Below are positions 1 to 64,000 of a stretch of DNA of 64,000 bases, in pieces. The first letter of the stretch is position 1; each line of letters begins with the position of its first letter. The stretch is from Paenibacillus sp. Soil522 (lineage in GTDB: Bacteria > Bacillota > Bacilli > Paenibacillales > Paenibacillaceae). The position numbers and the translations under genes are program-made. The DNA lies in assembly GCF_001428245.1 (NCBI RefSeq), contig NZ_LMRV01000040.1, positions 1 through 64,000 on the forward strand. The letters are read 5' to 3'. Below the pieces are notes generated by a model, which saw only the letters and a program-made list of their open reading frames with translations, was not told where the DNA came from and made no database searches.

Positions 1-345
1 AGCTGCTGTTTCGTCCAAAGTCCCATGTGTTCTCCCAACCTTTCGTCTATTCCTATTTTAATAGGTTTTGGAGTTTACACAAAGAATTTTACAGACTCAT
101 GTAGAACGATTGATTTTGTTGAAACAGTTGTAAAAAGCTTGGACTTACTAATAAAAACGCATGGTATTGTTGGATTCAAGGAATGTTGGTATGAACATGA
201 TTTTCCTCTATCCAGTTTCTTGAAGCTAAAGAACTTCTATATCACGAGTAAAAATTTCAGCGTAATTGAGTATGAGGATAAAGGCTGTCAACTTGCTAAA
301 ACGGACATAAATAAGGACATTGAATTGTTATTTCGAGTCATATAA
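1..345 (+). CDS. Hypothetical protein, probably 5'-truncated by window edge
   Basis: The reading frame is open from the first base of the window, so the start may lie outside; the first ATG inside is at 25 and has no convincing ribosome binding site. The visible part, about 106 residues from that ATG, has no motif I recognise. It is followed within 60 bases by a T-tailed hairpin, which supports this being the true 3' end of a gene. It lies in the AT-rich island and reads towards the minus-strand genes that follow. Function unknown. Confidence 0.45.
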   Translation, partial: SCCFVQSPMCSPNLSSIPILIGFGVYTKNFTDSCRTIDFVETVVKSLDLLIKTHGIVGFKECWYEHDFPLSSFLKLKNFYITSKNFSVIEYEDKGCQLAKTDINKDIELLFRVI

Positions 346-371
346 GCTTAATAAAAGAGTAGCTATAAAAT

Positions 372-400
372 AAGCATCACCATTCGATGGTGCTTTTCTT
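372..400 (+). terminator. Rho-independent terminator after first gene
   Basis: A CACCAT/ATGGTG hairpin with a three-base loop, extendable through a small bulge, is followed by a T-rich run. It sits just after the stop of the first gene. Confidence 0.6.
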
Positions 401-418
401 ATGTCTATATAAAGCCCA

Positions 419-782
419 TCAGATAGTCGTGGCTACATTATAAGATTCGTGAGGGTAGGAGAATACATTAAAGACCTCAAAGAATAAGCCTGCCTTTAAA
501 TGTAGTGCGAGGATAGATTCGTTTGTTGAGGTGCGTCTGAAATGATCCTGTAGGCTCAAATTCAATCTCTGGCTGACTTGGGCATTCCTGATTCGTTTTG
601 ACACTGAAGATAGGCTTATGTGTGCTGTAGAGGGCTTCAATAATCTCTTATTCGTGTTAGTGCGTGATGGAACCTTCATGTCTTTTGCAAAGACTAGAAG
701 GTTCATTTTACTCATATCAAGCTGCTTATTAGCTGCGTCTATATTGAACTATCATTACCCGATAGCCTGTACATAAAACGAA
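419..782. other. Interval with no supported gene
   Basis: A 98-codon frame is open on the minus strand (419-715), but it has no ribosome binding site ahead of its start and its composition is not protein-like. I see no RNA gene or mobile-element end. It may be decayed sequence. Confidence 0.4.
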
Positions 783-1028
783 TTAAACGGGATTACTCAT
801 GTTAAAAATGAAAGCAGCTACTATATCCTCAACTTCTTTAATGTTTTCGATATTCTTAGCTTCCTTGTATCCATCATCTAATTGTTTTAGTGTAAATGGT
901 TTATTTACTAAGCTATCAAGTTCCTTATCAATATCCTGTAAGAATGGTGATCCAGCAAGAGTTTGTAAGCGTGTCTTATTCCAATGCTGTTTTAAGTGGG
1001 TATTCAAATAATCATGAATAGTTATCAT
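783..1028 (-). CDS. Small hypothetical protein (81 aa)
   Basis: Starts at an ATG with a strong GGAGG ribosome binding site (complement of 1033-1040) at good spacing, which is the main reason to call it real. The product is acidic and probably helical, with a run of charged residues in the middle (EAKNIENIKEVED) and no membrane segment. I do not recognise a family. It is downstream of the RES-domain gene on the same strand but about 400 bases away, so it is not an obvious antitoxin partner. Confidence 0.6.
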   Translation of the reverse strand: MITIHDYLNTHLKQHWNKTRLQTLAGSPFLQDIDKELDSLVNKPFTLKQLDDGYKEAKNIENIKEVEDIVAAFIFNMSNPV

Positions 1029-1040
1029 TGTTTTCCTCCA

Positions 1041-1424
1041 AAATCAAATTTAGTTGAGCATATTCCTTTTCGACAATAAGCGTAAATTCCCTCTATCTAC
1101 TAAAAACAAAAAATGTGATTATATACAATTGAGAAAGTTAACTCACCATTAGCTTAACGGGTTCTTCAATCGTTTAGCCTAGATCGTCATCGATGATTTT
1201 GTGTCTGAATGCAACTGGAAGTTAAGCATCTGGCTGCTGAACCGTCATCTGTAGCTGTGAGGAAGTACGCTACTCCTTCTGGATCATTCATCCTCGATAG
1301 ACGAAGGCGTAGGCTGCTCAGAAATGGTTCTCCATAAAGCTTGGAGATGTTGTTGATACAAAAGACTCCTTAAACATGATGTAGATGGAAATTACGTATT
1401 ATTATTTTGCTGCTCAGTTCTCTT
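1041..1424. other. Gene-free stretch with possible decayed coding remnants
   Basis: No intact frame with a ribosome binding site is present. A short plus-strand frame near 1325-1385 reads protein-like (KLGDVVDTKDSLNMM then stop) but is interrupted upstream, so it may be the remnant of a lost gene. Confidence 0.35.
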
Positions 1425-2327
1425 CTAGTTTCGTTTGAGAATATTATCAACTTCTTTTTGTCTTGCCATTAGGAGTTTATCATGCAATAAATCTGGTAGT
1501 CCTTTAGGAGCGATATTCTTTGCTTCAAAACAAATATCATCAATCTCGTAAAGCGATGAGCTGACTGGCTCGCAATCTTTATAATCGAAGATTGTAATAT
1601 TCCTTCCTTGTCCATGTAGTGAACTATTAAACCGTATTCCATCCAAGCCCAATGTTTTTATGAATTCGGCAACGTACTGGGTGGGGATATAACTTTTTTT
1701 GTCTGAATTTGCTGGTTTTGAAAAGTCATTCATTATTAAGTACATAAGAATTTCCCCCACACTTTGAAGGTCTTTCAAAGATTCATATGAAAAATCTGCT
1801 ACAGTAATTGGCGAATTCACCCTTATCTCTGCAATGCTAACAACGCTTTTCAGATAAGGTCTCACTTCGACCATAGCTGTATAAGCATCTTCTGCTGTAT
1901 ATAGGTATTTAATAAAGGCAGGATTGGCTCTACCGTCATTTATAAAGTCGTTTTTCAAAGGAATAAAGGATTCTTGCTTATTGTACCCCCAGAATCCAGG
2001 ATCACGTTTTAAGTTATAATGTTGTAAGAAGAATGCATGTTCTAGGGTGAAGCTAGAGTTTCCAGAGTTATTTTCATCGTTCTTAGCAAGGTCATTGAGA
2101 TGTCGTACAGCTGATACGTCACCGTCAAATAGTCTTGCTCTGTATAAAACTCGTTCTGATTCAATGATTGTTTTATGATTTTCACTTAGATTTGTAATAT
2201 AGTCTAAGACTTCATGGCTGATAATGAACCTGTTTTTGTATAACACTTCGTCTTTAAAACTACCCCATAACTCACTTGCATCGTGCAGTGCATCTTTGTT
2301 GGTCAGGAAAAACCCCTCCAAATTCAA
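1425..2327 (-). CDS. RES-domain protein (putative NAD+-consuming toxin)
   Basis: The C-terminal two thirds carry the pattern of the RES family, named for conserved Arg, Glu and Ser. An early arginine lies in YRARLF, a glutamate in the EVRPY segment after the RANPAFIKYLY stretch, and a serine in the block RFNSSLHGQGRN near the end, before a final NITIFD strand. Studied RES proteins (MbcT, ParT) are toxins that degrade NAD+ or ADP-ribosylate a target, normally paired with an Xre/MbcA antitoxin. No such partner is adjacent here. The first 100 residues are an unassigned N-terminal extension. The annotated start is TTG; a GGAGGGG motif overlapping codons 4-5 could instead drive initiation at a CTG (codon 8), so the start is uncertain. 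An in-frame TAA not far upstream limits the N-terminus. Confidence 0.8.
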   Translation of the reverse strand: MNLEGFFLTNKDALHDASELWGSFKDEVLYKNRFIISHEVLDYITNLSENHKTIIESERVLYRARLFDGDVSAVRHLNDLAKNDENNSGNSSFTLEHAFFLQHYNLKRDPGFWGYNKQESFIPLKNDFINDGRANPAFIKYLYTAEDAYTAMVEVRPYLKSVVSIAEIRVNSPITVADFSYESLKDLQSVGEILMYLIMNDFSKPANSDKKSYIPTQYVAEFIKTLGLDGIRFNSSLHGQGRNITIFDYKDCEPVSSSLYEIDDICFEAKNIAPKGLPDLLHDKLLMARQKEVDNILKRN

Positions 2328-2484
2328 AATGGTTACTACTGTAGATCGCTGTTCGTTATTGTTGTCGTTAAGGATTGGCTGTTTGGTTTAATATTACAGA
2401 TAGATTTCCGATAGAAGAAGGCACATTTTCGTTAGCCTAGGAAATAAACTTAACGAGCATTGTACCTTATATGAAATCTGAATT

Positions 2485-3348
2485 TTATGTAACCGAACTA
2501 GGTGCTTGAAGTATAGATTTTAATTGGTTTATTCCTAGCCATGGTCTTTTTCGATGAAGCATTCTATGACAGTTAGAACAAACCAAAGCAATGTCCTCAA
2601 TTTTGGTTATTGAGTTTCCATTTAACTCACTTACAGGTATTGTGTGATGTGCTTCGATAAAGTCTTCTCCTAAAGCCCCATATGTTTGTCCAAAATCAAA
2701 ATGGCATACCTGACATATCAGTTTACCTAGCTGTTGCTTCATGTTCTGCTTGGCTAGTTTGACTACTTTTGAACTACGCTCTCTTTGCTTGTGAAGCTTC
2801 TCGTACAGGCGACCTTCTGGGAATTCACGCCGCACCTCTGGGGCGTCTTCAGAAAGTTCATCAGCTTTTAGCCTGTTGTCGACAAGTGCAAAGAGATCGT
2901 CGATGAAAAGTTCTAGTTTGTCTGGCGATGTTGGAATTGATATTGAGACATTAACATCACCACCAAAGTAGTGTTTGAAGTATGCTATTCTCTCTGGGTT
3001 TTTAATATCGTGCTTTTTAGGCGCATATTTCCATAAGAGATTAACACCTATGTGGGATATTGTTTGAGTTTGATGTAGCTCGACAATTGGACTCGACGAT
3101 TTGACTTTTTGAAAAAGAATAAGGTGATAGTTTCCATCTTTTTTCTCGTGCCAATCAGTAAACAAAAAATAAAGGGCTTCGCCAGTGGATTTTTCAATAA
3201 AGAAAGAGTCAATTGCAAATGAGAGGGACGTCCTTTTATGAACAGTTTCAATTTGATCTTGTCTTAGTTTCGTGACTTTATAATTGTGTAGTTTATCTGA
3301 CTGGCTATTTATCAAACCGACAAGATCAATTACAATATCATACTTCAA
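2485..3348 (-). CDS. HNH endonuclease with unassigned N-terminal domain
   Basis: The last 75 residues form a clear HNH nuclease: CQVC zinc pair, then DFIEAHH with the catalytic-type His pair, then CSNCHRMLH. The first 190 residues are a separate domain without a recognised signature, perhaps a DNA- or modification-sensing module. The HNH block is closely similar to the one in the divergent neighbour at 3604. The start is TTG, ahead of which lies AGAGGA and a two-codon ATG AAA TAA mini-frame; no in-frame ATG fits better. Located in the nuclease-rich island; a role in restricting foreign DNA is likely but inferred. The intergenic region carries a promoter-like motif on this strand (see 3484-3498). 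Confidence 0.85.
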   Translation of the reverse strand: MKYDIVIDLVGLINSQSDKLHNYKVTKLRQDQIETVHKRTSLSFAIDSFFIEKSTGEALYFLFTDWHEKKDGNYHLILFQKVKSSSPIVELHQTQTISHIGVNLLWKYAPKKHDIKNPERIAYFKHYFGGDVNVSISIPTSPDKLELFIDDLFALVDNRLKADELSEDAPEVRREFPEGRLYEKLHKQRERSSKVVKLAKQNMKQQLGKLICQVCHFDFGQTYGALGEDFIEAHHTIPVSELNGNSITKIEDIALVCSNCHRMLHRKRPWLGINQLKSILQAPSSVT

Positions 3349-3372
3349 TTATTTCATCCCATTTCCTCTAGT

Positions 3373-3453
3373 TTAGGTGTCTAGCAAATAAGCGAATAGG
3401 ATAGTATAAGTAATCACTCTTGATTTGTAGTATTTGACCAATTTAACAGTCAA
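3373..3453 (-). CDS. Possible 26-aa leader ORF upstream of HNH gene
   Basis: A TTG-initiated frame with GAGGA at suitable spacing encodes a short basic then hydrophobic peptide and ends 24 bases before the HNH gene start. It lies within the presumed 5' leader. There is no homology support; it is listed because two other minus-strand units in this island also have short ORFs in the same place. Confidence 0.25.
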   Translation of the reverse strand: MTVKLVKYYKSRVITYTILFAYLLDT

Positions 3454-3483
3454 TTATTATCCTCGATTCTTTATGAGATATAC

Positions 3484-3498
3484 TAGGTCATTATAGCT
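3484..3498 (-). promoter_or_regulatory. Shared promoter-like motif, copy 1
   Basis: On the minus strand this reads AGCTATAATGACCTA, with a perfect TATAAT. TTGATA lies 16 bases upstream on that strand, giving a plausible sigma-A promoter for the HNH gene ending at 2485. Near-identical copies occur at 7315-7329 and 13614-13628, each ahead of minus-strand island genes. Confidence 0.5.
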
Positions 3499-3603
3499 AA
3501 AATGGAAAGATTATCAAAGAGTTTTGGAGGATACTGACAAAAGTAGTCGAAATCAAACATAAGCCAAAAGGTATAAACAGAATGATTAATGGAGGAACAG
3601 ATC

Positions 3604-4605
3604 ATGCCTATTCCCAAAAATATAAAAGCAAATCATATTATTAGTGCCATTGAATTTATAGACAAACATGGTATTGCTAACCATAGAGAATCAACAAAAT
3701 ATGTGGTGGTATACAATGAAAAACATTATCCACCTAAGTATGCGATTAGCATAGCAAATAGATATGCTAATGGCTCTGAACTAGAGCCTTCTGAATTCAG
3801 CGGAGGGGTTGAATCCAATAACTTTCTTAAGCGTTTAGGGTTCATTGTAGTGGAGGATTTCAATAATACAAAGTCAGATTTAAATGATATAGATGCTTTG
3901 ATTAGGGGTTTTCATAAAACAGTAATTGACGCCTACAACACAGCTAGAAAAGAGTGTGGTTATAATGCATCCCTTTTCATCCAACTTATCAATAGAGATG
4001 GAGCTGTAAAGGTAGCACAAGATTTTCTTGCGAAAGACAAGGTTACTACAGGTTTTGATAAGTTATGGGAAAAGGGAAGGTTGGATTTAACTATTGAAGC
4101 AAGTGTACTGCTTCCTCAATATGTTGGCTTATTTTCATTAAAAGAACGTAAAACTGCCTATGACCGTTTAAAGCAGTATGAGTATGAAGTTCAAGGTATT
4201 GGCTTTAATGAGAATAAGTTAAGGAAAACAATCGAAGCAGACATTAAATCAGATGAAATTGAAAATGAATTAAGAAAAGAAGGAGCTTCAAAAGAATATT
4301 ACGGAAAGAGATATGAACGTAATTCTCAAAATAGAGAGAGTGCAATACAAATACATGGCGTTGATTGTTACGCGTGTGGATTTAATTTTGAGAAAGTATA
4401 TGGTGAAAGAGGAAATGATTTTATAGAGGTACATCATGTCAATCCGCTTAGTACGTTTGGTGGCGATGAGGTTGAGATTAATCCTGAGACTGATCTTGTA
4501 CCTGTATGTGCTAATTGCCATAGGATGATTCATAGAAGACATGATGATGTACTAACGGTGGAACAATTGAAGTCTATGTTACGAAATAACAAGTGTAAAC
4601 AATAA
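3604..4605 (+). CDS. McrA-like HNH endonuclease with N-terminal head domain
   Basis: Residues 1-80 resemble the N-terminal head domain of ScoMcrA-type modification-dependent nucleases: KYVVVYNEKHYPPKYAI, then an EPSEFSGG segment, then SNNFLKRLGF. A central helical region of about 130 residues follows. The C-terminal 75 residues are an HNH module: CYAC, DFIEVHH, CANCHRMIH. By family knowledge such proteins cut DNA bearing modified bases; the substrate here is unknown. The start was set at 3604 because GGAGGA (3591-3596) sits eight bases ahead; the ATG at 3589 would place that site inside the gene. It is divergent from the HNH gene at 2485-3348 and followed after 26 bases by a PD-(D/E)XK-like gene, probably one transcript. 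Confidence 0.85.
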   Translation: MPIPKNIKANHIISAIEFIDKHGIANHRESTKYVVVYNEKHYPPKYAISIANRYANGSELEPSEFSGGVESNNFLKRLGFIVVEDFNNTKSDLNDIDALIRGFHKTVIDAYNTARKECGYNASLFIQLINRDGAVKVAQDFLAKDKVTTGFDKLWEKGRLDLTIEASVLLPQYVGLFSLKERKTAYDRLKQYEYEVQGIGFNENKLRKTIEADIKSDEIENELRKEGASKEYYGKRYERNSQNRESAIQIHGVDCYACGFNFEKVYGERGNDFIEVHHVNPLSTFGGDEVEINPETDLVPVCANCHRMIHRRHDDVLTVEQLKSMLRNNKCKQ

Positions 4606-4631
4606 ATTGTTAATTGAGGGTAGGCATATTA

Positions 4632-5714
4632 ATGGTTAAGCTAACAAACATAAAGAATGTCTTTAGGTTGTACAAAAGTGATAGTTCAACTTTCGAATCA
4701 ACGTTCTATGATCTCATAAGTGGTGACAATGAAACCAAACAAACCAAAGGGCTTGCGTATTTATTTTCTGTTTATCCTGGGTTGATTTCAAGACTGCTGC
4801 AAAACAAGTCAATTAGTACACTGCTTAAGAATAAAGTTAATGTAAATTTCAAATCTCTTGAATCATCAGATTTGGTAACAATTGATGCTGAAATGTTATC
4901 AAACGGCAAACCTATCATACGAAGAGATATTACAATAACATTCTATAAAGATAATAAGAAGCTACTTCTCCTTGTGATTGAGGCGAAGAGTATTAAGCAA
5001 AACGATGTCGGGGATATTACAAGTCAATTGTTAAGTTATTTTGATCCAACTTCTTTCCCAAGTGATGTTAACGTCCCTAAGATAGGTATAACGTTGTCAA
5101 AGTATCGTCATATTTTTGACAATGACAAGCATTACTTTGTAAGCCTAACTTGGATGGAAGTAATCGAAATACTTAATGATGTACTTGCTTTAATAAAGGA
5201 AGAGAGTATTCTACAAAAAAGACTTATTAGAGAATACCTGAAGTTTTTATTGGAGGTAGATGGTGGAATGAAGTTTTACGAAAAAGAAGTATTATCAGTT
5301 CCAGCAGCAGGTACAATACAACAGATTACTCAATATGACATTCATTCTTGTCCTAATTCTTATTCATACAAAACACCGTTGTACATTGCTTTTAGGGAAA
5401 AAGGCGGGTACATGGACACACTTTATCAAATTGAGGACATAGTTGTTATTAATCCGAATAATCCATCATATGAAGTTATTATTGATAAAAGTAATTTAGC
5501 TGGTAAAGAGAGAGTAAAGAGATATATAGAGGATCGAAGAGCAAACTTCGGATTCGAAAGGGACATTGAATACAGATTTTATGTATTATCCAAAAAGAAG
5601 AATATACGGTTGGTTCATAGACCAAGAATTAGCGGACTTTCAGGACATTGTTACTTTTCATTGTCAGAGTTATTGAATGGTCACGTAGATGTAGTTGTTG
5701 AATCTAAAGAATAG
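4632..5714 (+). CDS. PD-(D/E)XK nuclease-like protein
   Basis: The first third contains a pattern of the PD-(D/E)XK superfamily: an acidic residue in RRDITITF, a hydrophobic strand, then VIEAKS, where E and K would be catalytic. This resembles type I HsdR N-terminal and other restriction folds. The last 130 residues are basic-rich and unassigned. The start at 4632 uses the GAGGG at 4616-4620; a TTG 18 bases earlier is also open. It follows the McrA-like gene after 26 bases and ends at a strong terminator, so the two probably form a two-gene restriction-type unit. No methyltransferase is nearby, which fits modification-dependent rather than classical restriction. Confidence 0.65.
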   Translation: MVKLTNIKNVFRLYKSDSSTFESTFYDLISGDNETKQTKGLAYLFSVYPGLISRLLQNKSISTLLKNKVNVNFKSLESSDLVTIDAEMLSNGKPIIRRDITITFYKDNKKLLLLVIEAKSIKQNDVGDITSQLLSYFDPTSFPSDVNVPKIGITLSKYRHIFDNDKHYFVSLTWMEVIEILNDVLALIKEESILQKRLIREYLKFLLEVDGGMKFYEKEVLSVPAAGTIQQITQYDIHSCPNSYSYKTPLYIAFREKGGYMDTLYQIEDIVVINPNNPSYEVIIDKSNLAGKERVKRYIEDRRANFGFERDIEYRFYVLSKKKNIRLVHRPRISGLSGHCYFSLSELLNGHVDVVVESKE

Positions 5715-5730
5715 CTTCAATATAAAAATC

Positions 5731-5759
5731 AGCCATCCCTCATATTGAGTGGATGGCTT
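5731..5759 (+). terminator. Rho-independent terminator
   Basis: GCCATCC pairs with GGATGGC around an inner CTCA/TGAG arm, followed by a short T-rich tail. It closes the 3604-5714 unit. Confidence 0.65.
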
Positions 5760-5894
5760 CTTACTGCATTCAGTCGCTTGAACGGTGGTTACAATTGCCG
5801 TTTACGTTAAAGATCATGACAAAACGTCAGTCAAGGTTTTTAAGAGATTTATCGTTAATATAGGTTATTCAGACGCTTCCATAAAACTTATGTT

Positions 5895-7090
5895 TCATCG
5901 AAGGTGGTCAGAGGAAGCGGCAACATCCTCATTTGATGGCGAATATTCTTTAAGTGCATTGATAATATGGATGTATTCAGTCGGAGTGAACTCTTCGTTA
6001 TGTTCTAGGTATAAATCTTCACCGTTTGCATTTACGTAAGTTAGATAAGCTTCTTCATAGGGAACATTGTAGAGTCAGAGTGCTTAATGTCCCTAAATGA
6101 ATAAGAACTGAAACCAATTTTGTTACGAACTGACTTAGTATTTGAAAAGTAGAATTGTAGTCCATCATATGCATATACGATTGCAATTTTATCAGAATGT
6201 CCAAAAGTGATGACTGCAAGTAAATCAATAAATGACAGTAAGTCAACCTGAGAAAGAATTTCTTCAATACTTTCTCTATCTACATATTTATGTTTCACTA
6301 CATCTAATACTGAAGGTAACTTCTTTTCTTCAATCATAAAATCTTGAACATGAGCTTGATATACCTGAGTGTTTTTATAACATTCAATGTTCTCTGAGCC
6401 TATGTATTTTTCTACAAATTCTTCGGTGTATGGTTCAGTCAAGGTATCTCCTGTTCTTAAGTAAATTTCTTCGTCCATGAGCAATACTGGCATAGGGTCT
6501 ATCGTAAGTCTGAGGACTGCAATCGCTCCAATACATATTTCTGTAAGTTGTGTAAATTCATTATGGAATGTTGATTTGTCTTTGTGCTGGTTAATTGCAT
6601 GATTACGTGAAACATAGAAAGTATTGAATCCTAACTTGTGAACAATCTTGTTAAGGCGCTCTTTTGCACTTTGAAGATCTATGAAGTAACTAACCATTTG
6701 CTTTCTCATATCTGCAAAGACGTTCCCATTTGTGTTCAAGAATTTTATCATCTGGTTAAACATTGGGAATGTACTTTGAGACTTCCACTTCTTCAACTCT
6801 TCCTCACGTTTCTCTGATTCCAATTCCATTAGATAGACCATTGATGTTGATATTTCTATAGATTGTCTTAATGAGTAGTAGGCACAATCAAAGTAGCCCA
6901 TCTCATAAACAGATATTGCATTAACGATCAATTGGACAGATTCATGGATAAAAGTATTGGCGATTTGGGCATCGACTCGTCCTGTCCAACTACCTTCAAT
7001 GTTTGATAGGTCACGATAATATTGCTCTTTTCCTGATAATTGGTATGGAATGAGATTTTGCTTTTCTCTATGTTCGATAAATAAGTGCAT
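5895..7090 (-). CDS. Unknown helical protein, possible HEPN-like fold, apparent frameshift near C-terminus
   Basis: In the uninterrupted frame the gene ends at 6041 (about 349 residues from the ATG at 7090). The start was chosen because GGGAGTG lies five bases ahead; a GTG at 7108 contains that site and is rejected. The mid-region has a helical pattern (SLRQSIEISTSM) and later RLNKIVH, an R-x5-H motif that could mark a HEPN fold; this is inference. After the last residues SDSTMFPMKKLI the -1 frame continues as well-formed protein (YEEAYLTYVNANGEDLY and on to EDVAASSDHLR) down to a stop at 5895-5897. A single-base indel near 6065-6080 would join them, so the C-terminus is either shortened by mutation, a sequencing error, or made by frameshifting. 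Function unknown. Confidence 0.6.
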
Positions 7091-7109
7091 AAATTCACTC
7101 CCGCTCACT

Positions 7110-7160
7110 CTAACTTCTTCTACAGTTATCTTTGATGGTCATAACAATAAATGCGTCCAT
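7110..7160 (-). CDS. Possible 16-aa leader peptide upstream of unknown gene
   Basis: ATG-initiated short frame MDAFIVMTIKDNCRRS, starting within TAATG overlap with the stop of the 36-aa frame upstream and ending 19 bases before the ATG at 7090. The DNA closely resembles 13532-13576, where a 14-codon frame MTGFIAMHINVSHV stands in the same position ahead of another gene. Confidence 0.35.
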   Translation of the reverse strand: MDAFIVMTIKDNCRRS

Positions 7161-7270
7161 TAAAGCGCTTTTGGTTCGACGATGTTGAAGGCGAGTATAA
7201 ATCCGCAGTCAACTGCTAATTCAATTGCTAATTCCTCAAAGGTCTGTTGTATCTTACGTCGTCTTGCCAT
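7160..7270 (-). CDS. Small ORF (36 aa), basic N-terminus
   Basis: ATG with AGGAGA ribosome binding site at good spacing (complement of 7279-7284). The product begins MARRRKIQQTFEELAIELAV and ends AFNIVEPKAL. Its stop overlaps the ATG of the next short frame (TAATG), which suggests translational coupling towards the gene starting at 7090. Length and position suggest a leader or a small regulator. No family recognised. Confidence 0.45.
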   Translation of the reverse strand: MARRRKIQQTFEELAIELAVDCGFILAFNIVEPKAL

Positions 7271-7314
7271 TGTTGATAGTCTCCTAATCTGTTGAAATAT
7301 GGTAGTATGTTATA

Positions 7315-7329
7315 TAGGTCATTATAACT
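7315..7329 (-). promoter_or_regulatory. Shared promoter-like motif, copy 2
   Basis: Minus strand reads AGTTATAATGACCTA, with a perfect TATAAT, 45 bases upstream of the 36-aa ORF. It differs by one base from copy 1 (3484-3498). The plus-strand HNH gene starts 50 bases to the right, so this is a divergent control region. Confidence 0.5.
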
Positions 7330-7379
7330 GGAATGAAAGGTTTAGAAAACCAACACAACTGAAAGAAATGGAGTAATAT

Positions 7380-8354
7380 ATGAGTTTCGTTGAGAAATGG
7401 CTTCAGATCATCAGAAATTGTAGCTTTGACAATACATATAAAGCTTCATGGGCAAAGGCTATTACAGAGTTAGCAGTAGAGTTCAAAGATGATGGCTCTA
7501 CTGAACGAGTTGAGATTAGCTTGAAAAGTATCGCTGAGAAGGTACTTCGCTTTTACTTTGAACAAACGATATTCTTCAATCTTCAACAAAGTTCAAACCC
7601 TAATAAACCGCCTGTCATACTATCAATCGTACAGAATTTGATTAAGTATTATCAGCAAAAGACAGGTTCGCAGAAGCCAGTGAAATGGTACAAGTCTAAT
7701 ATCGAGAATATTTGTCCCTTGGAACTTAAAAAAGCTATAAGAGATACGGTTAGAGCATTGAAGACAGATGTAAGCTATCGCTTTATACGAATTGAAGGTA
7801 AAGATGTAGAGGGTATCTACGAATACGAACAAAAAGAAGATAGTTTGTTTATGAGTAAGGACAATCTAATTGCATTGAAGGAGAACTCGTTGATAGTATT
7901 CGATGCTATAAACTATCGTTGGGTTCAGATGCTAGAGCAGTTCAATCACTCGCCAAGGTTATCCAAGAAAGTTCGCATTATTGATGATGAACAAATAAGG
8001 CGTAAGCCGTTAGGTAAGTTTTCAACATACCTAGATTCCGAAAACCCTGACCATCTTTGCTTCTTATGTAGAGAGAAGATTGAGTATGAAACACCTGCTG
8101 TCGATCATGTCATTCCATGGTCGTATCTATATGCAGATGACATATGGAATTTGGTGTATGCTCATCAAACCTGTAATAGTAGCAAGTCAAATGTTATTCC
8201 AAGTGAAGAGCTTATCGCCAAGTTAGAAGCCAGAAATGTGCAATTGTTAGAACAACTACGTAGTAAAAGCATCAGGGACAAGCATTATGCAGAACTTGAA
8301 ATGGCTATCGATAATAACTTGGTTAGGAAGTTTTGGATTTCATGTCAGGGGTGA
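7380..8354 (+). CDS. HNH endonuclease, first gene of overlapping unit
   Basis: C-terminal HNH module: CFLC, then VDHVIPWS with the Asp-His pair, then a conserved asparagine in DDIWNLV and HQTCNSSKS. This DHxxP...N...CN arrangement is of the type found in Cas9/McrA-like and phage HNH proteins and differs from the two HNH genes at 2485 and 3604. The N-terminal 220 residues are unassigned and mostly helical. GGAG lies six bases ahead of the ATG. The 3' end overlaps the next gene by 13 bases, and a third gene overlaps in turn, so the three are probably translated together. Likely a DNA-targeting defence effector; target unknown. Confidence 0.8.
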   Translation: MSFVEKWLQIIRNCSFDNTYKASWAKAITELAVEFKDDGSTERVEISLKSIAEKVLRFYFEQTIFFNLQQSSNPNKPPVILSIVQNLIKYYQQKTGSQKPVKWYKSNIENICPLELKKAIRDTVRALKTDVSYRFIRIEGKDVEGIYEYEQKEDSLFMSKDNLIALKENSLIVFDAINYRWVQMLEQFNHSPRLSKKVRIIDDEQIRRKPLGKFSTYLDSENPDHLCFLCREKIEYETPAVDHVIPWSYLYADDIWNLVYAHQTCNSSKSNVIPSEELIAKLEARNVQLLEQLRSKSIRDKHYAELEMAIDNNLVRKFWISCQG

Positions 8355-8968
8355 GTTGTAAGTTGAATGTGAACAATGTCTATTTTGAGCAGCTTGATAA
8401 ACTGTTAAAGGATGATGTAAAGACCATCACTTGTTCTGAAATGAGTGACCTTTATTTTAGCTTTGGTAGAAATCTGAAAAATCTCACTGGTATCTCAGCA
8501 AATTACACTTGGTTGTCAGAGTTCTTAATTTTTAGATACGTGTACCACTATTTATGCTTCAATGAAGGAGCTATTCTTGATGAAAACTCTAGAGTTCAGT
8601 TTCAAAACAATAGGGATGGTTTGACTCTGATACCCAATAAAACTGTTACTGTAAATGGGAATACACAAGTACCAGATGTGGTTGTGATGAAGAATGATTC
8701 GATTCTTCGACTTATCTCAGTGAAGACGACAATGCTGAAAGTAGAAGAGGATTTTGAGCGGATAAGTAATATTAGGGCTGGAGTACATTCGAACTTCAGG
8801 TCAGTCACAGTTACATTTGACGAAATGAGGAATAGCACAAAGCTAAAGATGCAAGAAGTTGAGTTAGATTATGAATGGCATAAGTATATAAGCTTGAAGA
8901 ATGAGAAGCATACCTTTTATTCTGTTCTAACTGAGAAGCTTAAACTGAAAGAGGTGCTACTACAATGA
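8342..8968 (+). CDS. PD-(D/E)XK-like protein coupled to HNH gene
   Basis: Contains VPDVVVMKND followed by LRLISVKTT. This fits a restriction-like core with Asp on one strand and an S-x-K variant of the usual E-x-K on the next. N-terminal helices precede it. ATG at 8342 lies inside the end of the HNH gene; GTG 8351 and TTG 8363 are alternative starts, the latter with AGGGGTG ahead. The stop (TGA) overlaps the ATG of the next gene as ATGA. The variant active site makes nuclease activity uncertain; it may bind DNA without cutting. Confidence 0.6.
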   Translation: MSGVSCKLNVNNVYFEQLDKLLKDDVKTITCSEMSDLYFSFGRNLKNLTGISANYTWLSEFLIFRYVYHYLCFNEGAILDENSRVQFQNNRDGLTLIPNKTVTVNGNTQVPDVVVMKNDSILRLISVKTTMLKVEEDFERISNIRAGVHSNFRSVTVTFDEMRNSTKLKMQEVELDYEWHKYISLKNEKHTFYSVLTEKLKLKEVLLQ

Positions 8969-9282
8969 TTACATATAACAAGCTTGTGCGAGATAAGATA
9001 CCTCAGATTATTGAAGCTAATGGTAAGAAGTGCGAAGTGAAAGTTCTGTCACAAGACGAATACCTACAAATGCTTAAAGTAAAGCTACAGGAAGAACTTG
9101 ATGAATTCCAGAGTGCTGAAGAGAATAAGCAATTAGACGAATTAGCAGATTTAGTCGAAGTAGTATATGGGATTATTGCAAGTAAAGGCGTAGATATAGA
9201 AGCCTTTGAAAGAATACGACTTAAAAAGAAAGAAGAACGTGGTGGATTTGAGGACAAGCTTTTACTAATAAGTGTTGAATAG
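8965..9282 (+). CDS. MazG-like / PRA-PH-type nucleotide pyrophosphohydrolase
   Basis: A 105-residue all-alpha NTP pyrophosphatase-like protein. It starts with YNKLVRDKIPQII, the signature of this small phosphoribosyl-ATP pyrophosphohydrolase-like group. The metal-binding E-rich helix pair follows as EELDEFQ and DELADLVE. Family members hydrolyse nucleoside triphosphates to monophosphates, and some MazG-like proteins occur in defence islands, where they may alter nucleotide pools. It overlaps the upstream gene in an ATGA junction, so it belongs to the same unit. The small size and intact motifs suggest an active enzyme. Confidence 0.8.
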   Translation: MITYNKLVRDKIPQIIEANGKKCEVKVLSQDEYLQMLKVKLQEELDEFQSAEENKQLDELADLVEVVYGIIASKGVDIEAFERIRLKKKEERGGFEDKLLLISVE

Positions 9283-9420
9283 GACTAGCAATGTAAGTGA
9301 GATGCTAAAAAATTACTAAATCTAATAAAAGAATAGATTAAATAACCGATAGCGTGATTAATAGTTATATTGTAGTGTGAGTATTACTAATGTAAATGTA
9401 GTTGAATAGGAGTGAGTTTG

Positions 9421-10773
9421 ATGGATGTTTCTGAAATAATATCTTCCTCAATTTTTGATTACCAAGTAAATACTCCTATTACAATTTATGAAGGCGAAAT
9501 GTTACTTACATCTGAACATGAAAAATCCATTTTAATTAACGGGAAAATAGAACTTAATTGGTTACCAGTACCGCAGCTATATTTTGAGGGGTATGTTATT
9601 AAAGGCTTATCTGATTATTTTCATTTAAAATTTGTAAACTATAACTTAAGTACAAATAGTGGCTTCTCGTCAGGCATAATGATTACAAGTGTTACTCATG
9701 CTTCTGACACGAGTAATAAAATTGAAGGAATATGTAAAAATGAAATATCAAAAGGGTCGAATGAATTAACTAAATTAGAATTTGGAATTGTAAATTTCAT
9801 AAATATGCATGGAGATTTTATCAAAAAAGGAGCTTTAAATTACACAGGCAGAACAGAACTACTATATAAGGATTGGAAGATAACGATCATAAAACGCTAC
9901 GACTGTAAAAGCTATTATGAACAATTAAATAAAAAAGGTGGATACGGTGTTACGCATATCGGAGTATTAGAAAAATTGAATAAAAGTAGCTTTAATTATA
10001 GTGATGTAATAGATTTACTAGAAAATGTTAGCTGGGTATTATCATTTTGTGCAGGTAGATCAGTAGGTATTAGTGTGCTAAATGGATTTAATGGCGAACA
10101 TTTGGTACGGACTATTTATCAGCTTCCAATTATTACAGATTGGAAAAAGCAAACTACTTGGTTGGCTCATCCCGTAACGGATGTTGGAATTAATGACTTG
10201 TTTATTAATTTCAATCAGCTATTGAATAACCCATTATGGACAAAGACGATAAAAATAATTTTACTATGGTATTTTGATTGTTATGTAAGTACGTATACGG
10301 AAAATAAGATTGTTACAACTCAGATGGCTTTAGAAATGCTTGCTTGGACCTATTTAGTAGAAGATCAGGCAATCCTCACAAAACAGGAATTTAAGGCAAG
10401 AGATATGACTGCCTATAAGCGAATAAAAAAATTATTAGAAACTCAATCAATTAAATTTGATATTCCAGATGTACACTCTTTAACGACTTATAAGAATAAA
10501 TGTGATGATGGTATTCATCTGTTAACAAGGGTTAGGAATAGTATTGCTCATCCTGTTAAAGAGACTGATATAGCATCAATGAACTCAACCATTAAATACG
10601 GAGTTTTATGTATGGGGACACAATTCCTTGAATTATCTATACTACATATACTGAAATACAAAAGTGAAATTCATAATCGATTAAGTCCAAGTAAATGGTT
10701 AGGAGAAACTAATCAATTAGTACCTTGGGTTATCGTTGAGAATAAAGATGTGAAACCAGATTTAGATGAATAG
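9421..10773 (+). CDS. HEPN-domain protein, putative defence ribonuclease
   Basis: The C-terminal helical region contains VRNSIAHP, an R-x4-H motif (Arg372, His377 from this start), the catalytic signature of HEPN ribonucleases. The N-terminal 200 residues are strand-rich and may sense a trigger; the overall layout recalls defence proteins such as ApeA, but I cannot confirm that family. ATG 9421 was chosen because AGGAG (9408-9412) ends eight bases ahead; the GTG at 9412 overlaps the site. It starts 138 bases after the MazG-like gene on the same strand and could be transcribed with it or alone. HEPN defence proteins typically cut RNA and stop growth upon infection. Confidence 0.75.
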   Translation: MDVSEIISSSIFDYQVNTPITIYEGEMLLTSEHEKSILINGKIELNWLPVPQLYFEGYVIKGLSDYFHLKFVNYNLSTNSGFSSGIMITSVTHASDTSNKIEGICKNEISKGSNELTKLEFGIVNFINMHGDFIKKGALNYTGRTELLYKDWKITIIKRYDCKSYYEQLNKKGGYGVTHIGVLEKLNKSSFNYSDVIDLLENVSWVLSFCAGRSVGISVLNGFNGEHLVRTIYQLPIITDWKKQTTWLAHPVTDVGINDLFINFNQLLNNPLWTKTIKIILLWYFDCYVSTYTENKIVTTQMALEMLAWTYLVEDQAILTKQEFKARDMTAYKRIKKLLETQSIKFDIPDVHSLTTYKNKCDDGIHLLTRVRNSIAHPVKETDIASMNSTIKYGVLCMGTQFLELSILHILKYKSEIHNRLSPSKWLGETNQLVPWVIVENKDVKPDLDE

Positions 10774-11076
10774 AGAATGTTTGCTGCCTTCAACAAACCG
10801 CGGCGTGTTACATATGCCGTTGCTTTTTAAACTTAAAGTATCATCTCTGAAGTTAAAGCTTTTACTCACTCTTCCTATTTTATTAGTATATGAAGTAAGT
10901 GGATGTTAATAAATCAAATAAATAACCGTATTCCTGATATGTTTACTATGCTCTATTGATCTTTACTGAAAAATTTGCTGATGACGATCTCTTAACGTGA
11001 TTACAGAGTTAAACATTGCAATTGTATTGAGTTAATCATTCGAACAAATGAAGCTGTATTTATAGGGGGAAAGACA
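10774..11076. other. Intergenic stretch, weak hairpin near its start
   Basis: A CGGC/GCCG hairpin followed by a T run (about 10801-10828) may terminate the HEPN gene. The rest is AT-rich and shows no frame with a ribosome binding site until the gene at 11077. Confidence 0.35.
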
Positions 11077-11526
11077 ATGGATGCAAAGAGTGTGATTAAT
11101 GAAATAAATGAGCTTATAGAAAGTGGTCTTGGATTAGATCCAATAGAGACATTTCCAAATGGTCCGAAAAAGGGGAAAGAAGATTTTTACTATCAACATT
11201 ACATTTTAAATCATGCACCATGGAATTTGAAAAATCTGATGATGCGTATCAGATGTTATAACATTCCGACAGAAGCATGTACACAAACTAGGGTGGAATT
11301 TGGATTTAGTCAAAGAGATGCTAAATTGTCAGATCCACAAAAAAATGCATTGAGGAAAATGATGCGAGCGTATGCTGAACTTCATGGATATGAAGTAAAA
11401 GACAATGAAAACTTTAAGATACATCGTGAGATCAATAACAATAAATTCTTAGCAATCGAAGAAACAATTAAGCGATTAACTGGACTTTTTAAAGATATGG
11501 ACAAAATTCTTCAAACTTTATTGTAA
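11077..11526 (+). CDS. Hypothetical protein (149 aa)
   Basis: ATG with GGGGGAAAG ahead. The soluble product has a positively charged middle (RKMMRAYAELHGYEV) and a C-terminal amphipathic helix. I do not recognise a family. A strong terminator follows, so it is a single-gene unit between the HEPN gene and the MazF fusion gene. Confidence 0.6.
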   Translation: MDAKSVINEINELIESGLGLDPIETFPNGPKKGKEDFYYQHYILNHAPWNLKNLMMRIRCYNIPTEACTQTRVEFGFSQRDAKLSDPQKNALRKMMRAYAELHGYEVKDNENFKIHREINNNKFLAIEETIKRLTGLFKDMDKILQTLL

Positions 11527-11587
11527 GAGGGTAGCAAGTAAATCTAAGATTAGGTCTACGCGACCATGCAACTCTTATTTGTAGCTA

Positions 11588-11620
11588 AAATAACCGCATA
11601 GAACATGCGGTTATTCTTTT
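11588..11620 (+). terminator. Rho-independent terminator
   Basis: AATAACCGCAT pairs with ATGCGGTTATT across a short loop and is followed by CTTTT. A very clean hairpin just after the 11077 gene. Confidence 0.75.
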
Positions 11621-11677
11621 AGCCATAGGATCATTATTTTTACGTAGATAAAATCCGACTTTTATCTAATGCGTGAT

Positions 11678-11710
11678 CTGAGAGCGCTGAAGGTTGTTTA
11701 GTGCTCTCAG
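11678..11710 (+). repeat. Hairpin repeat, copy 1 (left of MazF fusion gene)
   Basis: An 11-bp near-perfect inverted repeat, CTGAGAGCGCT and AGTGCTCTCAG, around an 11-base loop. The same sequence with few changes recurs at 12809-12839 in the same orientation, with some similarity also in the preceding bases. The two copies bracket the MazF-AlbA_2 gene. No T-run follows this copy, so it is not a simple terminator. Confidence 0.7.
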
Positions 11711-11808
11711 ACCTCCAACCTAGGCTAAATTGATTAGTTAGAAGCATCATATTCCAGAAGTGAAATCTGTTGCTATGAGATATACCTACATAAATGACTT
11801 TGATATAT

Positions 11809-12675
11809 TTATTCAAGGTTTATCTTTTTTCTAATGAAGCTTACTATTTCTGTTCCAATCAGTTTTTTCTTTACACCGTCTAATCTTACATGTAATTCAT
11901 TACCATTCACAAAATAAATCGCTGATTTATCAGGTGAAATAGGAGTAATTACTTCAATAATATAAAGGTCATCTATTATTTTTCTATCTCTATCGTATAC
12001 AGGATGGTAGTTTATTTCAAAATGGTCTGGTGAGATTGCAGGATTTATTAAAAATAGTCTATCGTAGATAACTATTTTGATTTCATCCTTATCTTTGGAA
12101 GTTGCTACAACGCCTTTTACAACTTTCTCATTGGTAATTCCATAAAGCACTCTTCCTCCTCTTCCATTAAGAAACGAAGAAGCATACTCAGAAATAGTAT
12201 TTTTCACGCTGTTTTTAGGGTTACCTTTTATCTCCTTAAACTCATAACAATAGTCTTCCTCGAAACGAACTACCTCATTAATAGTATATGTAAAGTAATT
12301 TTCTACTTCTTTATGTACTTCACTGTTAATAGAAATAATTCCTCCAGCTATCATATACGCTTCATTTACTTCTTCAATCAACTTATCATCAAGATGTGCT
12401 ATCTTATCCATAAGTCTTGTTTTATCAATTGTTCTCAATTGATCTAGTTGAACGAATGAATCTTTTGGTAAGCCAGTTCTTTCAGCACGTAGTTCAACAT
12501 GGGTTGGAAGTTTGGCTTTTCGTGTTTTGGTTGTAATTGGTGCAATAATAACGGTAGGAGAGAAGCGATTTCCAATATCATTCTGTACAATTAGTACAGG
12601 TCTTACCCCTCCTTGTTCAGAACCGACTGTTGGAGAAAGATCAGCAAAAAATAGATCCATTCGTTTAATAATCAT
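11809..12675 (-). CDS. MazF/EndoA toxin domain fused to Schlafen AlbA_2-like domain
   Basis: Residues 1-115 match MazF/EndoA closely: DLSPTVGSEQGG, VRPVLIVQND, IAPITTK, QLRTIDK, KIAHLDD. Arg25 and Thr48, the catalytic pair of Bacillus EndoA, are both in place, so mRNA interferase activity at UACAU-type sites is plausible. Residues about 135-285 carry YEFKEIKG, then SEYASSFLNGRGGRVLYGI, the hallmark of the Schlafen AlbA_2 (divergent AAA_4) domain. The usual MazF is about 116 residues and is preceded by a MazE antitoxin gene; there is none here. AGAGGGGA precedes the ATG. The second domain may act as a built-in inhibitor, a sensor or a targeting module; this is inference. Confidence 0.85.
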   Translation of the reverse strand: MIIKRMDLFFADLSPTVGSEQGGVRPVLIVQNDIGNRFSPTVIIAPITTKTRKAKLPTHVELRAERTGLPKDSFVQLDQLRTIDKTRLMDKIAHLDDKLIEEVNEAYMIAGGIISINSEVHKEVENYFTYTINEVVRFEEDYCYEFKEIKGNPKNSVKNTISEYASSFLNGRGGRVLYGITNEKVVKGVVATSKDKDEIKIVIYDRLFLINPAISPDHFEINYHPVYDRDRKIIDDLYIIEVITPISPDKSAIYFVNGNELHVRLDGVKKKLIGTEIVSFIRKKINLE

Positions 12676-12808
12676 ATAAAATCCCCTCTATTATTACTTG
12701 AAAAAATTGTTTATTTAAGACATTAAGGATAGTTCGGCATTAATTGAAGATTTCCTCTTTATGGATAGGAATGTTTTCACAAATTCAAGTATTTATGTAA
12801 GGTATGCT

Positions 12809-12846
12809 CTGAGAGCGCTGGAGGTTGTTCAGCGCTCTCTTTTATA
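12809..12846 (+). repeat. Hairpin repeat, copy 2 (right of MazF fusion gene), terminator-like
   Basis: GAGAGCGCTG pairs with CAGCGCTCTC around a nine-base loop and is followed by TTTTAT, so in plus orientation it would act as a terminator. It is a direct repeat of 11678-11710 with about four differences. No plus-strand gene ends just before it, since the MazF fusion gene runs the other way. Confidence 0.7.
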
Positions 12847-12952
12847 TTACAAGGGAATTAGTATTCAAGAAGATGCTCTCCGTTCAGAATATAATTCTGT
12901 TGGTTATAAAGCAAGGAGGGAGGGTGATTGAAATTCATATACAGGACTTTTT

Positions 12953-13489
12953 CTATGTACTTTTGATAAACCAATGTGATTTATCTTCATTGGGTTTACA
13001 AAAACCACCAGTCATTTCAATAACACGACCAGCCGCTAGTAACTTTTGATTGTTATTAAGCCATGAAAAGTTTTCTGGATAGTCATACTCAACTTCTTGA
13101 ATAAAGCCTAAGAAAAATTTACAAATAGTATCATTCTTTATATAGTCTACAACTTTGGATACGTCAGCATAAAACAGTTTATCATTTGTAGAGTCCAAAT
13201 ATTTGAATTCAAAAATGGCGATAGGAACTTCTAGTTCTTCCTGCTTCACTAAAATCGCCATATCGACATACTTACCTTGATAATAATATTCTGGGTAGAT
13301 AAACATTTTAAAATAATCTAGTGTGGAGTCTCCAAGTTCTCTTCTCATATGGTAATAAAAACAGTCCTGAAGAGAAGCTTCTCTGTACAAACGACCAAGA
13401 ATATAATCATTAGATATATTATTTAGCCAAACGGTTTTTGCAGTTTTCTCTACTAATTTTGATAACTTATTGAGGATCTCCATCTTCAT
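12953..13489 (-). CDS. PD-(D/E)XK-like protein (178 aa)
   Basis: Shows a restriction-like fold pattern: an early glutamate in YREASLQD, then YVDMAILVK with the metal-binding aspartate, then IAIFEFKYL with the E-x-K pair. At 178 residues it is a compact single-domain protein. AGAGGA stands nine bases ahead of ATG 13489. It is preceded by a short leader frame and the shared promoter motif (13614-13628). It is likely a nuclease, though some family members are inactive and serve as DNA-binding parts. Confidence 0.65.
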   Translation of the reverse strand: MKMEILNKLSKLVEKTAKTVWLNNISNDYILGRLYREASLQDCFYYHMRRELGDSTLDYFKMFIYPEYYYQGKYVDMAILVKQEELEVPIAIFEFKYLDSTNDKLFYADVSKVVDYIKNDTICKFFLGFIQEVEYDYPENFSWLNNNQKLLAAGRVIEMTGGFCKPNEDKSHWFIKST

Positions 13490-13531
13490 ACTTTATATCC
13501 TCTATTCTTTAAGTACTTGTTACTTTGTTTC

Positions 13532-13576
13532 TTATACATGACTAACGTTGATGTGCATAGCAATAAATCCTGTCAT
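13532..13576 (-). CDS. Possible 14-aa leader peptide
   Basis: Short frame MTGFIAMHINVSHV ending 42 bases before the PD-(D/E)XK-like gene. DNA around its start resembles the leader at 7110-7160 ahead of an unrelated gene, including a TAATG start context. No homology beyond that is available, so it is tentative. Confidence 0.3.
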   Translation of the reverse strand: MTGFIAMHINVSHV

Positions 13577-13613
13577 TAAATCGTTTTATCTTTGATGTAG
13601 CGTTTAGTAAGTA

Positions 13614-13628
13614 TAGGTCACTATAACT
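13614..13628 (-). promoter_or_regulatory. Shared promoter-like motif, copy 3
   Basis: Minus strand reads AGTTATAGTGACCTA, differing from copy 2 by one base, 38 bases upstream of the short leader frame. The -10-like hexamer is TATAGT here. It sits just beyond the stop of the DUF2971-like gene on the same strand. Confidence 0.45.
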
Positions 13629-13652
13629 AACTGACAGCTACCTATTTCTTCT

Positions 13653-14303
13653 CTAAATGGCAACTACAGCAAGTGTAGTGATTCCACGTATTTCCTCCAA
13701 TACGTTTTTTGGGCAATTATCAATGAAATATTTGTAGCAGTCGGGGTTGTAAAGAATGACATGAACATGACTATATTCAAACGACAAATGATTAGGCAAC
13801 CGCCATTCCCTTTCGTGAGTCCAATCGGTTAAATTGTTGTCATTAGATAAGCTAAAATCTACAATGCGCCAATGTTCATTTGGAGAAAGGTATTTTCTTG
13901 CAGTGGTACTGTCATCATAAATGACTGGTCTGCCATTTTTTTTATAAATGAACTGTTTCATAAAAGCCAAGCCTACTCCACAATATCTTAATTTTTCGGT
14001 TGGATTATTTTTTCTTCTTTCTTCTTCATGACGAATGTTTTGTATAAGTCCTGTTAGTGGAGCGTCTTGAAAGCAAACAGCAGGAGTTGAACCAGTAATA
14101 TAACCTGTACTGGTAGTGCTACCATTAAGTTTCTTGTCCTGCAAGATTTTTAGCAAAGTATCAACTGCTTTAATATTAATTTGCGAAAAGGTTTGGTTTG
14201 TTAAGTCTTCGCTATGATTGGGTTTTGTTAAATGTGTACACATTCTAGACAAGTCGCTTCTTGAATTGAACCTTTCTCTCCATTGTTTTATTGTATATGC
14301 CAT
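13653..14303 (-). CDS. DUF2971-like protein (216 aa)
   Basis: A CFQDAPLTGL segment, GRPVIYDD, and the motif WTHEREWRLPN near the C-terminus resemble the DUF2971 group, which is frequent in accessory and defence regions and has no settled biochemical role. ATG 14303 was chosen because AAGGAG lies at good spacing; an upstream frame to 14363 is open but lacks a binding site. It is divergent from the recombinase gene at 14537. Family assignment is by motif memory and moderate. Confidence 0.55.
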   Translation of the reverse strand: MAYTIKQWRERFNSRSDLSRMCTHLTKPNHSEDLTNQTFSQINIKAVDTLLKILQDKKLNGSTTSTGYITGSTPAVCFQDAPLTGLIQNIRHEEERRKNNPTEKLRYCGVGLAFMKQFIYKKNGRPVIYDDSTTARKYLSPNEHWRIVDFSLSNDNNLTDWTHEREWRLPNHLSFEYSHVHVILYNPDCYKYFIDNCPKNVLEEIRGITTLAVVAI

Positions 14304-14536
14304 TTTACACATCTCCTTATGAATAATTAGTCCTATTAAGTTCGACTTACCAATATCTAACACCTTCTTGATAACGAATGTTTTTGAGAAGAATCGTACC
14401 GATCACTAATTCTTCCGTATAATTGCCTAAAAGTAGTATCAAAAGCCATCTCATTATCAAAGAAACATTAGACTGGACAAAGACCCTTTTTGAGAGTACA
14501 GTCTGGTCTGTTCTTATGAAATAGGAGGGATTTTTT

Positions 14537-15109
14537 ATGGCTCGAATCGGCTATGGAAGAGTAAGTACACTTGACCAATCTTTAGATTTACAAACAGACG
14601 CTTTGATACAAGCAGGATGTATAAAGATTTTTGAGGAAAAAGTATCGGGTAAAAATGATGATCGAATAGAATTGGCAAAAGCTATTGAATATCTTCGGGA
14701 AGGCGATGCTTTAGTGGTATACAAGCTGGATCGTCTTGCAAGATCAACCAAGAAGCTTATTGAAATAAGCGAGCTGCTGGATCAAAGAGGTATTGAGCTG
14801 ATTAGCATACGTGATAACATTGACACAACAAACGCCGTAGGACGTGCTATGTTTAAAATGATCGCTGTCATTGCGGAATTGGAACGCGATATAATTAGCG
14901 AGCGTACAATGGCAGGATTAGCCGCAGCTAGAGCGAGAGGGCGTAAAGGTGGAAGACCTAAAACTGACGAGAAGAAAGTTAATCAAGCCATCAAACTATA
15001 CGACAGCAAGCAATACAGCTTGAACGAGATAACCGAACTAACAGGTGTATCCAAACCCACTTTATACAGAGAGCTATCAAAAAGAACGGAATCGAAGAAG
15101 TCTTCTTAA
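14537..15109 (+). CDS. Serine recombinase, resolvase/invertase family
   Basis: Classic N-terminal catalytic domain: GYGRVST with the nucleophilic serine at residue 10, then ALVVYKLDRLARS, then the IAELERDIISERT helix. The C-terminal part ends in a helix-turn-helix (SLNEITELTGVSKPTLYREL). At 190 residues it is of resolvase/invertase size, not a large serine integrase. AGGAGG precedes the ATG. Imperfect inverted sequence AGACTGGAC/GTCTGGTCT lies upstream (about 14470-14512) and could be part of its site. It may be from a Tn3-like element, but no transposase or ends are seen. Confidence 0.9.
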   Translation: MARIGYGRVSTLDQSLDLQTDALIQAGCIKIFEEKVSGKNDDRIELAKAIEYLREGDALVVYKLDRLARSTKKLIEISELLDQRGIELISIRDNIDTTNAVGRAMFKMIAVIAELERDIISERTMAGLAAARARGRKGGRPKTDEKKVNQAIKLYDSKQYSLNEITELTGVSKPTLYRELSKRTESKKSS

Positions 15110-15127
15110 AGAAGGCTTTTTTGTTTT
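15096..15127 (+). terminator. Rho-independent terminator after recombinase gene
   Basis: AAGTCTTCTT pairs with AAGAAGGCTT, followed by a run of T. The stem overlaps the end of the coding sequence. Confidence 0.7.
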
Positions 15128-15231
15128 ATGTATAAGGGGTGGGGGATCAATATTACTTTTTTAAGCTTTTCTCAATACTCAGACCCCATAGGCACTCCGT
15201 CTCAGCGACCTTATATATTGGAGGAACATAA

Positions 15232-15510
15232 ATGGACGAATATTTTCATTTTATTGTAGAGAATCTTGATGTTCAGGACATTCAATTTTTGAGAATGTTA
15301 TCAAATGATGGGGCGAATGCAAAGTATAAAGCATTGCTAAGTGCTAAAGCATTTGAGAAAAGTGGCTTATCCGAAGCAAAATATAGGAATGTGATTATAC
15401 GTCTTGGAGCTGTACGCTTTATAGAGGTTAATACCACATCTAAGGAACATTCTTTATTCATTAATGGCTATGGTAAGAAGGCATTGGCGATAATTTTTGA
15501 TAAACAATGA
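15232..15510 (+). CDS. Hypothetical protein (92 aa), possible winged-helix fold
   Basis: GGAGG at ideal spacing ahead of the ATG. The helix pattern and the segment SEAKYRNVIIRLGAVRFIEV followed by a short beta turn resemble a winged-helix DNA-binding domain; this is a weak inference. A terminator follows, making it a single-gene unit. Confidence 0.55.
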   Translation: MDEYFHFIVENLDVQDIQFLRMLSNDGANAKYKALLSAKAFEKSGLSEAKYRNVIIRLGAVRFIEVNTTSKEHSLFINGYGKKALAIIFDKQ

Positions 15511-15558
15511 TTAAACTCACATATTTGAAGTTTTAACATTCATCAATATATCAGTATT

Positions 15559-15588
15559 GGAAGCCTTTCATGTGAAGGCTTCTTTTTT
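15559..15588 (+). terminator. Rho-independent terminator
   Basis: GAAGCCTT pairs with AAGGCTTC around a seven-base loop, then six T. It closes the 15232 gene. Confidence 0.75.
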
Positions 15589-15785
15589 AGGGAGCGAATG
15601 AAAAGGATAAAAATACTTTTTTGTTTTAATAAATGACCAGAACCCTAGTGACAGGAAATTCGTATAGGTTTTTTCATGGAAAATGAAGGGAAATGAGAAA
15701 GGGTGTCGAAAAAACCAAGATAAAGATATATGAACCGAAAAGTTTTATATCGGTTCAATATAATAAACAAGATGGAGTGGGTAAA

Positions 15786-16013
15786 ATGACAAAAAATGAA
15801 TTAGGAGAAATTCTGAAGCAAATGTATGATAAAGCACCTCAAGGTTATCAGGTAGCAAATATTCATTATTTTGGAGTGAAGTATGCTGAAGTTATAAATC
15901 GATATAATTATAATGTGAAAGATATTATTGGTTTATCAGGTCTAAATCCTTCATATGCCACAGAAGTAAGTAAAGGAATAAAGCTATCTAAATACGTAAT
16001 GCCGAGGTCGTAG
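15786..16013 (+). CDS. Small HTH-like protein (75 aa)
   Basis: GGAG and GTGGG precede the ATG at 15786; a longer frame from 15693 lacks a binding site. The product contains VKDIIGLSGLNPSYATEVSKGIKL, reading like a helix-turn-helix, after an N-terminal helix and a YQVANIHYFG strand. Similar small proteins are seen in mobile regions of Bacilli. Its role is unknown, probably regulatory. Confidence 0.6.
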   Translation: MTKNELGEILKQMYDKAPQGYQVANIHYFGVKYAEVINRYNYNVKDIIGLSGLNPSYATEVSKGIKLSKYVMPRS

Positions 16014-16045
16014 ATATAGCGAAAGCTTAAGAAATGGTGATAAGA

Positions 16046-16135
16046 ATGATGATTTATGAGTATTATAGTTTGTTAATAGGTGAGTGGGTGTGGTTGCTGG
16101 TGGAATTACAGCAGAACTTAAGTATGTTTAATTGA
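16046..16135 (+). CDS. Possible 29-aa small ORF
   Basis: Two consecutive ATGs begin a frame MMIYEYYSLLIGEWVW that ends after 29 residues. A weak GGTGAT precedes it. The start resembles small holin-like or type I toxin peptides only superficially. Listed as a candidate. Confidence 0.2.
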   Translation: MMIYEYYSLLIGEWVWLLVELQQNLSMFN

Positions 16136-16165
16136 GGGGAATAGCTGCATTTCTAATGAGGAATC

Positions 16166-16200
16166 AAAAAACGTTAAGAGGGGTTCTCTTAACGTTTTTC
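16166..16200. terminator. Bidirectional terminator
   Basis: AAAACGTTAAGAG pairs with CTCTTAACGTTTT around a short loop, with A and T runs on both sides. It serves the converging Xre gene, overlapping its last codons, and any plus-strand transcript. Confidence 0.8.
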
Positions 16201-16434
16201 ATTCTGCAAATGCTCAAATTCAATTTCAACTAGACGTACAAGTTCAGAAGGTTTCATATTCAAGCCTTTAGATATATCAAATAAACTAGTCAGTGTGGGT
16301 TGATATTTACCGTTTTCAAGCATTGAAATGTAACTGCGTTCAAGCTTACTATCAAATGATAATTGTTCTTGTGTAATGTCTTTCTTAATTCTAAGGCTTT
16401 TAACGACTTTTCCAAAAACAGATTCAAGTTGCAA
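16189..16434 (-). CDS. Xre-family transcriptional regulator
   Basis: An 81-residue helix-turn-helix protein: FGKVVKSLRIKKDITQEQL, recognition helix region ERSYISMLENGKYQPTL, then GLNMKPSELV. It is very like controller proteins of restriction-modification loci and phage repressors. The start is TTG with GGAGT seven bases ahead. It stands alone, divergent from the SHOCT-protein gene at 16603, so it may repress that gene and itself. Confidence 0.9.
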   Translation of the reverse strand: MQLESVFGKVVKSLRIKKDITQEQLSFDSKLERSYISMLENGKYQPTLTSLFDISKGLNMKPSELVRLVEIEFEHLQNEKR

Positions 16435-16602
16435 GGAAGGACTCCTTTTAGAATCATTATCTGAGAAATCGTCCGATTACCTTGTCTAGTATACTACTCA
16501 AAATGGTACACAATTACAATTTAGTGTGATAGAATTTTATAGTTACTATTTAGTTGCTTTAAATGGAAGCTACATTCAAAAAACAAAAAGTGGGTGTTCT
16601 TT

Positions 16603-17610
16603 ATGAAGTCAGTCATGAAATTCATAAAAGAAGTAGAGGGTAAACTCCAGATTTATTGCGATGAATGTGGAATGGTAAAGGAAGTTCCAAGTACCCAATG
16701 TGCTAAAAGTCAGTTCTCACCTTACATAAACTGTATTTGTGGCAACGAAGGTAAGTTGTTGAGTGGAAGGCAAAAGAAAAAAGAGAGTATTCTTAATGCA
16801 ATAATAACCTTAGTAATAGGAGTAGGTATAACTATATGGTTATTTACATTGTCAAGTTTAATAGGTTGGATTTCTTTGGTATTTTTCTTACTCATTACTT
16901 TAGGTTTTCTTGCTGGACAAGATGATACAGAAGCACATAAAAAAGGGAAGATACTAGATACTTTTAATTCTCATAAATCTAAACTAGTGAACTCAAATGC
17001 ATACTATATCTCTTGTGATATGAAATCTGCATTGTGCATTGACAGTGTGGAAAACAAAATATGTGTAATGTCTTCGGAACTTAACATAGGAAAGGTTTAT
17101 TCATCAAATGATATACTTGAAGTGGAAATTGTTGAGGATGGGAAATCAGTTATTAATACTTCTAGAGGGAGTCAAGTTGGTGGTGCATTAATTGGGGCTG
17201 TTTTAGCTGGCGGTGTAGGAGCAATCGTTGGTGGATTGTCTGGTAAGAAAATACAATCTGATACAGTTAATCGAATTGATATGAAATTGTTGTTAAATGA
17301 TATTGAGAACCCAGTGATTATGATTAACTTTATGAATGACTTCAATTTCGCCACTAAAACCAAAAATAAAGAGGGAGAGAGAAAGGATAGTAGAAAATAC
17401 AAAGAAGCTATTGAACTAGTAACACATTGGCATGGATTGGTAAGTGTATTAATAAAACGAGCAGATGATGGAGACAACGCTTCAAACCAAAAAAACTACA
17501 TTACAAATTTCTCTATAGCTGATGAATTAACAAAACTAGTTGAACTACATAAAAATGGTATCCTTACTCAGGAAGAATTTGAACTGCAAAAGAATAAAGT
17601 GCTTTCGTAA
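16603..17610 (+). CDS. Zinc-ribbon/TM/glycine-zipper protein with C-terminal SHOCT domain
   Basis: N-terminal Cys pairs (CDEC, CICG) suggest a zinc ribbon. Two adjacent hydrophobic stretches (residues about 65-105) form a membrane hairpin. A glycine-zipper segment (GGALIGAVLAGGVGAIVGG) lies in the middle. The last 30 residues, DELTKLVELHKNGILTQEEF, are a SHOCT domain. This assembly is frequent in phage and mobile regions and is likely membrane-bound, with the SHOCT part as an oligomerisation tag. ATG 16603 follows GTGGGTG. A strong terminator follows. Confidence 0.7.
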   Translation: MKSVMKFIKEVEGKLQIYCDECGMVKEVPSTQCAKSQFSPYINCICGNEGKLLSGRQKKKESILNAIITLVIGVGITIWLFTLSSLIGWISLVFFLLITLGFLAGQDDTEAHKKGKILDTFNSHKSKLVNSNAYYISCDMKSALCIDSVENKICVMSSELNIGKVYSSNDILEVEIVEDGKSVINTSRGSQVGGALIGAVLAGGVGAIVGGLSGKKIQSDTVNRIDMKLLLNDIENPVIMINFMNDFNFATKTKNKEGERKDSRKYKEAIELVTHWHGLVSVLIKRADDGDNASNQKNYITNFSIADELTKLVELHKNGILTQEEFELQKNKVLS

Positions 17611-17626
17611 TAAATGAATAAAAAGT

Positions 17627-17660
17627 AAAACAGCCTTTGGGTACTTCACAAAGGCTGTTT
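17627..17660 (+). terminator. Rho-independent terminator
   Basis: AAACAGCCTTTG pairs with CAAAGGCTGTTT. It lies 20 bases after the SHOCT-protein gene. Confidence 0.75.
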
Positions 17661-17722
17661 CTATTAGCAGTGTCTCCGCATTAATGTAATAAAACATTTC
17701 CTTTTTAGCTATAAATTTCTGT

Positions 17723-17866
17723 CTAAAAATGTTTCTCTAACCATCGTTGTATCCAATGATAACGCCAGTGATGGTCTTCGGAATATATGGTAAGTATTTT
17801 GTGACATGAACCAAATGCCTTATGCGCTAGTTGTTCTCCATCGTCTAACGTGGCTTCAAATTTCAT
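17723..17866 (-). CDS. Small hypothetical protein (47 aa)
   Basis: ATG with AAGG upstream. It begins MKFEATLDDGEQLAHKAFG and ends with an aromatic- and His-rich tail (HHWRYHWIQRWLEKHF). Protein-like composition and position at the island edge make it plausible, but I know no family. Confidence 0.45.
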   Translation of the reverse strand: MKFEATLDDGEQLAHKAFGSCHKILTIYSEDHHWRYHWIQRWLEKHF

Positions 17867-18018
17867 GAAGTACCTTATCCTTCAATATAATTAACTGGCT
17901 TTTAAAGTGTATTTATTGTACAGTTTTTTTAGATAAGCGTGTAGTTACTACAGTTTGAAGTATTTACCCTACGTATATATTTTAGTTTTCCCCGAGAAGC
18001 CTTATTTTATATGGATAA

Positions 18019-18159
18019 CTGCCAATCGTTCAACTTTCATTATATAATTCAATTGCTGCAGGAACGACTCACAAAGTAAACATCGAACTCATTCTTCAGC
18101 TCATCCGCGAGTGCGGCAAAATTCCTGCCCAGCGGGATACGAAATATAATATCCGATAA
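18019..18159 (+). pseudogene. mqnC: 3' fragment of mqnC (futalosine menaquinone pathway)
   Basis: The frame encodes AAGTTHKVNIELILQL then RECGKIPAQRDTKYNIR and stops. It resembles the C-terminus of MqnC, the radical-SAM cyclic dehypoxanthinyl futalosine synthase. Upstream there is an in-frame stop at 18016 and only AT-rich island sequence, so just about 35 codons remain. A large terminator at 18225-18280 fits the normal end of that chromosomal gene. This is probably the junction between island and core genome. Assignment is from motif memory. Confidence 0.6.
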
Positions 18160-18224
18160 AGCTGATCTTGATTTTATTATGCAAAACTAGCTTGTTTTGG
18201 TCATATATAGTAATGGATTATATG

Positions 18225-18280
18225 CGTTTGTCGATCGTTCTCCTCTTAGCAGGCAAGAACGCTCGGCAGACGTTTTTTTG
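18225..18280 (+). terminator. Strong terminator at core-genome edge
   Basis: A 17-bp stem with two G-U pairs and one mismatch, around a 14-base loop, followed by seven T. It would end the transcript of the truncated mqnC. Confidence 0.8.
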
Positions 18281-18370
18281 TATGCCCGGATTCCCTTACA
18301 TTCCAATGTCTTCATCGTATATCCCCGTGTGCGGCACCATATACTGATAAGGAAGGAAAGGGGTGAGCTT

Positions 18371-19303
18371 ATGGAGCTATTTACGGTATCATTGCCTACA
18401 AGCCTCCAAAAGTCGGTTAATAAACTCGCGAATTTGTTGACGGAACAAGCGCTCGTCGATTTACATATTGGCTCAAATGCTGAGCAACCAGCCGTAATCG
18501 AATTTTTGCAGGTATCCGGTCAGGATATCCGGTGTCAGGCATTATTGCCGCATTTTCAACTGGAAGCGCATGGTCCAGCCGTGTATAAGTCAGCGGCGGC
18601 GGCGATTGCCGAATTCGTGGTCAGCGAATTGGAGCCGGGCATGCTGTCTATCATTATCCGCAGAAAATATCGGAATAATCATTCGACCGATGCGGCCGCT
18701 ATTGAACGATATTGTCATGACTTGCTGCATGGGAAAGAGTGGGATGGCCTAGGCACAAGGTTTCTGGACGCAGACCGGTTAAGGCGCAAAAGCAAGGTGG
18801 CCGCTGAGGTCGAGCAGTTTTTACAGAAAAATACGCAGCTTAACGTGACAGGATTTACGACTTTCAGGCTGGAGCCTTATCGAAAGGAATTAGCCGAGGT
18901 CGTTGAATATGCTTTGGATGAATATGTACTCGATAAACAATACCAGGAGTTTATTTCCCTGTTAAAATATTTTGTTTTTCTCCAGGATACGAAGCTGCCG
19001 ATGGTCCATTTGCTGCATAAGGGCGGGCATGATTTCATGCTCTATAATGACAGCTTTCAGCAGCTTGACCCGAATCCGCCAACGGATCGCATCGTAGCGG
19101 AAATGCTTGAAACGGAAATGAATATCGAGGATATGGTCATTAGCTCGTTGATTTCGGTATCGCCAAAGCATATCACGATTCATACAAGGCAGCCTGATAT
19201 GCAGGTCATTCGAACGATTGAAACGATTTTTGATCAGCGGGTAACGGTTTGCGTGCAATGCGCATCGTGCAGCAGCAGCCTGGATGAGCTCATACAGCCT
19301 TAG
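18371..19303 (+). CDS. ytxC: Putative sporulation protein YtxC
   Basis: A 310-residue soluble protein matching the YtxC family, which is conserved in spore formers, often next to thrS, and is expressed under sporulation control; its biochemical role is not known. The start at 18371 is set by AGGGGTGAG just ahead; a longer frame from 18197 runs through the terminator and is rejected. A CXXC-like cluster (CVQCASCSSS) near the C-terminus is notable. It directly precedes the thrS leader. Confidence 0.85.
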   Translation: MELFTVSLPTSLQKSVNKLANLLTEQALVDLHIGSNAEQPAVIEFLQVSGQDIRCQALLPHFQLEAHGPAVYKSAAAAIAEFVVSELEPGMLSIIIRRKYRNNHSTDAAAIERYCHDLLHGKEWDGLGTRFLDADRLRRKSKVAAEVEQFLQKNTQLNVTGFTTFRLEPYRKELAEVVEYALDEYVLDKQYQEFISLLKYFVFLQDTKLPMVHLLHKGGHDFMLYNDSFQQLDPNPPTDRIVAEMLETEMNIEDMVISSLISVSPKHITIHTRQPDMQVIRTIETIFDQRVTVCVQCASCSSSLDELIQP

Positions 19304-19332
19304 AAAATGGAAAACAGCCGAAGCATACAGCC

Positions 19333-19361
19333 TTGACCAAACGCGCAAGTCGAGCTATAAT
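19333..19361 (+). promoter_or_regulatory. Sigma-A promoter of thrS leader
   Basis: TTGACC and a perfect TATAAT are separated by 17 bases. It lies directly ahead of the T-box leader. Confidence 0.85.
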
Positions 19362-19367
19362 GACACA

Positions 19368-19671
19368 CATATACGATCTAATCAGCAATGACAAAGACAT
19401 GTGTCTGCTTACGATATTTGGTCCAGAGAGAGGAAACCCGGCTGTAATTTCCTTCCATGATGTCCGCAGATGTACCCCTTTGAAGCTGTATGGCCCAACC
19501 TGTAGCTTACTCCATTTTGAGCGAGGCTGCAGCAGTATGCTGTACCGGAAATCTCCGTTACCAGATGATACGAGGACTGCAAGCCTTAAGCATTTGCGCT
19601 GGCACAGTCGAAGTAGGGTGGAACCACGAGCACACAAGCACTCGTCCCTTTTTTAGGGATGCGTGCTTTTT
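19368..19671 (+). ncRNA. T-box riboswitch leader of thrS
   Basis: The T-box core AGGGTGGAACCACG (19615-19628) is followed by a terminator: GCAC and TCCCT pair with AGGGA and GTGC across a T loop, then seven T (19635-19671). T-boxes bind uncharged tRNA and allow readthrough when it is scarce; here the expected ligand is tRNA-Thr because thrS follows. I could not place the specifier codon with certainty. Leader length of about 300 bases is usual. Confidence 0.92.
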
Positions 19672-19741
19672 TTGTGTTCTTTTTGCTTGGAATAATGGAA
19701 GTAAGCGATTCGCTTACAGACAAACTGGAGGATGAACGAAA

Positions 19742-21679
19742 ATGGCCATTCAAATCACTTTGCCGGACGGCGCGGTAAGAGAATATGCCGCCGGCACAAC
19801 AATTGAAGAAGTAGCGCGCTCCATCAGCCCGGGACTCAGGAAAAATGCGATTGCCGGCAAAATCGACGGCAAGGTAGTCGATGTATATACAAAGGTCGAT
19901 GCGGATGCGGCTATCGAGATCGTTACCGTAGAATCGGCTGACGGTCTTGAAGTATACCGCCACAGTACGGCTCACTTGCTGGCGCAAGCCATTAAGCGCC
20001 TGTACGGGAATACAAACGTAAAGCTTGGAATCGGTCCTGTAATCGAGGACGGTTTTTACTACGATATCGATATGGAGCAATCGTTGACGCCTGAGGATCT
20101 CGTGAAGATCGAGAAGGAAATGGAGAAAATCGTTCAGCAAAATATCGACATTCGCCGCCGCGTCGTCAGCAGAGACGAAGCGCTGGCGATTTTCACAGAG
20201 CTGGATGACAATCTGAAGCTGGAGCTTATTCGTGATCTGCCTGCTGATTCGGTCATTACGATGTATGATCAAGGCGAGTTTTTCGATTTGTGCCGCGGAC
20301 CGCATTTGCCGTCTACCGGCCGGATTAAAGCCTTTAAGCTGCTAAGCGTCGCTGGCGCTTACTGGCGCGGCGATTCCAAAAACAAAATGCTGCAGCGGAT
20401 TTACGGAACGGCTTTCCCGAAGAAAGCGCAGCTGGATGAACATCTCCACTTCCTGGAGGAAGCGAAGAAGCGCGATCACCGTAAGCTGGGCCGCGAGCTG
20501 AAAATGTTCACGTTCTCGCGTGAGGTTGGTCAAGGCTTGCCGCTATGGCTGCCGAATGGCTCAAAGCTGCGCAGAACGATGGAACGTTATATCGTTGACC
20601 TAGAGGAAAGACTGGGCTACGAGCATGTATATACGCCTGTTCTCGCCAATGTGGAGCTTTACAAAACCTCCGGTCACTGGGAGCACTACAGCGAGGATAT
20701 GTTCCCGAAAATGATCATGGACAACGAGGAGCTTGTACTTCGTCCAATGAACTGTCCCCACCATATGATGGTATTTAAAAGTGATATGCGCAGCTATCGC
20801 GATCTGCCTGTAAGGATTGCCGAGCTTGGAACGATGCACCGTTATGAAATGTCGGGCGCGCTCACCGGGCTGCACCGCGTACGGGCGATGACGCTCAATG
20901 ATGCCCATATTTTCTGTCGTCCAGATCAGATAAAGGAAGAATTCGCACGTGTCGTCAACCTGATCCGCAAAGTATATGAGGATTTCGGCATTAAAGAATA
21001 CCGTTTCCGCTTATCCTACCGTGATCCGAAGGATACAGAGAAATATTTCCAAAATGATGAAATGTGGGAAATGTCGCAGCGCATGCTTCGCGAGGTAGTA
21101 GAGGAGCTTGATCTTCCGTTCTTCGAGGCAGAAGGCGAAGCGGCATTTTACGGGCCGAAGCTCGACGTACAAATCAAAACAGCGCTTGGAAAAGAGGAGA
21201 CGCTGTCGACAGCACAGCTTGATTTCTTGCTTCCTGAGCGCTTCGAGCTTGAGTACATCGGCGAGGACGGCAAGAAGCATCGTCCGGTCGTTATCCACCG
21301 CGGCATCATAAGCACAATGGAAAGAATGACTGCGTTCTTGCTTGAAAACTTTGCAGGCGCTCTGCCGCTTTGGCTGTCGCCGGTGCAAGCGAAGGTCATT
21401 CCGGTATCGACTGCTTACGAGAGCTATGCGCGCAAGGTAGCTGAGCAGCTGCAATTAAGCGGCGTTCGTGTGGAGAGCGATCTGCGAAACGAGAAGCTGG
21501 GATACAAAATTCGCGAGGCTCAGCTTGAGAAGATGCCTTACATGCTTGTCGTTGGCGAGAATGAAATGCAAGCGGAGGCTGTATCCGTGCGTAAACGCGG
21601 CGAAGGTGATCTCGGCGCGATGCCTGTTGCTGAGCTAATCGCTTTGCTCCAGAAGCAAATCGCAGACAAAGAACAATAA
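19742..21679 (+). CDS. thrS: Threonyl-tRNA synthetase
   Basis: Full-length (645 residues) class II synthetase. Domain order: TGS domain (about 1-60), second additional domain with [10 protein letters not shown] near residue 78, catalytic core with [19 protein letters not shown] and VIHRGI, which supply the zinc-binding Cys and two His, and a C-terminal anticodon-binding domain starting near residue 540 (QAKVIPVS). Charges tRNA-Thr in the cytoplasm. GGAGG precedes the ATG. Regulated by the T-box leader. No anomaly seen. Confidence 0.98.
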
Positions 21680-21749
21680 TGAACAATAATGTATAGCGCA
21701 TAAAGCTTGAGCCATCGGGGCATTATTCTTCTGAGGAGGAAGTACCCAG

Positions 21750-22364
21750 ATGGCCACAAGCTTTTTTTATTTTAGAAAAGGACTAACCGCCCTGCTGCTC
21801 CTTTCTGTTATCGTTATCGGTTTAAATGCAACGAGAGGCTTGGAGCCGGCCGCCGCTTCATCGCCTCAGCGCAGCGCTGCAGGCGACAGGGCCGCAAGTA
21901 AGAGCAGCAGCACAAGTAAACTGGATGCATCCGCCCGCGCCTCTAAACAGGCAAAGCCGGATACCGTTGAGGTTATCGCCACAGGCTATACGGCAGGCGT
22001 GGAATCGACGGGCAAACGTCCGGGGCATCCGCAATACGGCATTACGTTTTCGGGCGTGAAGGTGCGCAGGGATCAAGTGTCGACGATAGCTGCCGATACG
22101 AGACTTTTTCCGATCGGAACTTTGCTCTATATACCCGGCTACGGCTACGGCGTAGTGGCGGACACAGGCTCAGCCATAAAGGGAAAGCGCATCGATCTGT
22201 ATTTTGAAACGATCAAGCAGGTGTACGAGCAGTGGGGTAAGCGGACGGTTCACGTAGAGGTGCTGCGAAGAGGAACGGGTAAGCTATCGCAGGCGTGGCT
22301 GAACAAAATCAATCTGGCAGTCGAAGCCGGTAAGCCTATCCCGCAAACATATTTGGAATCCTAA
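21750..22364 (+). CDS. 3D-domain protein, YuiC/YabE-like
   Basis: An N-terminal hydrophobic segment ([16 protein letters not shown]) is a signal or anchor. A low-complexity Ala/Ser/Lys linker follows, then a C-terminal 3D domain with [20 protein letters not shown] and [19 protein letters not shown]. The three conserved aspartates place it with the MltA-like lytic transglycosylases of spore formers (YuiC, YabE), which cut peptidoglycan. It is likely exported. GAGGAGG stands ahead of the ATG. Which paralogue it is cannot be told from sequence alone. Confidence 0.8.
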
Positions 22365-22424
22365 AAACCCGTATAATAAGCGGCAGGACTGCCATACTAT
22401 CTTTGAACGGGGAGGTGACCTACA

Positions 22425-22553
22425 ATGGCTAAAAACAAAAACAACAAAGCCCAAAACAATAAATTTAATGCAGAGTTCGCAGAAGAATTTAATCAAAACA
22501 ATGCTGCCGGTAAACAAGCAGCTAATACAGCTCAGCAAAAAGCTGAGAAGTAG
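22425..22553 (+). CDS. Small Asn/Gln/Ala-rich protein, gamma-type SASP-like (42 aa)
   Basis: GGGGAGGTG at good spacing precedes the ATG. The product begins MAKNKNNKAQNNKFNAEF and is built of N, Q, A and K with an FNAEFAEEFN block reminiscent of the FGTEFASETN repeat of gamma-type small acid-soluble spore proteins (SspE). Such proteins are spore amino-acid stores. It is shorter than SspE and lacks a repeat, so the assignment is tentative. Confidence 0.6.
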   Translation: MAKNKNNKAQNNKFNAEFAEEFNQNNAAGKQAANTAQQKAEK

Positions 22554-22586
22554 TATTTTTTGCCATGTAATAAATGAAGAAACACG

Positions 22587-22612
22587 GAGGAACCGATGCG
22601 GTTCCTCTTTTC
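22587..22612 (+). terminator. Rho-independent terminator
   Basis: GAGGAACCG pairs with CGGTTCCTC around a short loop, then TTTTCTT. It ends the small SASP-like gene. Confidence 0.8.
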
Positions 22613-22762
22613 TTATGTCCGGAGTATTGTTTTGACGGTGAGGCAGCGGTTGTAATAGGCGCAGATATTTCCATATCATAAAAAACAGTTTTCAAATGAC
22701 CCTTATCTGTTGTATGATTAAATATGTAAGAGATAATAACATGACAAGACAGGTGAATTCTC

Positions 22763-23146
22763 ATGACAGATCCAATCATGCATTCAGGCTTTGTAATTGC
22801 TGCCCATCATCGTAAAGCGGGCGAGGTTTTTCCTTTTATAGATGCCTACGTAGCTAAGAAAGAGCAGGAAATAGCCGAAATTGAACAGATGGTTGAGCGT
22901 TATGAGAAAAGAAGAATGATGGAAGACCGCGCTTATCAATCGATGTCTACTTTAAGAAGAATGCTGACGGGTAAGAAGCCTGATCATCACTTGGCCGTTG
23001 AATATATTCATTTTGTAAGAAAACCGATGGAGAAGGTTCGCGCGCTCCGCTTAGAAATCGATAGCGCCCGTTCCATCAAGAATGTGTCGGCTCCGACTGA
23101 TATTGTGACCGTATCCTATGAGCTCGCCAGTGAAATGAAGGAGTAA
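22763..23146 (+). CDS. Conserved-type hypothetical protein (127 aa)
   Basis: ATG follows ACAGGTG. The product is charged and helical with a coiled-coil-like stretch (KKEQEIAEIEQMVERYEKRR). No recognised domain. It ends shortly before a terminator shared with the converging amt gene. Confidence 0.6.
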   Translation: MTDPIMHSGFVIAAHHRKAGEVFPFIDAYVAKKEQEIAEIEQMVERYEKRRMMEDRAYQSMSTLRRMLTGKKPDHHLAVEYIHFVRKPMEKVRALRLEIDSARSIKNVSAPTDIVTVSYELASEMKE

Positions 23147-23167
23147 CGCATCTGAGCTAATAATAAA

Positions 23168-23210
23168 TGAAAGAACCGTCCAGGCCGAAAGGGCTTAGAC
23201 GGTTCTTTTC
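23168..23210. terminator. Bidirectional terminator between converging genes
   Basis: AAAGAACCGTC pairs with GACGGTTCTTT and has A and T runs on its outer sides. It serves both the 22763 gene and amt. Confidence 0.8.
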
Positions 23211-23212
23211 GT

Positions 23213-24508
23213 TTACTTGCTATTTTTCAGACGATCGTAATCGAGGAAATCATGCTCATGGCTGTAAGCAGGAACGCCGTGAATGCCGACATCGAGACCG
23301 ATAAGCTCCTCATCCTTGGAGACTCGGACAGGCGTAACCTTGCGAATAATCAACATTGCCCCCCAAGTTATAACGAAGCCCCATACGGATATGATGACTA
23401 GTCCGATCGCTTGAACGCCAAGCAAGCTGAAGCCCCCGCCATAAAATAAGCCATAATAGCCTTTGCCAACGCCCTCCATTAATTCCGGGAGAGCGAACAA
23501 GCCGACAGCGAGCGTGCCGATGCAGCCGCTAATGCCGTGTACGGCGAAGGCGCCGACCGGATCATCGACTTGCTTGCCCTCCAGCCATTCGGTTACCAGC
23601 ACCATCACAATTCCTGACACAGCACCAATGCAGATCGCAGCAATATCGGATACGAAGGCACAGCCCGCGGTTATCGCAACCAGGCCTGCTAGCGAGCCGT
23701 TAATAACCATCGGGGGATCGGCCTTCTTATAGCGGAACATCGTGAATAAGATACACGCTGCGCCGCCTGCAGCCGCCGACAGCATGGTTGTAATCGCGAT
23801 ATGCCCGATCGAGCCGTTCGTTGCGCTGAGCGTACTGCCGGCATTGAAGCCGAACCAGCCAAACCATAAAATGAACGCTCCAACGGAAGCGAGCGGCAGG
23901 TTTGAAGGCGGTACGATGTTCACTTTGCCGTCTGCGCTGAACTTTCCGATTCGAGGGCCAATGAATATCGCAGCAGCAAGCGCTGAAAAGCCGCCCAAGG
24001 CGTGAATGACAGCAGACCCGGCAAAATCAATCATTCCGAGCTTTCCAAGAAAGCCGTTTCCCGACCAAACCCAATGTCCGGCGAGCGGGTAGATGAAGCC
24101 TGTCATCACAATGGTATATAAAATATAAGCTCTAAAGTTGATGCGTTCCGCAACCGCTCCGGATACGATCGAGATAACGGCAATAACGAACGCACATTGG
24201 AATAACCAATAAGTTTCGTGAGTAATATTTAATGCTATGTGAGACAAGTCTCCTTTAATAAGAAAACCGGTCGTGCCTATAAATCCGCCGGCATCCTTTC
24301 CGTACATGAGAGCGAATCCCAAAAAATAAAAAACGAGTGCGCCGAAAGCGATGTCGACGAACACCTTCATAATAATGCTGACTGCATTTTTTTGTCTGAC
24401 AAAACCCGCCTCAAGTAAAGCGAATCCGCCTTCCATGAGTAAGATCATCGCTGCTGTCAAAACGACCCAGATGGTATCCAGTCCTTTTGACAGTTCAATA
24501 ACGTCCAT
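23213..24508 (-). CDS. amt: Ammonium transporter
   Basis: A 431-residue Amt/MEP/Rh channel with eleven predicted membrane segments. Family markers include the LLEAGFVRQKNA stretch, AGHWVW, DFAGSAVIHALGGFSALAAA and FAVHGISGCIGT with the pore histidines. It carries ammonium into the cell. ATG 24508 is set by ACAGGAG; the frame is open further upstream without a binding site. No glnB/glnK PII gene follows, unlike the usual amt-glnK pair. A sigma-A-type promoter lies upstream (24570-24599). Confidence 0.95.
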   Translation of the reverse strand: MDVIELSKGLDTIWVVLTAAMILLMEGGFALLEAGFVRQKNAVSIIMKVFVDIAFGALVFYFLGFALMYGKDAGGFIGTTGFLIKGDLSHIALNITHETYWLFQCAFVIAVISIVSGAVAERINFRAYILYTIVMTGFIYPLAGHWVWSGNGFLGKLGMIDFAGSAVIHALGGFSALAAAIFIGPRIGKFSADGKVNIVPPSNLPLASVGAFILWFGWFGFNAGSTLSATNGSIGHIAITTMLSAAAGGAACILFTMFRYKKADPPMVINGSLAGLVAITAGCAFVSDIAAICIGAVSGIVMVLVTEWLEGKQVDDPVGAFAVHGISGCIGTLAVGLFALPELMEGVGKGYYGLFYGGGFSLLGVQAIGLVIISVWGFVITWGAMLIIRKVTPVRVSKDEELIGLDVGIHGVPAYSHEHDFLDYDRLKNSK

Positions 24509-24569
24509 TGCTTCATCTCCTGTTCCAATTATACATGCATAGTAATCTCTTCTGCCTAATCCGTTCATC

Positions 24570-24599
24570 ATTATAAATAGTAGAAGTAAACAATGTCAA
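24570..24599 (-). promoter_or_regulatory. Promoter of amt
   Basis: On the minus strand, TTGACA and TATAAT are 18 bases apart, 62 bases before the amt start. I could not find a clear GlnR/TnrA operator (TGTNAN7TNACA) here. Confidence 0.65.
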
Positions 24600-24770
24600 C
24601 GCTGTGCGTGATGTTTCGTGACGCATGTCAGGTTTGAATTGGATAAGATCAACAAATGCTCGGTCTAGAGGCGGATTGCGATTTCAATCGGCCGTCCCTT
24701 TTTCTAATGAATGCTGTCCGCTATACTAGAATTATCAAACGACGATGGAATCGTAAGGAGCTGGTGCCGC

Positions 24771-25796
24771 TTGAACGGAAATTTCGCAAACCGGTTATTC
24801 ACCGGGTTAATCATTATTGTTATCGGTGTCTTGTTTTTACTAAGGCAAACAGGTCATGTGACCTTTGATATTAGTGATCTATTTTCCACCTATTGGCCTG
24901 TCATCCTTATTATTATTGGCATTCGAGGGCTGCTAACCAGTAGAACGTATGGTTCGGGCTCAAGCTGGTGGGGAGCTGTCGTGCTTTTAGTCGGATGTAT
25001 ATTTCTGGGACGCAATCTTGAATGGTTCTCATGGTCCATCGGTGACATCGTTCCTTATATTTGGCCAGTTGCGGTTATTTTAATCGGCATCCATTTAATT
25101 TGGAGGCCCAAATCGAGGCGCCATGAGCCTCCAACCGATGATTGGAAATCATATCGCCCGTATTCGGACCAAGCAGCTGTTCCTCCAGCGCCGCCTTTGC
25201 ACCCTGATCCAACGAAGCCGACGGCAGATCCCTTTGGGCATATGCAGGAAGAGAAGCGGGAAGGCACAGACCATAATCAATTTGAAGGCTATTCCGCAAG
25301 CAAGAAGGACTTCAAGGACTGGAAAAAAGATCACAAATCTGAATACAAAAAGCGTGCGCATGAGTGGAAAAGGAATCATAAGGAGCATGTGGAGTGGTGG
25401 AATCACGAAGACTCGAATGTGCAGACCCGTTCCGGATTTATCGGCGATATTCATATCGGTCAAGATTATTGGGATTTGAAGCCGCTTAACATCTCTCATT
25501 TTATTGGAGACACGGTGCTCGATTTAACGAAGGCGCAAGTATCGCTGGGCGAAACGAAAATTCATGTTTCTTCCTTTATAGGCGACGTAAAGGTTTATGT
25601 GCCGAATGATTACGAGGTAGGCGTGCAGGTCGTATCAAGCGCTTTTATCGGCGATGTGAAAATTTTAGGACAGAAAGAAGGCGGCATGTTTACGAACATC
25701 AATATCCAATCGCATTCCTATCAGCAGTCCGACAAAAAAATCAAGCTGATCGTCAGCACGTTTATCGGTGATGTCCGCGTCACGAAGGTGGGGTGA
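24771..25796 (+). CDS. liaF: LiaF-like membrane protein of cell-envelope stress system
   Basis: Four N-terminal hydrophobic segments (FTGLIIIVIGVLFLL, YWPVILIIIGI and so on) are followed by a Pro-rich then highly charged linker. The C-terminal part has repeated F-I-G-D motifs (GFIGDI, HFIGDT, SFIGDV, AFIGDV, TFIGDV), as in the LiaF/VraT C-terminal domain. LiaF inhibits the LiaS kinase until the wall is damaged. Start is TTG at 24771 with AAGGAG ten bases ahead. It is followed after six bases by liaS and then liaR, so this is a liaFSR operon. Confidence 0.9.
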   Translation: MNGNFANRLFTGLIIIVIGVLFLLRQTGHVTFDISDLFSTYWPVILIIIGIRGLLTSRTYGSGSSWWGAVVLLVGCIFLGRNLEWFSWSIGDIVPYIWPVAVILIGIHLIWRPKSRRHEPPTDDWKSYRPYSDQAAVPPAPPLHPDPTKPTADPFGHMQEEKREGTDHNQFEGYSASKKDFKDWKKDHKSEYKKRAHEWKRNHKEHVEWWNHEDSNVQTRSGFIGDIHIGQDYWDLKPLNISHFIGDTVLDLTKAQVSLGETKIHVSSFIGDVKVYVPNDYEVGVQVVSSAFIGDVKILGQKEGGMFTNINIQSHSYQQSDKKIKLIVSTFIGDVRVTKVG

Positions 25797-25802
25797 GTTC
25801 AG

Positions 25803-26834
25803 ATGATGGTTCGGTTTTTGAGGAGCGGAAAGTGGGAGCTCATCGGAATGTTCGTCATTGCATCTGTGTTTTCACTGATGCTTGGAGCTGTGGCTTGGAT
25901 TGGTCTTGCGGATGAAACAGGAATGACGGAAGTGCGCCTCGGGGCCGCCTCCGTCTTCCTGCTTGTGAGCGCGGCCTTCGGCTATTGGGCGGCACAGCGC
26001 ATCGGGCGCAGGATCGATACGCTTCATTTATCGCTCAAGCAAGCCTCTAACGGCAATTATGGCGTTCGAATTACGGAAGGCGGACATAATTCATTTATTG
26101 AGGTGTACCGTGAGTTTAATGAGCTTGCAGAGCAAATGGAAGAGAAGATGAAATGGCTGCAAATGCGCGGTGAAGAGTATGTGATGACGGAATCGGCTTC
26201 GAATGAAGCAGCTGTGCTCGAGGAGCGCAAGAGGCTGGCAAGAGATTTGCATGATACGGTAAGCCAGCAGTTATTTGCCATTCATATGTGCGCATCTTCA
26301 CTGCCTAAGCTGCAGCAGGTTGATCGTGAGCGTGCCGATGCCGTGCTGGAGCAGCTTGTTCATATGTCTAATTTGGCCCAAAAGCAAATGAGAAATTTTA
26401 TTGCGCAGCTGCGGCCAATGGAGCTTGAGGGCCGGACATTGTATGAAGCGCTTGATAAGTGGTTTCCTGATTACTGCCGGCAAAACAATTTGCAGGGAGA
26501 GCTGGAATGGCGTCTGAAGGAACATTTATCCGAGGCGAAGGAGCATCAGCTTTTTTTGATTGCGCAGGAAGCGATGGCAAATATCGTAAAGCATGCAGGA
26601 GCGGGCGGCTGTACGCTTACGCTGGCGGATAATGAACGTCAGGTCGTTATGATTTTGCAGGATGACGGGATTGGCTTCAAGGCAAATGAGGTGAAGCAGG
26701 GCTCATACGGGTTGTCCACGATGCAGGAGCGGGCACAGAAGCTTGGCGGAGCGGCAGAAATATGGAGCAAGCCGGGAAGCGGTACGAGAGTAAAGGTTAC
26801 GATACCTAAAATGTTGCGGGGAGAGCATGAATAA
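25803..26834 (+). CDS. liaS: LiaS-like sensor histidine kinase
   Basis: Two N-terminal membrane segments, a HAMP-like linker, then a HisKA_3 domain with RLARDLHDTVSQQL (phosphorylated His) and a HATPase_c domain (IAQEAMANIVKHA, DDGIGF, GYGLSTMQERA-type box). Kinases of this NarL-linked type phosphorylate their response regulator, here LiaR. A second in-frame ATG follows at once. The stop overlaps the next ATG as TAATG. Confidence 0.93.
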   Translation: MMVRFLRSGKWELIGMFVIASVFSLMLGAVAWIGLADETGMTEVRLGAASVFLLVSAAFGYWAAQRIGRRIDTLHLSLKQASNGNYGVRITEGGHNSFIEVYREFNELAEQMEEKMKWLQMRGEEYVMTESASNEAAVLEERKRLARDLHDTVSQQLFAIHMCASSLPKLQQVDRERADAVLEQLVHMSNLAQKQMRNFIAQLRPMELEGRTLYEALDKWFPDYCRQNNLQGELEWRLKEHLSEAKEHQLFLIAQEAMANIVKHAGAGGCTLTLADNERQVVMILQDDGIGFKANEVKQGSYGLSTMQERAQKLGGAAEIWSKPGSGTRVKVTIPKMLRGEHE

Positions 26835-27499
26835 TGTATGGATCTGAGCTAATAAAAGTAATGATTGTTGATGACCATGATATGGTAAGAACCGGCCTGC
26901 GAACTTATCTGATGCTGGAACCGAGGTTTCAGGTCATTGCGGAAGCGGGTAACGGGCAAGCGGCTATCGACATGCTGGAGACGTGCACGGACGATAAACG
27001 CCCTCATATTATTTTGATGGACCTCATGATGCCTGGAATGGACGGCATCGAAGCGACGAAAGCGATTATCTCCCGTTTTCCCGAAATGAAAATCGTCATG
27101 CTGACCAGCTTCCTTGAAGATGACAAGGTGTATGGCGCGATAGAAGCGGGAGCTGTAAGCTATGTGCTCAAAACCGTTTCCGCTGAAGAGCTTATCTACG
27201 CGATAAGCGGTGCGTTCAAGGGCATGCCGGTCATGACCGCCGATGTTTCCCAAGCGTTAACGAGAGGCTTGAGGCAGCGGACGGCTCAATCTGGCGATGA
27301 AGGCTTGACGGAGCGTGAGAAGGAAGTGCTGCTGCTCATCGCGGATGGACAATCAAACAAAGAGATTGCGGAAGAGCTGCATATCAGCGTAAAAACGGTA
27401 AAAACACATGTCAGCAATTTGCTTATGAAATGCGAGCTGGATGACCGGACGCAGCTTGCTGTGCTCGCTCACCGCAAGGGCTGGGCGAACCGCACATAA
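26834..27499 (+). CDS. liaR: LiaR-like response regulator
   Basis: Receiver domain with DDHD, the phospho-accepting aspartate in ILMDLMMPG, and K in VLKTVSAEE, followed by a LuxR-type helix-turn-helix (LTEREKEVLLLIADGQSNKEIAEELHISVKTVKTH). Acts with liaS to switch on envelope-stress genes. Start overlaps the liaS stop codon, so translation is coupled. Confidence 0.93.
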   Translation: MYGSELIKVMIVDDHDMVRTGLRTYLMLEPRFQVIAEAGNGQAAIDMLETCTDDKRPHIILMDLMMPGMDGIEATKAIISRFPEMKIVMLTSFLEDDKVYGAIEAGAVSYVLKTVSAEELIYAISGAFKGMPVMTADVSQALTRGLRQRTAQSGDEGLTEREKEVLLLIADGQSNKEIAEELHISVKTVKTHVSNLLMKCELDDRTQLAVLAHRKGWANRT

Positions 27500-27568
27500 A
27501 CGAAGAAATGGGCGGGTATACTACCAACTAGCAAAAATTGAAAAAAAGCTAGTAAAGGAGCAGCTGTC

Positions 27569-27967
27569 ATGATACCCATTTCGTCCGTGCTGGAGTCACG
27601 GGAACAACATTTTTTAGAGACGAAGGAGCTGCTGGAGACGCAGCAATTTACGCTTGGCGGCAACTGGGAGTACGATGGCGGGTCCTTCGACCGTTCGCTC
27701 GATGAAGCGCATAAAGTATGGCTCCGCATTCCGTTTGAAGTCATTGCCGGCCATATCGATGTTGAAGAAAAGGATAATGAAGCGACGATCAAGCTCGGTA
27801 CTCCCTATGTGCTCAAGCATCTCTACCGTGAAGGAAATGATCCTGAGGCATCTGTACGCGTGGCCGGTGCGCTATTTGATCAATTTCAATCCCCCACCAA
27901 TCCCGATGCCGCGTTGGAGCCGCAGTGGATTGACCGCGCGAAGCAAGCGATGAATGAAGTCGAATAG
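27569..27967 (+). CDS. yugN: YugN-like family protein
   Basis: A 132-residue protein matching the YugN-like family, a small Bacilli protein of unknown function: GGNWEYDGGSFDRSLDE, VWLRIPFEVIAG, LGTPYVLKHLYREGND. AAGGAG precedes the ATG. It ends just ahead of a terminator. Confidence 0.85.
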   Translation: MIPISSVLESREQHFLETKELLETQQFTLGGNWEYDGGSFDRSLDEAHKVWLRIPFEVIAGHIDVEEKDNEATIKLGTPYVLKHLYREGNDPEASVRVAGALFDQFQSPTNPDAALEPQWIDRAKQAMNEVE

Positions 27968-28004
27968 CTTTTTCCAAGCTGATTTTTTAACATGAATGGG
28001 CAAA

Positions 28005-28042
28005 AAAACGTTCCTAAAATGACGAAGGAGCGTTTTTTTTTA
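28005..28042 (+). terminator. Rho-independent terminator
   Basis: AACGTTCCT pairs with AGGAGCGTT, then eight T. Confidence 0.75.
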
Positions 28043-28048
28043 TTTCTG

Positions 28049-28083
28049 TTTAAATTCCTTTTAAGTTTGTTTTAAGGTAGAAT
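28049..28083 (+). promoter_or_regulatory. htrA promoter with three direct TTTAA repeats
   Basis: TTTAA occurs at 28049, 28060 and 28071, exactly 11 bases apart, followed by a -10-like TAGAAT at 28078-28083. Tandem repeats with one helical turn spacing are the usual site shape for OmpR/PhoP-family regulators; one such regulator gene lies just downstream at 29945. Role in htrA control is inferred. Confidence 0.6.
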
Positions 28084-28173
28084 GTGCATGATAGAGATAA
28101 ATGAAATGACATGCAGCGTGGCAGCAGGCCAAGCAGACGCATGATGGAATAAGATTCAAGGAGGAGAACGTAC

Positions 28174-29862
28174 ATGGACGATCAAAACAACAAAAAGGGC
28201 TTCGACGATTTTTTTCGTGAAAACGATGAGGGGCAAGGCGCTGCTGAGAGCGCTGACAGTGGAATAAATGCTAAGCCTGATGTTTTAAACGAAGCGCAGG
28301 AGCAATCCGCTAAGCCATCTTATTACTATTCATATGGACCGTTTAAAGCAAACTCGCAGGAGGACGGCAGCCCATCCAATCATGGGTATGCTGCAGACAA
28401 GCCTAAGCTGATTCAAGATCAGCCTTATGGGATTACAGGAAACACTTCCCAGGAGGCAGCATATGCCCAGCAATCGGAAAGTCAGCTGGATTCGCTTGCT
28501 GAGACTGAGCAAGCAGCGCCAAGACCGTCTCAGCAATCGCAAATTCGATCCTTTACTCCTTCATCGCAGTCCTCCAAAGGAACATGGCAAGTACGGGAGC
28601 CGCGCCGGACGTCCTTTAAAGCGGTATTCGCATCGTTTCTTGCAGGCGTCATCCTTGTAGGTTCCTTAATGTATACAGCGGATTTAAATAACTGGTTTAC
28701 GAAAGAGCAAGCGTTAGCATCAAATACGCAATCGAGCGGCTCGGGCTCAGCATCCACTTCCAATGCAGGGACTAGCAGCTCGGGTTCAGCTTCAACGGTA
28801 GCCGCCAGACCGGATAATATCGCTCATTTATTCGAGACAGCAAGTCCGGCCGTTGTCAAAATCGAAACGTATGTGAACACGGCAAAACGCAGCAACAGCG
28901 GCAGCATGCTCGATGATTCGTTTTTCCGTCAATTTTTTGGCGATGACTACCCGGGTACGTCACAGCCGGAAGCAGGACAACAAAATGAGGAAGGCCAAAT
29001 GCAGCAGTCGGGCATTGGTACCGGATTTTTCTTCGAATCGAATGGATATATTTTGACCAATCAGCATGTGGTTGGCGATTCGGATCAAATCAAAGTCATC
29101 GTTCAAGGCTATGACAAGCCGTTTACTGCTGAATTGCTCGGCTCCAGCTACGATCTGGACCTCGCTGTAATTAAGATAACTGGCGATAAAGCGTTTCCGA
29201 CGCTTCCGCTCGGCAACTCTGATAATATCAATATTGGCGACTGGGTAGTGGCGATCGGCAACCCTTACGGCTTCGACCACACGGTAACCGTTGGCGTACT
29301 GAGCGCGAAGGAGCGTCCAATTGATATTCAAGACACGCAAGGCGAGCGCAAATACGAGCATTTGCTGCAAACGGATGCGTCCATTAACCCTGGTAATTCC
29401 GGCGGTCCGCTTCTGAACGTGAACGGTGAGGTTGTAGGCATCAATACGGCTGTCAGCTCGCAGGCGCAAGGTATCGGCTTTGCGATTCCGACGAGCACGA
29501 TTCAGGAAGTACTGGATAATTTGAAAAATAACACAACGATTCCTAAGCCGGCTGCTCCTTACATTGGGGCTGAACTGCAGGATGTAACAGAAGAAATTGC
29601 GAAACAGTTAGGCATGGACAAAGTGGAAGGCTCAATTGTTCGCAATGTATACTATAATTCACCAGCTTACTTGGCAGGGCTGCAGCAATTCGACGTCATT
29701 GCGGGTATCGACGGCAAGGAATATGAGAATACTCAAGCTCTTATTACAGCGATACAAGCAAGGAAAGTCGGCGATAAGATAGAGCTGAATATCGTTCGCA
29801 AAGGAAGCGGAATGAAGCTGCAAGTGGAAATTGGTGACAAGAATACGCTTGGCGCTCAATAA
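28174..29862 (+). CDS. htrA: HtrA-like membrane-anchored serine protease
   Basis: Layout: about 150 cytoplasmic residues rich in Q, S and P; one membrane segment (FASFLAGVILVGSLM); a Ser/Gly-rich linker; a trypsin-like protease domain with catalytic His298 (TNQHVV), Asp329 (DLAV) and Ser409 (GNSGGPL); and a C-terminal PDZ domain (about 455-555, with YIGAELQDV and SPAYLAGLQQFDVIAGIDG). It degrades or refolds damaged proteins outside the membrane and answers secretion and heat stress (as HtrA/HtrB under CssRS). GGAGG precedes the ATG. The two-component pair downstream is its likely controller. Confidence 0.95.
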   Translation: MDDQNNKKGFDDFFRENDEGQGAAESADSGINAKPDVLNEAQEQSAKPSYYYSYGPFKANSQEDGSPSNHGYAADKPKLIQDQPYGITGNTSQEAAYAQQSESQLDSLAETEQAAPRPSQQSQIRSFTPSSQSSKGTWQVREPRRTSFKAVFASFLAGVILVGSLMYTADLNNWFTKEQALASNTQSSGSGSASTSNAGTSSSGSASTVAARPDNIAHLFETASPAVVKIETYVNTAKRSNSGSMLDDSFFRQFFGDDYPGTSQPEAGQQNEEGQMQQSGIGTGFFFESNGYILTNQHVVGDSDQIKVIVQGYDKPFTAELLGSSYDLDLAVIKITGDKAFPTLPLGNSDNINIGDWVVAIGNPYGFDHTVTVGVLSAKERPIDIQDTQGERKYEHLLQTDASINPGNSGGPLLNVNGEVVGINTAVSSQAQGIGFAIPTSTIQEVLDNLKNNTTIPKPAAPYIGAELQDVTEEIAKQLGMDKVEGSIVRNVYYNSPAYLAGLQQFDVIAGIDGKEYENTQALITAIQARKVGDKIELNIVRKGSGMKLQVEIGDKNTLGAQ

Positions 29863-29886
29863 AGCTGAAAGAGATTGATAGAAATG

Positions 29887-29921
29887 AAAAGCGCAGAGAG
29901 ACGCAGGCTCTGCGCTTTTTG
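29887..29921 (+). terminator. Rho-independent terminator after htrA
   Basis: AAGCGCAGAG pairs with CTCTGCGCTT, then TTT. The following regulator gene begins only 25 bases later, so some readthrough is possible. Confidence 0.75.
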
Positions 29922-29944
29922 TTGCAAATAGAGGGGGAAAAAAG

Positions 29945-30637
29945 ATGAGACAGCATATTGTAGTGGTGGATGACGATGATAAAATTATTTCTTTGCTTCG
30001 GAGAAGCTTAGCATTTGAAGGGTACGAGGTGACGACAGCAGCTAATGGAATGGAAGGGCTGAAGGTGCTGCTCAAGACTGAACCGGACTTGCTTATTCTC
30101 GATGTCATGATGCCGCAGGTGGACGGCTGGGAGGTTTGCCGCCGCGTGCGCGAGAGCGGCAGTACGATACCGATTATGATGCTGACCGCCAAGGATGATA
30201 TCATTGACCGCGTGAAGGGGCTCGACCTTGGCGCCGATGATTATTTGGTAAAGCCGTTTGCGCTTGAGGAGTTGTTAGCCCGGGCGCGCGCATTACTGCG
30301 CCGCAAATCGGATAAAATCGAGCAATCCGCCAATCAGCTGCTTTATGAGGATTTAATATTGGATATGGATGCCAGGGAAGCTGTACGCTCCGGACGCCGG
30401 ATTGAGCTTACGTCCAAGGAATATGATTTGCTTCTCCTGTTCATGCAAAATCCGCGCCGCGTGCTTACGCGTGATGCGATCATGGAGAAAATTTGGGGCT
30501 ATGACTTTAGCGGTGAATCGAATGTGCTGGAGGTATACATCGCGATGCTGCGCCAGAAGGTAGAGGACGGAGGCAGAAACCGGCTTATTCAGACGGTTCG
30601 CGGCACCGGCTATGTGCTTCGCGGAGAGGCAGGATAA
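29945..30637 (+). CDS. OmpR/PhoB-family response regulator
   Basis: Receiver domain with DDDD, LLILDVMMPQ (phospho-Asp) and YLVKPFALEEL; C-terminal winged helix (LTSKEYDLLLLFMQNP, RGTGYVLRGEAG). Downstream of htrA and upstream of its kinase, so a CssR- or MprA-like role is likely. It ends four bases before the kinase ATG. Confidence 0.92.
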   Translation: MRQHIVVVDDDDKIISLLRRSLAFEGYEVTTAANGMEGLKVLLKTEPDLLILDVMMPQVDGWEVCRRVRESGSTIPIMMLTAKDDIIDRVKGLDLGADDYLVKPFALEELLARARALLRRKSDKIEQSANQLLYEDLILDMDAREAVRSGRRIELTSKEYDLLLLFMQNPRRVLTRDAIMEKIWGYDFSGESNVLEVYIAMLRQKVEDGGRNRLIQTVRGTGYVLRGEAG

Positions 30638-30641
30638 CATT

Positions 30642-32165
30642 ATGTCCATCCGGCTCAGACTAACGCTATGGTATTCAGGGTTGCTTGCTGTAACGCTTCT
30701 TGTGTTTGGCATTACGATTTATTTATTTATTAACTGGAATACGTATACGGATTTAAAGGAGCAGCTTAGGGATCAGGATCGCAATATTGTAGTTACAGGC
30801 GGAACCACTTTTTTGGATCAACTTGATTTGGATCTGGATGATCGGAAATCGCGAATTGAAGAGAAGGACATGTATATCCAGATTGTCAACTATATAGAGG
30901 GTGCCATTAAGCAATCATATAATTTGCGGCAATTGAATTTTGTTTTCCCATATGCAGATGCTTCTACTAATCCCGAGAAGGGTATCAAGAAGGTTCAGGT
31001 GGAAATTAATAAAAAAAAATATAGCATGCTTATCCATCAACGACCTATTTTTTTAAATGATGGAACACTAGTAGGGCTTCTTCAGGTCGGCACAATTCCT
31101 TACAATGAAGAGAAGTTTCTGTCAGGCGTCCGCACGACACTTATATTTTCATCATTGCTTGTGGTCTTTATCGCCTTTACTGTAGGCTTATTCATCGCCC
31201 GTCAAGCACTTCGTCCGATTGAACGCGTCATCCGCGCAACGGAGCAAATTGAAAACGGGTCCGATCTGAGCGTGCGAATTCCGGCGATGGGACCAAAGGA
31301 TGAAATCGGACGGCTCGTCAGCACGCTGAACGTGATGCTCTCCCGATTGGAAATGGCATACAATGAGCTCGATGAGGCGTATATGGCACAGCGCAGATTT
31401 GTCTCCGATGCTTCGCATGAGCTTCGAACGCCGCTCACGACAATACGCGGCAATATCGAATTGCTTGAGCGGATGTGGACGAAGGTTCGGGAGACGAACC
31501 GGGATGCTGAGACAGGTGACTGGCTGCCTCTTGATTCCGACCGCTACGAGCTTTCAAAGGAAGCGATGAGTGATATTTCCGCCGAGGCGAAGCGAATGAG
31601 TACGCTTGTGAACGACCTGCTTGCTCTCGCAAGAGCCGATGCGGGCTATATGATGGAGAAGACGCCGCTCGACCTGCTGCCGCTCACGGAGGAGGTCGTG
31701 CGCAGAGCGCAGCTCCTTCCGCGTACGGCTGAGTGGAAAGTGGGCGATCTGTCTGCTCTGGAGGGCATACGCGTTAAAGCGAACCACAATTATTTGCAGC
31801 AGCTGCTGTTTATTTTCATCGAAAATGCTTTCAAGTATACGCCTGAGGGCATGATCGAGCTGAGCGCATTAAGGAAAGAACAACAAGTCGGTTTTGTTAT
31901 TGAAGATACCGGCATCGGAATGAATCCAGAGGAGATCCCCCATATCTTCGAGCGCTTCTACAGGGCGGATGAATCGAGAGGGGTGACGGTCGGTACAGGT
32001 CTCGGCTTATCGATTGCCAAATGGATCATTGACGAGCATCAGGGCTCCGTGGAAGTGACGACTCGCGAAGGAAATGGAACGAAGTTTACGATTTGGCTTC
32101 CGATAACCTTTTCTGACACGTCTCATTCGTCTATAATAGTAGCAACGGATGAATTAAAGGAATGA
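30642..32165 (+). CDS. Sensor histidine kinase paired with OmpR-type regulator
   Basis: Two membrane segments (first WYSGLLAVTLLVFGITIYLF, second near residue 170) bound a 140-residue extracellular sensor, followed by HAMP, HisKA with VSDASHELRTPLTT (phospho-His) and HATPase_c (ENAFKYTPEG, EDTGIGM, GTGLGLSIAKWI). ATG 30642 is used: it lies just after the regulator stop; an earlier in-frame start lies inside the regulator gene. Probably senses envelope or secretion stress and controls htrA. Confidence 0.92.
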   Translation: MSIRLRLTLWYSGLLAVTLLVFGITIYLFINWNTYTDLKEQLRDQDRNIVVTGGTTFLDQLDLDLDDRKSRIEEKDMYIQIVNYIEGAIKQSYNLRQLNFVFPYADASTNPEKGIKKVQVEINKKKYSMLIHQRPIFLNDGTLVGLLQVGTIPYNEEKFLSGVRTTLIFSSLLVVFIAFTVGLFIARQALRPIERVIRATEQIENGSDLSVRIPAMGPKDEIGRLVSTLNVMLSRLEMAYNELDEAYMAQRRFVSDASHELRTPLTTIRGNIELLERMWTKVRETNRDAETGDWLPLDSDRYELSKEAMSDISAEAKRMSTLVNDLLALARADAGYMMEKTPLDLLPLTEEVVRRAQLLPRTAEWKVGDLSALEGIRVKANHNYLQQLLFIFIENAFKYTPEGMIELSALRKEQQVGFVIEDTGIGMNPEEIPHIFERFYRADESRGVTVGTGLGLSIAKWIIDEHQGSVEVTTREGNGTKFTIWLPITFSDTSHSSIIVATDELKE

Positions 32166-32205
32166 TAATTTATACGCATACCCGGTCAGAAAGCAGGTGC
32201 AATAA

Positions 32206-33192
32206 ATGGAAATCGTTAGAATATCACCGCGCGGCTATTGCTACGGCGTCGTTGATGCAATGGTGCTTGCTTTGCAAACAGCCAAAAATTTGGAGTTGCC
32301 GCGGCCCATCTATATATTAGGCATGATCGTCCATAATGCGCATGTAACGGAAGCATTCGAGCAGGAAGGCGTTATTACGCTTGATGGCGCAAACCGTCTC
32401 GATATTTTGGATCAAATTGATAGCGGTACTGTCATTTTCACTGCGCACGGCGTATCGCCGGAGGTTCGCCAGCGCGCCCGTGATAAAGGACTGTCAGTCG
32501 TTGATGCGACTTGTCCGGACGTTACGAGAACACATGATTTAATCCGCGCGAAGTCGGCGGATGGCTACCATATTATTTATATTGGCAAGAAGGGCCATCC
32601 CGAGCCGGAGGGCGCGATCGGAGTTGCGCCGGAGCAGGTCCATCTTATCGAGCGTGAAGAGGAGATCACTTCACTGAGCATTCCGGAAGGGCGCATCATT
32701 ATAACGAACCAAACGACGATGTCGCAATGGGATATTCGCCATATCATTAGCCGTCTTCTTGAACGCTATCCTGCGGCGGAGGTTCATAACGAGATCTGCA
32801 TGGCCACGCAGGTTCGGCAAGAAGCGGTTGCGGAGCAGGCTGGCGAAGCGCAGCTGTGCATCGTCGTCGGAGATCCAAGAAGCAACAACTCTAACCGCCT
32901 TGCCCAGGTGTCCGAGGAAATTGCCGGCGTCAAAGCCTACCGGGTATCCGATGTGTCCGAGATCGAGCAGGAGTGGCTCAAAGGGGTTGACCGTGTTGCC
33001 GTTACGTCCGGCGCTTCTACCCCGACGCCGCTGACTAAAGAGGTCATTACGTATTTGGAGCAATATGACCATAACAACCCTGATACATGGGAAATCCGCC
33101 GTACCGTAAATATGAATAAGCTGCTTCCTAACGTCCGGATTAAGTCAACCAATACGGATTCAGCAACGGCAACAGCAGAGAAGCCTGAATAA
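32206..33192 (+). CDS. ispH: 4-hydroxy-3-methylbut-2-enyl diphosphate reductase
   Basis: LytB/IspH iron-sulfur enzyme that makes IPP and DMAPP in the last step of the MEP pathway. The three cluster cysteines are visible in [14 protein letters not shown] and [11 protein letters not shown]; the conserved VHNAHV and [12 protein letters not shown] blocks are present. CAGGTG precedes the ATG. It ends at a long hairpin terminator. Confidence 0.96.
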
Positions 33193-33209
33193 ATCGCTTA
33201 CCCCAAAAG

Positions 33210-33272
33210 TGAGGTGAAACGTATTATCCGTGAGGAACACGAACGAGGAATACGTTTTCCCTCATTTTTTTT
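33210..33272 (+). terminator. Rho-independent terminator after ispH
   Basis: TGAGGTGAAACGTATT pairs with AATACGTTTTCCCTCA across a 25-base loop and is followed by eight T. Confidence 0.75.
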
Positions 33273-33282
33273 AAGAGATGGG

Positions 33283-33311
33283 TTGACGGGAACGGTCTTC
33301 TCTTGTATATT
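33283..33311 (+). promoter_or_regulatory. Promoter of DAHP synthase gene
   Basis: TTGACG and TATATT are separated by 17 bases. The 130-base leader contains repetitive AAGCGTA/AAGCTA-like steps (33327-33376) of unknown meaning. Confidence 0.65.
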
Positions 33312-33446
33312 TACTTTAGTGATTAAAAGCGTAGAAGCTACGAAGCATAAAAGCTATAAAGCGTATAAGCGTTGAAGTGCGAATACAATCAAATGAATAC
33401 TTACAGAGTAAGCTTCATTTTACAAAACTTTTAAGGAGTGATCCCC

Positions 33447-34508
33447 ATGATCGTTATTACTCATTCAAACATTTCAGAAGAACGCATTACAGAAATCGTT
33501 TCCCATATTGAAAGAGCCGACGTGCAGGCGCATGTGTCAAGAGGAACCGACCGTACCGTTATTGGAATCATCGGACATGCCGCGCCAACGCTTGCTGAGC
33601 ATTTGCGCCAGATGAAGGGTGTAGAAAATGTTATCAAAATTTCGAAATCCTACAAGCTTGCAAGCCGCGACTTCCATCCCGACGACACGGTTATCGATAT
33701 CAAGGGTGTGAAAATTGGCGGAAGCAACCTTGTTATTATGGGTGGCCCATGTGCCGTTGAGACTCCGGAGCAAATCGATGAGATCGCCCGTCTAGTTAAA
33801 GCGGCCGGCGGCCATGTGCTTCGCGGCGGCGCGTTCAAGCCGCGTACAGGGCCTTACAGCTTCCAAGGAGTAGGTGTGGAAGGTCTCGTCATGATGGCGG
33901 AAGCAGGCAAGAAGCATGGGCTTCTGACGATTACGGAGGTTATGACGCCGGAGTATGTGGACGTTTGCGCGGGATATGCCGACATCCTTCAAGTCGGTAC
34001 TCGCAACATGCAGAACTTTGACTTGCTCCGCAAGCTGGGCACGATTCAAACGCCAGTGCTGCTGAAGCGCGGATTCAGCTCAACCTATGATGAGTTTTTG
34101 AATGCTGCTGAATACATTTTGGCAGGCGGCAATCCGAATGTTATGCTTTGCGAGCGCGGAATCCGAACGTTCGAGACTTACACGCGCAACACGCTCGATT
34201 TGTCAGCTATTCCGGTGCTTCAATCGCTTAGCCATCTGCCGGTTATTTCTGATCCGAGCCACGGCACAGGCCGCCGCGAACTGGTAGAGCCAATGTCCAA
34301 AGCATCTGTAGCTGCGGGAGCGAACGGGCTAATCGTAGAAATGCATACCGACCCGGACAACTCGATGACTGGTGACGGGGTACAATCGCTATTCCCGGAT
34401 CAATTCGCTAATCTTCTGAAGGATCTGGAGCAGCTTGCTCCGATCGTCGGCAAACAATTCGATACGCCTAAAGCGCCTGCAGAGGCCTTTAAGAAATGGA
34501 AAATCTAA
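33447..34508 (+). CDS. aroF: 3-deoxy-7-phosphoheptulonate synthase (type I beta)
   Basis: First enzyme of the shikimate pathway, joining PEP and erythrose 4-phosphate. Residues 1-80 form the ferredoxin-like regulatory domain typical of the short bifunctional-related Bacillus type; the TIM-barrel follows with VIMGGPCAVE, GGAFKPRTGPYSFQG, DILQVGTRNMQNF, VLLKRG and SDPSHGTGRRE. ATG 33447 is preferred over a GTG nine bases earlier because AAGGAG lies nine bases ahead. No chorismate mutase domain is fused. Confidence 0.95.
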   Translation: MIVITHSNISEERITEIVSHIERADVQAHVSRGTDRTVIGIIGHAAPTLAEHLRQMKGVENVIKISKSYKLASRDFHPDDTVIDIKGVKIGGSNLVIMGGPCAVETPEQIDEIARLVKAAGGHVLRGGAFKPRTGPYSFQGVGVEGLVMMAEAGKKHGLLTITEVMTPEYVDVCAGYADILQVGTRNMQNFDLLRKLGTIQTPVLLKRGFSSTYDEFLNAAEYILAGGNPNVMLCERGIRTFETYTRNTLDLSAIPVLQSLSHLPVISDPSHGTGRRELVEPMSKASVAAGANGLIVEMHTDPDNSMTGDGVQSLFPDQFANLLKDLEQLAPIVGKQFDTPKAPAEAFKKWKI

Positions 34509-34521
34509 TCCAGCTAACGAA

Positions 34522-34558
34522 AAAGGCTTTGTCATCCTGCGATGGCAAAGCTCTTTTT
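34522..34558 (+). terminator. Rho-independent terminator
   Basis: GCTTTGTCATC pairs with GATGGCAAAGC, then CTTTTT. Confidence 0.8.
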
Positions 34559-34720
34559 ATGCTTGCTGATTTTTTACAGTTATATATTTGATTAAAACTG
34601 AAGATACTATATTATTCAAAGGCTGCGGGGCATTTCATTGCCTATTTAGGAGTAATTGTGAACAACTGTACAAACTTGTAAGTATAGCTCACATAACTCA
34701 AAAAATACCTTACATAGCTA

Positions 34721-34793
34721 TTGACGGGGCTTAAGGGCTAGTTTTATAATAACGTCATGGATTTGGAGCAATAATTGAACAATACCTGTTCAA
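34721..34793 (+). promoter_or_regulatory. glnA promoter and downstream inverted repeat
   Basis: TTGACG (34721-34726) and TATAAT (34745-34750) are 18 bases apart. Downstream, TTGAACA and TGTTCAA form a perfect 7-bp inverted repeat with a five-base centre (34775-34793), inside the transcribed leader. It could be an operator; it does not match the GlnR consensus TGTNAN7TNACA. Confidence 0.6.
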
Positions 34794-34829
34794 CACTACG
34801 CTAATGTTCGGAAATGGAGGAAATTATTA

Positions 34830-36254
34830 ATGTCAGTTCAAAATGTTTTGGACAATATTAAAGAAAACAGCATTCAGTTTGTCGATTTCCGCTTCGTGGA
34901 CCTTCTTGGTCATGCACACCACATCACTCTGCCTGCAGCTGAGGTTGACTCTGATACTTTTGTAAATGGGGTAGCGTTTGACGGTTCTTCCATCCACGGT
35001 TTCCGTGGTATCGAGAATTCCGATATGGTTATGATCCCAGACACAGAGTCTGTATTTATCGACCCTTTCACTGATCACCCTACACTGAACATTATGTGTA
35101 ATATCCATACTCCTGAAGGCGAACGCTATGACCGCGATCCGCGCAGCATCGCTCAAAAGGCTGAAGAATATCTTCAAACAACTGGCATCGGTACGACAGC
35201 ATTTTTCGCGCCTGAGCCTGAGTTCTTCATTTTCGACGAAGTTCGCTATGAAAGCTCAATGAACGCTTCTTCTTACGTGGTTGAATCCGAGGAAGCTGGC
35301 TGGAACACGAACCGTAAAGAAGAAGGCGGAAACCTTGGTTCTAAAGTTCCGGTTAAAGGCGGATACGTTCCAGTAGCTCCGGTTGACTCCCAACAAGACA
35401 TCCGCAGTGAAATGGTTCGCCTCTTGCAAGAATCGGGCCTTCGCGTTGAACGTCACCACCATGAAGTTGCAACAGCTGGACAAGCAGAAATTAACTTCCG
35501 TTTCGATACGCTTACTAAAACAGCTGACAACTTGATGAAATTCAAATATATCATTCACAACACTGCTCGCCAATATGGCAAAACGGCTACTTTCATGCCG
35601 AAGCCATTGTTCGGTGACAACGGTAGCGGTATGCACGTTCATACTTCTATCTTCAACGGCGATGCTCCTTTGTTCTACGATAAAGGCGCATATGCAAACC
35701 TGAGTGAACTGGCTATGCATTACATCGGCGGCGTGCTTTATCACGCACCGGCTTTGATTGCTATCACTAACCCGAGCACGAACTCGTTCAAACGTTTGGT
35801 GCCTGGTTATGAAGCTCCAGTTAACCTTGTATTCTCCAAAGGTAACCGTTCTGCAGCGATCCGTATTCCGATTGCAGCTGTAACGCCTAAAGGTTGCCGT
35901 ATTGAGTTCCGTACACCGGATAACACGGCTAACCCTTACCTTGCATTTGCAGCGATGCTGCTTGCTGGTTTGGACGGCATCAAGCGTAAACTTGATCCAG
36001 TTGCTCTTGGCTACGGTCCTTTCGACAAAAACATTTACGAATTGCCGGAAGAAGAGAAAAAAGAAATTCGCAGCGTTCCTGGAACGCTTGACGAAGCGCT
36101 TAACGCTCTTGAAGCTGATTCCGAATTCTTGACTGAAAGCGGCGTGTTCACGAAAGAATTTATCGATAACTATGTAGCAATCAAACGTCAAGAAGCTAAA
36201 GCAGTTGCAATCCGTATTCATCCGCATGAGTTCAGCCTTTACTACGATTGCTAA
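34830..36254 (+). CDS. glnA: Glutamine synthetase, GSI-beta-like
   Basis: Type I glutamine synthetase of 474 residues, which makes glutamine from glutamate and ammonia. It matches the long Escherichia-type (GSI-beta) better than the usual 444-residue Bacillus GlnA: it contains the KNIYELPEEEKKE loop whose Tyr aligns with the adenylylated Tyr397 of E. coli, and FFAPEPEFFIFDEVRY. Active-site blocks DGSSI, HHHEVATAGQAE, MPKPLFGDNGSGMHVH and NRSAAIRIP are intact. GGAGG precedes the ATG. No glnR is adjacent. It is likely a second GS paralogue. Confidence 0.93.
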   Translation: MSVQNVLDNIKENSIQFVDFRFVDLLGHAHHITLPAAEVDSDTFVNGVAFDGSSIHGFRGIENSDMVMIPDTESVFIDPFTDHPTLNIMCNIHTPEGERYDRDPRSIAQKAEEYLQTTGIGTTAFFAPEPEFFIFDEVRYESSMNASSYVVESEEAGWNTNRKEEGGNLGSKVPVKGGYVPVAPVDSQQDIRSEMVRLLQESGLRVERHHHEVATAGQAEINFRFDTLTKTADNLMKFKYIIHNTARQYGKTATFMPKPLFGDNGSGMHVHTSIFNGDAPLFYDKGAYANLSELAMHYIGGVLYHAPALIAITNPSTNSFKRLVPGYEAPVNLVFSKGNRSAAIRIPIAAVTPKGCRIEFRTPDNTANPYLAFAAMLLAGLDGIKRKLDPVALGYGPFDKNIYELPEEEKKEIRSVPGTLDEALNALEADSEFLTESGVFTKEFIDNYVAIKRQEAKAVAIRIHPHEFSLYYDC

Positions 36255-36275
36255 TCCAATCGTTAGGATTTATAC

Positions 36276-36307
36276 GAAACGGGTCCTTACAGGGCCCGTT
36301 TTTTTAT
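36276..36307 (+). terminator. Rho-independent terminator after glnA
   Basis: AAACGGGTCC pairs with GGGCCCGTTT, then seven T. Confidence 0.85.
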
Positions 36308-36471
36308 TGATTATGAAGGAATTATGAATAAAAACCGAATGTTTGTTGTCAGTAATTTGACATACGTTCGACTTTTTGTTTTTTGAAAATGTGGAATACA
36401 CTTGATGCGGCCCTTCAAAATTGCTATCATAACCATATCATATATAACGAAACAGAGGTGGGTATCCGAAG

Positions 36472-37557
36472 ATGACAAGAGCGTTTAATTTTAATGCAGG
36501 ACCAGCCGCAATACCACTTGAGGTACTGAAGCAAGCGCAGGAGCAATTTGTCGATTATAAGGGTGCAGGCATGTCCATTATGGAAATGTCTCACCGAAGC
36601 GCATTGTACGAGCAAGTAAACAATGAATCGCAAGCCTTGCTGCGCGAACTGTTCGGCATTCCAGACAATTATCATGTGCTCTTACTGCAAGGCGGTGCAA
36701 GCACACAATTTGCAATGCTTCCGCTAAACCTGCTTCGTCCTGGAAAACCGGGAGCTTACGTCATGACAGGAGCTTGGGCTGAAAAAGCGCTGAAAGAAGC
36801 GAAACTTGTCGGAGAAACGGTTATTGCCGCTTCGACAGAAGCTGACAAATTTATGCGTATGCCGACAATGTCTGAAATTGAAGTTCCAAACCATGCTTCC
36901 TATCTTCACCTTACTTCGAATGAAACGATCGGCGGAACGCAATTCAATGAGTTTCCGGACACAGGAGATATACCTCTTATCGCCGATATGTCGAGTGATA
37001 TTTTGAGCAGACCAATTGATGTAAGCAAATTCGGCGTTATTTATGCCGGCGCGCAAAAAAACCTGGGACCATCGGGGGTTACCGTTGTCATCATTCGTGA
37101 CGATCTTGTCAAAGAAAGCCCGAAAACGATTCCGGCCATGTTCCGTTACGAAACGCATGCGAAGAGCAGCTCGCTTTATAACACACCGCCGTCTTTCTCG
37201 GTATACATGGTGAATCTGGTGCTGCAATGGATCAAGGACAAAGGCGGAGTTGCTCAGCTTGAGCAATACAACCGAGACAAAACGAAGTTTATCTATGATG
37301 CAATCGATCAAAGCAGCGGTTTCTACCTGGGCTGCGCGCAGCCTCAAAGCCGTTCTAACATGAATATCACATTCCGTATTCACAGTGAAGAGCTGGAGAA
37401 GCTGTTCATTAAAGAATCGGAGAAGGAAGGTTTCGTAGGATTGAAGGGACATCGCGATGTAGGCGGTCTGCGGGCTTCAACCTATAACGCTGTGCCGCTG
37501 GAAAGCTGCCAGGCGCTTACGCAGTTCATGATCGATTTCCAAAAACGGAACGGTTAA
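36472..37557 (+). CDS. serC: Phosphoserine aminotransferase
   Basis: PLP enzyme of serine biosynthesis, converting 3-phosphohydroxypyruvate to phosphoserine. Markers: FNAGPAAIP at the start, MEMSHRS, LLQGGASTQFAM, the PLP lysine in YAGAQKNLGPSGV, and GLKGHRDVGGLRAS near the end. Length of 361 residues is standard. GAGGTGGG precedes the ATG. It ends at a bidirectional terminator facing the regulator gene. Confidence 0.96.
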   Translation: MTRAFNFNAGPAAIPLEVLKQAQEQFVDYKGAGMSIMEMSHRSALYEQVNNESQALLRELFGIPDNYHVLLLQGGASTQFAMLPLNLLRPGKPGAYVMTGAWAEKALKEAKLVGETVIAASTEADKFMRMPTMSEIEVPNHASYLHLTSNETIGGTQFNEFPDTGDIPLIADMSSDILSRPIDVSKFGVIYAGAQKNLGPSGVTVVIIRDDLVKESPKTIPAMFRYETHAKSSSLYNTPPSFSVYMVNLVLQWIKDKGGVAQLEQYNRDKTKFIYDAIDQSSGFYLGCAQPQSRSNMNITFRIHSEELEKLFIKESEKEGFVGLKGHRDVGGLRASTYNAVPLESCQALTQFMIDFQKRNG

Positions 37558-37596
37558 TAAACCGTTTACCCCTTTCTAAAAAATAGCTGGGGTAGA

Positions 37597-37643
37597 AAAA
37601 AACCGCCCTCACCTTCTGAAAAAGAAGGGCAGGGCGGTTTTCG
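37597..37643. terminator. Bidirectional terminator between converging genes
   Basis: AAACCGCCCT pairs with AGGGCGGTTT; an inner CCTTCT/AGAAGG arm adds to the stem. A and T runs flank both sides. Confidence 0.8.
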
Positions 37644-37686
37644 TTTGTTGAAAAACATGACTAAATTCGTTTAAGCTATAAGGCGT

Positions 37687-38409
37687 CTATGCTTGCGCAA
37701 CTGTGTTCTCGGCTGCATAAGGCCCATTCAGCTTGTAGCCAACATTGCGCACGGTCATAATGTATTCAGGCGTGCGTGCGTTTTTCTCGATTTTGTCACG
37801 CAGATGGCTGATATGCACGTCGACGATTCTGGTATCGCCAAGGAAATGATAATCCCAAACCCCATGAAGCAGCTGCTGGCGGCTGAGCACTTTTCCTTTG
37901 TGGCGGCAGAGGAACAACAGCAGCTCGAATTCCTTTGGCGTAAGCTCAACAGGCTTGCCTTCGATGAATACTTCTCGCTGCTCGACCCTGACGTTCAAAC
38001 GGCCGATGTCGAAAGCGGTATCGTCTGCGATGCCCGGCAGTGATTGAACGCGGCGCAGGATGGCTTGAATGCGGGATACAAGCTCTTGCGGGCTAAAGGG
38101 CTTCGTCATATAGTCATCGGCTCCGTTGTCGAGTCCGGCTATTTTATCTGTCACGTCTTGCAGCGCGGTGAGCATTACGATCGGTACTGCATTGCTTTGC
38201 TTGCGCAGCTCGCGGCAAACTTGAATTCCGTCCATTTTTGGCAGCATGAGGTCTAGAACAATTAAATCAGGACGAAAAGGCTTTAGCATGTCGAATACAG
38301 CTTCACCATCACCAACGCAACGCACATCATAGCCTGCCAGCTTTAAATTAAATTCAATCAACATCGAAATTGATGGCTCATCATCCACGACCAAAATCTT
38401 TTTTCGCAT
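37687..38409 (-). CDS. PhoB/PhoP-like response regulator, no adjacent kinase
   Basis: OmpR-family regulator: receiver with VVDDEPS, LIVLDLMLPKMDG (phospho-Asp) and DDYMTKPFSPQEL, then a winged helix (LTPKEFELLLFLCRHKGKVLSR, RNVGYKLNG). GGAG precedes the ATG. A histidine kinase would normally follow in the same operon, but none is within the neighbouring 1 kb either side, so it is an orphan; its input is unknown. Confidence 0.9.
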   Translation of the reverse strand: MRKKILVVDDEPSISMLIEFNLKLAGYDVRCVGDGEAVFDMLKPFRPDLIVLDLMLPKMDGIQVCRELRKQSNAVPIVMLTALQDVTDKIAGLDNGADDYMTKPFSPQELVSRIQAILRRVQSLPGIADDTAFDIGRLNVRVEQREVFIEGKPVELTPKEFELLLFLCRHKGKVLSRQQLLHGVWDYHFLGDTRIVDVHISHLRDKIEKNARTPEYIMTVRNVGYKLNGPYAAENTVAQA

Positions 38410-38559
38410 CGTTCAGCTCTCCTTCATGTGTTTCCGCCTATTATGGTTCCTATTATGAAGGTGGAAATTATGCTTGAGATTAACGGTACGTAAAGTGGGT
38501 GTAAAAATATTGAGCGTTTTCGTGTATAATAGGCAAAATGAGAGGTGAGATAGAAAGCT

Positions 38560-39024
38560 ATGCCATTTCATATCGTATTGGTAGAACCGGAAATTCCGGC
38601 AAACACAGGCAACATTTCGCGTACCTGTGCTGCAACCGGCACGCATTTGCATTTAGTAAGGCCGCTTGGCTTTGATACGGATGACCGTACCTTGAAGCGG
38701 GCGGGGCTCGATTACTGGCATTCGGTACATATTGAGTATCATGATTCCTTCGAAGAGGTGCTTGCCAGCCATCCGGAAGGTCGTTTTTTCTATGCGAGTA
38801 CAAAAGCGACTAAGCAGTATTCACAATTCAAGTACCGGGATGGCGATTTCTTCGTATTTGGCAAAGAAACGAGAGGGTTGCCGCAGGAGCTTATAGATGC
38901 GAATCTGGAAACCTGTATTCGAATGCCGATGACAGATACAGTGCGATCACTTAATTTGTCCAATTCTGCAGCAATCATTTTGTATGAAGCGCTTAGACAA
39001 AATGATTTTCCAGGACTTGAATAA
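38560..39024 (+). CDS. trmL: tRNA (cytidine(34)-2'-O)-methyltransferase
   Basis: SPOUT-class methyltransferase: IVLVEPEIPANTGNISRTCAATGT at the start, LVFGKETRGLP-type loop (FVFGKETRGLP), and RSLNLSNSAAIILYEALRQ, the knot that binds S-adenosylmethionine. It modifies wobble position 34 of tRNA-Leu. Length of 154 residues is standard. GAGAGGTGAG lies upstream of the ATG. Confidence 0.93.
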   Translation: MPFHIVLVEPEIPANTGNISRTCAATGTHLHLVRPLGFDTDDRTLKRAGLDYWHSVHIEYHDSFEEVLASHPEGRFFYASTKATKQYSQFKYRDGDFFVFGKETRGLPQELIDANLETCIRMPMTDTVRSLNLSNSAAIILYEALRQNDFPGLE

Positions 39025-39201
39025 AAAAAGTTACGCTATTTGTAATTTTTTGTAATTAATTTGTCTGAAAATGAAGATTTATTGCAGGATATTAAGAAAT
39101 TATTAAAATTAGGAAGGAAAAGCCGAAGTACCATCGAAACACTATACGCAGAGGTTTCTCAGAGATGACTTGCGAAACCAGACACAGAAGAGGTGAAAGT
39201 G

Positions 39202-39450
39202 ATGAAACCAGCAGGTGTAGTAAGGAAAGTGGACCAACTCGGCCGAATTGTACTTCCAAAATCATTACGTAAACGTTATTTGATGAACGAGGGCGATCCC
39301 GTTGAAATTTTCGTCCAAGGTGACCATATTATTTTGGAGCGTTACCGTCCAAAATGCGTTTTTTGCGGTTCTATGGTTGAAGTTCGTGAGTTCAAGGATC
39401 GCTACGTTTGTGGCGTGTGTATGGAAGAAATGGCAGAGCTGCAAAGCTAA
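39202..39450 (+). CDS. abrB: AbrB/SpoVT-family transition-state regulator
   Basis: Swapped-hairpin DNA-binding domain: GVVRKVDQLGRIVLPKSLRK, followed by EGDPVEIFVQGDHIILERY. The last 30 residues add CVFCG and CGVCM pairs like a zinc ribbon; AbrB-type paralogues of Bacilli have a single or paired Cys here. Regulates genes at the entry to stationary phase. ATG 39202 follows AGAGGTG. Confidence 0.88.
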   Translation: MKPAGVVRKVDQLGRIVLPKSLRKRYLMNEGDPVEIFVQGDHIILERYRPKCVFCGSMVEVREFKDRYVCGVCMEEMAELQS

Positions 39451-39480
39451 CCATCGTTTGGTCTGCTATTTTAACGAAAA

Positions 39481-39522
39481 GAAGCTTCCCGTTTTGAGCG
39501 CATGCGCTCTGCGGGAAGCTTC
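39481..39522 (+). terminator. Terminator-like hairpin with nested palindrome
   Basis: GAAGCTTCCCG pairs with CGGGAAGCTTC; the loop itself holds the palindrome GAGCGCATGCGCTC. The following tail is T-rich but broken. Confidence 0.6.
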
Positions 39523-39650
39523 ATTTGTTTGAAATATGAGGAAGTATAAGCTTCAAACTTATACCGCCTTATACTTCACAGCGGAACGAATAGTTGCCGA
39601 AATGCTCGGCTGCAGTCGTCTACGCTTGCCATAAGCTCAACATTGCAGGC

Positions 39651-39743
39651 TTATAGTCCTTTTGTTTTGTCTTCATTGTAGGAGCTGGTCAACATCGCCG
39701 TAATGAACAATGCAAACACTGTCATGACAATAATAAAGTTCAT
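39651..39743 (-). CDS. Small single-pass membrane peptide (30 aa)
   Basis: ATG preceded by GGAGGTG at good spacing on the minus strand. The product begins MNFIIVMTVFALFITAML, one hydrophobic span, and ends in a short charged tail (SSYNEDKTKGL). It is divergent from the aminotransferase gene at 39886. No family recognised; likely a small membrane protein. Confidence 0.6.
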   Translation of the reverse strand: MNFIIVMTVFALFITAMLTSSYNEDKTKGL

Positions 39744-39885
39744 CTGTGGGACACCTCCAAGCATACTGTCTTTTATTATAACCAACGTCAGCTAAAAAGA
39801 AAACTTTAAAAGTTGTGAACACATTGTTAACATAGAGAGTATGAGCATAGCGAGCCTTTAAAGCTTGCAAGGAGGAGCATACAAT

Positions 39886-41082
39886 ATGAATTATCGTTTT
39901 TCATCCAGAGTATCACAGTTAAAGTCGTCAGCGGTCAGAGATATTTTGAAGCTGACGCAAGGGAAAGATATGATCTCGTTTGCCGGCGGTCTTCCCGCAG
40001 AGGAACTATTCCCGGTACAAGCGGTGCGTGAAGCGGCTGACCGCGTTTTTACGGCAGGAGCAAGCGCTTTGCAATACGGCTTAACGGAAGGGTACTTGCC
40101 GCTGCGCGAGCAGCTTTGTGAGCGAATGGCGGCTAAGCAAATGCATGTTAACCCGGAGCAAATGATTTTGACGACAGGCTCGCAGCAAGCGATAGATTTG
40201 CTGATTGGCGTACTTACGGAGCCTGGAGATGCCGTGTTGGTTGAGAAGCCCACTTATTTGGCAAGCCTGCAGGTGTTTGCGCTGCATGGATTAAAGGTTA
40301 TAGCGGCGGAGAGCGACGAGCATGGCATTATTCCTGAGGATGCGGAGCGGCTCATTCGCGAGCATCGTCCTAAGCTGCTCTATGCGGTGCCGACGTTCGG
40401 AAATCCGACGGGTCGTGTCTGGAGCGTGGAGCGAAGGAAGAAGCTGCTGGCCCTATGCAAGGAAAATCAAATGCCAATCATAGAAGATGATCCCTATGGG
40501 GATATTAAATTCGATGATAACGAGCAATTTCCGACGCTGCTGGCGCTTGATGGTCAAGTGGAGCGGGGAACCGTCTTCTATACAAGCACGTTCTCCAAAA
40601 CGGTAGCGCCTGCACTTCGAACGGGATGGGCAATCGGGGATAGCAGTGCAATCAGTATGGTGGCTAAAGCAAAGCAAGCGGCCGACCTCCATTCGAGCGC
40701 GATCGATCAGCAAATTTTGAGCCAGCTGCTTTCAGGCTTTAAGCTGGATGATCATATACGGCTTATTTCCAAATCATACGGTGAGCGGATGCTTGAAATG
40801 CATGAGCTTCTGAAGCGGCAGGGGCTGAGGGATGTCACGTGGGTGAAGCCGAAAGGCGGCATGTTCCTATGGCTGGAGCTGCCTGACGGTCTCGACGCAG
40901 AGGCGCTCCTTCGGTGTGCGGTTCAGAAGGGGGTTGCGTTCGTGCCGGGCAGCTCGTTCTATGCCGATCAGCCACAGCGCAACACCGCCAGACTGAACTA
41001 TACGTACAATACAGGAGAGCGTACGAAGCAGGGCGTTGAGCGCTTCGTAGAGGCGCTGGGCGAATTTACGGCGAGGAGCTGA
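39886..41082 (+). CDS. PLP-dependent aminotransferase, class I/II (2-aminoadipate-type)
   Basis: A 398-residue fold type I aminotransferase: ISFAGGLPAEELFP at the N-terminus, TTGSQQAIDL, FGNPTG, and the PLP lysine in TSTFSKTVAPALRTGW. This matches the LysN/MocR-aminotransferase group, acting on 2-aminoadipate or aromatic and branched amino acids; the exact substrate cannot be read. ATG 39886 was chosen for AAGGAGGAG ahead. It overlaps the converging DUF2161 gene by 17 bases. Confidence 0.88.
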   Translation: MNYRFSSRVSQLKSSAVRDILKLTQGKDMISFAGGLPAEELFPVQAVREAADRVFTAGASALQYGLTEGYLPLREQLCERMAAKQMHVNPEQMILTTGSQQAIDLLIGVLTEPGDAVLVEKPTYLASLQVFALHGLKVIAAESDEHGIIPEDAERLIREHRPKLLYAVPTFGNPTGRVWSVERRKKLLALCKENQMPIIEDDPYGDIKFDDNEQFPTLLALDGQVERGTVFYTSTFSKTVAPALRTGWAIGDSSAISMVAKAKQAADLHSSAIDQQILSQLLSGFKLDDHIRLISKSYGERMLEMHELLKRQGLRDVTWVKPKGGMFLWLELPDGLDAEALLRCAVQKGVAFVPGSSFYADQPQRNTARLNYTYNTGERTKQGVERFVEALGEFTARS

Positions 41083-41791
41083 CGGATGCCGCCCATTCGG
41101 CTATCACATCGCCGTATTCGGATAATGCAGCCGCGCCTTCCGGACGAAGGCTGTATTTTCCCCGGGCGATACGTTCGAACCAGCCGTAATAATTGTTGCG
41201 CAGCGTTTCGCCGCTGTGCCTGTAGCCTGTAATGGCGGCCACCTGACTCGGAGCCAGCGGACCCGATGTATGAAGCGCGTAGGCGCAGCGGAGCGCCTTC
41301 TCGCGGTAGGCGGTAACAAGCTTGCGCCCGGTACTGCCGCCGACGTTGTAGTCGCCGCTGCGCTCTCTGAATTCAGTGAGCAGCTGTGCTTGCTTCTTGC
41401 GCCTTACGCCGCGCTGGGGCGGGTCGCCCGGCTGGCAGAGCAGCTCGATGACCGGCGGTTTTGTTTTGTAGAACGTAACGGTCATGAGCCCAAGGCCCAG
41501 CATCCGGCAAAGCTCAGTCAAATCACCGAAGCGCTGGTTGTGGGCGCCGCTTTTCTTTCGGTTCCGTTCAACGGCAAGCACGACTTGGCTATTCAAACGC
41601 AGACGTTCAACCCCTTGCAGCAGCAAGGCGAGGTTGAACGTTTTTTTCATTTCGACAATTATTGTTTCGGCGCTGCCTGGATGAACCGCAACCAAATCGC
41701 AATGAAGCACCTCGCTTTTTACAGTAAAGCCAAGCTGCTCGTAGTACTGTTTTATAGGTTTGTAAAGCTCTTCTTCGCGTGCAACTGCCAC
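41066..41791 (-). CDS. DUF2161-family PD-(D/E)XK-type protein
   Basis: N-terminal nuclease-like core: CDLVAVHPG followed by TIIVEMKKTFNLALLLQGVERLRL, as in the DUF2161 putative phosphodiesterases. The C-terminal 100 residues contain a winged-helix-like part (VAAITGYRHSGETLRNNYYGWFERI). Start is GTG with GGAGAGGAG ahead. Function unknown; it is a common core gene in this group of bacteria. The 3' end overlaps the aminotransferase gene. Confidence 0.8.
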   Translation of the reverse strand: MAVAREEELYKPIKQYYEQLGFTVKSEVLHCDLVAVHPGSAETIIVEMKKTFNLALLLQGVERLRLNSQVVLAVERNRKKSGAHNQRFGDLTELCRMLGLGLMTVTFYKTKPPVIELLCQPGDPPQRGVRRKKQAQLLTEFRERSGDYNVGGSTGRKLVTAYREKALRCAYALHTSGPLAPSQVAAITGYRHSGETLRNNYYGWFERIARGKYSLRPEGAAALSEYGDVIAEWAASVSSSP

Positions 41792-42032
41792 GTTTGCTTT
41801 CTCCTCTCCAAACGATCCTAAAGAAGCTTATGCCCCCATTATAGCAAAGGATTTTATGAGCTTGTCGTATTTTGATGGATGAAGGACAAAAATAGTGTGC
41901 AATTATCTCCCCGAATAAGCATAGGAATGTAATACCTCAATAAAAGTTGGCACCACTTGATAGAGCGTCTAGAAACAAATCCCGGGCGTAGAACGATTAG
42001 TGGAATGCGGAAGCGATGGGAGGAGGCACGGT

Positions 42033-43928
42033 ATGGACATTTTCAAGCGAATATCGGAGTATCAGGCTGAGAGCGAGAAGCTCGCATGGACAGGAACATT
42101 CAAGGATTACATTGAATTGCTCGGGAAGGACCCGTCCCCGGCCATGACTGCACATTCACGCGTTTATGAAATGATTGAATCTCACGGGGTAGAAGACGTT
42201 GGAGGTCACAAGCAGTATAAATTTTTTGATCAAGAAATTTTTGGTTTGGATCGTGCGGTGGAGAAGCTGGTTGAGGAGTATTTCCATTCCTCGGCTCGCA
42301 GGCTTGAGGTTCGCAAACGGATATTGTTATTGATGGGGCCTGTTAGCGGAGGGAAGTCAACTATTGTCACGATGCTCAAAAAAGGGCTTGAGCGCTTCTC
42401 CAGAACCGAGCGGGGAGCCGTTTATGCGATTAAAGGCTGCCCGATGCACGAGGATCCGCTGCATCTTATCCCTCAAGAGCTTCGTCCTGATATTGAGAAG
42501 GAGCTTGGTGTCCGAATTGAAGGAAACCTATGTCCTTCGTGTCAAATGAGGCTGCAGACGGAATACAATGGCGACATTGAAAATGTACTCGTTGAGCGTG
42601 TGTTTATTTCGGAGGATAACCGCGTCGGTATCGGCACGTTCAGTCCATCCGACCCGAAATCGCAGGATATCGCGGATCTTACGGGAAGCATTGATTTTTC
42701 AACCATAACAGAGTACGGTTCCGAATCCGATCCGCGTGCCTATCGGTTTGACGGTGAGCTTAACAAAGCGAACCGCGGACTGATGGAGTTTCAAGAGATG
42801 CTGAAATGCGATGAGAAATTTTTGTGGAACTTGCTCTCGCTGACCCAGGAGGGCAACTTTAAGGCTGGCCGCTTCGCTTTAATAAGCGCCGATGAGCTCA
42901 TTATTGCGCACACGAATGAATCGGAGTACAAATCGTTTATCAGCAACAAGAAAAACGAGGCGCTGCATTCCAGAATGATCGTCATGCCGATTCCTTACAA
43001 TTTGAGGGTAACGGATGAAGAAAAGATTTATAAGAAGCTTATCGCTCAAAGCGACATGCGCCATATTCATATTGCCCCTCACGCGCTGCGTGCGGCTGCT
43101 ATCTTCTCGATCCTGACAAGGCTTAAGGAAACGAAGAAGCAGGGCATGGATTTAGTGAAGAAAATGCGGATGTACGACGGCGAGGAAGTAGAAGGCTTCA
43201 AGGAAGCGGACTTGAAGGAGATGCAAAATGAATACTTGGAGGAAGGCATGACGGGCATTGATCCCCGCTACGTCATTAACCGAATCTCCAGTGCGCTGAT
43301 TAAGCAGGATACACAATGCATCAATGCGCTTGACGTGCTGCGTGCGCTCAAGGAAGGACTGGATCATCATCCTTCTATCACGAAGGAAGAACGTGAGCGA
43401 TACTTAAATTTCATCTCGGTTGCGCGCAAGGAATACGATCTGCTGGCGAAGAAGGAAATCCAGAAGGCATTTGTATATTCCTATGAGGAGTCTGCCCGCA
43501 CCTTGTTTGAAAACTACCTGGATAACATTGAATCTTATTGCAACTGGGCCAAAATCAAAGATCCGTTAACCGGGGAGGAGATGGATCCAGACGAGCGCTT
43601 AATGCGTTCGATTGAGGAGCAAATCGGCGTTTCCGAAAATGCGAAAAAAGCGTTCCGCGAAGAGATACTGATTCGCATATCGTCGTATTCGCGAAAAGGG
43701 AAAAAGTTCGATTTTACGAGTCATGAACGTTTGCGTGAGGCTGTAGAGAAAAAGCTGTTCGCCGATTTGAAGGATATCGTCAAGATTACGACGTCCACCA
43801 AAACGCCGGATGAGAGCCAATTGAAGCGAATTAATGAAGTGACGAAGCGGCTTATGGATGAGCACGGGTACTGCAAAGTATGCTCGAATGAACTGCTGCG
43901 TTATGTAGGAAGTCTGTTGAACCGGTAA
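42033..43928 (+). CDS. prkA: PrkA serine protein kinase
   Basis: A 631-residue PrkA (YeaG-type): AAA-like N-terminal part with Walker A GPVSGGKST, a CxMHxxPLHLIP block (CPMHEDPLHLIP), a Cys pair (CPSC), and the C-terminal kinase-related domain. In Bacillus it is expressed with spore genes and its operon often contains yhbH and spoVR; here spoVR is 18 kb away. ATG 42033 follows GGGAGGAGG. A strong terminator follows. Confidence 0.95.
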   Translation: MDIFKRISEYQAESEKLAWTGTFKDYIELLGKDPSPAMTAHSRVYEMIESHGVEDVGGHKQYKFFDQEIFGLDRAVEKLVEEYFHSSARRLEVRKRILLLMGPVSGGKSTIVTMLKKGLERFSRTERGAVYAIKGCPMHEDPLHLIPQELRPDIEKELGVRIEGNLCPSCQMRLQTEYNGDIENVLVERVFISEDNRVGIGTFSPSDPKSQDIADLTGSIDFSTITEYGSESDPRAYRFDGELNKANRGLMEFQEMLKCDEKFLWNLLSLTQEGNFKAGRFALISADELIIAHTNESEYKSFISNKKNEALHSRMIVMPIPYNLRVTDEEKIYKKLIAQSDMRHIHIAPHALRAAAIFSILTRLKETKKQGMDLVKKMRMYDGEEVEGFKEADLKEMQNEYLEEGMTGIDPRYVINRISSALIKQDTQCINALDVLRALKEGLDHHPSITKEERERYLNFISVARKEYDLLAKKEIQKAFVYSYEESARTLFENYLDNIESYCNWAKIKDPLTGEEMDPDERLMRSIEEQIGVSENAKKAFREEILIRISSYSRKGKKFDFTSHERLREAVEKKLFADLKDIVKITTSTKTPDESQLKRINEVTKRLMDEHGYCKVCSNELLRYVGSLLNR

Positions 43929-43946
43929 TTTAACTGCATAAGCAGG

Positions 43947-43982
43947 AGAAAAGCTGATAGACAAATGTCTATCGGCTTTTCT
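43947..43982 (+). terminator. Rho-independent terminator after prkA
   Basis: AGAAAAGCTGATAGAC pairs with GTCTATCGGCTTTTCT, a 16-bp stem with G-U pairs around a four-base loop. Confidence 0.8.
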
Positions 43983-44029
43983 GTACGGTTCGGGGTTTAA
44001 AAAGATTTTGTAAGACGATACTGATTCTT

Positions 44030-44341
44030 ATGTGTTTTCCGATATAATAGGTGATAGTTGTCGACAAATGTGCTTCAGAGAGTTCTTCCTGAAGGGCAGG
44101 AAGTGGTGCATGCTTTGGCGAAATTGTTTAATCTGGATTCGCAATTCGTATGTTCGAATTGGACGAGGGTGCGCAATCTATTGCGGCTGCCGCAATTTCA
44201 ACCTCGCAATCCCAGGATAAGACGCATACACTAGTAGGAGAGCTCGTGAGGAGAAGGGATACAGTCGAAGCTGCTTGATGGTCGATAAGGTTACGAAGGA
44301 TTTACAGCAATTAAATCAATCCTAGAAAAAACGCAGCTTAG
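44030..44341 (+). other. Unexplained stretch, possible decayed gene or untranslated RNA
   Basis: A TATAAT (near 44043) starts a 300-base interval that ends at a strong terminator. No intact frame with a ribosome binding site is present. Two overlapping frames read protein-like in succession (VLQRVLPEGQEVVHALAKL, then ELDEGAQSIAAAAISTSQSQ), so a frameshifted remnant, perhaps of a chemoreceptor-like protein, is one reading. A noncoding RNA is another. I recognise no RNA family. Confidence 0.35.
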
Positions 44342-44380
44342 AAAAAGCAGGAATTCTCTCAGGCGAGAGTTCCTGCTTTC
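44342..44380 (+). terminator. Rho-independent terminator
   Basis: AAAGCAGGAATTCTCTC pairs with GAGAGTTCCTGCTTT around AGGC, a long hairpin followed by a short T-containing tail. Confidence 0.75.
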
Positions 44381-44550
44381 GTGTTATATAAGTTGACACA
44401 ATTTTCAGATTTTAGTATGATATTCCTAACATTAAGATACAATATCGTTATAATTGTTAAGTTTTTTGACATAAATATAACATAATTGATCAAATGTTAA
44501 TCAACTCGTACGAAATTGGTGAAGTGCCCATCATGGAGGAGGCGGTTGTC

Positions 44551-46008
44551 ATGTCGACGGCCAAACAGTCGCAAACGCAATATTACGATTCTCAAACCTT
44601 TTACGATGAAATGTTCGACAAGGACTTGTCTGTTCGCGCTCACTATGACACCGTTCATCGTGTATTCGGAAGAATGAAGCCGGCAGAGCTTGCAACCCGT
44701 CAAAATGCGATTAACCAAAGAATGATGGAGGAGGGGATTACGTTCACGCTGTACAGCGGAGCCCAAAAAGAACCCCTCGAGCGAACGATTCCGTTCGATT
44801 TTATTCCCCGCGTTATTCCGAGGCATGAATGGGAAGGGGTAGATCGAGGCGTAAGACAGCGGATTCGTGCTTTGAACGCTTTCGTGCATGATGTTTATCA
44901 CGGGCAGCGAATTGTGGCTGACGGCATCATTCCACGGAAGATGATCGTTTCAAATACTTATTTCCGTCCGGAAATGGCTGGTCTACATGTTCCTGGCGGT
45001 GTATATATTACAGCATCAGGCATTGATTTAATTCGTGACGAGAAAGGCCGTTATTATGTGCTGGAGGATAATTTGCGGTCTCCATCAGGCTTTTCTTACC
45101 TCTTCAAGGGTAGAACATTAATGAATGAGCTGTTCCACGATTTATATTTATCGAGTTCAGTACAGAGCATTGACCGCAGCTTAAATTGCTTTTTAAGCTC
45201 GCTCCGCGCCCTCTCTCCTAACGGTAAACGTGATCCGCTTATCGTTCTGCTTACGCCAGGTGCTTATAACTCCGCGTATTACGAGCATACCTTTTTAGCG
45301 CAGCAAATGGGCATCCACCTCGTTGAAGGCAGAGATCTCGTGTATAAAGACCATAAGATTTATTTGCGCGATATGCGCGGACTTCGTCAGGTCGACGTCA
45401 TTTACCGCCGCATCGATGATGATTTTCTAGATCCGCTTGCCTTCCAGCCGGATTCCGTCCTGGGCGTACCGGGTTTGATGAATGCTTATCGCGCGGGAAA
45501 CGTAGCTATTGCGAATGCGCCGGGTACAGGAGTTGCGGATGACAAGGCGGTATACGCGTATGTTCCGGATATGATCCGTTACTATTTGGGAGAAGAGCCC
45601 ATTTTACACAACGTTCCTACGTACATTTTGTCGCGGAAGGAAGAGCGTGATTACGTGCTTGATCATTTGGATCAGCTCGTTGTGAAAGAAACCTCGCTGT
45701 CAGGCGGCTACGGCATGCTGATAGGGCCTAGCGCTACCTCTAAGGAGATTCAAGCATTTGCTGAAGCAATAAAGCGTGAGCCAGGACGCTATATCGCACA
45801 GACGACGATGAAGCTGTCCCGCGCTCCGGTTATGGTTGACGGAGCCATGACGCCTCGTCATATTGATTTACGTGCTTTTGCATTAATGGGAGAGGAGACG
45901 CATGTCATTCCGGGAGGCTTAACGCGTGTTGCAATGAAGGAAGGGTCGCTTGTAGTCAACTCTTCACAGGGCGGCGGAGTCAAGGATACGTGGGTGCTTA
46001 ACCGATAA
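44551..46008 (+). CDS. Circularly permuted ATP-grasp protein
   Basis: A 485-residue CP_ATPgrasp_1 protein: FDFIPRVIPRHEW, YFRPEMAGLHVPGGVYITASGIDLIRD, VLEDNLRSPSGFSY, and VVKETSLSGGYGM. It is the first of a known three-gene operon with alpha-E and transglutaminase-like genes, thought to build or ligate a peptide-like product of unknown structure. ATG 44551 follows GGAGGAGG with eight-base spacing; an upstream open frame lacks a site. The next gene starts 18 bases after the stop. Confidence 0.9.
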   Translation: MSTAKQSQTQYYDSQTFYDEMFDKDLSVRAHYDTVHRVFGRMKPAELATRQNAINQRMMEEGITFTLYSGAQKEPLERTIPFDFIPRVIPRHEWEGVDRGVRQRIRALNAFVHDVYHGQRIVADGIIPRKMIVSNTYFRPEMAGLHVPGGVYITASGIDLIRDEKGRYYVLEDNLRSPSGFSYLFKGRTLMNELFHDLYLSSSVQSIDRSLNCFLSSLRALSPNGKRDPLIVLLTPGAYNSAYYEHTFLAQQMGIHLVEGRDLVYKDHKIYLRDMRGLRQVDVIYRRIDDDFLDPLAFQPDSVLGVPGLMNAYRAGNVAIANAPGTGVADDKAVYAYVPDMIRYYLGEEPILHNVPTYILSRKEERDYVLDHLDQLVVKETSLSGGYGMLIGPSATSKEIQAFAEAIKREPGRYIAQTTMKLSRAPVMVDGAMTPRHIDLRAFALMGEETHVIPGGLTRVAMKEGSLVVNSSQGGGVKDTWVLNR

Positions 46009-46026
46009 TTATAAGGAGGGAATGCT

Positions 46027-47022
46027 ATGCTGAACCGGAATGCAGAGGCATTATTTTGGATCGGACGCTATATGGAACGTGCTGAAAATCATGCCAGGTT
46101 GATTGATGTTCATTATCATCTTCAGGTTGAAGATTCATCAATGAGCATGGAAGGAATGCCGGAGGGCGTAGCAGCCGAGCCCAGCTCAAAGTGGGCAAGA
46201 ATCGTCGATGCCTTAGGCAGCCGGGAAGCCTATGAACAGCAATACGGCAGCTATAATGAACGGGATGTGCTTTTTTACACGACGCTGGATCGTGATAATT
46301 CGAATTCGCTTGTTTCATGCGTTAGCCATGCCCGCGGCAACCTGCGAACGCTGCGCGAGAAGGTGCCGAGCGAAATGTGGGATGCGACGAATGCGTTCTA
46401 TTTATGGCTTCGCGAGAAGCAGCCGGATGATCTGCTGCGCGAGTCTCCGCATTTGTTCTTCGGAAGGATTAAGGAATGGACGGCTTTGTTTCAAGGCGTC
46501 AGCCAATCCGTCATGCCGAGAGAGAACGAATGGCATTTCATCGAGTGCGGCCGATATTTGGAACGCTCGGAGAATACGCTGCGCATCATTAAAGCGGTAG
46601 GCAATGCGGCAAGCGGCGAAGGCTGGAACAGCGCGAGCGCTTATCCGTATTTGCAGGCCGTATTACGTTCCGTGAGCGGCTATCAGGCGTTCCGCCGATA
46701 TTATGCGGACGGCATTTCCGTCGAATCAATCATTGAATTCGTCGTGCTCAATAGCGCTTTTCCCCGTTCCCTTCATTTTGCGCTTCATACGCTTGATGGT
46801 CATATGCGGCATATCGAGCTGCAGGATAAGCAGCTGCGGACGGCGCATGAACGTGTAATTCGGCAAGTTAGCAAAGTAAAAGCAGATTTGGCGTGCTTGG
46901 AGCGGGAGGATATGGTAATCGATCGCGGCGGAACGATCGTTGCGCATTTGCTTGACGCATGCCAGCAGCTTGGGCTCACTTTTGCTAAAACCTTTTTTCG
47001 CATGGGGGAGGCAAGCGCATGA
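46027..47022 (+). CDS. Alpha-E domain protein
   Basis: All-helical DUF403/alpha-E protein: MLNRNAEALFWIGRYMERAENHARL at the start, and many conserved acidic and arginine positions (LERSENTLRII). It is the constant partner of the ATP-grasp and transglutaminase-like genes. AAGGAGGG precedes the ATG. Its stop overlaps the next start as ATGA. Confidence 0.9.
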   Translation: MLNRNAEALFWIGRYMERAENHARLIDVHYHLQVEDSSMSMEGMPEGVAAEPSSKWARIVDALGSREAYEQQYGSYNERDVLFYTTLDRDNSNSLVSCVSHARGNLRTLREKVPSEMWDATNAFYLWLREKQPDDLLRESPHLFFGRIKEWTALFQGVSQSVMPRENEWHFIECGRYLERSENTLRIIKAVGNAASGEGWNSASAYPYLQAVLRSVSGYQAFRRYYADGISVESIIEFVVLNSAFPRSLHFALHTLDGHMRHIELQDKQLRTAHERVIRQVSKVKADLACLEREDMVIDRGGTIVAHLLDACQQLGLTFAKTFFRMGEASA

Positions 47023-47909
47023 AGCTGAGTATTTCACATGTGACGCAATACGAGTACGCGGATACGGTTACGGACAGTGTCAATGAAATTAGGCTGACTC
47101 CGAGCACGAATGAAAGACAGTCCTGCTATCAGCAAGCGATCGCCATTGAGCCGAATGCCTCTTTATTCAGCTATGAGGATTATTTCGGCAACCGGGTGCA
47201 TGCCTTCTCGGTGAACGGGCCGCATAAGCGGCTTACGATACGCACATCTATGACTGTCGTTACGAAGCAGGCGCCATCACCTGAGGAGCGCGCGCAATAT
47301 TTAAGCAAGCGGCCGCCGGAGCAGGCGTGGAATTGGCTGAGGACGGAAGAAGCGGCTAACCGTTTTACGGAATTTTTGCTGACGACTGAATATACGGCCG
47401 TAACGACCGAAGTGGAGCAATTTACCCGTGAAATTTCTGAGTTTTATGAAAGTGGCCAAGCTAGCGTACTGGACTGGCTGAGCGCATTATCGACGAAAAT
47501 TCGAGCCGAATTTATTTATGATCCGGAAGCGACTGACGTTAAAACCAAAACATCAGACATGTTCTTAAGCAAGCGAGGCGTGTGCCAGGATTTTGCGCAT
47601 TTGATGATCGCAAGCTGCAGGGCGATCGGTATTCCAGCCAGATATGTGAGCGGCTATCACTTTGTCGGAGATTTGCAGGGCGGAAGCGCGGATTTCGAGC
47701 AGGCTTCGCATGCTTGGGTCGAAGCCTTTGTGCCGGGGCTTGGCTGGTGCAGCTTTGATCCAACGAATGTCGACCCTGTCGGCGAGAGATATGTGAAGCT
47801 GGGGCATGGACGCGATTATAAGGATATCGTACCGGTAAAGGGTGTATACAGAGGCACAGGCGAGCAAGTGCTGCATGTAACGGTCGATGTAAGAAATGTT
47901 GAGGACTAA
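47019..47909 (+). CDS. Transglutaminase-like cysteine protease family protein
   Basis: N-terminal bacterial transglutaminase-like domain (ISHVTQYEYADTVTDSVNEIRL) followed by a transglutaminase core with catalytic Cys in KRGVCQDFAHLMI, His in SHAWVEAFVPGLGW and Asp in SFDPTN. Completes the ATP-grasp/alpha-E operon and is likely the hydrolase or transferase of the set. Translation is coupled to the gene before. Confidence 0.93.
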   Translation: MKLSISHVTQYEYADTVTDSVNEIRLTPSTNERQSCYQQAIAIEPNASLFSYEDYFGNRVHAFSVNGPHKRLTIRTSMTVVTKQAPSPEERAQYLSKRPPEQAWNWLRTEEAANRFTEFLLTTEYTAVTTEVEQFTREISEFYESGQASVLDWLSALSTKIRAEFIYDPEATDVKTKTSDMFLSKRGVCQDFAHLMIASCRAIGIPARYVSGYHFVGDLQGGSADFEQASHAWVEAFVPGLGWCSFDPTNVDPVGERYVKLGHGRDYKDIVPVKGVYRGTGEQVLHVTVDVRNVED

Positions 47910-47925
47910 TAGATGAATAGGCAAA

Positions 47926-47980
47926 AATAAAAAGAACAGTAATCCGCAATTTCAGCTTGCGGCCGACTGTTCTTTTTATT
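47926..47980 (+). terminator. Rho-independent terminator
   Basis: AAAAGAACAGT pairs with ACTGTTCTTTT; a nested CCGCAA/TTGCGG arm fills the loop, followed by T. Confidence 0.75.
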
Positions 47981-48090
47981 TTGTTTAAGCAATTTGGGAG
48001 TATTTAGCTGCTTTTGCCAGGTATGATTAACCGGGATTTGCAAATCTTATAATAATGAATCAGACCGGCATTAAACAGGAGGTGTAAAGT

Positions 48091-48648
48091 GTGAATAAAC
48101 AGATGAAGCCCGTCGTTGTTTCGTTAATGGTTCTTGCATTAGGTCTTTCCATGACTGCATGCGGACAAGGCTATATGGCGAAAGAAAATGCGGTCCGTGT
48201 AAAAAATCGCCTTGAATCGAAGATGATGACATACCGGGACAACTTTACGGACAATAGGATGAATAAGTTCGATAACCGGATGAATACGCTGGATCACAGA
48301 AGAAACCTGGCGAATCCTTCGAGAAGCGCCAAGCAGCTTGCAAATCGCGCTGACAAAGTGCCGGGAGTAAGCAAGGCTACTGTCGTTATTCATAAAAATG
48401 ATGCGATAATCGGTCTTGATGTGGACAATACGGGTAAAAAAGCAATCATTGAAAAGCAGGTGTACGCTGCCTTAAAAGGCCAATATCCGGAGTATACCAT
48501 TTATGTAACCTCTGAAGGACGTATCCATCAAAAAATAAGGTCGCTTAACGTTAGTATGAATAATGGGCATCCCTTGAAAACATTAGCTAATGACGTAACT
48601 ATTATTATCCGGAATATCGGTGAAACGGTAACCGCCCCGCTGCGGTAA
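48091..48648 (+). CDS. YhcN/YlaJ-family sporulation lipoprotein
   Basis: A signal peptide ends in a lipobox (LSMTAC), so the mature N-terminal Cys would be lipidated. The mature part holds ASKQLANRADKVPGVSKATVVIHKNDAIIGLDV-type YhcN/YlaJ signature (KVPGVSKATVV), seen in spore membrane lipoproteins. A charged, Arg- and Asn-rich linker lies between. GTG start with GGAGGTG ahead. Role in spores or germination is inferred from the family. Confidence 0.85.
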   Translation: MNKQMKPVVVSLMVLALGLSMTACGQGYMAKENAVRVKNRLESKMMTYRDNFTDNRMNKFDNRMNTLDHRRNLANPSRSAKQLANRADKVPGVSKATVVIHKNDAIIGLDVDNTGKKAIIEKQVYAALKGQYPEYTIYVTSEGRIHQKIRSLNVSMNNGHPLKTLANDVTIIIRNIGETVTAPLR

Positions 48649-48730
48649 AGATAGATGGAACGGCAGCTTCTCTGGAGCTTCCGGATCCTTATAGAGCTTA
48701 AGTACGACTAGGATATTATCGTTTGATTAA

Positions 48731-48780
48731 AGGAATGGCAGACTGGCGTCTCCTTTTTGATGCTGGCCTGCCATTCCTGT
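48731..48780 (+). terminator. Rho-independent terminator
   Basis: AGGAATGGCAG pairs with CTGCCATTCCT across a long loop, then a T-rich tail. Confidence 0.6.
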
Positions 48781-48803
48781 TTTCTATGCATCCATTTTTC
48801 CGG

Positions 48804-48859
48804 TTGACAATCGCAAAAACGAGCTATAAAATAAAAAAAGTAATGTGTAACCGATTACA
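48804..48859 (+). promoter_or_regulatory. rbsK promoter with LacI-type operator
   Basis: TTGACA (48804-48809) and TAAAAT (48827-48832) are 17 bases apart. Downstream TGTAACCGATTACA (48846-48859) is a near-perfect palindrome with a central CG, the shape of a LacI/RbsR operator. It would block the start region of the transcript, and the LacI-family gene next to rbsK is the likely binder. Confidence 0.75.
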
Positions 48860-48901
48860 TATCTGAAATGAAAAACTAATGCGAACAAAGAGGTGCAACA
48901 A

Positions 48902-49816
48902 ATGAACAAACCGAAAATTACGGTTATCGGAAGCATGAATATAGATATGGTTACAGAAACGGATATCATGCCAAATCAAGGCGAGACGATATTTGGTAGC
49001 GTTTTCTCCAGCTTTACTGGCGGAAAAGGAGCTAATCAAGCTGTTGCTTGTGCACGTCTTGGCGCACATGTGACGATGGTAGGATGCGTTGGCGAGGATT
49101 CTTTCGGCAAGCAGCTTATGGAAGCTCTGGAGAAGGAAAGCATTGATACAAAGAATGTGAAAACGGTTCCTCATATAACTACAGGCGTAGCTTCGATTAC
49201 CGTATGCGACAACGATAACCGAATTATTGTTATACCCGGCGCAAACCATTGCCTGCTGCCGGACGATGTTTTTTCCTTGAAGGAAATCATTGCGGGTTCG
49301 GATATTGTGCTGCTGCAGCAGGAGATTCCATTTATTACAGTGGAAGCATCCATTAAGCTGGCGAATGAGCTGGGCGTTTCGGTTATTTTAAATCCTGCGC
49401 CCGCCGTCAAGCTGCCTAAGGAGCTGCTGGAGATGATTCATATCATTACGCCGAACGAATACGAGCTTGCCATATTGCTAGGCTTGGACGACAAGCAGGA
49501 ACGCACGTATGAGCAGCTGATTGAGCTGTATCCGCACCGTATCGTCATGACCGGCGGCAGCAAGGGCGCATTTTACAAAACAAATGACGGTCAGATCAGA
49601 CAACAGCCGGGGAGAAAGGTAGAAGCAGTCGACACGACCGGCGCAGGCGATACCTTTAACGGCGCATTGGCCGTTAGGCTGAGCGAAGGCTCGACGCTGG
49701 AGGAGGCGGTAAGGTTCGCAGTCTCTGCCAGTGCATTGTCGGTAACCAAGCTTGGTGCTCAGAGCGGAATGCCATTACGCACTGAAGTCGAGCGTTTTAT
49801 GGAAATTCAGCCCTAA
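48902..49816 (+). CDS. rbsK: Ribokinase
   Basis: PfkB-family sugar kinase of 304 residues: GSMNIDMVTETD, the sugar-binding GGKGANQAVACARLG, and the anion hole with catalytic Asp in DTTGAGDTFNGA. It phosphorylates ribose at O5. ATG 48902 follows AGAGGTG. It stands without rbsD or a ribose ABC transporter, together only with its regulator, so ribose may enter through another system. Confidence 0.93.
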   Translation: MNKPKITVIGSMNIDMVTETDIMPNQGETIFGSVFSSFTGGKGANQAVACARLGAHVTMVGCVGEDSFGKQLMEALEKESIDTKNVKTVPHITTGVASITVCDNDNRIIVIPGANHCLLPDDVFSLKEIIAGSDIVLLQQEIPFITVEASIKLANELGVSVILNPAPAVKLPKELLEMIHIITPNEYELAILLGLDDKQERTYEQLIELYPHRIVMTGGSKGAFYKTNDGQIRQQPGRKVEAVDTTGAGDTFNGALAVRLSEGSTLEEAVRFAVSASALSVTKLGAQSGMPLRTEVERFMEIQP

Positions 49817-49843
49817 TCGGGTAGGCTGATTCGTGAAAGGATT

Positions 49844-50836
49844 ATGTCATTTATGACTACAATTAGAGATGTAAGCAAGCTGGCCGGCGTGTCCGTCGCC
49901 ACCGTATCCCGCCTGCTGAATCAAAGCGGCTATGTCAGCAAGGAAGCGGAGACCGCCGTCATGTCTGCGATACAAAAGCTGAATTATAAGCCTAATACTA
50001 TTGCAAGAAGCTTAGCGGGCAAAAAGACTGCAGCCATCGCTTTAATGGTGCCAGACATTTTAAACCCGTTTTTTCCCGAAATAGCCCGCGCAGCCGAGGA
50101 TGCCGCAGCGGCTCAAGGCTATACGCTCGTGCTGTGCAATACGGACAATAATCCGGACAAAGAAAAGAAGTATATAGAAACACTGATTAACAAGCAAATT
50201 GACGGTATTATTATTTCATCCTATACGGTTCTTCCCCAGCAGATCATTGCCTTGCAGGACCGTTCCATTCCGATTGTAGCCATCGACAAATCCTTTTCTG
50301 ATTATCCGATCCTTTCGGTTACGGCCGCTAACCGTCATGGCGGCGAGATGGCTGTACAGCATCTTTTATCTGGCGGCTGTCGCAAGATTGCTCATATTTC
50401 CGGTCCCGCGCATGTGCATTCCTCCAGGGAGAGGACGCTTGCTTATGAGAGTGCGTGCAGAGATTTACCGTGGTTTGTGCCAAGTCTGATTGGTTATGGC
50501 AACTTCAACGTTGCAGGCGGTTATGAGGCGATGAAGGAAATTTACAAACAGCATCCTGATTTGGACGGCGTGTTTGCAGGCAATGATCTGATGGCCGCCG
50601 GAGCCTTGAAGGCGTTAATGGAGCTCGGAGCAGCGGTGCCGGAGCAAGTGAAGCTAATCGGCTTCGACGGGATTCGAATGGATATGGTGTACCCTGAAAT
50701 TACAACGATATCCCAACAGATTTACTCGATGGGCAAAACCGCGACGGACTATTTGATCCGGTTAATCAACAATGAGCCTGTCGAGCGGAAAAATTACGAG
50801 CTTGACGTGGAGCTATTGCAAAAGGCAACGACCTGA
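49844..50836 (+). CDS. rbsR: LacI-family regulator, RbsR-like
   Basis: N-terminal helix-turn-helix TTIRDVSKLAGVSVATVSRLLN, then a periplasmic-binding-like effector domain with PDILNPFFPEIARAAEDA and GNDLMAAGALKALMELG. Paired with rbsK 27 bases upstream, so a ribose repressor is likely. Two ATGs, 49844 and 49853, are both possible; AAAGGA is very close to the first. Confidence 0.9.
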   Translation: MSFMTTIRDVSKLAGVSVATVSRLLNQSGYVSKEAETAVMSAIQKLNYKPNTIARSLAGKKTAAIALMVPDILNPFFPEIARAAEDAAAAQGYTLVLCNTDNNPDKEKKYIETLINKQIDGIIISSYTVLPQQIIALQDRSIPIVAIDKSFSDYPILSVTAANRHGGEMAVQHLLSGGCRKIAHISGPAHVHSSRERTLAYESACRDLPWFVPSLIGYGNFNVAGGYEAMKEIYKQHPDLDGVFAGNDLMAAGALKALMELGAAVPEQVKLIGFDGIRMDMVYPEITTISQQIYSMGKTATDYLIRLINNEPVERKNYELDVELLQKATT

Positions 50837-50905
50837 CATCCCGTGCGGTATCATTAAAAATCTGCTTGGCCTGTGTAACTGCAGTTCCTCTATCGGGACA
50901 GCAGG

Positions 50906-50942
50906 TCGCGGGCTCTTCTTCGTACGTTCTCCCGCGATTTAT
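50906..50942 (+). terminator. Probable terminator after rbsR
   Basis: TCGCGGG pairs with CCCGCGA across a loop, followed by TTTAT. Confidence 0.5.
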
Positions 50943-51044
50943 CGTATTCTACTCGGAAGTATTTTTCTCAATATCACTATCTTGCTCTTATATTCGATTA
51001 TCCGTACAAATGTATGCCGGTGAGGTATATTACTTACTATGTGA

Positions 51045-51383
51045 TTAACGTGGGACTTTTTGCAGCCTTATTTATCGTCCTATAAAGAATATGATATCCG
51101 TTTTGGAGTAGTCATGCTTCTAGATTTTTATATTGATGAAGAATATATTGGCAGAGTTTTGCCGTTGCTCGATAACGTTGAACGTGAAGGCTACTATGTC
51201 AAGATGGCGGTTGCTTGGGCCATATCGATCTGCTATGTGAAGCTTCCTGAGCCTACGATGCATTATTTGAAGAACAATTCATTGGATGATTTCACATTCA
51301 ACAAAGCTTTGCAAAAAATTACAGAATCTTACCGTGTGGATCAGTCTGCCAAAAATATAATTCGCAGCATGAAGCGATTATAA
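51045..51383 (+). pseudogene. 3' half of an AlkD-like DNA alkylation repair gene
   Basis: The frame encodes WDFLQPYLSSYKEYDIRFG, then VVMLLDFYIDEEYIG and MAVAWAISICYVKLPE, the C-terminal HEAT-like part of AlkD-type DNA glycosylases (normally about 230 residues). In-frame stop at 51042-51044 lies directly upstream and no N-terminal half is present, so it is truncated. A TTG at 51060 is the only start in frame and has no binding site. It converges with the ogt gene, another alkylation repair gene. Confidence 0.7.
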
Positions 51384-51392
51384 ATAAAAGAA

Positions 51393-51433
51393 CAAGCAGC
51401 CTATCATTTGTTTTTACAAATGAGAGGCTGCTT
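51393..51433. terminator. Terminator between converging genes
   Basis: AGCAGCCT and CATTTGT pair with ACAAATG and AGGCTGCT around a TTTT loop. It sits between the AlkD fragment and the ogt gene. Confidence 0.75.
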
Positions 51434-51458
51434 CGCTGTGTATCGTTCTGCTAGACGA

Positions 51459-52007
51459 TCAGGCATGCTGTAAAACGCCATCGAGAAGTACGCCGTTCTG
51501 CTCCAATTGCAACAGCTTCGTTTTCATATCTATGCCGCCGCGATAGCCGGTTAAAGCGCCGTTTTTCCCGATAACACGATGACAAGGAACGGTAATCAAA
51601 ACGGGATTTGCACCAATGGCGGCACCGACTGCGCGAACGGCGGCCGGTTTTTGAATCTGCTCGGCAATATCCGAATAAGATTTGGTTTGCCCATAAGGAA
51701 TGGTGCAAAGCGCGTTCCACACGGCCAGCTGAAAAGGCGTTCCGGAAAAATCGAAGGGCATAGTAAAGCTTTTGCGCAAACCCTGCAAATATTCGATAAG
51801 CTCATCAGCATAGGGCTGCAGCTTCGCATCTTCCAGAATTAGCATGCTGCCCGGTTTCCGGGCAGCTGACCAGTCTGCCAATTCATCCAACGGGCGATTT
51901 TGTGAGCCTACATAACAAAGTCCTTCCGTTGTAGCCGCGATGTGCATATTCCAATTCTCATGCGTTAAAAATGTCCAATAGATCGGCGAAATCAATTGGT
52001 TTCCCAC
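51459..52007 (-). CDS. ogt: Methylated-DNA-[protein]-cysteine S-methyltransferase
   Basis: A 182-residue alkyltransferase: the methyl-accepting Cys lies in VPCHRVIGKNG, the arginine-finger helix in AVRAVGAAIGANP, and QLAVWNALCTIPYG precedes them. It removes O6-alkyl groups from guanine. Start is GTG with GGAGGTGAG ahead. The gene lies next to a broken AlkD-like gene, so the locus once held two alkylation repair genes. Confidence 0.95.
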   Translation of the reverse strand: MGNQLISPIYWTFLTHENWNMHIAATTEGLCYVGSQNRPLDELADWSAARKPGSMLILEDAKLQPYADELIEYLQGLRKSFTMPFDFSGTPFQLAVWNALCTIPYGQTKSYSDIAEQIQKPAAVRAVGAAIGANPVLITVPCHRVIGKNGALTGYRGGIDMKTKLLQLEQNGVLLDGVLQHA

Positions 52008-52240
52008 TTTCGCTCACCTCCACGAACAGTATAACCCCAAATATAGACGATTGTACGGCTTCTCGAATGTAACAGCAAGATAATGAAATGATAGGCTGTT
52101 ACGCTTGGAAAATTTACTTAATTCACGAACAATGTTTACTAAACAATATTCGTAAAAACAACTCCTAAAACCTGAATAATGTTGGTTAAATACAAAATTC
52201 GATTGTATTAGATTATTTTTTTTCGTAATCAAGAATGATA

Positions 52241-52270
52241 TTGACAATGAAAGCGTTTTATTGATAATAT
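52241..52270 (+). promoter_or_regulatory. Promoter of sugar-operon LacI gene with catabolite-type operator
   Basis: TTGACA (52241-52246) and TAATAT (52265-52270) are 18 bases apart. Between them ATGAAAGCGTTTTAT resembles a cre site (WTGNAANCGNWWWCAW) with one mismatch, so CcpA or a LacI-family protein could bind. The rest of the 330-base interval (52008-52338) shows no other gene. Confidence 0.6.
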
Positions 52271-52335
52271 TAATTTGCAGAGATTAGTAAACATTAAGTA
52301 AACAAAAAAGTCGTTACAAGTTAGTGGGGATATAG

Positions 52336-53361
<1,026 letters not shown>

Positions 53362-53591
53362 TTTGTATCGCGATGAGAGGAGGTGCTGCCTGGCATGGTA
53401 GGGGATATTTACAATTCGGCGGGGGGAATAGTTACCGCCAAGAGTCATGAAAAAAAATAAAAAAAGAGACTCCCACGAAGGAGTCCAAAAAAGGAAAAAT
53501 TGTTTCAAGCTCCAGTATAGGCGAAGGGTAACATACCGTCAATTCCTTATTCTAAGGTTAACTAATTCATTAATTTGGAGGCAAACCTATT

Positions 53592-54917
53592 ATGAAAAAA
53601 ATGAAGACGCTATCCATATTGTTTTTTCTTATCCTTACTTTGATCGTTTCCGGCTGTTCGTCAAATAAAGGCGGCAATGAGCCTGAACCGGCTGCAAATA
53701 ACGGGAAAAATACAGAAGCAGCAGATCAATCAGCCACAAACGGGGAAAAAGTAACGCTGACGATTTACAGTACAACGAATGACCAAGGCACGCAGGATGT
53801 AATGGAAGAAATCGGCGAGGCCTACTCCAAAGAACATCCGAACGTCAAGTTCGAATGGCAGTTTCCTGCTAATGACTACGAGAACGTCCTGAAAATGAAA
53901 ATGGCCGCGAAGGATATGCCGGATATTTTCGATACACACGGCTGGTCCCAAGTCCGTTACGGCAATTTTGTTGCGGATCTGTCCGACCAGGAATGGGTCG
54001 CGAATTTGTCCGATGCGATGAAACCAATCGTAACCGACGCTAAAGGCATGGTATACACCCTGCCGCTGAATGCTGCGAAGGATGGTATTACTTATAACAA
54101 GGATGTGCTTGATAAATACGGCATTGAAGTGCCAAAGACGCTGGATGAATTGATTGCTGCCGGCGAGAAAATAAAACAAGAAAGCAAGGGCGATGTCATT
54201 CCGTTTTTCTTCTCTGCGACCGACGCGAGTTCGTTAGCTCAATTCTTTGATTATTTCGCGACTTCGTTATTGATTAGCGCGGAGGAAAACCATGCTAAAG
54301 CCTTACTAGACGGCAATTTTGATTGGAACAATTGGACACCGCTAGCGGCGAAATTCAAAGAAATGTACGATAAAGGATTGATGAGTGAAGATGTATTAAC
54401 AATACGTGAGACAGACCGTCCGCAGCTGTTCGCCGAAGGTAAAATTGCATTCTCCTTTACTGCCCCAGGCTTTGTGCCGGATGCATTGAAAATCAATCCT
54501 GAAGTGAAAGTAGGCATCATGCCGGTTCCTGCCATCGTGCCTGGCGATACACCTACGTTCTCCGGGGGCGAACGCTTCACGATGTCTGCCTGGAAAGATG
54601 GGAAGAATCTGGAAGTTTCCAAAGACGTCATTTCTTTTTTTGCAAAACCGGAAAACCTAAAGCGGATCTCGGAGGCCTCCGGAACGCCGGCGGCTATGAA
54701 TGGAATCACGCCGAATCTCGGCATCTACACCGAATATTATGACATGTACAAAGACATTCGCGTCTTCCCGTACTTCGACCGCGTCTATCTGCCTAGCGGG
54801 ATGTGGGATGTTATGCAAACGACGTCTTCCCAAATTCTTGGCGGTGAGTTGACACCGGAAGATTCTTCACAAGTCTACAAACAAGAAGTTGAACGCTTGA
54901 AGGCTCAACAGAAATAA
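53592..54917 (+). CDS. ABC transporter sugar-binding lipoprotein
   Basis: Signal peptide with lipobox (LIVSGC), an N/A/E-rich linker, then a solute-binding type 1 fold (TLTIYSTTNDQG, YTLPLNAAKDGITYNKDVLDKYGIEVPKTLDEL). Related to MsmE/RafE proteins for oligosaccharides. ATG with GGAGG ahead. It is followed by two permeases; a hairpin at 54942-54957 after it may stabilise the 5' part of the message, since binding proteins are needed in excess. Confidence 0.9.
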   Translation: MKKMKTLSILFFLILTLIVSGCSSNKGGNEPEPAANNGKNTEAADQSATNGEKVTLTIYSTTNDQGTQDVMEEIGEAYSKEHPNVKFEWQFPANDYENVLKMKMAAKDMPDIFDTHGWSQVRYGNFVADLSDQEWVANLSDAMKPIVTDAKGMVYTLPLNAAKDGITYNKDVLDKYGIEVPKTLDELIAAGEKIKQESKGDVIPFFFSATDASSLAQFFDYFATSLLISAEENHAKALLDGNFDWNNWTPLAAKFKEMYDKGLMSEDVLTIRETDRPQLFAEGKIAFSFTAPGFVPDALKINPEVKVGIMPVPAIVPGDTPTFSGGERFTMSAWKDGKNLEVSKDVISFFAKPENLKRISEASGTPAAMNGITPNLGIYTEYYDMYKDIRVFPYFDRVYLPSGMWDVMQTTSSQILGGELTPEDSSQVYKQEVERLKAQQK

Positions 54918-54941
54918 ATCCGCATTGGATTGGAAGAAGGG

Positions 54942-54957
54942 GGCTTCTATAGCCCCC
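54942..54957 (+). promoter_or_regulatory. Intra-operon hairpin after binding-protein gene
   Basis: GGGGGCT pairs with AGCCCCC with a short loop and no T-run behind. It probably lowers downstream expression or protects the 3' end, not a full terminator. Confidence 0.5.
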
Positions 54958-54988
54958 TATATCTCCTCTTAAGGAAGGAATCAAAATT

Positions 54989-55867
54989 ATGCGACCGAGC
55001 CGTAATTCGACGTTTTCGCTAAACCTTATGTATGTCCCGGCGTTGCTATTGTTTGTATTGTTCATTTATTACCCCTTCTTTGAAGGGATTAAAATTTCAT
55101 TCACGAACTGGGATGGGTTTAATCCATCATACAGCTGGGTCGGATTTGATAATTACGTCCGTATGTTAGAGGACAAAAATATCGGTACCGTTATACGTAA
55201 CACGCTTATCTACGGGGTGGGAAGCACTTTTTTTCAAAATCTTATAGGACTGTTGTACGCTTTGCTGCTCAACCAAAGCATCCAGACCCGTGGTTTGACC
55301 CGTACAATCGTTTATTTACCGGTAATCGTGAGCCCGCTTATCATGGGTTACATCTGGTACTTCTTTTTTCAATACCGGGGTGGGGCCCTTAACGATATCA
55401 TTCTATTATTCTCGGATAAGCCGGTAAATTTACTGGCCGATCCCCAAATCAACATCTTGATTATCACATTCGTGAACACATTCCAGTATCTCGGTATTGC
55501 AATGGTGATCTATTTAGCCGGTTTGCAATCGATTCCGAAAGATTATTACGAAGCGGCTTCCATCGATGGGGCGAGTCCACTCATAAAGTTTTTCAATGTT
55601 ACGCTTCCGCTGCTTGCGCCTTCGATTACAATTAATATCGTTCTTAATTTGATCGGAGGACTGAAACTGTTCGATGTCATTATCGCGCTTACGAAAGGCG
55701 GACCGGGCTTCGCGTCACAGTCGTTGTCCACGATGATGTATAAAACCTACTTCGGTGCCCAGGATGCAGGTTATGCGGCCGCTATTGGAAATCTGATGTT
55801 TTTCATGATTGCAGTCATCAGTATCGCTGCCTTGATTTATTTCCGCAGGAAGGAGATCCAAGCATGA
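54989..55867 (+). CDS. ABC transporter permease, MalF-like
   Basis: Six membrane segments and the EAA loop [20 protein letters not shown] that docks to the ATPase. AAGGAAGG precedes the ATG. It overlaps the next permease start by ATGA, so the two are coupled. Confidence 0.92.
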
Positions 55868-56679
55868 AAACAAATCATAAGCTTTCGATTGTACTATCCG
55901 TCCTCATTGGGCTCATTCATATTCTTCCATTCTATCTGCTGATAACGACCTCGTTTAAGTCCATGAGCGACCTCAGCTCCAAATGGAGTCTTCCGAAATC
56001 GATGGATTGGAGCAATTTCACCAGTGCATGGGAAGGCGCTAATCTCGGGCAGGCTTTTTCGAATAACACTATCATAACGGTATTATCTCTACTAGGGATT
56101 ATTCTAATCGGAGCGTGTTCAGCTTATCCGCTCTCACGTTATCAGACGAAGCTGAACAAATTTGTCTACCTGCTTTTTATTTCAACACTTATTGTACCGC
56201 CGCTGACGATTCTTGTTCCGTTATATCAATTTTTTATCGATATCCACGGGATGAACACGTATTGGGGAATCGTTCTTCTTCATGTGACGTTTAATTTGCC
56301 GATGACCATTTTCCTGTATACCGGGTTTATCAGTACGATTCCAAGGGAATTGGATGAAGCGGCGATGATGGACGGCATGAGCCGATTGATGCTGTTTTTC
56401 AAAATGATTTTGCCCCTGCTCAAGCCGGTGACGGCGACGGTTCTCATTATGACGGGGGTCGGTATTTGGAACGACTATCAGTTCTCGGTATTTTTCCTGC
56501 AAAAGGTTGAAATGCGGACGGTGACAGTGGCGCTCGCATCCTTCTTCGGACCGAATGCCAATCGGATCGGCTGGGTAGCCGCCGGCTCTCTTCTTGCCGC
56601 ATTGCCTGCCACGATGATGTATTTGTTTATGCAGCGTTGGTTCATCTCCGGCCTCGCTTCGGGAGCAGTTAAAGGATAG
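55864..56679 (+). CDS. ABC transporter permease, MalG-like
   Basis: Six membrane segments, EAA loop [20 protein letters not shown]. Partner of the preceding permease. No ATPase gene is present here; in Bacilli such importers commonly share a general ATPase (MsmX-type) encoded elsewhere. Confidence 0.92.
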
Positions 56680-56711
56680 TTTGACAGTAATGAACAAGGG
56701 AGGATTTTAGC

Positions 56712-58910
56712 GTGTCCATACTTTACGACGAAGAGCGAAAAATATTTCATCTCGCGACGAACAAAACTAGCTATGTTTTAGAAGTCGTAAGGGACGGTTA
56801 TTTGGCACACCGGTATTGGGGAAAGAAAATCAGCCGGTTCCGGGATTCGAATACCTTGGTTTCCATCGACCGCCCGTTATCCCCAAACCCGTATCCGCAT
56901 CGGAAAGAGAGCGCATTCTCACTCGATACCTTGACCCAGGAGTATCCAGGCTACGGCACGACCGACTTCCGAACGCCGGCGTATCAAATCCAACTGGAAT
57001 CCGGGTCGACAACCACTGATTTGCGTGTGCATACCCATCGTATTTTTAAGGGAAAACCAGGATTGGAAGGCTTGCCGGCAACGTATGTGGACAATGAAAA
57101 CGAAGCAGATACGCTCGAGATCGTGCTTAGGGACAGCATTCTCGATTTGACCGTCATCCTGTCCTACTCCGTGTTTGAACAAGGGGACGCGATTACGCGC
57201 TCGGTCCGATTCATTAATGAAGGCGACGAAAAGCTTAGATTGCTTCGCGCTTCCAGCATGAGCGCCGATTTTGGCGACGCGGAGTATGAAATGCTGCATT
57301 TGTCCGGAGGGTGGTCAAATGAACGCAACGTGATCAAAAGACCGCTCCAAAAAGGAATACAATCAGTCGAAAGCAAGCGGGGGGCTAGCAGCCCCCAGCA
57401 TAATCCGTTTTTGGCGCTTCTCCGCCGCGGTGCAGGAGAAGATTGTGGCGAGATCTATGGATTCAATCTCGTATACAGCGGGAATTTCCTTGCCAATGTG
57501 GAAGTTGACCAATACGATACGACTCGCGTTTCCATCGGAATCAATCCGTTTGATTTTGCATGGCTCCTGAAGCCGGACGAAAGCTTCCAAACGCCTGAAG
57601 CCGTGATGGTGTATTCCGACGAAGGATTGGGCGGGATGTCCAGAATCTATCACAGACTCTACCGATCCAGACTGTGCAGAGGGGAATTCCGTGACAAAGA
57701 AAGGCCTATTCTCATCAATAACTGGGAAGCGACTTATTTTGACTTCAATGCGGATAAAATCGAACAAATCGCAGCCAAAGGTAAGGATCTTGGTATTGAA
57801 TTGTTTGTCTTGGATGACGGATGGTTCGGTAAGCGTGATGATGACACAAGTTCACTCGGCGATTGGTTCGTTAATCAAAATAAACTTCCGGGCGGCTTGG
57901 AAGATTTGGCCAAGCGGATAAATAAGCAAGGCTTACAATTCGGTCTGTGGTTCGAGCCGGAAATGGTGAACGAGGACAGCGACCTCTACCGGAAGCATCC
58001 GGATTGGGTCATTCATACAGCTGAGCGTCCCCGTTCGACGGGACGTTATCAACTCGTGCTTGATTTTTCCCGCCGCGATGTCTGTGATGCCATTATCCGA
58101 ATGTTATCGGATGTGCTTAGAAGTGCCCCAATTACGTATGTAAAATGGGATATGAACCGCCACATGACTGAGATCGGCTCCGCATTGCTTCCTCCGGAAC
58201 GTCAGAGGGAAACCGCCCACCGCTATATGTTAGGGCTGTACCGGGTGATGGACGAACTTACGACGGCTTTCCCGCATGTGCTCTTTGAAAGCTGCTCCAG
58301 CGGCGGCGGACGTTTCGACCCCGGGATGCTTTACTACATGCCGCAAACCTGGACAAGCGATAACTCCGATGCCATCAGCAGACTGAAAATCCAGTACGGC
58401 ACAAGCCTAGTTTATCCAGTGAGCGCAATGGGAGCGCATGTTTCGGATGTTCCCAATCATCAAGTTGGCCGAGTGACGCCGCTTGAAACAAGGGGGAATG
58501 TGGCATTATCCGGCGTTTTCGGGTATGAGCTGGATTTGACAACCTTTTCGGAGCAGGAAGAACAAATGGTTAAAGATCAAGTCGCTTTCTATAAAGATGT
58601 CCGAAGAATGGTTCAGTTCGGTGATTTTTACCGTTTGCTCAATCCGTTCGAGGGCAATGAAGCGGCCTGGATGTTCGTTTCCGAAGATGGCTCAGAAGCT
58701 TTGGCGTTTTACTACAAAGTGCTGGCTCAGCCGAACCTGGGGTTCCGGACTTTACGGCTGAAGGGTTTGAATCCAGATGTCCTATATCGGCTGGACGACG
58801 GAGATTTGTTCGGCGGTGATGAACTCATGTATGCAGGCCTCCGCGTGCCGGCCGAACTTCTCATGGGGGATTTTCGCAGCAAGGTGTGGAGGCTTCGCAG
58901 AGAAGATTAG
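56712..58910 (+). CDS. Alpha-galactosidase, GH36
   Basis: A 732-residue GH36 enzyme that removes alpha-1,6-galactose from raffinose-type sugars and melibiose. Nucleophile Asp480 lies in YVKWDMNR and acid/base Asp550 in TWTSDNSDA; FVLDDGWFGKRDDD and WFEPEMVNEDSDLY are further markers. It lacks a signal peptide, so it acts in the cytoplasm on imported sugar. GTG start with GGGAGG ahead. Last gene of the LacI-ABC operon; a hairpin follows. Confidence 0.95.
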   Translation: MSILYDEERKIFHLATNKTSYVLEVVRDGYLAHRYWGKKISRFRDSNTLVSIDRPLSPNPYPHRKESAFSLDTLTQEYPGYGTTDFRTPAYQIQLESGSTTTDLRVHTHRIFKGKPGLEGLPATYVDNENEADTLEIVLRDSILDLTVILSYSVFEQGDAITRSVRFINEGDEKLRLLRASSMSADFGDAEYEMLHLSGGWSNERNVIKRPLQKGIQSVESKRGASSPQHNPFLALLRRGAGEDCGEIYGFNLVYSGNFLANVEVDQYDTTRVSIGINPFDFAWLLKPDESFQTPEAVMVYSDEGLGGMSRIYHRLYRSRLCRGEFRDKERPILINNWEATYFDFNADKIEQIAAKGKDLGIELFVLDDGWFGKRDDDTSSLGDWFVNQNKLPGGLEDLAKRINKQGLQFGLWFEPEMVNEDSDLYRKHPDWVIHTAERPRSTGRYQLVLDFSRRDVCDAIIRMLSDVLRSAPITYVKWDMNRHMTEIGSALLPPERQRETAHRYMLGLYRVMDELTTAFPHVLFESCSSGGGRFDPGMLYYMPQTWTSDNSDAISRLKIQYGTSLVYPVSAMGAHVSDVPNHQVGRVTPLETRGNVALSGVFGYELDLTTFSEQEEQMVKDQVAFYKDVRRMVQFGDFYRLLNPFEGNEAAWMFVSEDGSEALAFYYKVLAQPNLGFRTLRLKGLNPDVLYRLDDGDLFGGDELMYAGLRVPAELLMGDFRSKVWRLRRED

Positions 58911-58920
58911 CGGCCGGAAA

Positions 58921-58970
58921 AAAAGACTGTCCTATTGCGGATACAATCCGCCGGGATGGTCTTTCTTCTG
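58921..58970 (+). terminator. Probable terminator after alpha-galactosidase gene
   Basis: AAAGACTGTCC pairs with GGGATGGTCTTT across an inner GCGGAT/ATCCGC arm, followed by CTT. Confidence 0.55.
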
Positions 58971-59144
58971 TTTGGCGGAAAATCGCGCAATCAATCGGAA
59001 TGTTTTCACAAACGGCTTTAAATGGAGGGGCATAATTTCTGCCGGTTTGGATGGGTTGTTTTTATAAGATTTCTTTTATGATAGTTCAATAAGCAGCTGC
59101 ACGGCTGGCGGCGTATGAGCACAGAGTGGAAGGAGTTAGTGGGT

Positions 59145-60086
59145 ATGGCAAAGGATCAAATAAGTACCATACATAATACGATATCCGAGGGGGCTCTAGA
59201 GACCGTTCCGGTAATACCGCCTAAGGTGGCTCCTCCGGGAGGGCCTCCAAATGAGGTTGAGCATATTAAGCGCGGAAGTGAATATTTGCGGGGCACGATT
59301 TACGACTCTCTGCGCGATCCGATCACAGGATCAATACCGGAGGATGATAACCGGCTTCTTAAATTTCACGGAAGCTATATGCAGGATGACCGGGATCAAC
59401 GCAATGAACGCGAGAAAAAGAAGCTGGAACCGGCTTACCAATTCATGCTGCGTGTCCTGGCTCCCGGCGGCGTTGCTTCACCGGAGCAGTACTTGGTTCT
59501 GGATCAATTGGCATGCCGGCATGGGAACGGTACGTTAAGGCTGACGACGCGGCAATCGTTTCAGCTTCATGGCATTTTAAAATGGAACCTGAGGAAGACG
59601 GTACGTGAGGTCAACGACACGTTGATGACGACCAGGGCCGCATGCGGTGATGTCAATCGCAATGTCATGTGCAATCCGAACCCCTATCAGTCTGATATTC
59701 ATATGGAGGTTTACGGGTGGGCGCGGGCACTCAGCAACCATTTATCGCCGCGTACCCCGGCGTATCATGAGATTTGGATTGATGATCAGAAAGTGGTCGA
59801 CAGCCTGCAGGGGAGTTTGGTAGAGCCGATTTACGGGCCTGTATACTTGCCCCGCAAGTTTAAGATTGGGATTGCGGTTCCGCCTTCCAACGATATCGAT
59901 ATTTTTTCACAGGATCTTGGGTTTATTGCCATTGTAGAAAACGGGAAACTACAGGGCTTCAATGTGGCTGTCGGCGGAGGAATGGGCATGACCCACGGCG
60001 ACAAGACTACCTATCCGCAGCTGTCACGGAGATGCATCCTGACTTTCGCACGTTCAGAGGGAAAGGAGCATACCGGAAGCGGGTGA
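59145..60086 (+). pseudogene. cysI: 5' part of cysI (sulfite reductase), cut and fused to foreign tail
   Basis: The first about 290 residues match assimilatory sulfite reductase hemoprotein (CysI): [67 protein letters not shown]. After that, where CysI should continue with its siroheme and 4Fe-4S domain, the frame reads only a short unrelated tail to a stop at 60086. All four cluster cysteines are missing, so it cannot work. ATG 59145 follows AAGGAG; an upstream ATG at 59115 is also open. The cut falls exactly where GH2 sequence begins in another frame. Confidence 0.9.
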
Positions 60087-61570
60087 TTGTCAAAGAGAAA
60101 ACCTCGCTCCGGTTCGTGTTCAAAGGCGTCAGCCATACGGCTCATATTTTTTTCGACGGACTCCATATTGCAGATCACTACAATGCATACACGGCATTTC
60201 ATGCTATCGCAAAAGATGTTGAGCCGGGAGAGTATGAGGTCGTAGTAATCGTAGATAATAGCTTCGGAGAATTCTCTTCGCTGCATGTGCCGAACGACTA
60301 TTATACGTATGGCGGTATCATTCGGCCTGTAGCGATGGAAGAGATTAAGCAGCTCTATATCGAACGAATAGCTTTTACGCCGATTTGGGAGAAGGGCGGC
60401 TGGAAGGCTAGCATTCAAGCGATTATTCATCATGTGGAAAATCAAGAGCAGACCTGCAGCATTCGCTTCCGGCTGAACGGCAAGGAATATGAAGCAGGCT
60501 CATGCGAGGCTGCGGCGGATGGAACAAGTAGAGTTGGCGGAACATTCGAATTTCCCGGGGCTGAAGCATGGTCGCCAGAGAAACCCGTTCTATATGAGCT
60601 TAGAGGAATACTCTTCGTTGACGGGAAGGAAAGCGATGACTTAATCGAACGTGTAGGCTTCCGCGTGGTGACGGCAGAAGCGGGAAGAATACAGCTGAAC
60701 GGCAAAGATATCGTGTTCAAAGGCGTGAACCGCCATGAGGATCATCCGATGGTAGGCTCCGCTTTTCCGTTTCAACTGATGGCGGCTGATGCTGATCTCA
60801 TGACGGACATGGGCTGCAACGCCGTTCGGACGAGCCACTATCCGAATGATGAACGATTCCTCGACCTATGCGATGAGCGCGGCATCCTTGTATGGGAAGA
60901 AAATCATGCGAGAGGTCTTAGTCTCGATCAGATGCGCAATCCCAACTTCCGGTGGCAGTGTGAGCAGGTAAACCGTGAAATGGTAGAGCAGCATCATAAC
61001 CATCCATCTATCTTAATCTGGGCGATACTGAATGAATGCGCCAGCGATACGTTAGAGGGCAGGGAGATGTACAAAGAGCAGTTGGAACAAATCCGAGAGC
61101 TCGATGCGAGCCGTCCGCTAACCTTTGCTTCCCACCATAGAGATAAAGAATTATGCTTCGATCTGGCTGACATCGTCTCCTTCAATTTATACCCTGGATG
61201 GTATGGGGATGAGGATCCGGGCGAGCTGTGCGATTTGGCGCGGGGATGGGCGGACGCAAGCGGCGGATTGGGCAAGCCGATGATTATGAGCGAGTTTGGC
61301 GGCGACGGCTATTACGGCTACCGCGATGCAAGCAGGGTAAGGGGCACGGAGGAGCGGCAAGCGGATATTATAGAAGCGAACCTGTCGGCTTACACGGCTA
61401 GGTCATTCATCTCCGGCATGTTCATTTGGCAATTTTGCGACTGCAGGGTGACGGAAGGAACGGACTGGCTCCTTACAAGAGCGGGTACGAAGAACAGCAA
61501 AGGGATCGTCGACAGCTACCGGAGACCGAAGCTGGCTTATGCAGTTGTGCAGCGTTATTATAAAAAATAG
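60032..61570 (+). pseudogene. Beta-glucuronidase/GH2, 5'-truncated
   Basis: From about 60032 the frame reads [16 protein letters not shown], equivalent to the stretch some 60-80 residues into beta-glucuronidase, and continues through the Ig-like and TIM-barrel domains: FKGVNRHEDHP, RTSHYPNDERFLDLCDERG, LNECAS (acid/base Glu), MSEFGG (nucleophile Glu), and the C-terminal barrel. The first part of the jelly-roll domain is missing. The ATG at 60032 is in frame but no binding site lies ahead. Probably inactive, though residual expression is possible. Confidence 0.85.
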
Positions 61571-61742
61571 CGGGAAGTATGGATTTTCTGTATCATCATA
61601 CAAATATTTGTGTGTTAGATAAAACGCTGCTAATAATCGGTTAATACTGATGGTAATGAATGAGTAAAAATAGCAACGATCAGCTTGATCATGGTACAAT
61701 TAGTAAAAGTTTATACGCAAAATCAGAAGGAGGTCGAACATC

Positions 61743-62309
61743 ATGTCAAATCCGGATGAGAAGAAAATCCATACCTATCAAGATTGGCTGACCTGGGACG
61801 GAACGTGGGAGTTAATAAACGGCAAAGCCTATAATATGTCGCCGGCTCCGACCTCGTTGCATCAATTTATTGTTGGTGAGCTTCATTTCGCCCTAAGGAC
61901 ATTCTTTCAAAATCGGAACTGTTATGTGTTCGTTGCTCCATTTGATGTGTTCTTCAGTGAGAGTGGAGATTATCAGTCACCTGATCACGTTACGCAGCCT
62001 GATCTTTCGGTCGTTTGCTCGAAGGACCAAATATCCAAGAATGGCTGTCACGGTGCGCCGACCATAATCATTGAAGTGCTGTCGCCATCCACCGCATTGA
62101 AGGACTTTAATGAGAAGTTCAACTTATATCAGAAGTATGGGGTACAGGAATATTGGATTGTCGATCCTGGCAATCGAACGGTTCATGTGTATGCGCTGCA
62201 GGATGGCAGTTACCAGGTACGTCATTTGTATACGGAGCAGGAAACGGTTCAATCGATCGTATTTAAAGATTTGCATGTGCCCATGAATAAGCTGTTCAGT
62301 CTGGAATAA
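61743..62309 (+). CDS. Uma2-family (DUF820) PD-(D/E)XK protein
   Basis: A 188-residue Uma2 protein: YELINGKAYNMSPAPTSLHQFIVGEL-type start, QPDLSVVC with the metal Asp, IIIEVLSPSTALKDFNEKFNLYQKYGVQEYWIVDP with the E...K region. AAGGAGG precedes the ATG. The family is widespread and of unknown role, often called a putative endonuclease. Confidence 0.9.
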   Translation: MSNPDEKKIHTYQDWLTWDGTWELINGKAYNMSPAPTSLHQFIVGELHFALRTFFQNRNCYVFVAPFDVFFSESGDYQSPDHVTQPDLSVVCSKDQISKNGCHGAPTIIIEVLSPSTALKDFNEKFNLYQKYGVQEYWIVDPGNRTVHVYALQDGSYQVRHLYTEQETVQSIVFKDLHVPMNKLFSLE

Positions 62310-62319
62310 CAAATACAAT

Positions 62320-62354
62320 CAACCGGCGGGATACCAATCTCGACCGGTTTTTTT
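62320..62354 (+). terminator. Rho-independent terminator after Uma2 gene
   Basis: AACCGGCGGGAT pairs with ATCTCGACCGGTT with small internal differences, then seven T. Confidence 0.75.
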
Positions 62355-62397
62355 ATCCTCCAAATTTTAAGCTCCTTATGAAATTAAAAACACAAAT

Positions 62398-62442
62398 GCC
62401 CCGCAGGAGATTAACTTTTTTCAAAGTGTTCTTCTTGCGGGG
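62398..62442 (-). terminator. Terminator after spoVR
   Basis: On the minus strand CCCCGCAAGAAGA pairs with TCTCCTGCGGGG across a loop, then a T-rich tail. Confidence 0.65.
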
Positions 62443-62466
62443 TACAGTTCAAACTCCATTTATTGT

Positions 62467-63918
62467 CTAAACGAATTTCCGGCTCATCTTCTTCCCGTCG
62501 CAGCTGAACACGATCTTCTTATCCTCGACGAACGTTTCCAGATGAACGTTTTTACCCCACAGCTGAACGACGTAAGGCAGAGTACGCTCGACGTATTTGA
62601 GATCTAGTTCCATACCTTCGTATTCATGGATCAGGTAGAGTTCCCCAACGCGGTTAAAATCCCCATCCTTCACCATCAGGCTGGGAAAGCCGCCGTTCAC
62701 CTTGGAATAGACGAGCTGCTCGCGGATGTTTTCCCATGTTTTATCGGTAATTTTCCACTCGGGACCTTTCTTTTCAAAGATATAGAGGTCGAGATCTTTA
62801 ACCAACTCCTTCGTTAAATAATTGCGAAGGAAAGATGTGTCTGAATCCAGCTCCCGAACCTCAAATATTTTTTCTCTTCCTTTGCCTGGGACGCGCCCGA
62901 AGCGTGCCTGCTCCTCTTTCGTTGGGTGGTCCCAGCGGCGCTCGATATCCTCGAATATTTTTAATCCTAAATAATAAGGATTCAGGCTGTGCCGAGACGG
63001 CTGTACAACGGAGGAGTTCAGCTTGGCGAATTCAATCGTTTCTTCGCTGGTCAGGTCAAGCTCGCGGATAATCCGCTGATGCCAGTAGGAAGCCCAGCCT
63101 TCGTTCATGATTTTCGTCTCGATTTGCGGCCAGAAATAGAGCATTTCATCTCGCAGCATCGATAAAATATCGCGCTGCCAATCCTCTAAGGTTGGTGAGT
63201 ACTCCTCGATAAACCATACGACATCTTTTTCCGGCCTAGGCGGGAATCGTTTGGCATCGGCTGCCTGCGATGCAGCAGCCGATGCTGCGGTGGCCGTCCG
63301 CTCCGGGTCTAAATCCCATAAATCATCATACTTGGATGCTTTAATATTCCACTCGGAACGCTCGCTGTCTTTTTGTACCATTTCAATATATCTCTTTTTA
63401 TCCAGCTGATAGGGCTTTATAAGCGTCGGGTCGACATGCTCCTGGATGGCGAGAATCGCATCAATAAATTTCTCGACGGCCTCCGTGCCATGGTCCATTT
63501 CATATTGATGGATGCGATCGGCCGTTGCGGACATGCTCTCGACCATGTTGCGGTTCGTAACACCGAAGCGGGCATTGTTTTTGAAAAAATCGCAGTGCGC
63601 GAGCACGTGAGCGACGATTAGCTTGTTCTGGATCAGAGAATTGCCTTCAAGAAGGAAAGCGTAGCAGGGGTTTGAATTGATGACGAGCTCGTAAATCTTA
63701 CTAAGACCGAAATCGTATTGAAGCTTCATTTTATTGAACGTTTTTCCAAAGCTCCAGTGACTAAATCTTGTCGGCATACCGTAAGCGCCAAACGTATAAA
63801 TGATATCTGCAGGACAAATCTCGTATCGCATTTGGTAAAAATCGAGCCCAAAGCCTTGCGCGATTTCCGTTATTTCATCGATGGATCGCTCCAGCGCGCG
63901 AATCTCATCTTGGTTCAT
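62467..63918 (-). CDS. spoVR: SpoVR-family protein
   Basis: A 483-residue SpoVR (YcgB) protein with [50 protein letters not shown]-type start ([20 protein letters not shown]), [21 protein letters not shown] and IERRWD in the middle. It takes part in spore cortex formation in Bacillus. ATG 63918 follows GGAGGG. It is often next to prkA and yhbH; here prkA is 18 kb away, and yhbH, if present, may lie beyond the right end. Confidence 0.95.
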
Positions 63919-64000
63919 CCGTCATCCCTCCGCATTCGGAAATACGATTCATACCATGTTTATGAGCAAGTGGCCAAGGTTATGACGGTGTGAGGCATAT

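What the first reader, a model, noticed from the sequence alone, without database searches (positions are those of the whole stretch)
11809..12675. MazF toxin domain fused to a Schlafen AlbA_2-like domain, with no MazE
Residues 1-115 are a near-complete EndoA-type MazF with catalytic Arg25 and Thr48 in place; the remainder carries the EFKE...SFLNGRGGRVLYGI signature. No antitoxin gene is adjacent. An active RNase with a fused AlbA_2 module suggests self-restraint or a trigger sensor, as in some defence proteins. The fusion is seen directly; its regulation is inference.
Basis: partly seen in the sequence, partly recalled or inferred. Interest (0 to 1): 0.66.

Follow-up and report, generated by a model that had tools for sequence, protein, structure and literature searches.

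The report
Mobile MazF toxin with Schlafen/SAMD9-like tail
A bacterial mobile element carries one gene that joins an mRNA-cutting toxin to a domain resembling the RNA-cutting part of animal antiviral Schlafen and SAMD9 proteins, with no antitoxin gene beside it; a related fusion sits in a phage-like contig, so this looks like an inherited, probably antiviral, design rather than an accident.

Summary
ORF 11809-12675 (-) encodes 288 aa: residues 1-114 are an EndoA-type MazF (R25, T48 kept), about 126-288 an AlbA_2 domain whose best solved matches are SAMD9's tRNase domain and Schlafens. No MazE gene was seen beside it; an ordinary chromosomal mazEF lies on another contig. New facts: (1) it is not a singleton. 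A phage-like contig carries a colinear fusion (40% identity over 293 columns, linker included), also with no MazE seen, about 1.4 kb before the terminase genes. (2) Codon patterns suggest constraint on both halves, and trees of each half pair the two fusions (moderate support, long branches), so one old fusion event is likely. (3) The gene is cargo of a low-GC island integrated at the 3' end of an mqnE-like gene; a tyrosine integrase lies at the other end. (4) In 9 of 10 other complete copies the tail module follows ABC/SMC-type ATPases or TPRs. (5) Schlafen-type acidic residues: E140 and E145 kept, the third is N182; the other fusion has D. Most likely a MazE-less RNA-cutting defence protein whose tail senses or targets RNA and perhaps cleaves tRNA. 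That the tail restrains MazF is untested. Architecture not found in the open papers searched.

The parts
11809..12675 (-). MazF-AlbA_2 fusion gene, 288 aa (stop included)
12334..12675 (-). EndoA-type MazF domain, residues 1-114; R25 codon 12601-12603, T48 codon 12532-12534
   Evidence: PF02452 E 7.8e-33; 4me7 E 1.6e-44; VIA-align Z 16.9 to 7bxy; 25 of 29 positions at least 95% conserved in 49 MazF rows are kept
12301..12333 (-). linker, residues 115-125, low confidence in the model but partly shared with the second fusion
   Evidence: pLDDT under 50 at 112-127; E119, V120, E123, E125 identical in L069
11812..12300 (-). AlbA_2 (Schlafen/SAMD9-type) module, residues 126-288; E140 codon 12256-12258, E145 12241-12243, N182 12130-12132
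   Evidence: PF04326 E 3.5e-13; SAMD9 7ksp_B Z 15.7, 157 aligned, and 9o0d_A Z 15.6, 158 aligned; E140 and E145 in 11 of 11 module relatives, D in 10 of 11 at the N182 column
12683..12689 (-). ribosome-binding site AGAGGGG
   Evidence: read
11661..11708 (+). 48-nt palindromic repeat, copy 1 (core 11680-11708)
   Evidence: role unknown
12792..12839 (+). 48-nt palindromic repeat, copy 2 (core 12811-12839, terminator-like on +)
   Evidence: role unknown
18055..18200 (+). duplicated 3' end of the mqnE-like gene before ytxC (18055-18071 and 18123-18200 match C88): att-like end of the island
1..18054 (.). low-GC integrative island carrying the fusion gene (continues beyond the contig start, probably into C88:1-12780)
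   Evidence: GC 0.343 for 1-17600 against 0.479 for 18100-64000; tyrosine integrase beside the mqnE-like gene on C88; that the two contig ends belong together is inference

Best explanation
A cargo gene of mobile elements that encodes a MazE-less, translation-targeting defence (abortive) protein. Shown: a MazF domain with its catalytic residues, joined by a short linker to a SAMD9/Schlafen-type AlbA_2 module; the same architecture, again with no MazE seen, in a second mobile setting; codon patterns of constraint in both halves. Inferred: MazF cuts mRNA; the tail binds tRNA or other structured RNA and thereby aims or restrains MazF, releasing it when infection disturbs cellular RNA. The tail may add its own tRNA cleavage: more likely where the third carboxylate is D (phage-like member), weaker or lost here (N182).
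For: Domains and folds. Second colinear fusion, 40% identity over 293 columns, E 2e-67, including the linker, with both Pfam domains, in a contig with terminase and portal genes. Codon-position identities between the two fusions: MazF .53/.71/.40, tail .53/.60/.40 (no significance test made); fusion MazF against the host's chromosomal mazF .69/.83/.32. Each half pairs the two fusions: MazF tree 87/75, module tree 87/87. Island setting: integrase, RES, three HNH, PRA-PH (MazG-like, recalled) and invertase genes. ATPase parts of the three module relatives tested match PADLOC models such as AriA, PtuA and GajA. E140 and E145 in 11 of 11 module relatives. SLFN13 E205A and E210A inactive, mutation of any of the three acids diminishes activity (PMC5862951, passages); SAMD9L's AlbA_2 site is needed for translation arrest and restriction (PMC11221667, passages).
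Against: No activity, toxicity or phage data. Only two fusions are known. N182 replaces the third acid. E78, the same in 49 of 49 MazF rows, is D here; the second fusion lacks the GSEQGG loop of MazF. No inter-domain contact could be read from the models. The fusion hit no PADLOC model. The MazF tree's program warns that the fusion pair joins two long branches; in the module tree the second fusion is a long branch, and 42 of 500 shuffled labels cluster as well.
Confidence: 0.4

Rival explanations
1. An orphan MazF neutralised in trans by the host's chromosomal MazE; the tail is an accessory RNA-binding part.
For: RHH-type gene in the mazE place directly before mazF at C77; the fusion's MazF is 65% identical to that MazF.
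Against: The gene is mobile and its MazF lies outside the order's chromosomal MazF group on a long branch; no MazE was seen beside the second fusion either (by reading ORFs).
Confidence: 0.2
2. The tail is mainly a second effector: a two-RNase protein (mRNA by MazF, tRNA by AlbA_2), controlled by expression or by an unknown partner.
For: SAMD9 structures, one titled tRNase domain, are the best-scoring folds for the tail; E-E kept here, E-E-D complete by sequence in the second fusion; in 9 of 10 other complete copies the module is C-terminal to ATPases or TPRs, an effector-like position.
Against: N182 here; no tRNA data.
Confidence: 0.2
3. The tail only aims or dimerises MazF (RNA-binding targeting module) and MazF acts as a mild post-transcriptional regulator or element-maintenance gene.
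For: N182 suggests binding over cleavage; SLFN5 is described as binding tRNA without cleavage (PMC11221667, passages).
Against: Defence-like neighbours on both elements fit immunity as well or better.
Confidence: 0.12
4. RNA-neutralised toxin: the two hairpins bracketing the gene act as an RNA antitoxin, as in type III systems.
For: Two near-identical hairpins, the only two found in 51 genus genomes (own included) with up to 3 mismatches, flank the gene; all 12 core pairs hold on + in both copies.
Against: Not tandem; copy 2 reads as a terminator, though one such site is no more than shuffles give (mean 1.4); three changes that keep pairs is weak; the second fusion's 10.9-kb locus has no similar repeat (best 12 of 29 mismatches).
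Confidence: 0.03
5. A decaying or misassembled chimera.
For: A near-unique architecture in a draft assembly; reads not available.
Against: A second colinear fusion and codon patterns of constraint.
Confidence: 0.02

Closest known systems
EndoA/MazF of type II MazEF (B. subtilis; 4mdx, 4me7)
   Same: whole fold, R25 and T48; 55-64% identity to these chains in Foldseek alignments of 114-115 columns
   Different: no adjacent MazE seen; 174 extra residues, mostly an AlbA_2 module
SAMD9/SAMD9L AlbA_2 tRNase domain
   Same: best-scoring solved folds for the tail (Z 15.6-15.7, 157-158 aligned; a second look at Foldseek's matches, Z within 1 counts as tied)
   Different: SAMD9 has SIR2-like, STAND NTPase, TPR and OB parts (PMC5445408, passages); the E-E spacing here is 5 as in Schlafens against 12 in SAMD9L (E186/E198), and the third acid is N
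Schlafen SLFN13/11 core
   Same: E-x4-E-F-K motif aligned to E205/E210
   Different: only one lobe's worth of sequence; the D248 position is N182
Bacterial Schlafens in BREX and phage defence
   Same: Schlafen-type RNases in defence settings (PMC12839542, passages)
   Different: those passages describe fusion to a minimal histidine kinase and wHTH, and the paper's text has no 'MazF'; the preprint it cites, 10.1101/2025.07.24.666596, is not held and was not read
Fused toxin-antitoxin genes and multidomain RelE/ParE toxins
   Same: toxin joined to another domain in one chain (PMC11980606, abstract and sections 20-21)
   Different: other toxin fold; no known antitoxin domain was found in the tail here

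Membership tests
type II MazEF module | MazF-fold toxin with conserved R25/T48 | tested here: met
   R25 also
type II MazEF module | cognate MazE gene adjacent | tested here: not met
   ORFs of 20 aa or more read, neighbours profiled; the chromosomal mazE is on contig C77; the rest of the genome was not searched for MazE
type II MazEF module | sequence-specific mRNA cleavage neutralised by MazE | not testable with these tools
   needs the bench
Schlafen/SAMD9 AlbA_2 RNases | AlbA_2 fold | tested here: met
Schlafen/SAMD9 AlbA_2 RNases | three acidic active-site residues (E-E-D) | tested here: not met
   E140 and E145 kept, third is N182; complete in the second fusion L069 by sequence
Schlafen/SAMD9 AlbA_2 RNases | tRNA cleavage | not testable with these tools
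   needs the bench
single-chain fused toxin-antitoxin | antitoxin domain in cis that blocks the toxin | tested here: inconclusive
   no known antitoxin domain in the tail; models do not place the domains
type III (RNA) toxin-antitoxin | tandem RNA repeats beside the toxin gene | tested here: not met
   two separate hairpins 1131 nt apart, no tandem array beside the gene; no Rfam match there at E up to 0.1
inherited MazF-AlbA_2 fusion family | same domain order and colinear linker in independent loci | tested here: met
   window and L069/L112, two loci

The most novel reading that the evidence does not exclude
A self-contained two-RNase immune protein: MazF (mRNA) and a SAMD9/Schlafen-type module (tRNA) on one chain, with the module replacing MazE as the on-board switch that senses tRNA or other structured RNA and frees MazF during infection. 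It would be an antitoxin-free way to keep MazF in check, carried by islands and phages.
Probability: 0.22. Interest if true: 0.82.

Novelty: new variant of a known kind. Interest (0 to 1): 0.58.

Why it matters
MazF toxins are normally understood through MazE. A mobile MazF that travels without MazE but with a Schlafen/SAMD9-type domain asks directly whether an RNA-binding or RNA-cutting domain can take the antitoxin's place, and links a bacterial toxin to a domain used by animals against viruses. The two natural fusions, one with and one without the full acidic triad, give a ready-made pair for testing.

Tried and rejected
Singleton idea: scans with the fusion or its tail gave no other fusion. 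Full length: 99 genomes including the own one (98 with a match, apart from the own one only to the MazF half). Tail: 398 genomes including own, 2 with a match, own and a weak regulator-type AlbA_2 protein; 51 including own, 2 with a match, own and a weak one; 2 of 250, 2 of 250 and 1 of 369 at E 1e-15 around L009, L006 and L007, none with MazF. Genome contigs: 27 stretches, 6 tail-only loci. Viral contigs: 0 and 1. Plasmids 0 of 115 and phages 0 of 97 matching records cover 80%. It was dropped when the tails of MazF loci were read: 1 of 11 viral MazF loci (L069) is a second fusion.

PF02452 over 398 genomes: 348 with a match; only the strongest rows are listed, with frames up to 237 aa, so weaker long ones may be missed. 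Coprococcus phage hit H107: MazF and the next gene are separate. Two further viral scans gave only the same contig as fusion. Hairpins: no exact match in viral contigs, no match in phages. No direct repeats of 34 nt or more around six module relatives. Recent fusion of the host's own mazF: rejected, the fusion's MazF falls outside the order's group (support 87/92) and its GC3 is 0.18 against 0.48. Second structure model (A7) was worse, pLDDT 72.8 against 78.0. Literature: 'mazf'+'schlafen' 0 papers; three or more of six terms gave two SAMD9L papers, neither holding 'mazf'. The library holds open-licence PMC papers, no bioRxiv collection.

Rows dropped: L003 from the MazF counts and tree (distant); identical MazF rows from the tree (50 to 37); L007's two out-of-frame pieces from the module tree (kept, apart, in the counts); weak, more distant AlbA_2 proteins (L040, L043, L061, L062) from all module counts. 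In one search I tried several row sets to find one that MAFFT aligned properly; A3 uses 4 of 7 MazF rows (L066 and L069 cut to their MazF part), A7 two of them plus the whole second fusion; both use six of ten module rows. A2 and A6 were misaligned and not used.

Full report
Observation. The window holds a 288-aa ORF at 12675..11809 on the minus strand. Pfam finds PF02452 (MazF/PemK) at residues 4-106, E 7.8e-33, and PF04326 (SLFN_AlbA_2) at 140-271, E 3.5e-13. PDB phmmer gives B. subtilis EndoA over 1-114, E 1.6e-44, and Schlafen-8 over 136-207. A model (pLDDT 78.0, pTM 0.55, residues 112-127 under 50) matches MazF structures (7bxy Z 16.9, rmsd 2.8, 113 aligned) with its first half and SAMD9 (7ksp_B Z 15.7, rmsd 2.7, 157 aligned; 9o0d_A, titled rSAMD9 tRNase domain, Z 15.6, rmsd 2.7, 158 aligned) and Schlafens (7cux Z 14.5, rmsd 4.6, 140 aligned; 5yd0 Z 13.9, rmsd 2.2, 122 aligned) with its second (a second look at Foldseek's matches).

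Residues. Against 49 MazF rows (L003 dropped), 29 positions are at least 95% conserved; the fusion keeps 25 and differs at 76, 78, 110 and 113; R25 is kept and T48 aligns with EndoA's. In the tail, E140 and E145 align with Schlafen E205 and E210 (residues named in PMC5862951, passages) and are present in 11 of 11 module relatives; the third acid is D in 10 of 11, N in L005 and N182 here. In SLFN13 the first two Glu mutants were inactive and mutating any of the three diminished activity. So the tail may bind rather than cut, or cut weakly.

No MazE seen. No ORF of 20 aa or more beside the gene reads as MazE, and the flanking proteins tested match no antitoxin above cut-off. The genome keeps an ordinary chromosomal pair on contig C77, an RHH-type gene then mazF. 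I did not search the whole genome for further MazE genes.

A second fusion. Reading the tails of MazF loci from a viral-contig scan showed that 1 of 11, L069, continues into an AlbA_2 domain. Its 311-aa protein has both Pfam domains (E 8.2e-24 and 9.8e-14) and aligns with the window protein nearly end to end: 40% identity over 293 columns, E 2e-67, linker residues E119, V120, E123, E125, Y127 and N133 shared, R25 and T48 shared, and a complete E-E-D by sequence; it lacks the GSEQGG loop. Its locus runs regulator-like gene, DUF2513, fusion, small gene, UPF0489, terminase small, terminase large, SPP1-type portal, with a Beta_protein gene upstream; no MazE-like gene was seen among its ORFs. Whether that phage is temperate or intact was not tested. 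In the phage and plasmid collections no record matches it over 80% (0 of 65 and 0 of 60 matching records).

Selection and origin. Between the two fusions, identity by codon position is .53/.71/.40 in the MazF half and .53/.60/.40 in the tail; against the host's chromosomal mazF the MazF half gives .69/.83/.32. This is the pattern of protein-level constraint, without a formal test. The MazF tree joins the two fusions (87/75) outside the order's chromosomal MazFs, and the module tree joins the two tails (87/87; 42 of 500 shuffled labels cluster as well). Long branches are involved, as the program warns. One fusion event is the simplest reading.

The module elsewhere. Ten other complete modules of this sub-family were seen. 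Six are C-terminal to AAA/ABC/SMC-type ATPases (L006, L008, L009, L063, L064, L065), three to TPRs (L004, L005, L059), one to a region without Pfam match (L041, a Pantoea plasmid); an eleventh, L007, is split by a frame break. The ATPase parts of L006, L008 and L009 match PADLOC models of AriA, PtuA, GajA, HEC-02A and others at modest scores; L004, L005 and L041 match none. So the module is a portable part of proteins some of which resemble defence proteins. The fusion itself hits no PADLOC model.

Setting. GC is 0.343 over 1-17600 and 0.479 beyond 18100; the gene is 0.324. In nine loci of relatives in which the script's listing showed it, the ORF next to the start of ytxC is one and the same kind of protein, ending in a shared MQN motif; the two of these nine tested are radical SAM proteins with a CofH/MqnC C-terminal region (mqnE-like; name recalled). 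Other relatives show other neighbours or were not readable in that listing. In this genome the mqnE-like gene lies on contig C88, and a fragment of its 3' end sits at window 18055-18200 before ytxC; each copy lacks a piece the other has (51 and 20 nt). Next to it on C88 come a tyrosine integrase, an MrpR-like protein, a DEAD-type helicase and a DUF3991/Toprim protein, at GC 0.31-0.36 over 6001-12000. The island is therefore most likely an integrative element, at least about 30 kb if the two contig ends belong together (inference). Cargo in the window includes RES, three HNH, a PRA-PH (MazG-like, recalled) and a DNA-invertase gene. The host genus is not named by the tools; Paenibacillus or a relative is my guess.

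Mechanism. Shown: architecture, conserved residues, recurrence, codon patterns, mobile setting. Inferred: MazF cuts mRNA; the tail binds tRNA or other structured RNA, and either restrains MazF until infection or adds tRNA cleavage. SAMD9L gives the precedent that an AlbA_2 active site drives translation arrest against viruses (PMC11221667, passages). I commit to a MazE-less abortive RNA-cutting protein at 0.4, with cis-restraint by the tail as the bold version.

Novelty. In the open library searched, no paper holds both 'mazf' and 'schlafen', and of the papers holding three of six related terms none holds 'mazf'. A preprint on bacterial Schlafens in phage defence is cited in PMC12839542 (reference seen) but was not held, so it may mention such fusions. 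I rate it a new variant of a known kind.

Noticed in passing
window 11661-11708 and 12792-12839 (+): Two 48-nt palindromic repeats (40 of 48 identical) bracket the fusion gene; the core was found only here in 51 genus genomes (up to 3 mismatches); all 12 core pairs hold on the + strand in both copies. Origin and role unknown.
   Followed up: partly
window 18055-18200; L111 10313-12895: Island integrated at the 3' end of an mqnE-like gene with an att-like duplication, a tyrosine integrase and an MrpR-like protein.
   Followed up: yes
L006, L008, L009, L063, L064, L065: Single-chain ABC/SMC-type ATPase + AlbA_2 proteins; the three tested in PADLOC match AriA/PtuA/GajA-type models among others, so possibly one-protein systems in the style of PARIS (name recalled).
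   Followed up: partly
L004, L005, L059: TPR proteins ending in the same AlbA_2 module, in Poribacteria and Chloroflexi.
   Followed up: no
L066 1501-2600: A viral MazF fused to P22_AR_N and ANT antirepressor domains.
   Followed up: no
window 9412-10773 (+): 453-aa protein without Pfam match at E 0.1 that contains RNSIAHP, like the Rx4-6H motif of HEPN RNases (motif recalled).
   Followed up: no
L112 1998-5936: Beta_protein (PF14350) and a 190-aa gene lie upstream of the second fusion, before the terminase genes: a possible phage cargo spot.
   Followed up: partly
window 19379-19652 (+): T-box leader candidate ahead of thrS, 73.3 bits, below the gathering score of 93.
   Followed up: no
L003 1405-1986: A further MazF-domain protein of 193 aa in the own genome, contig C33, with extra residues on both sides.
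   Followed up: no
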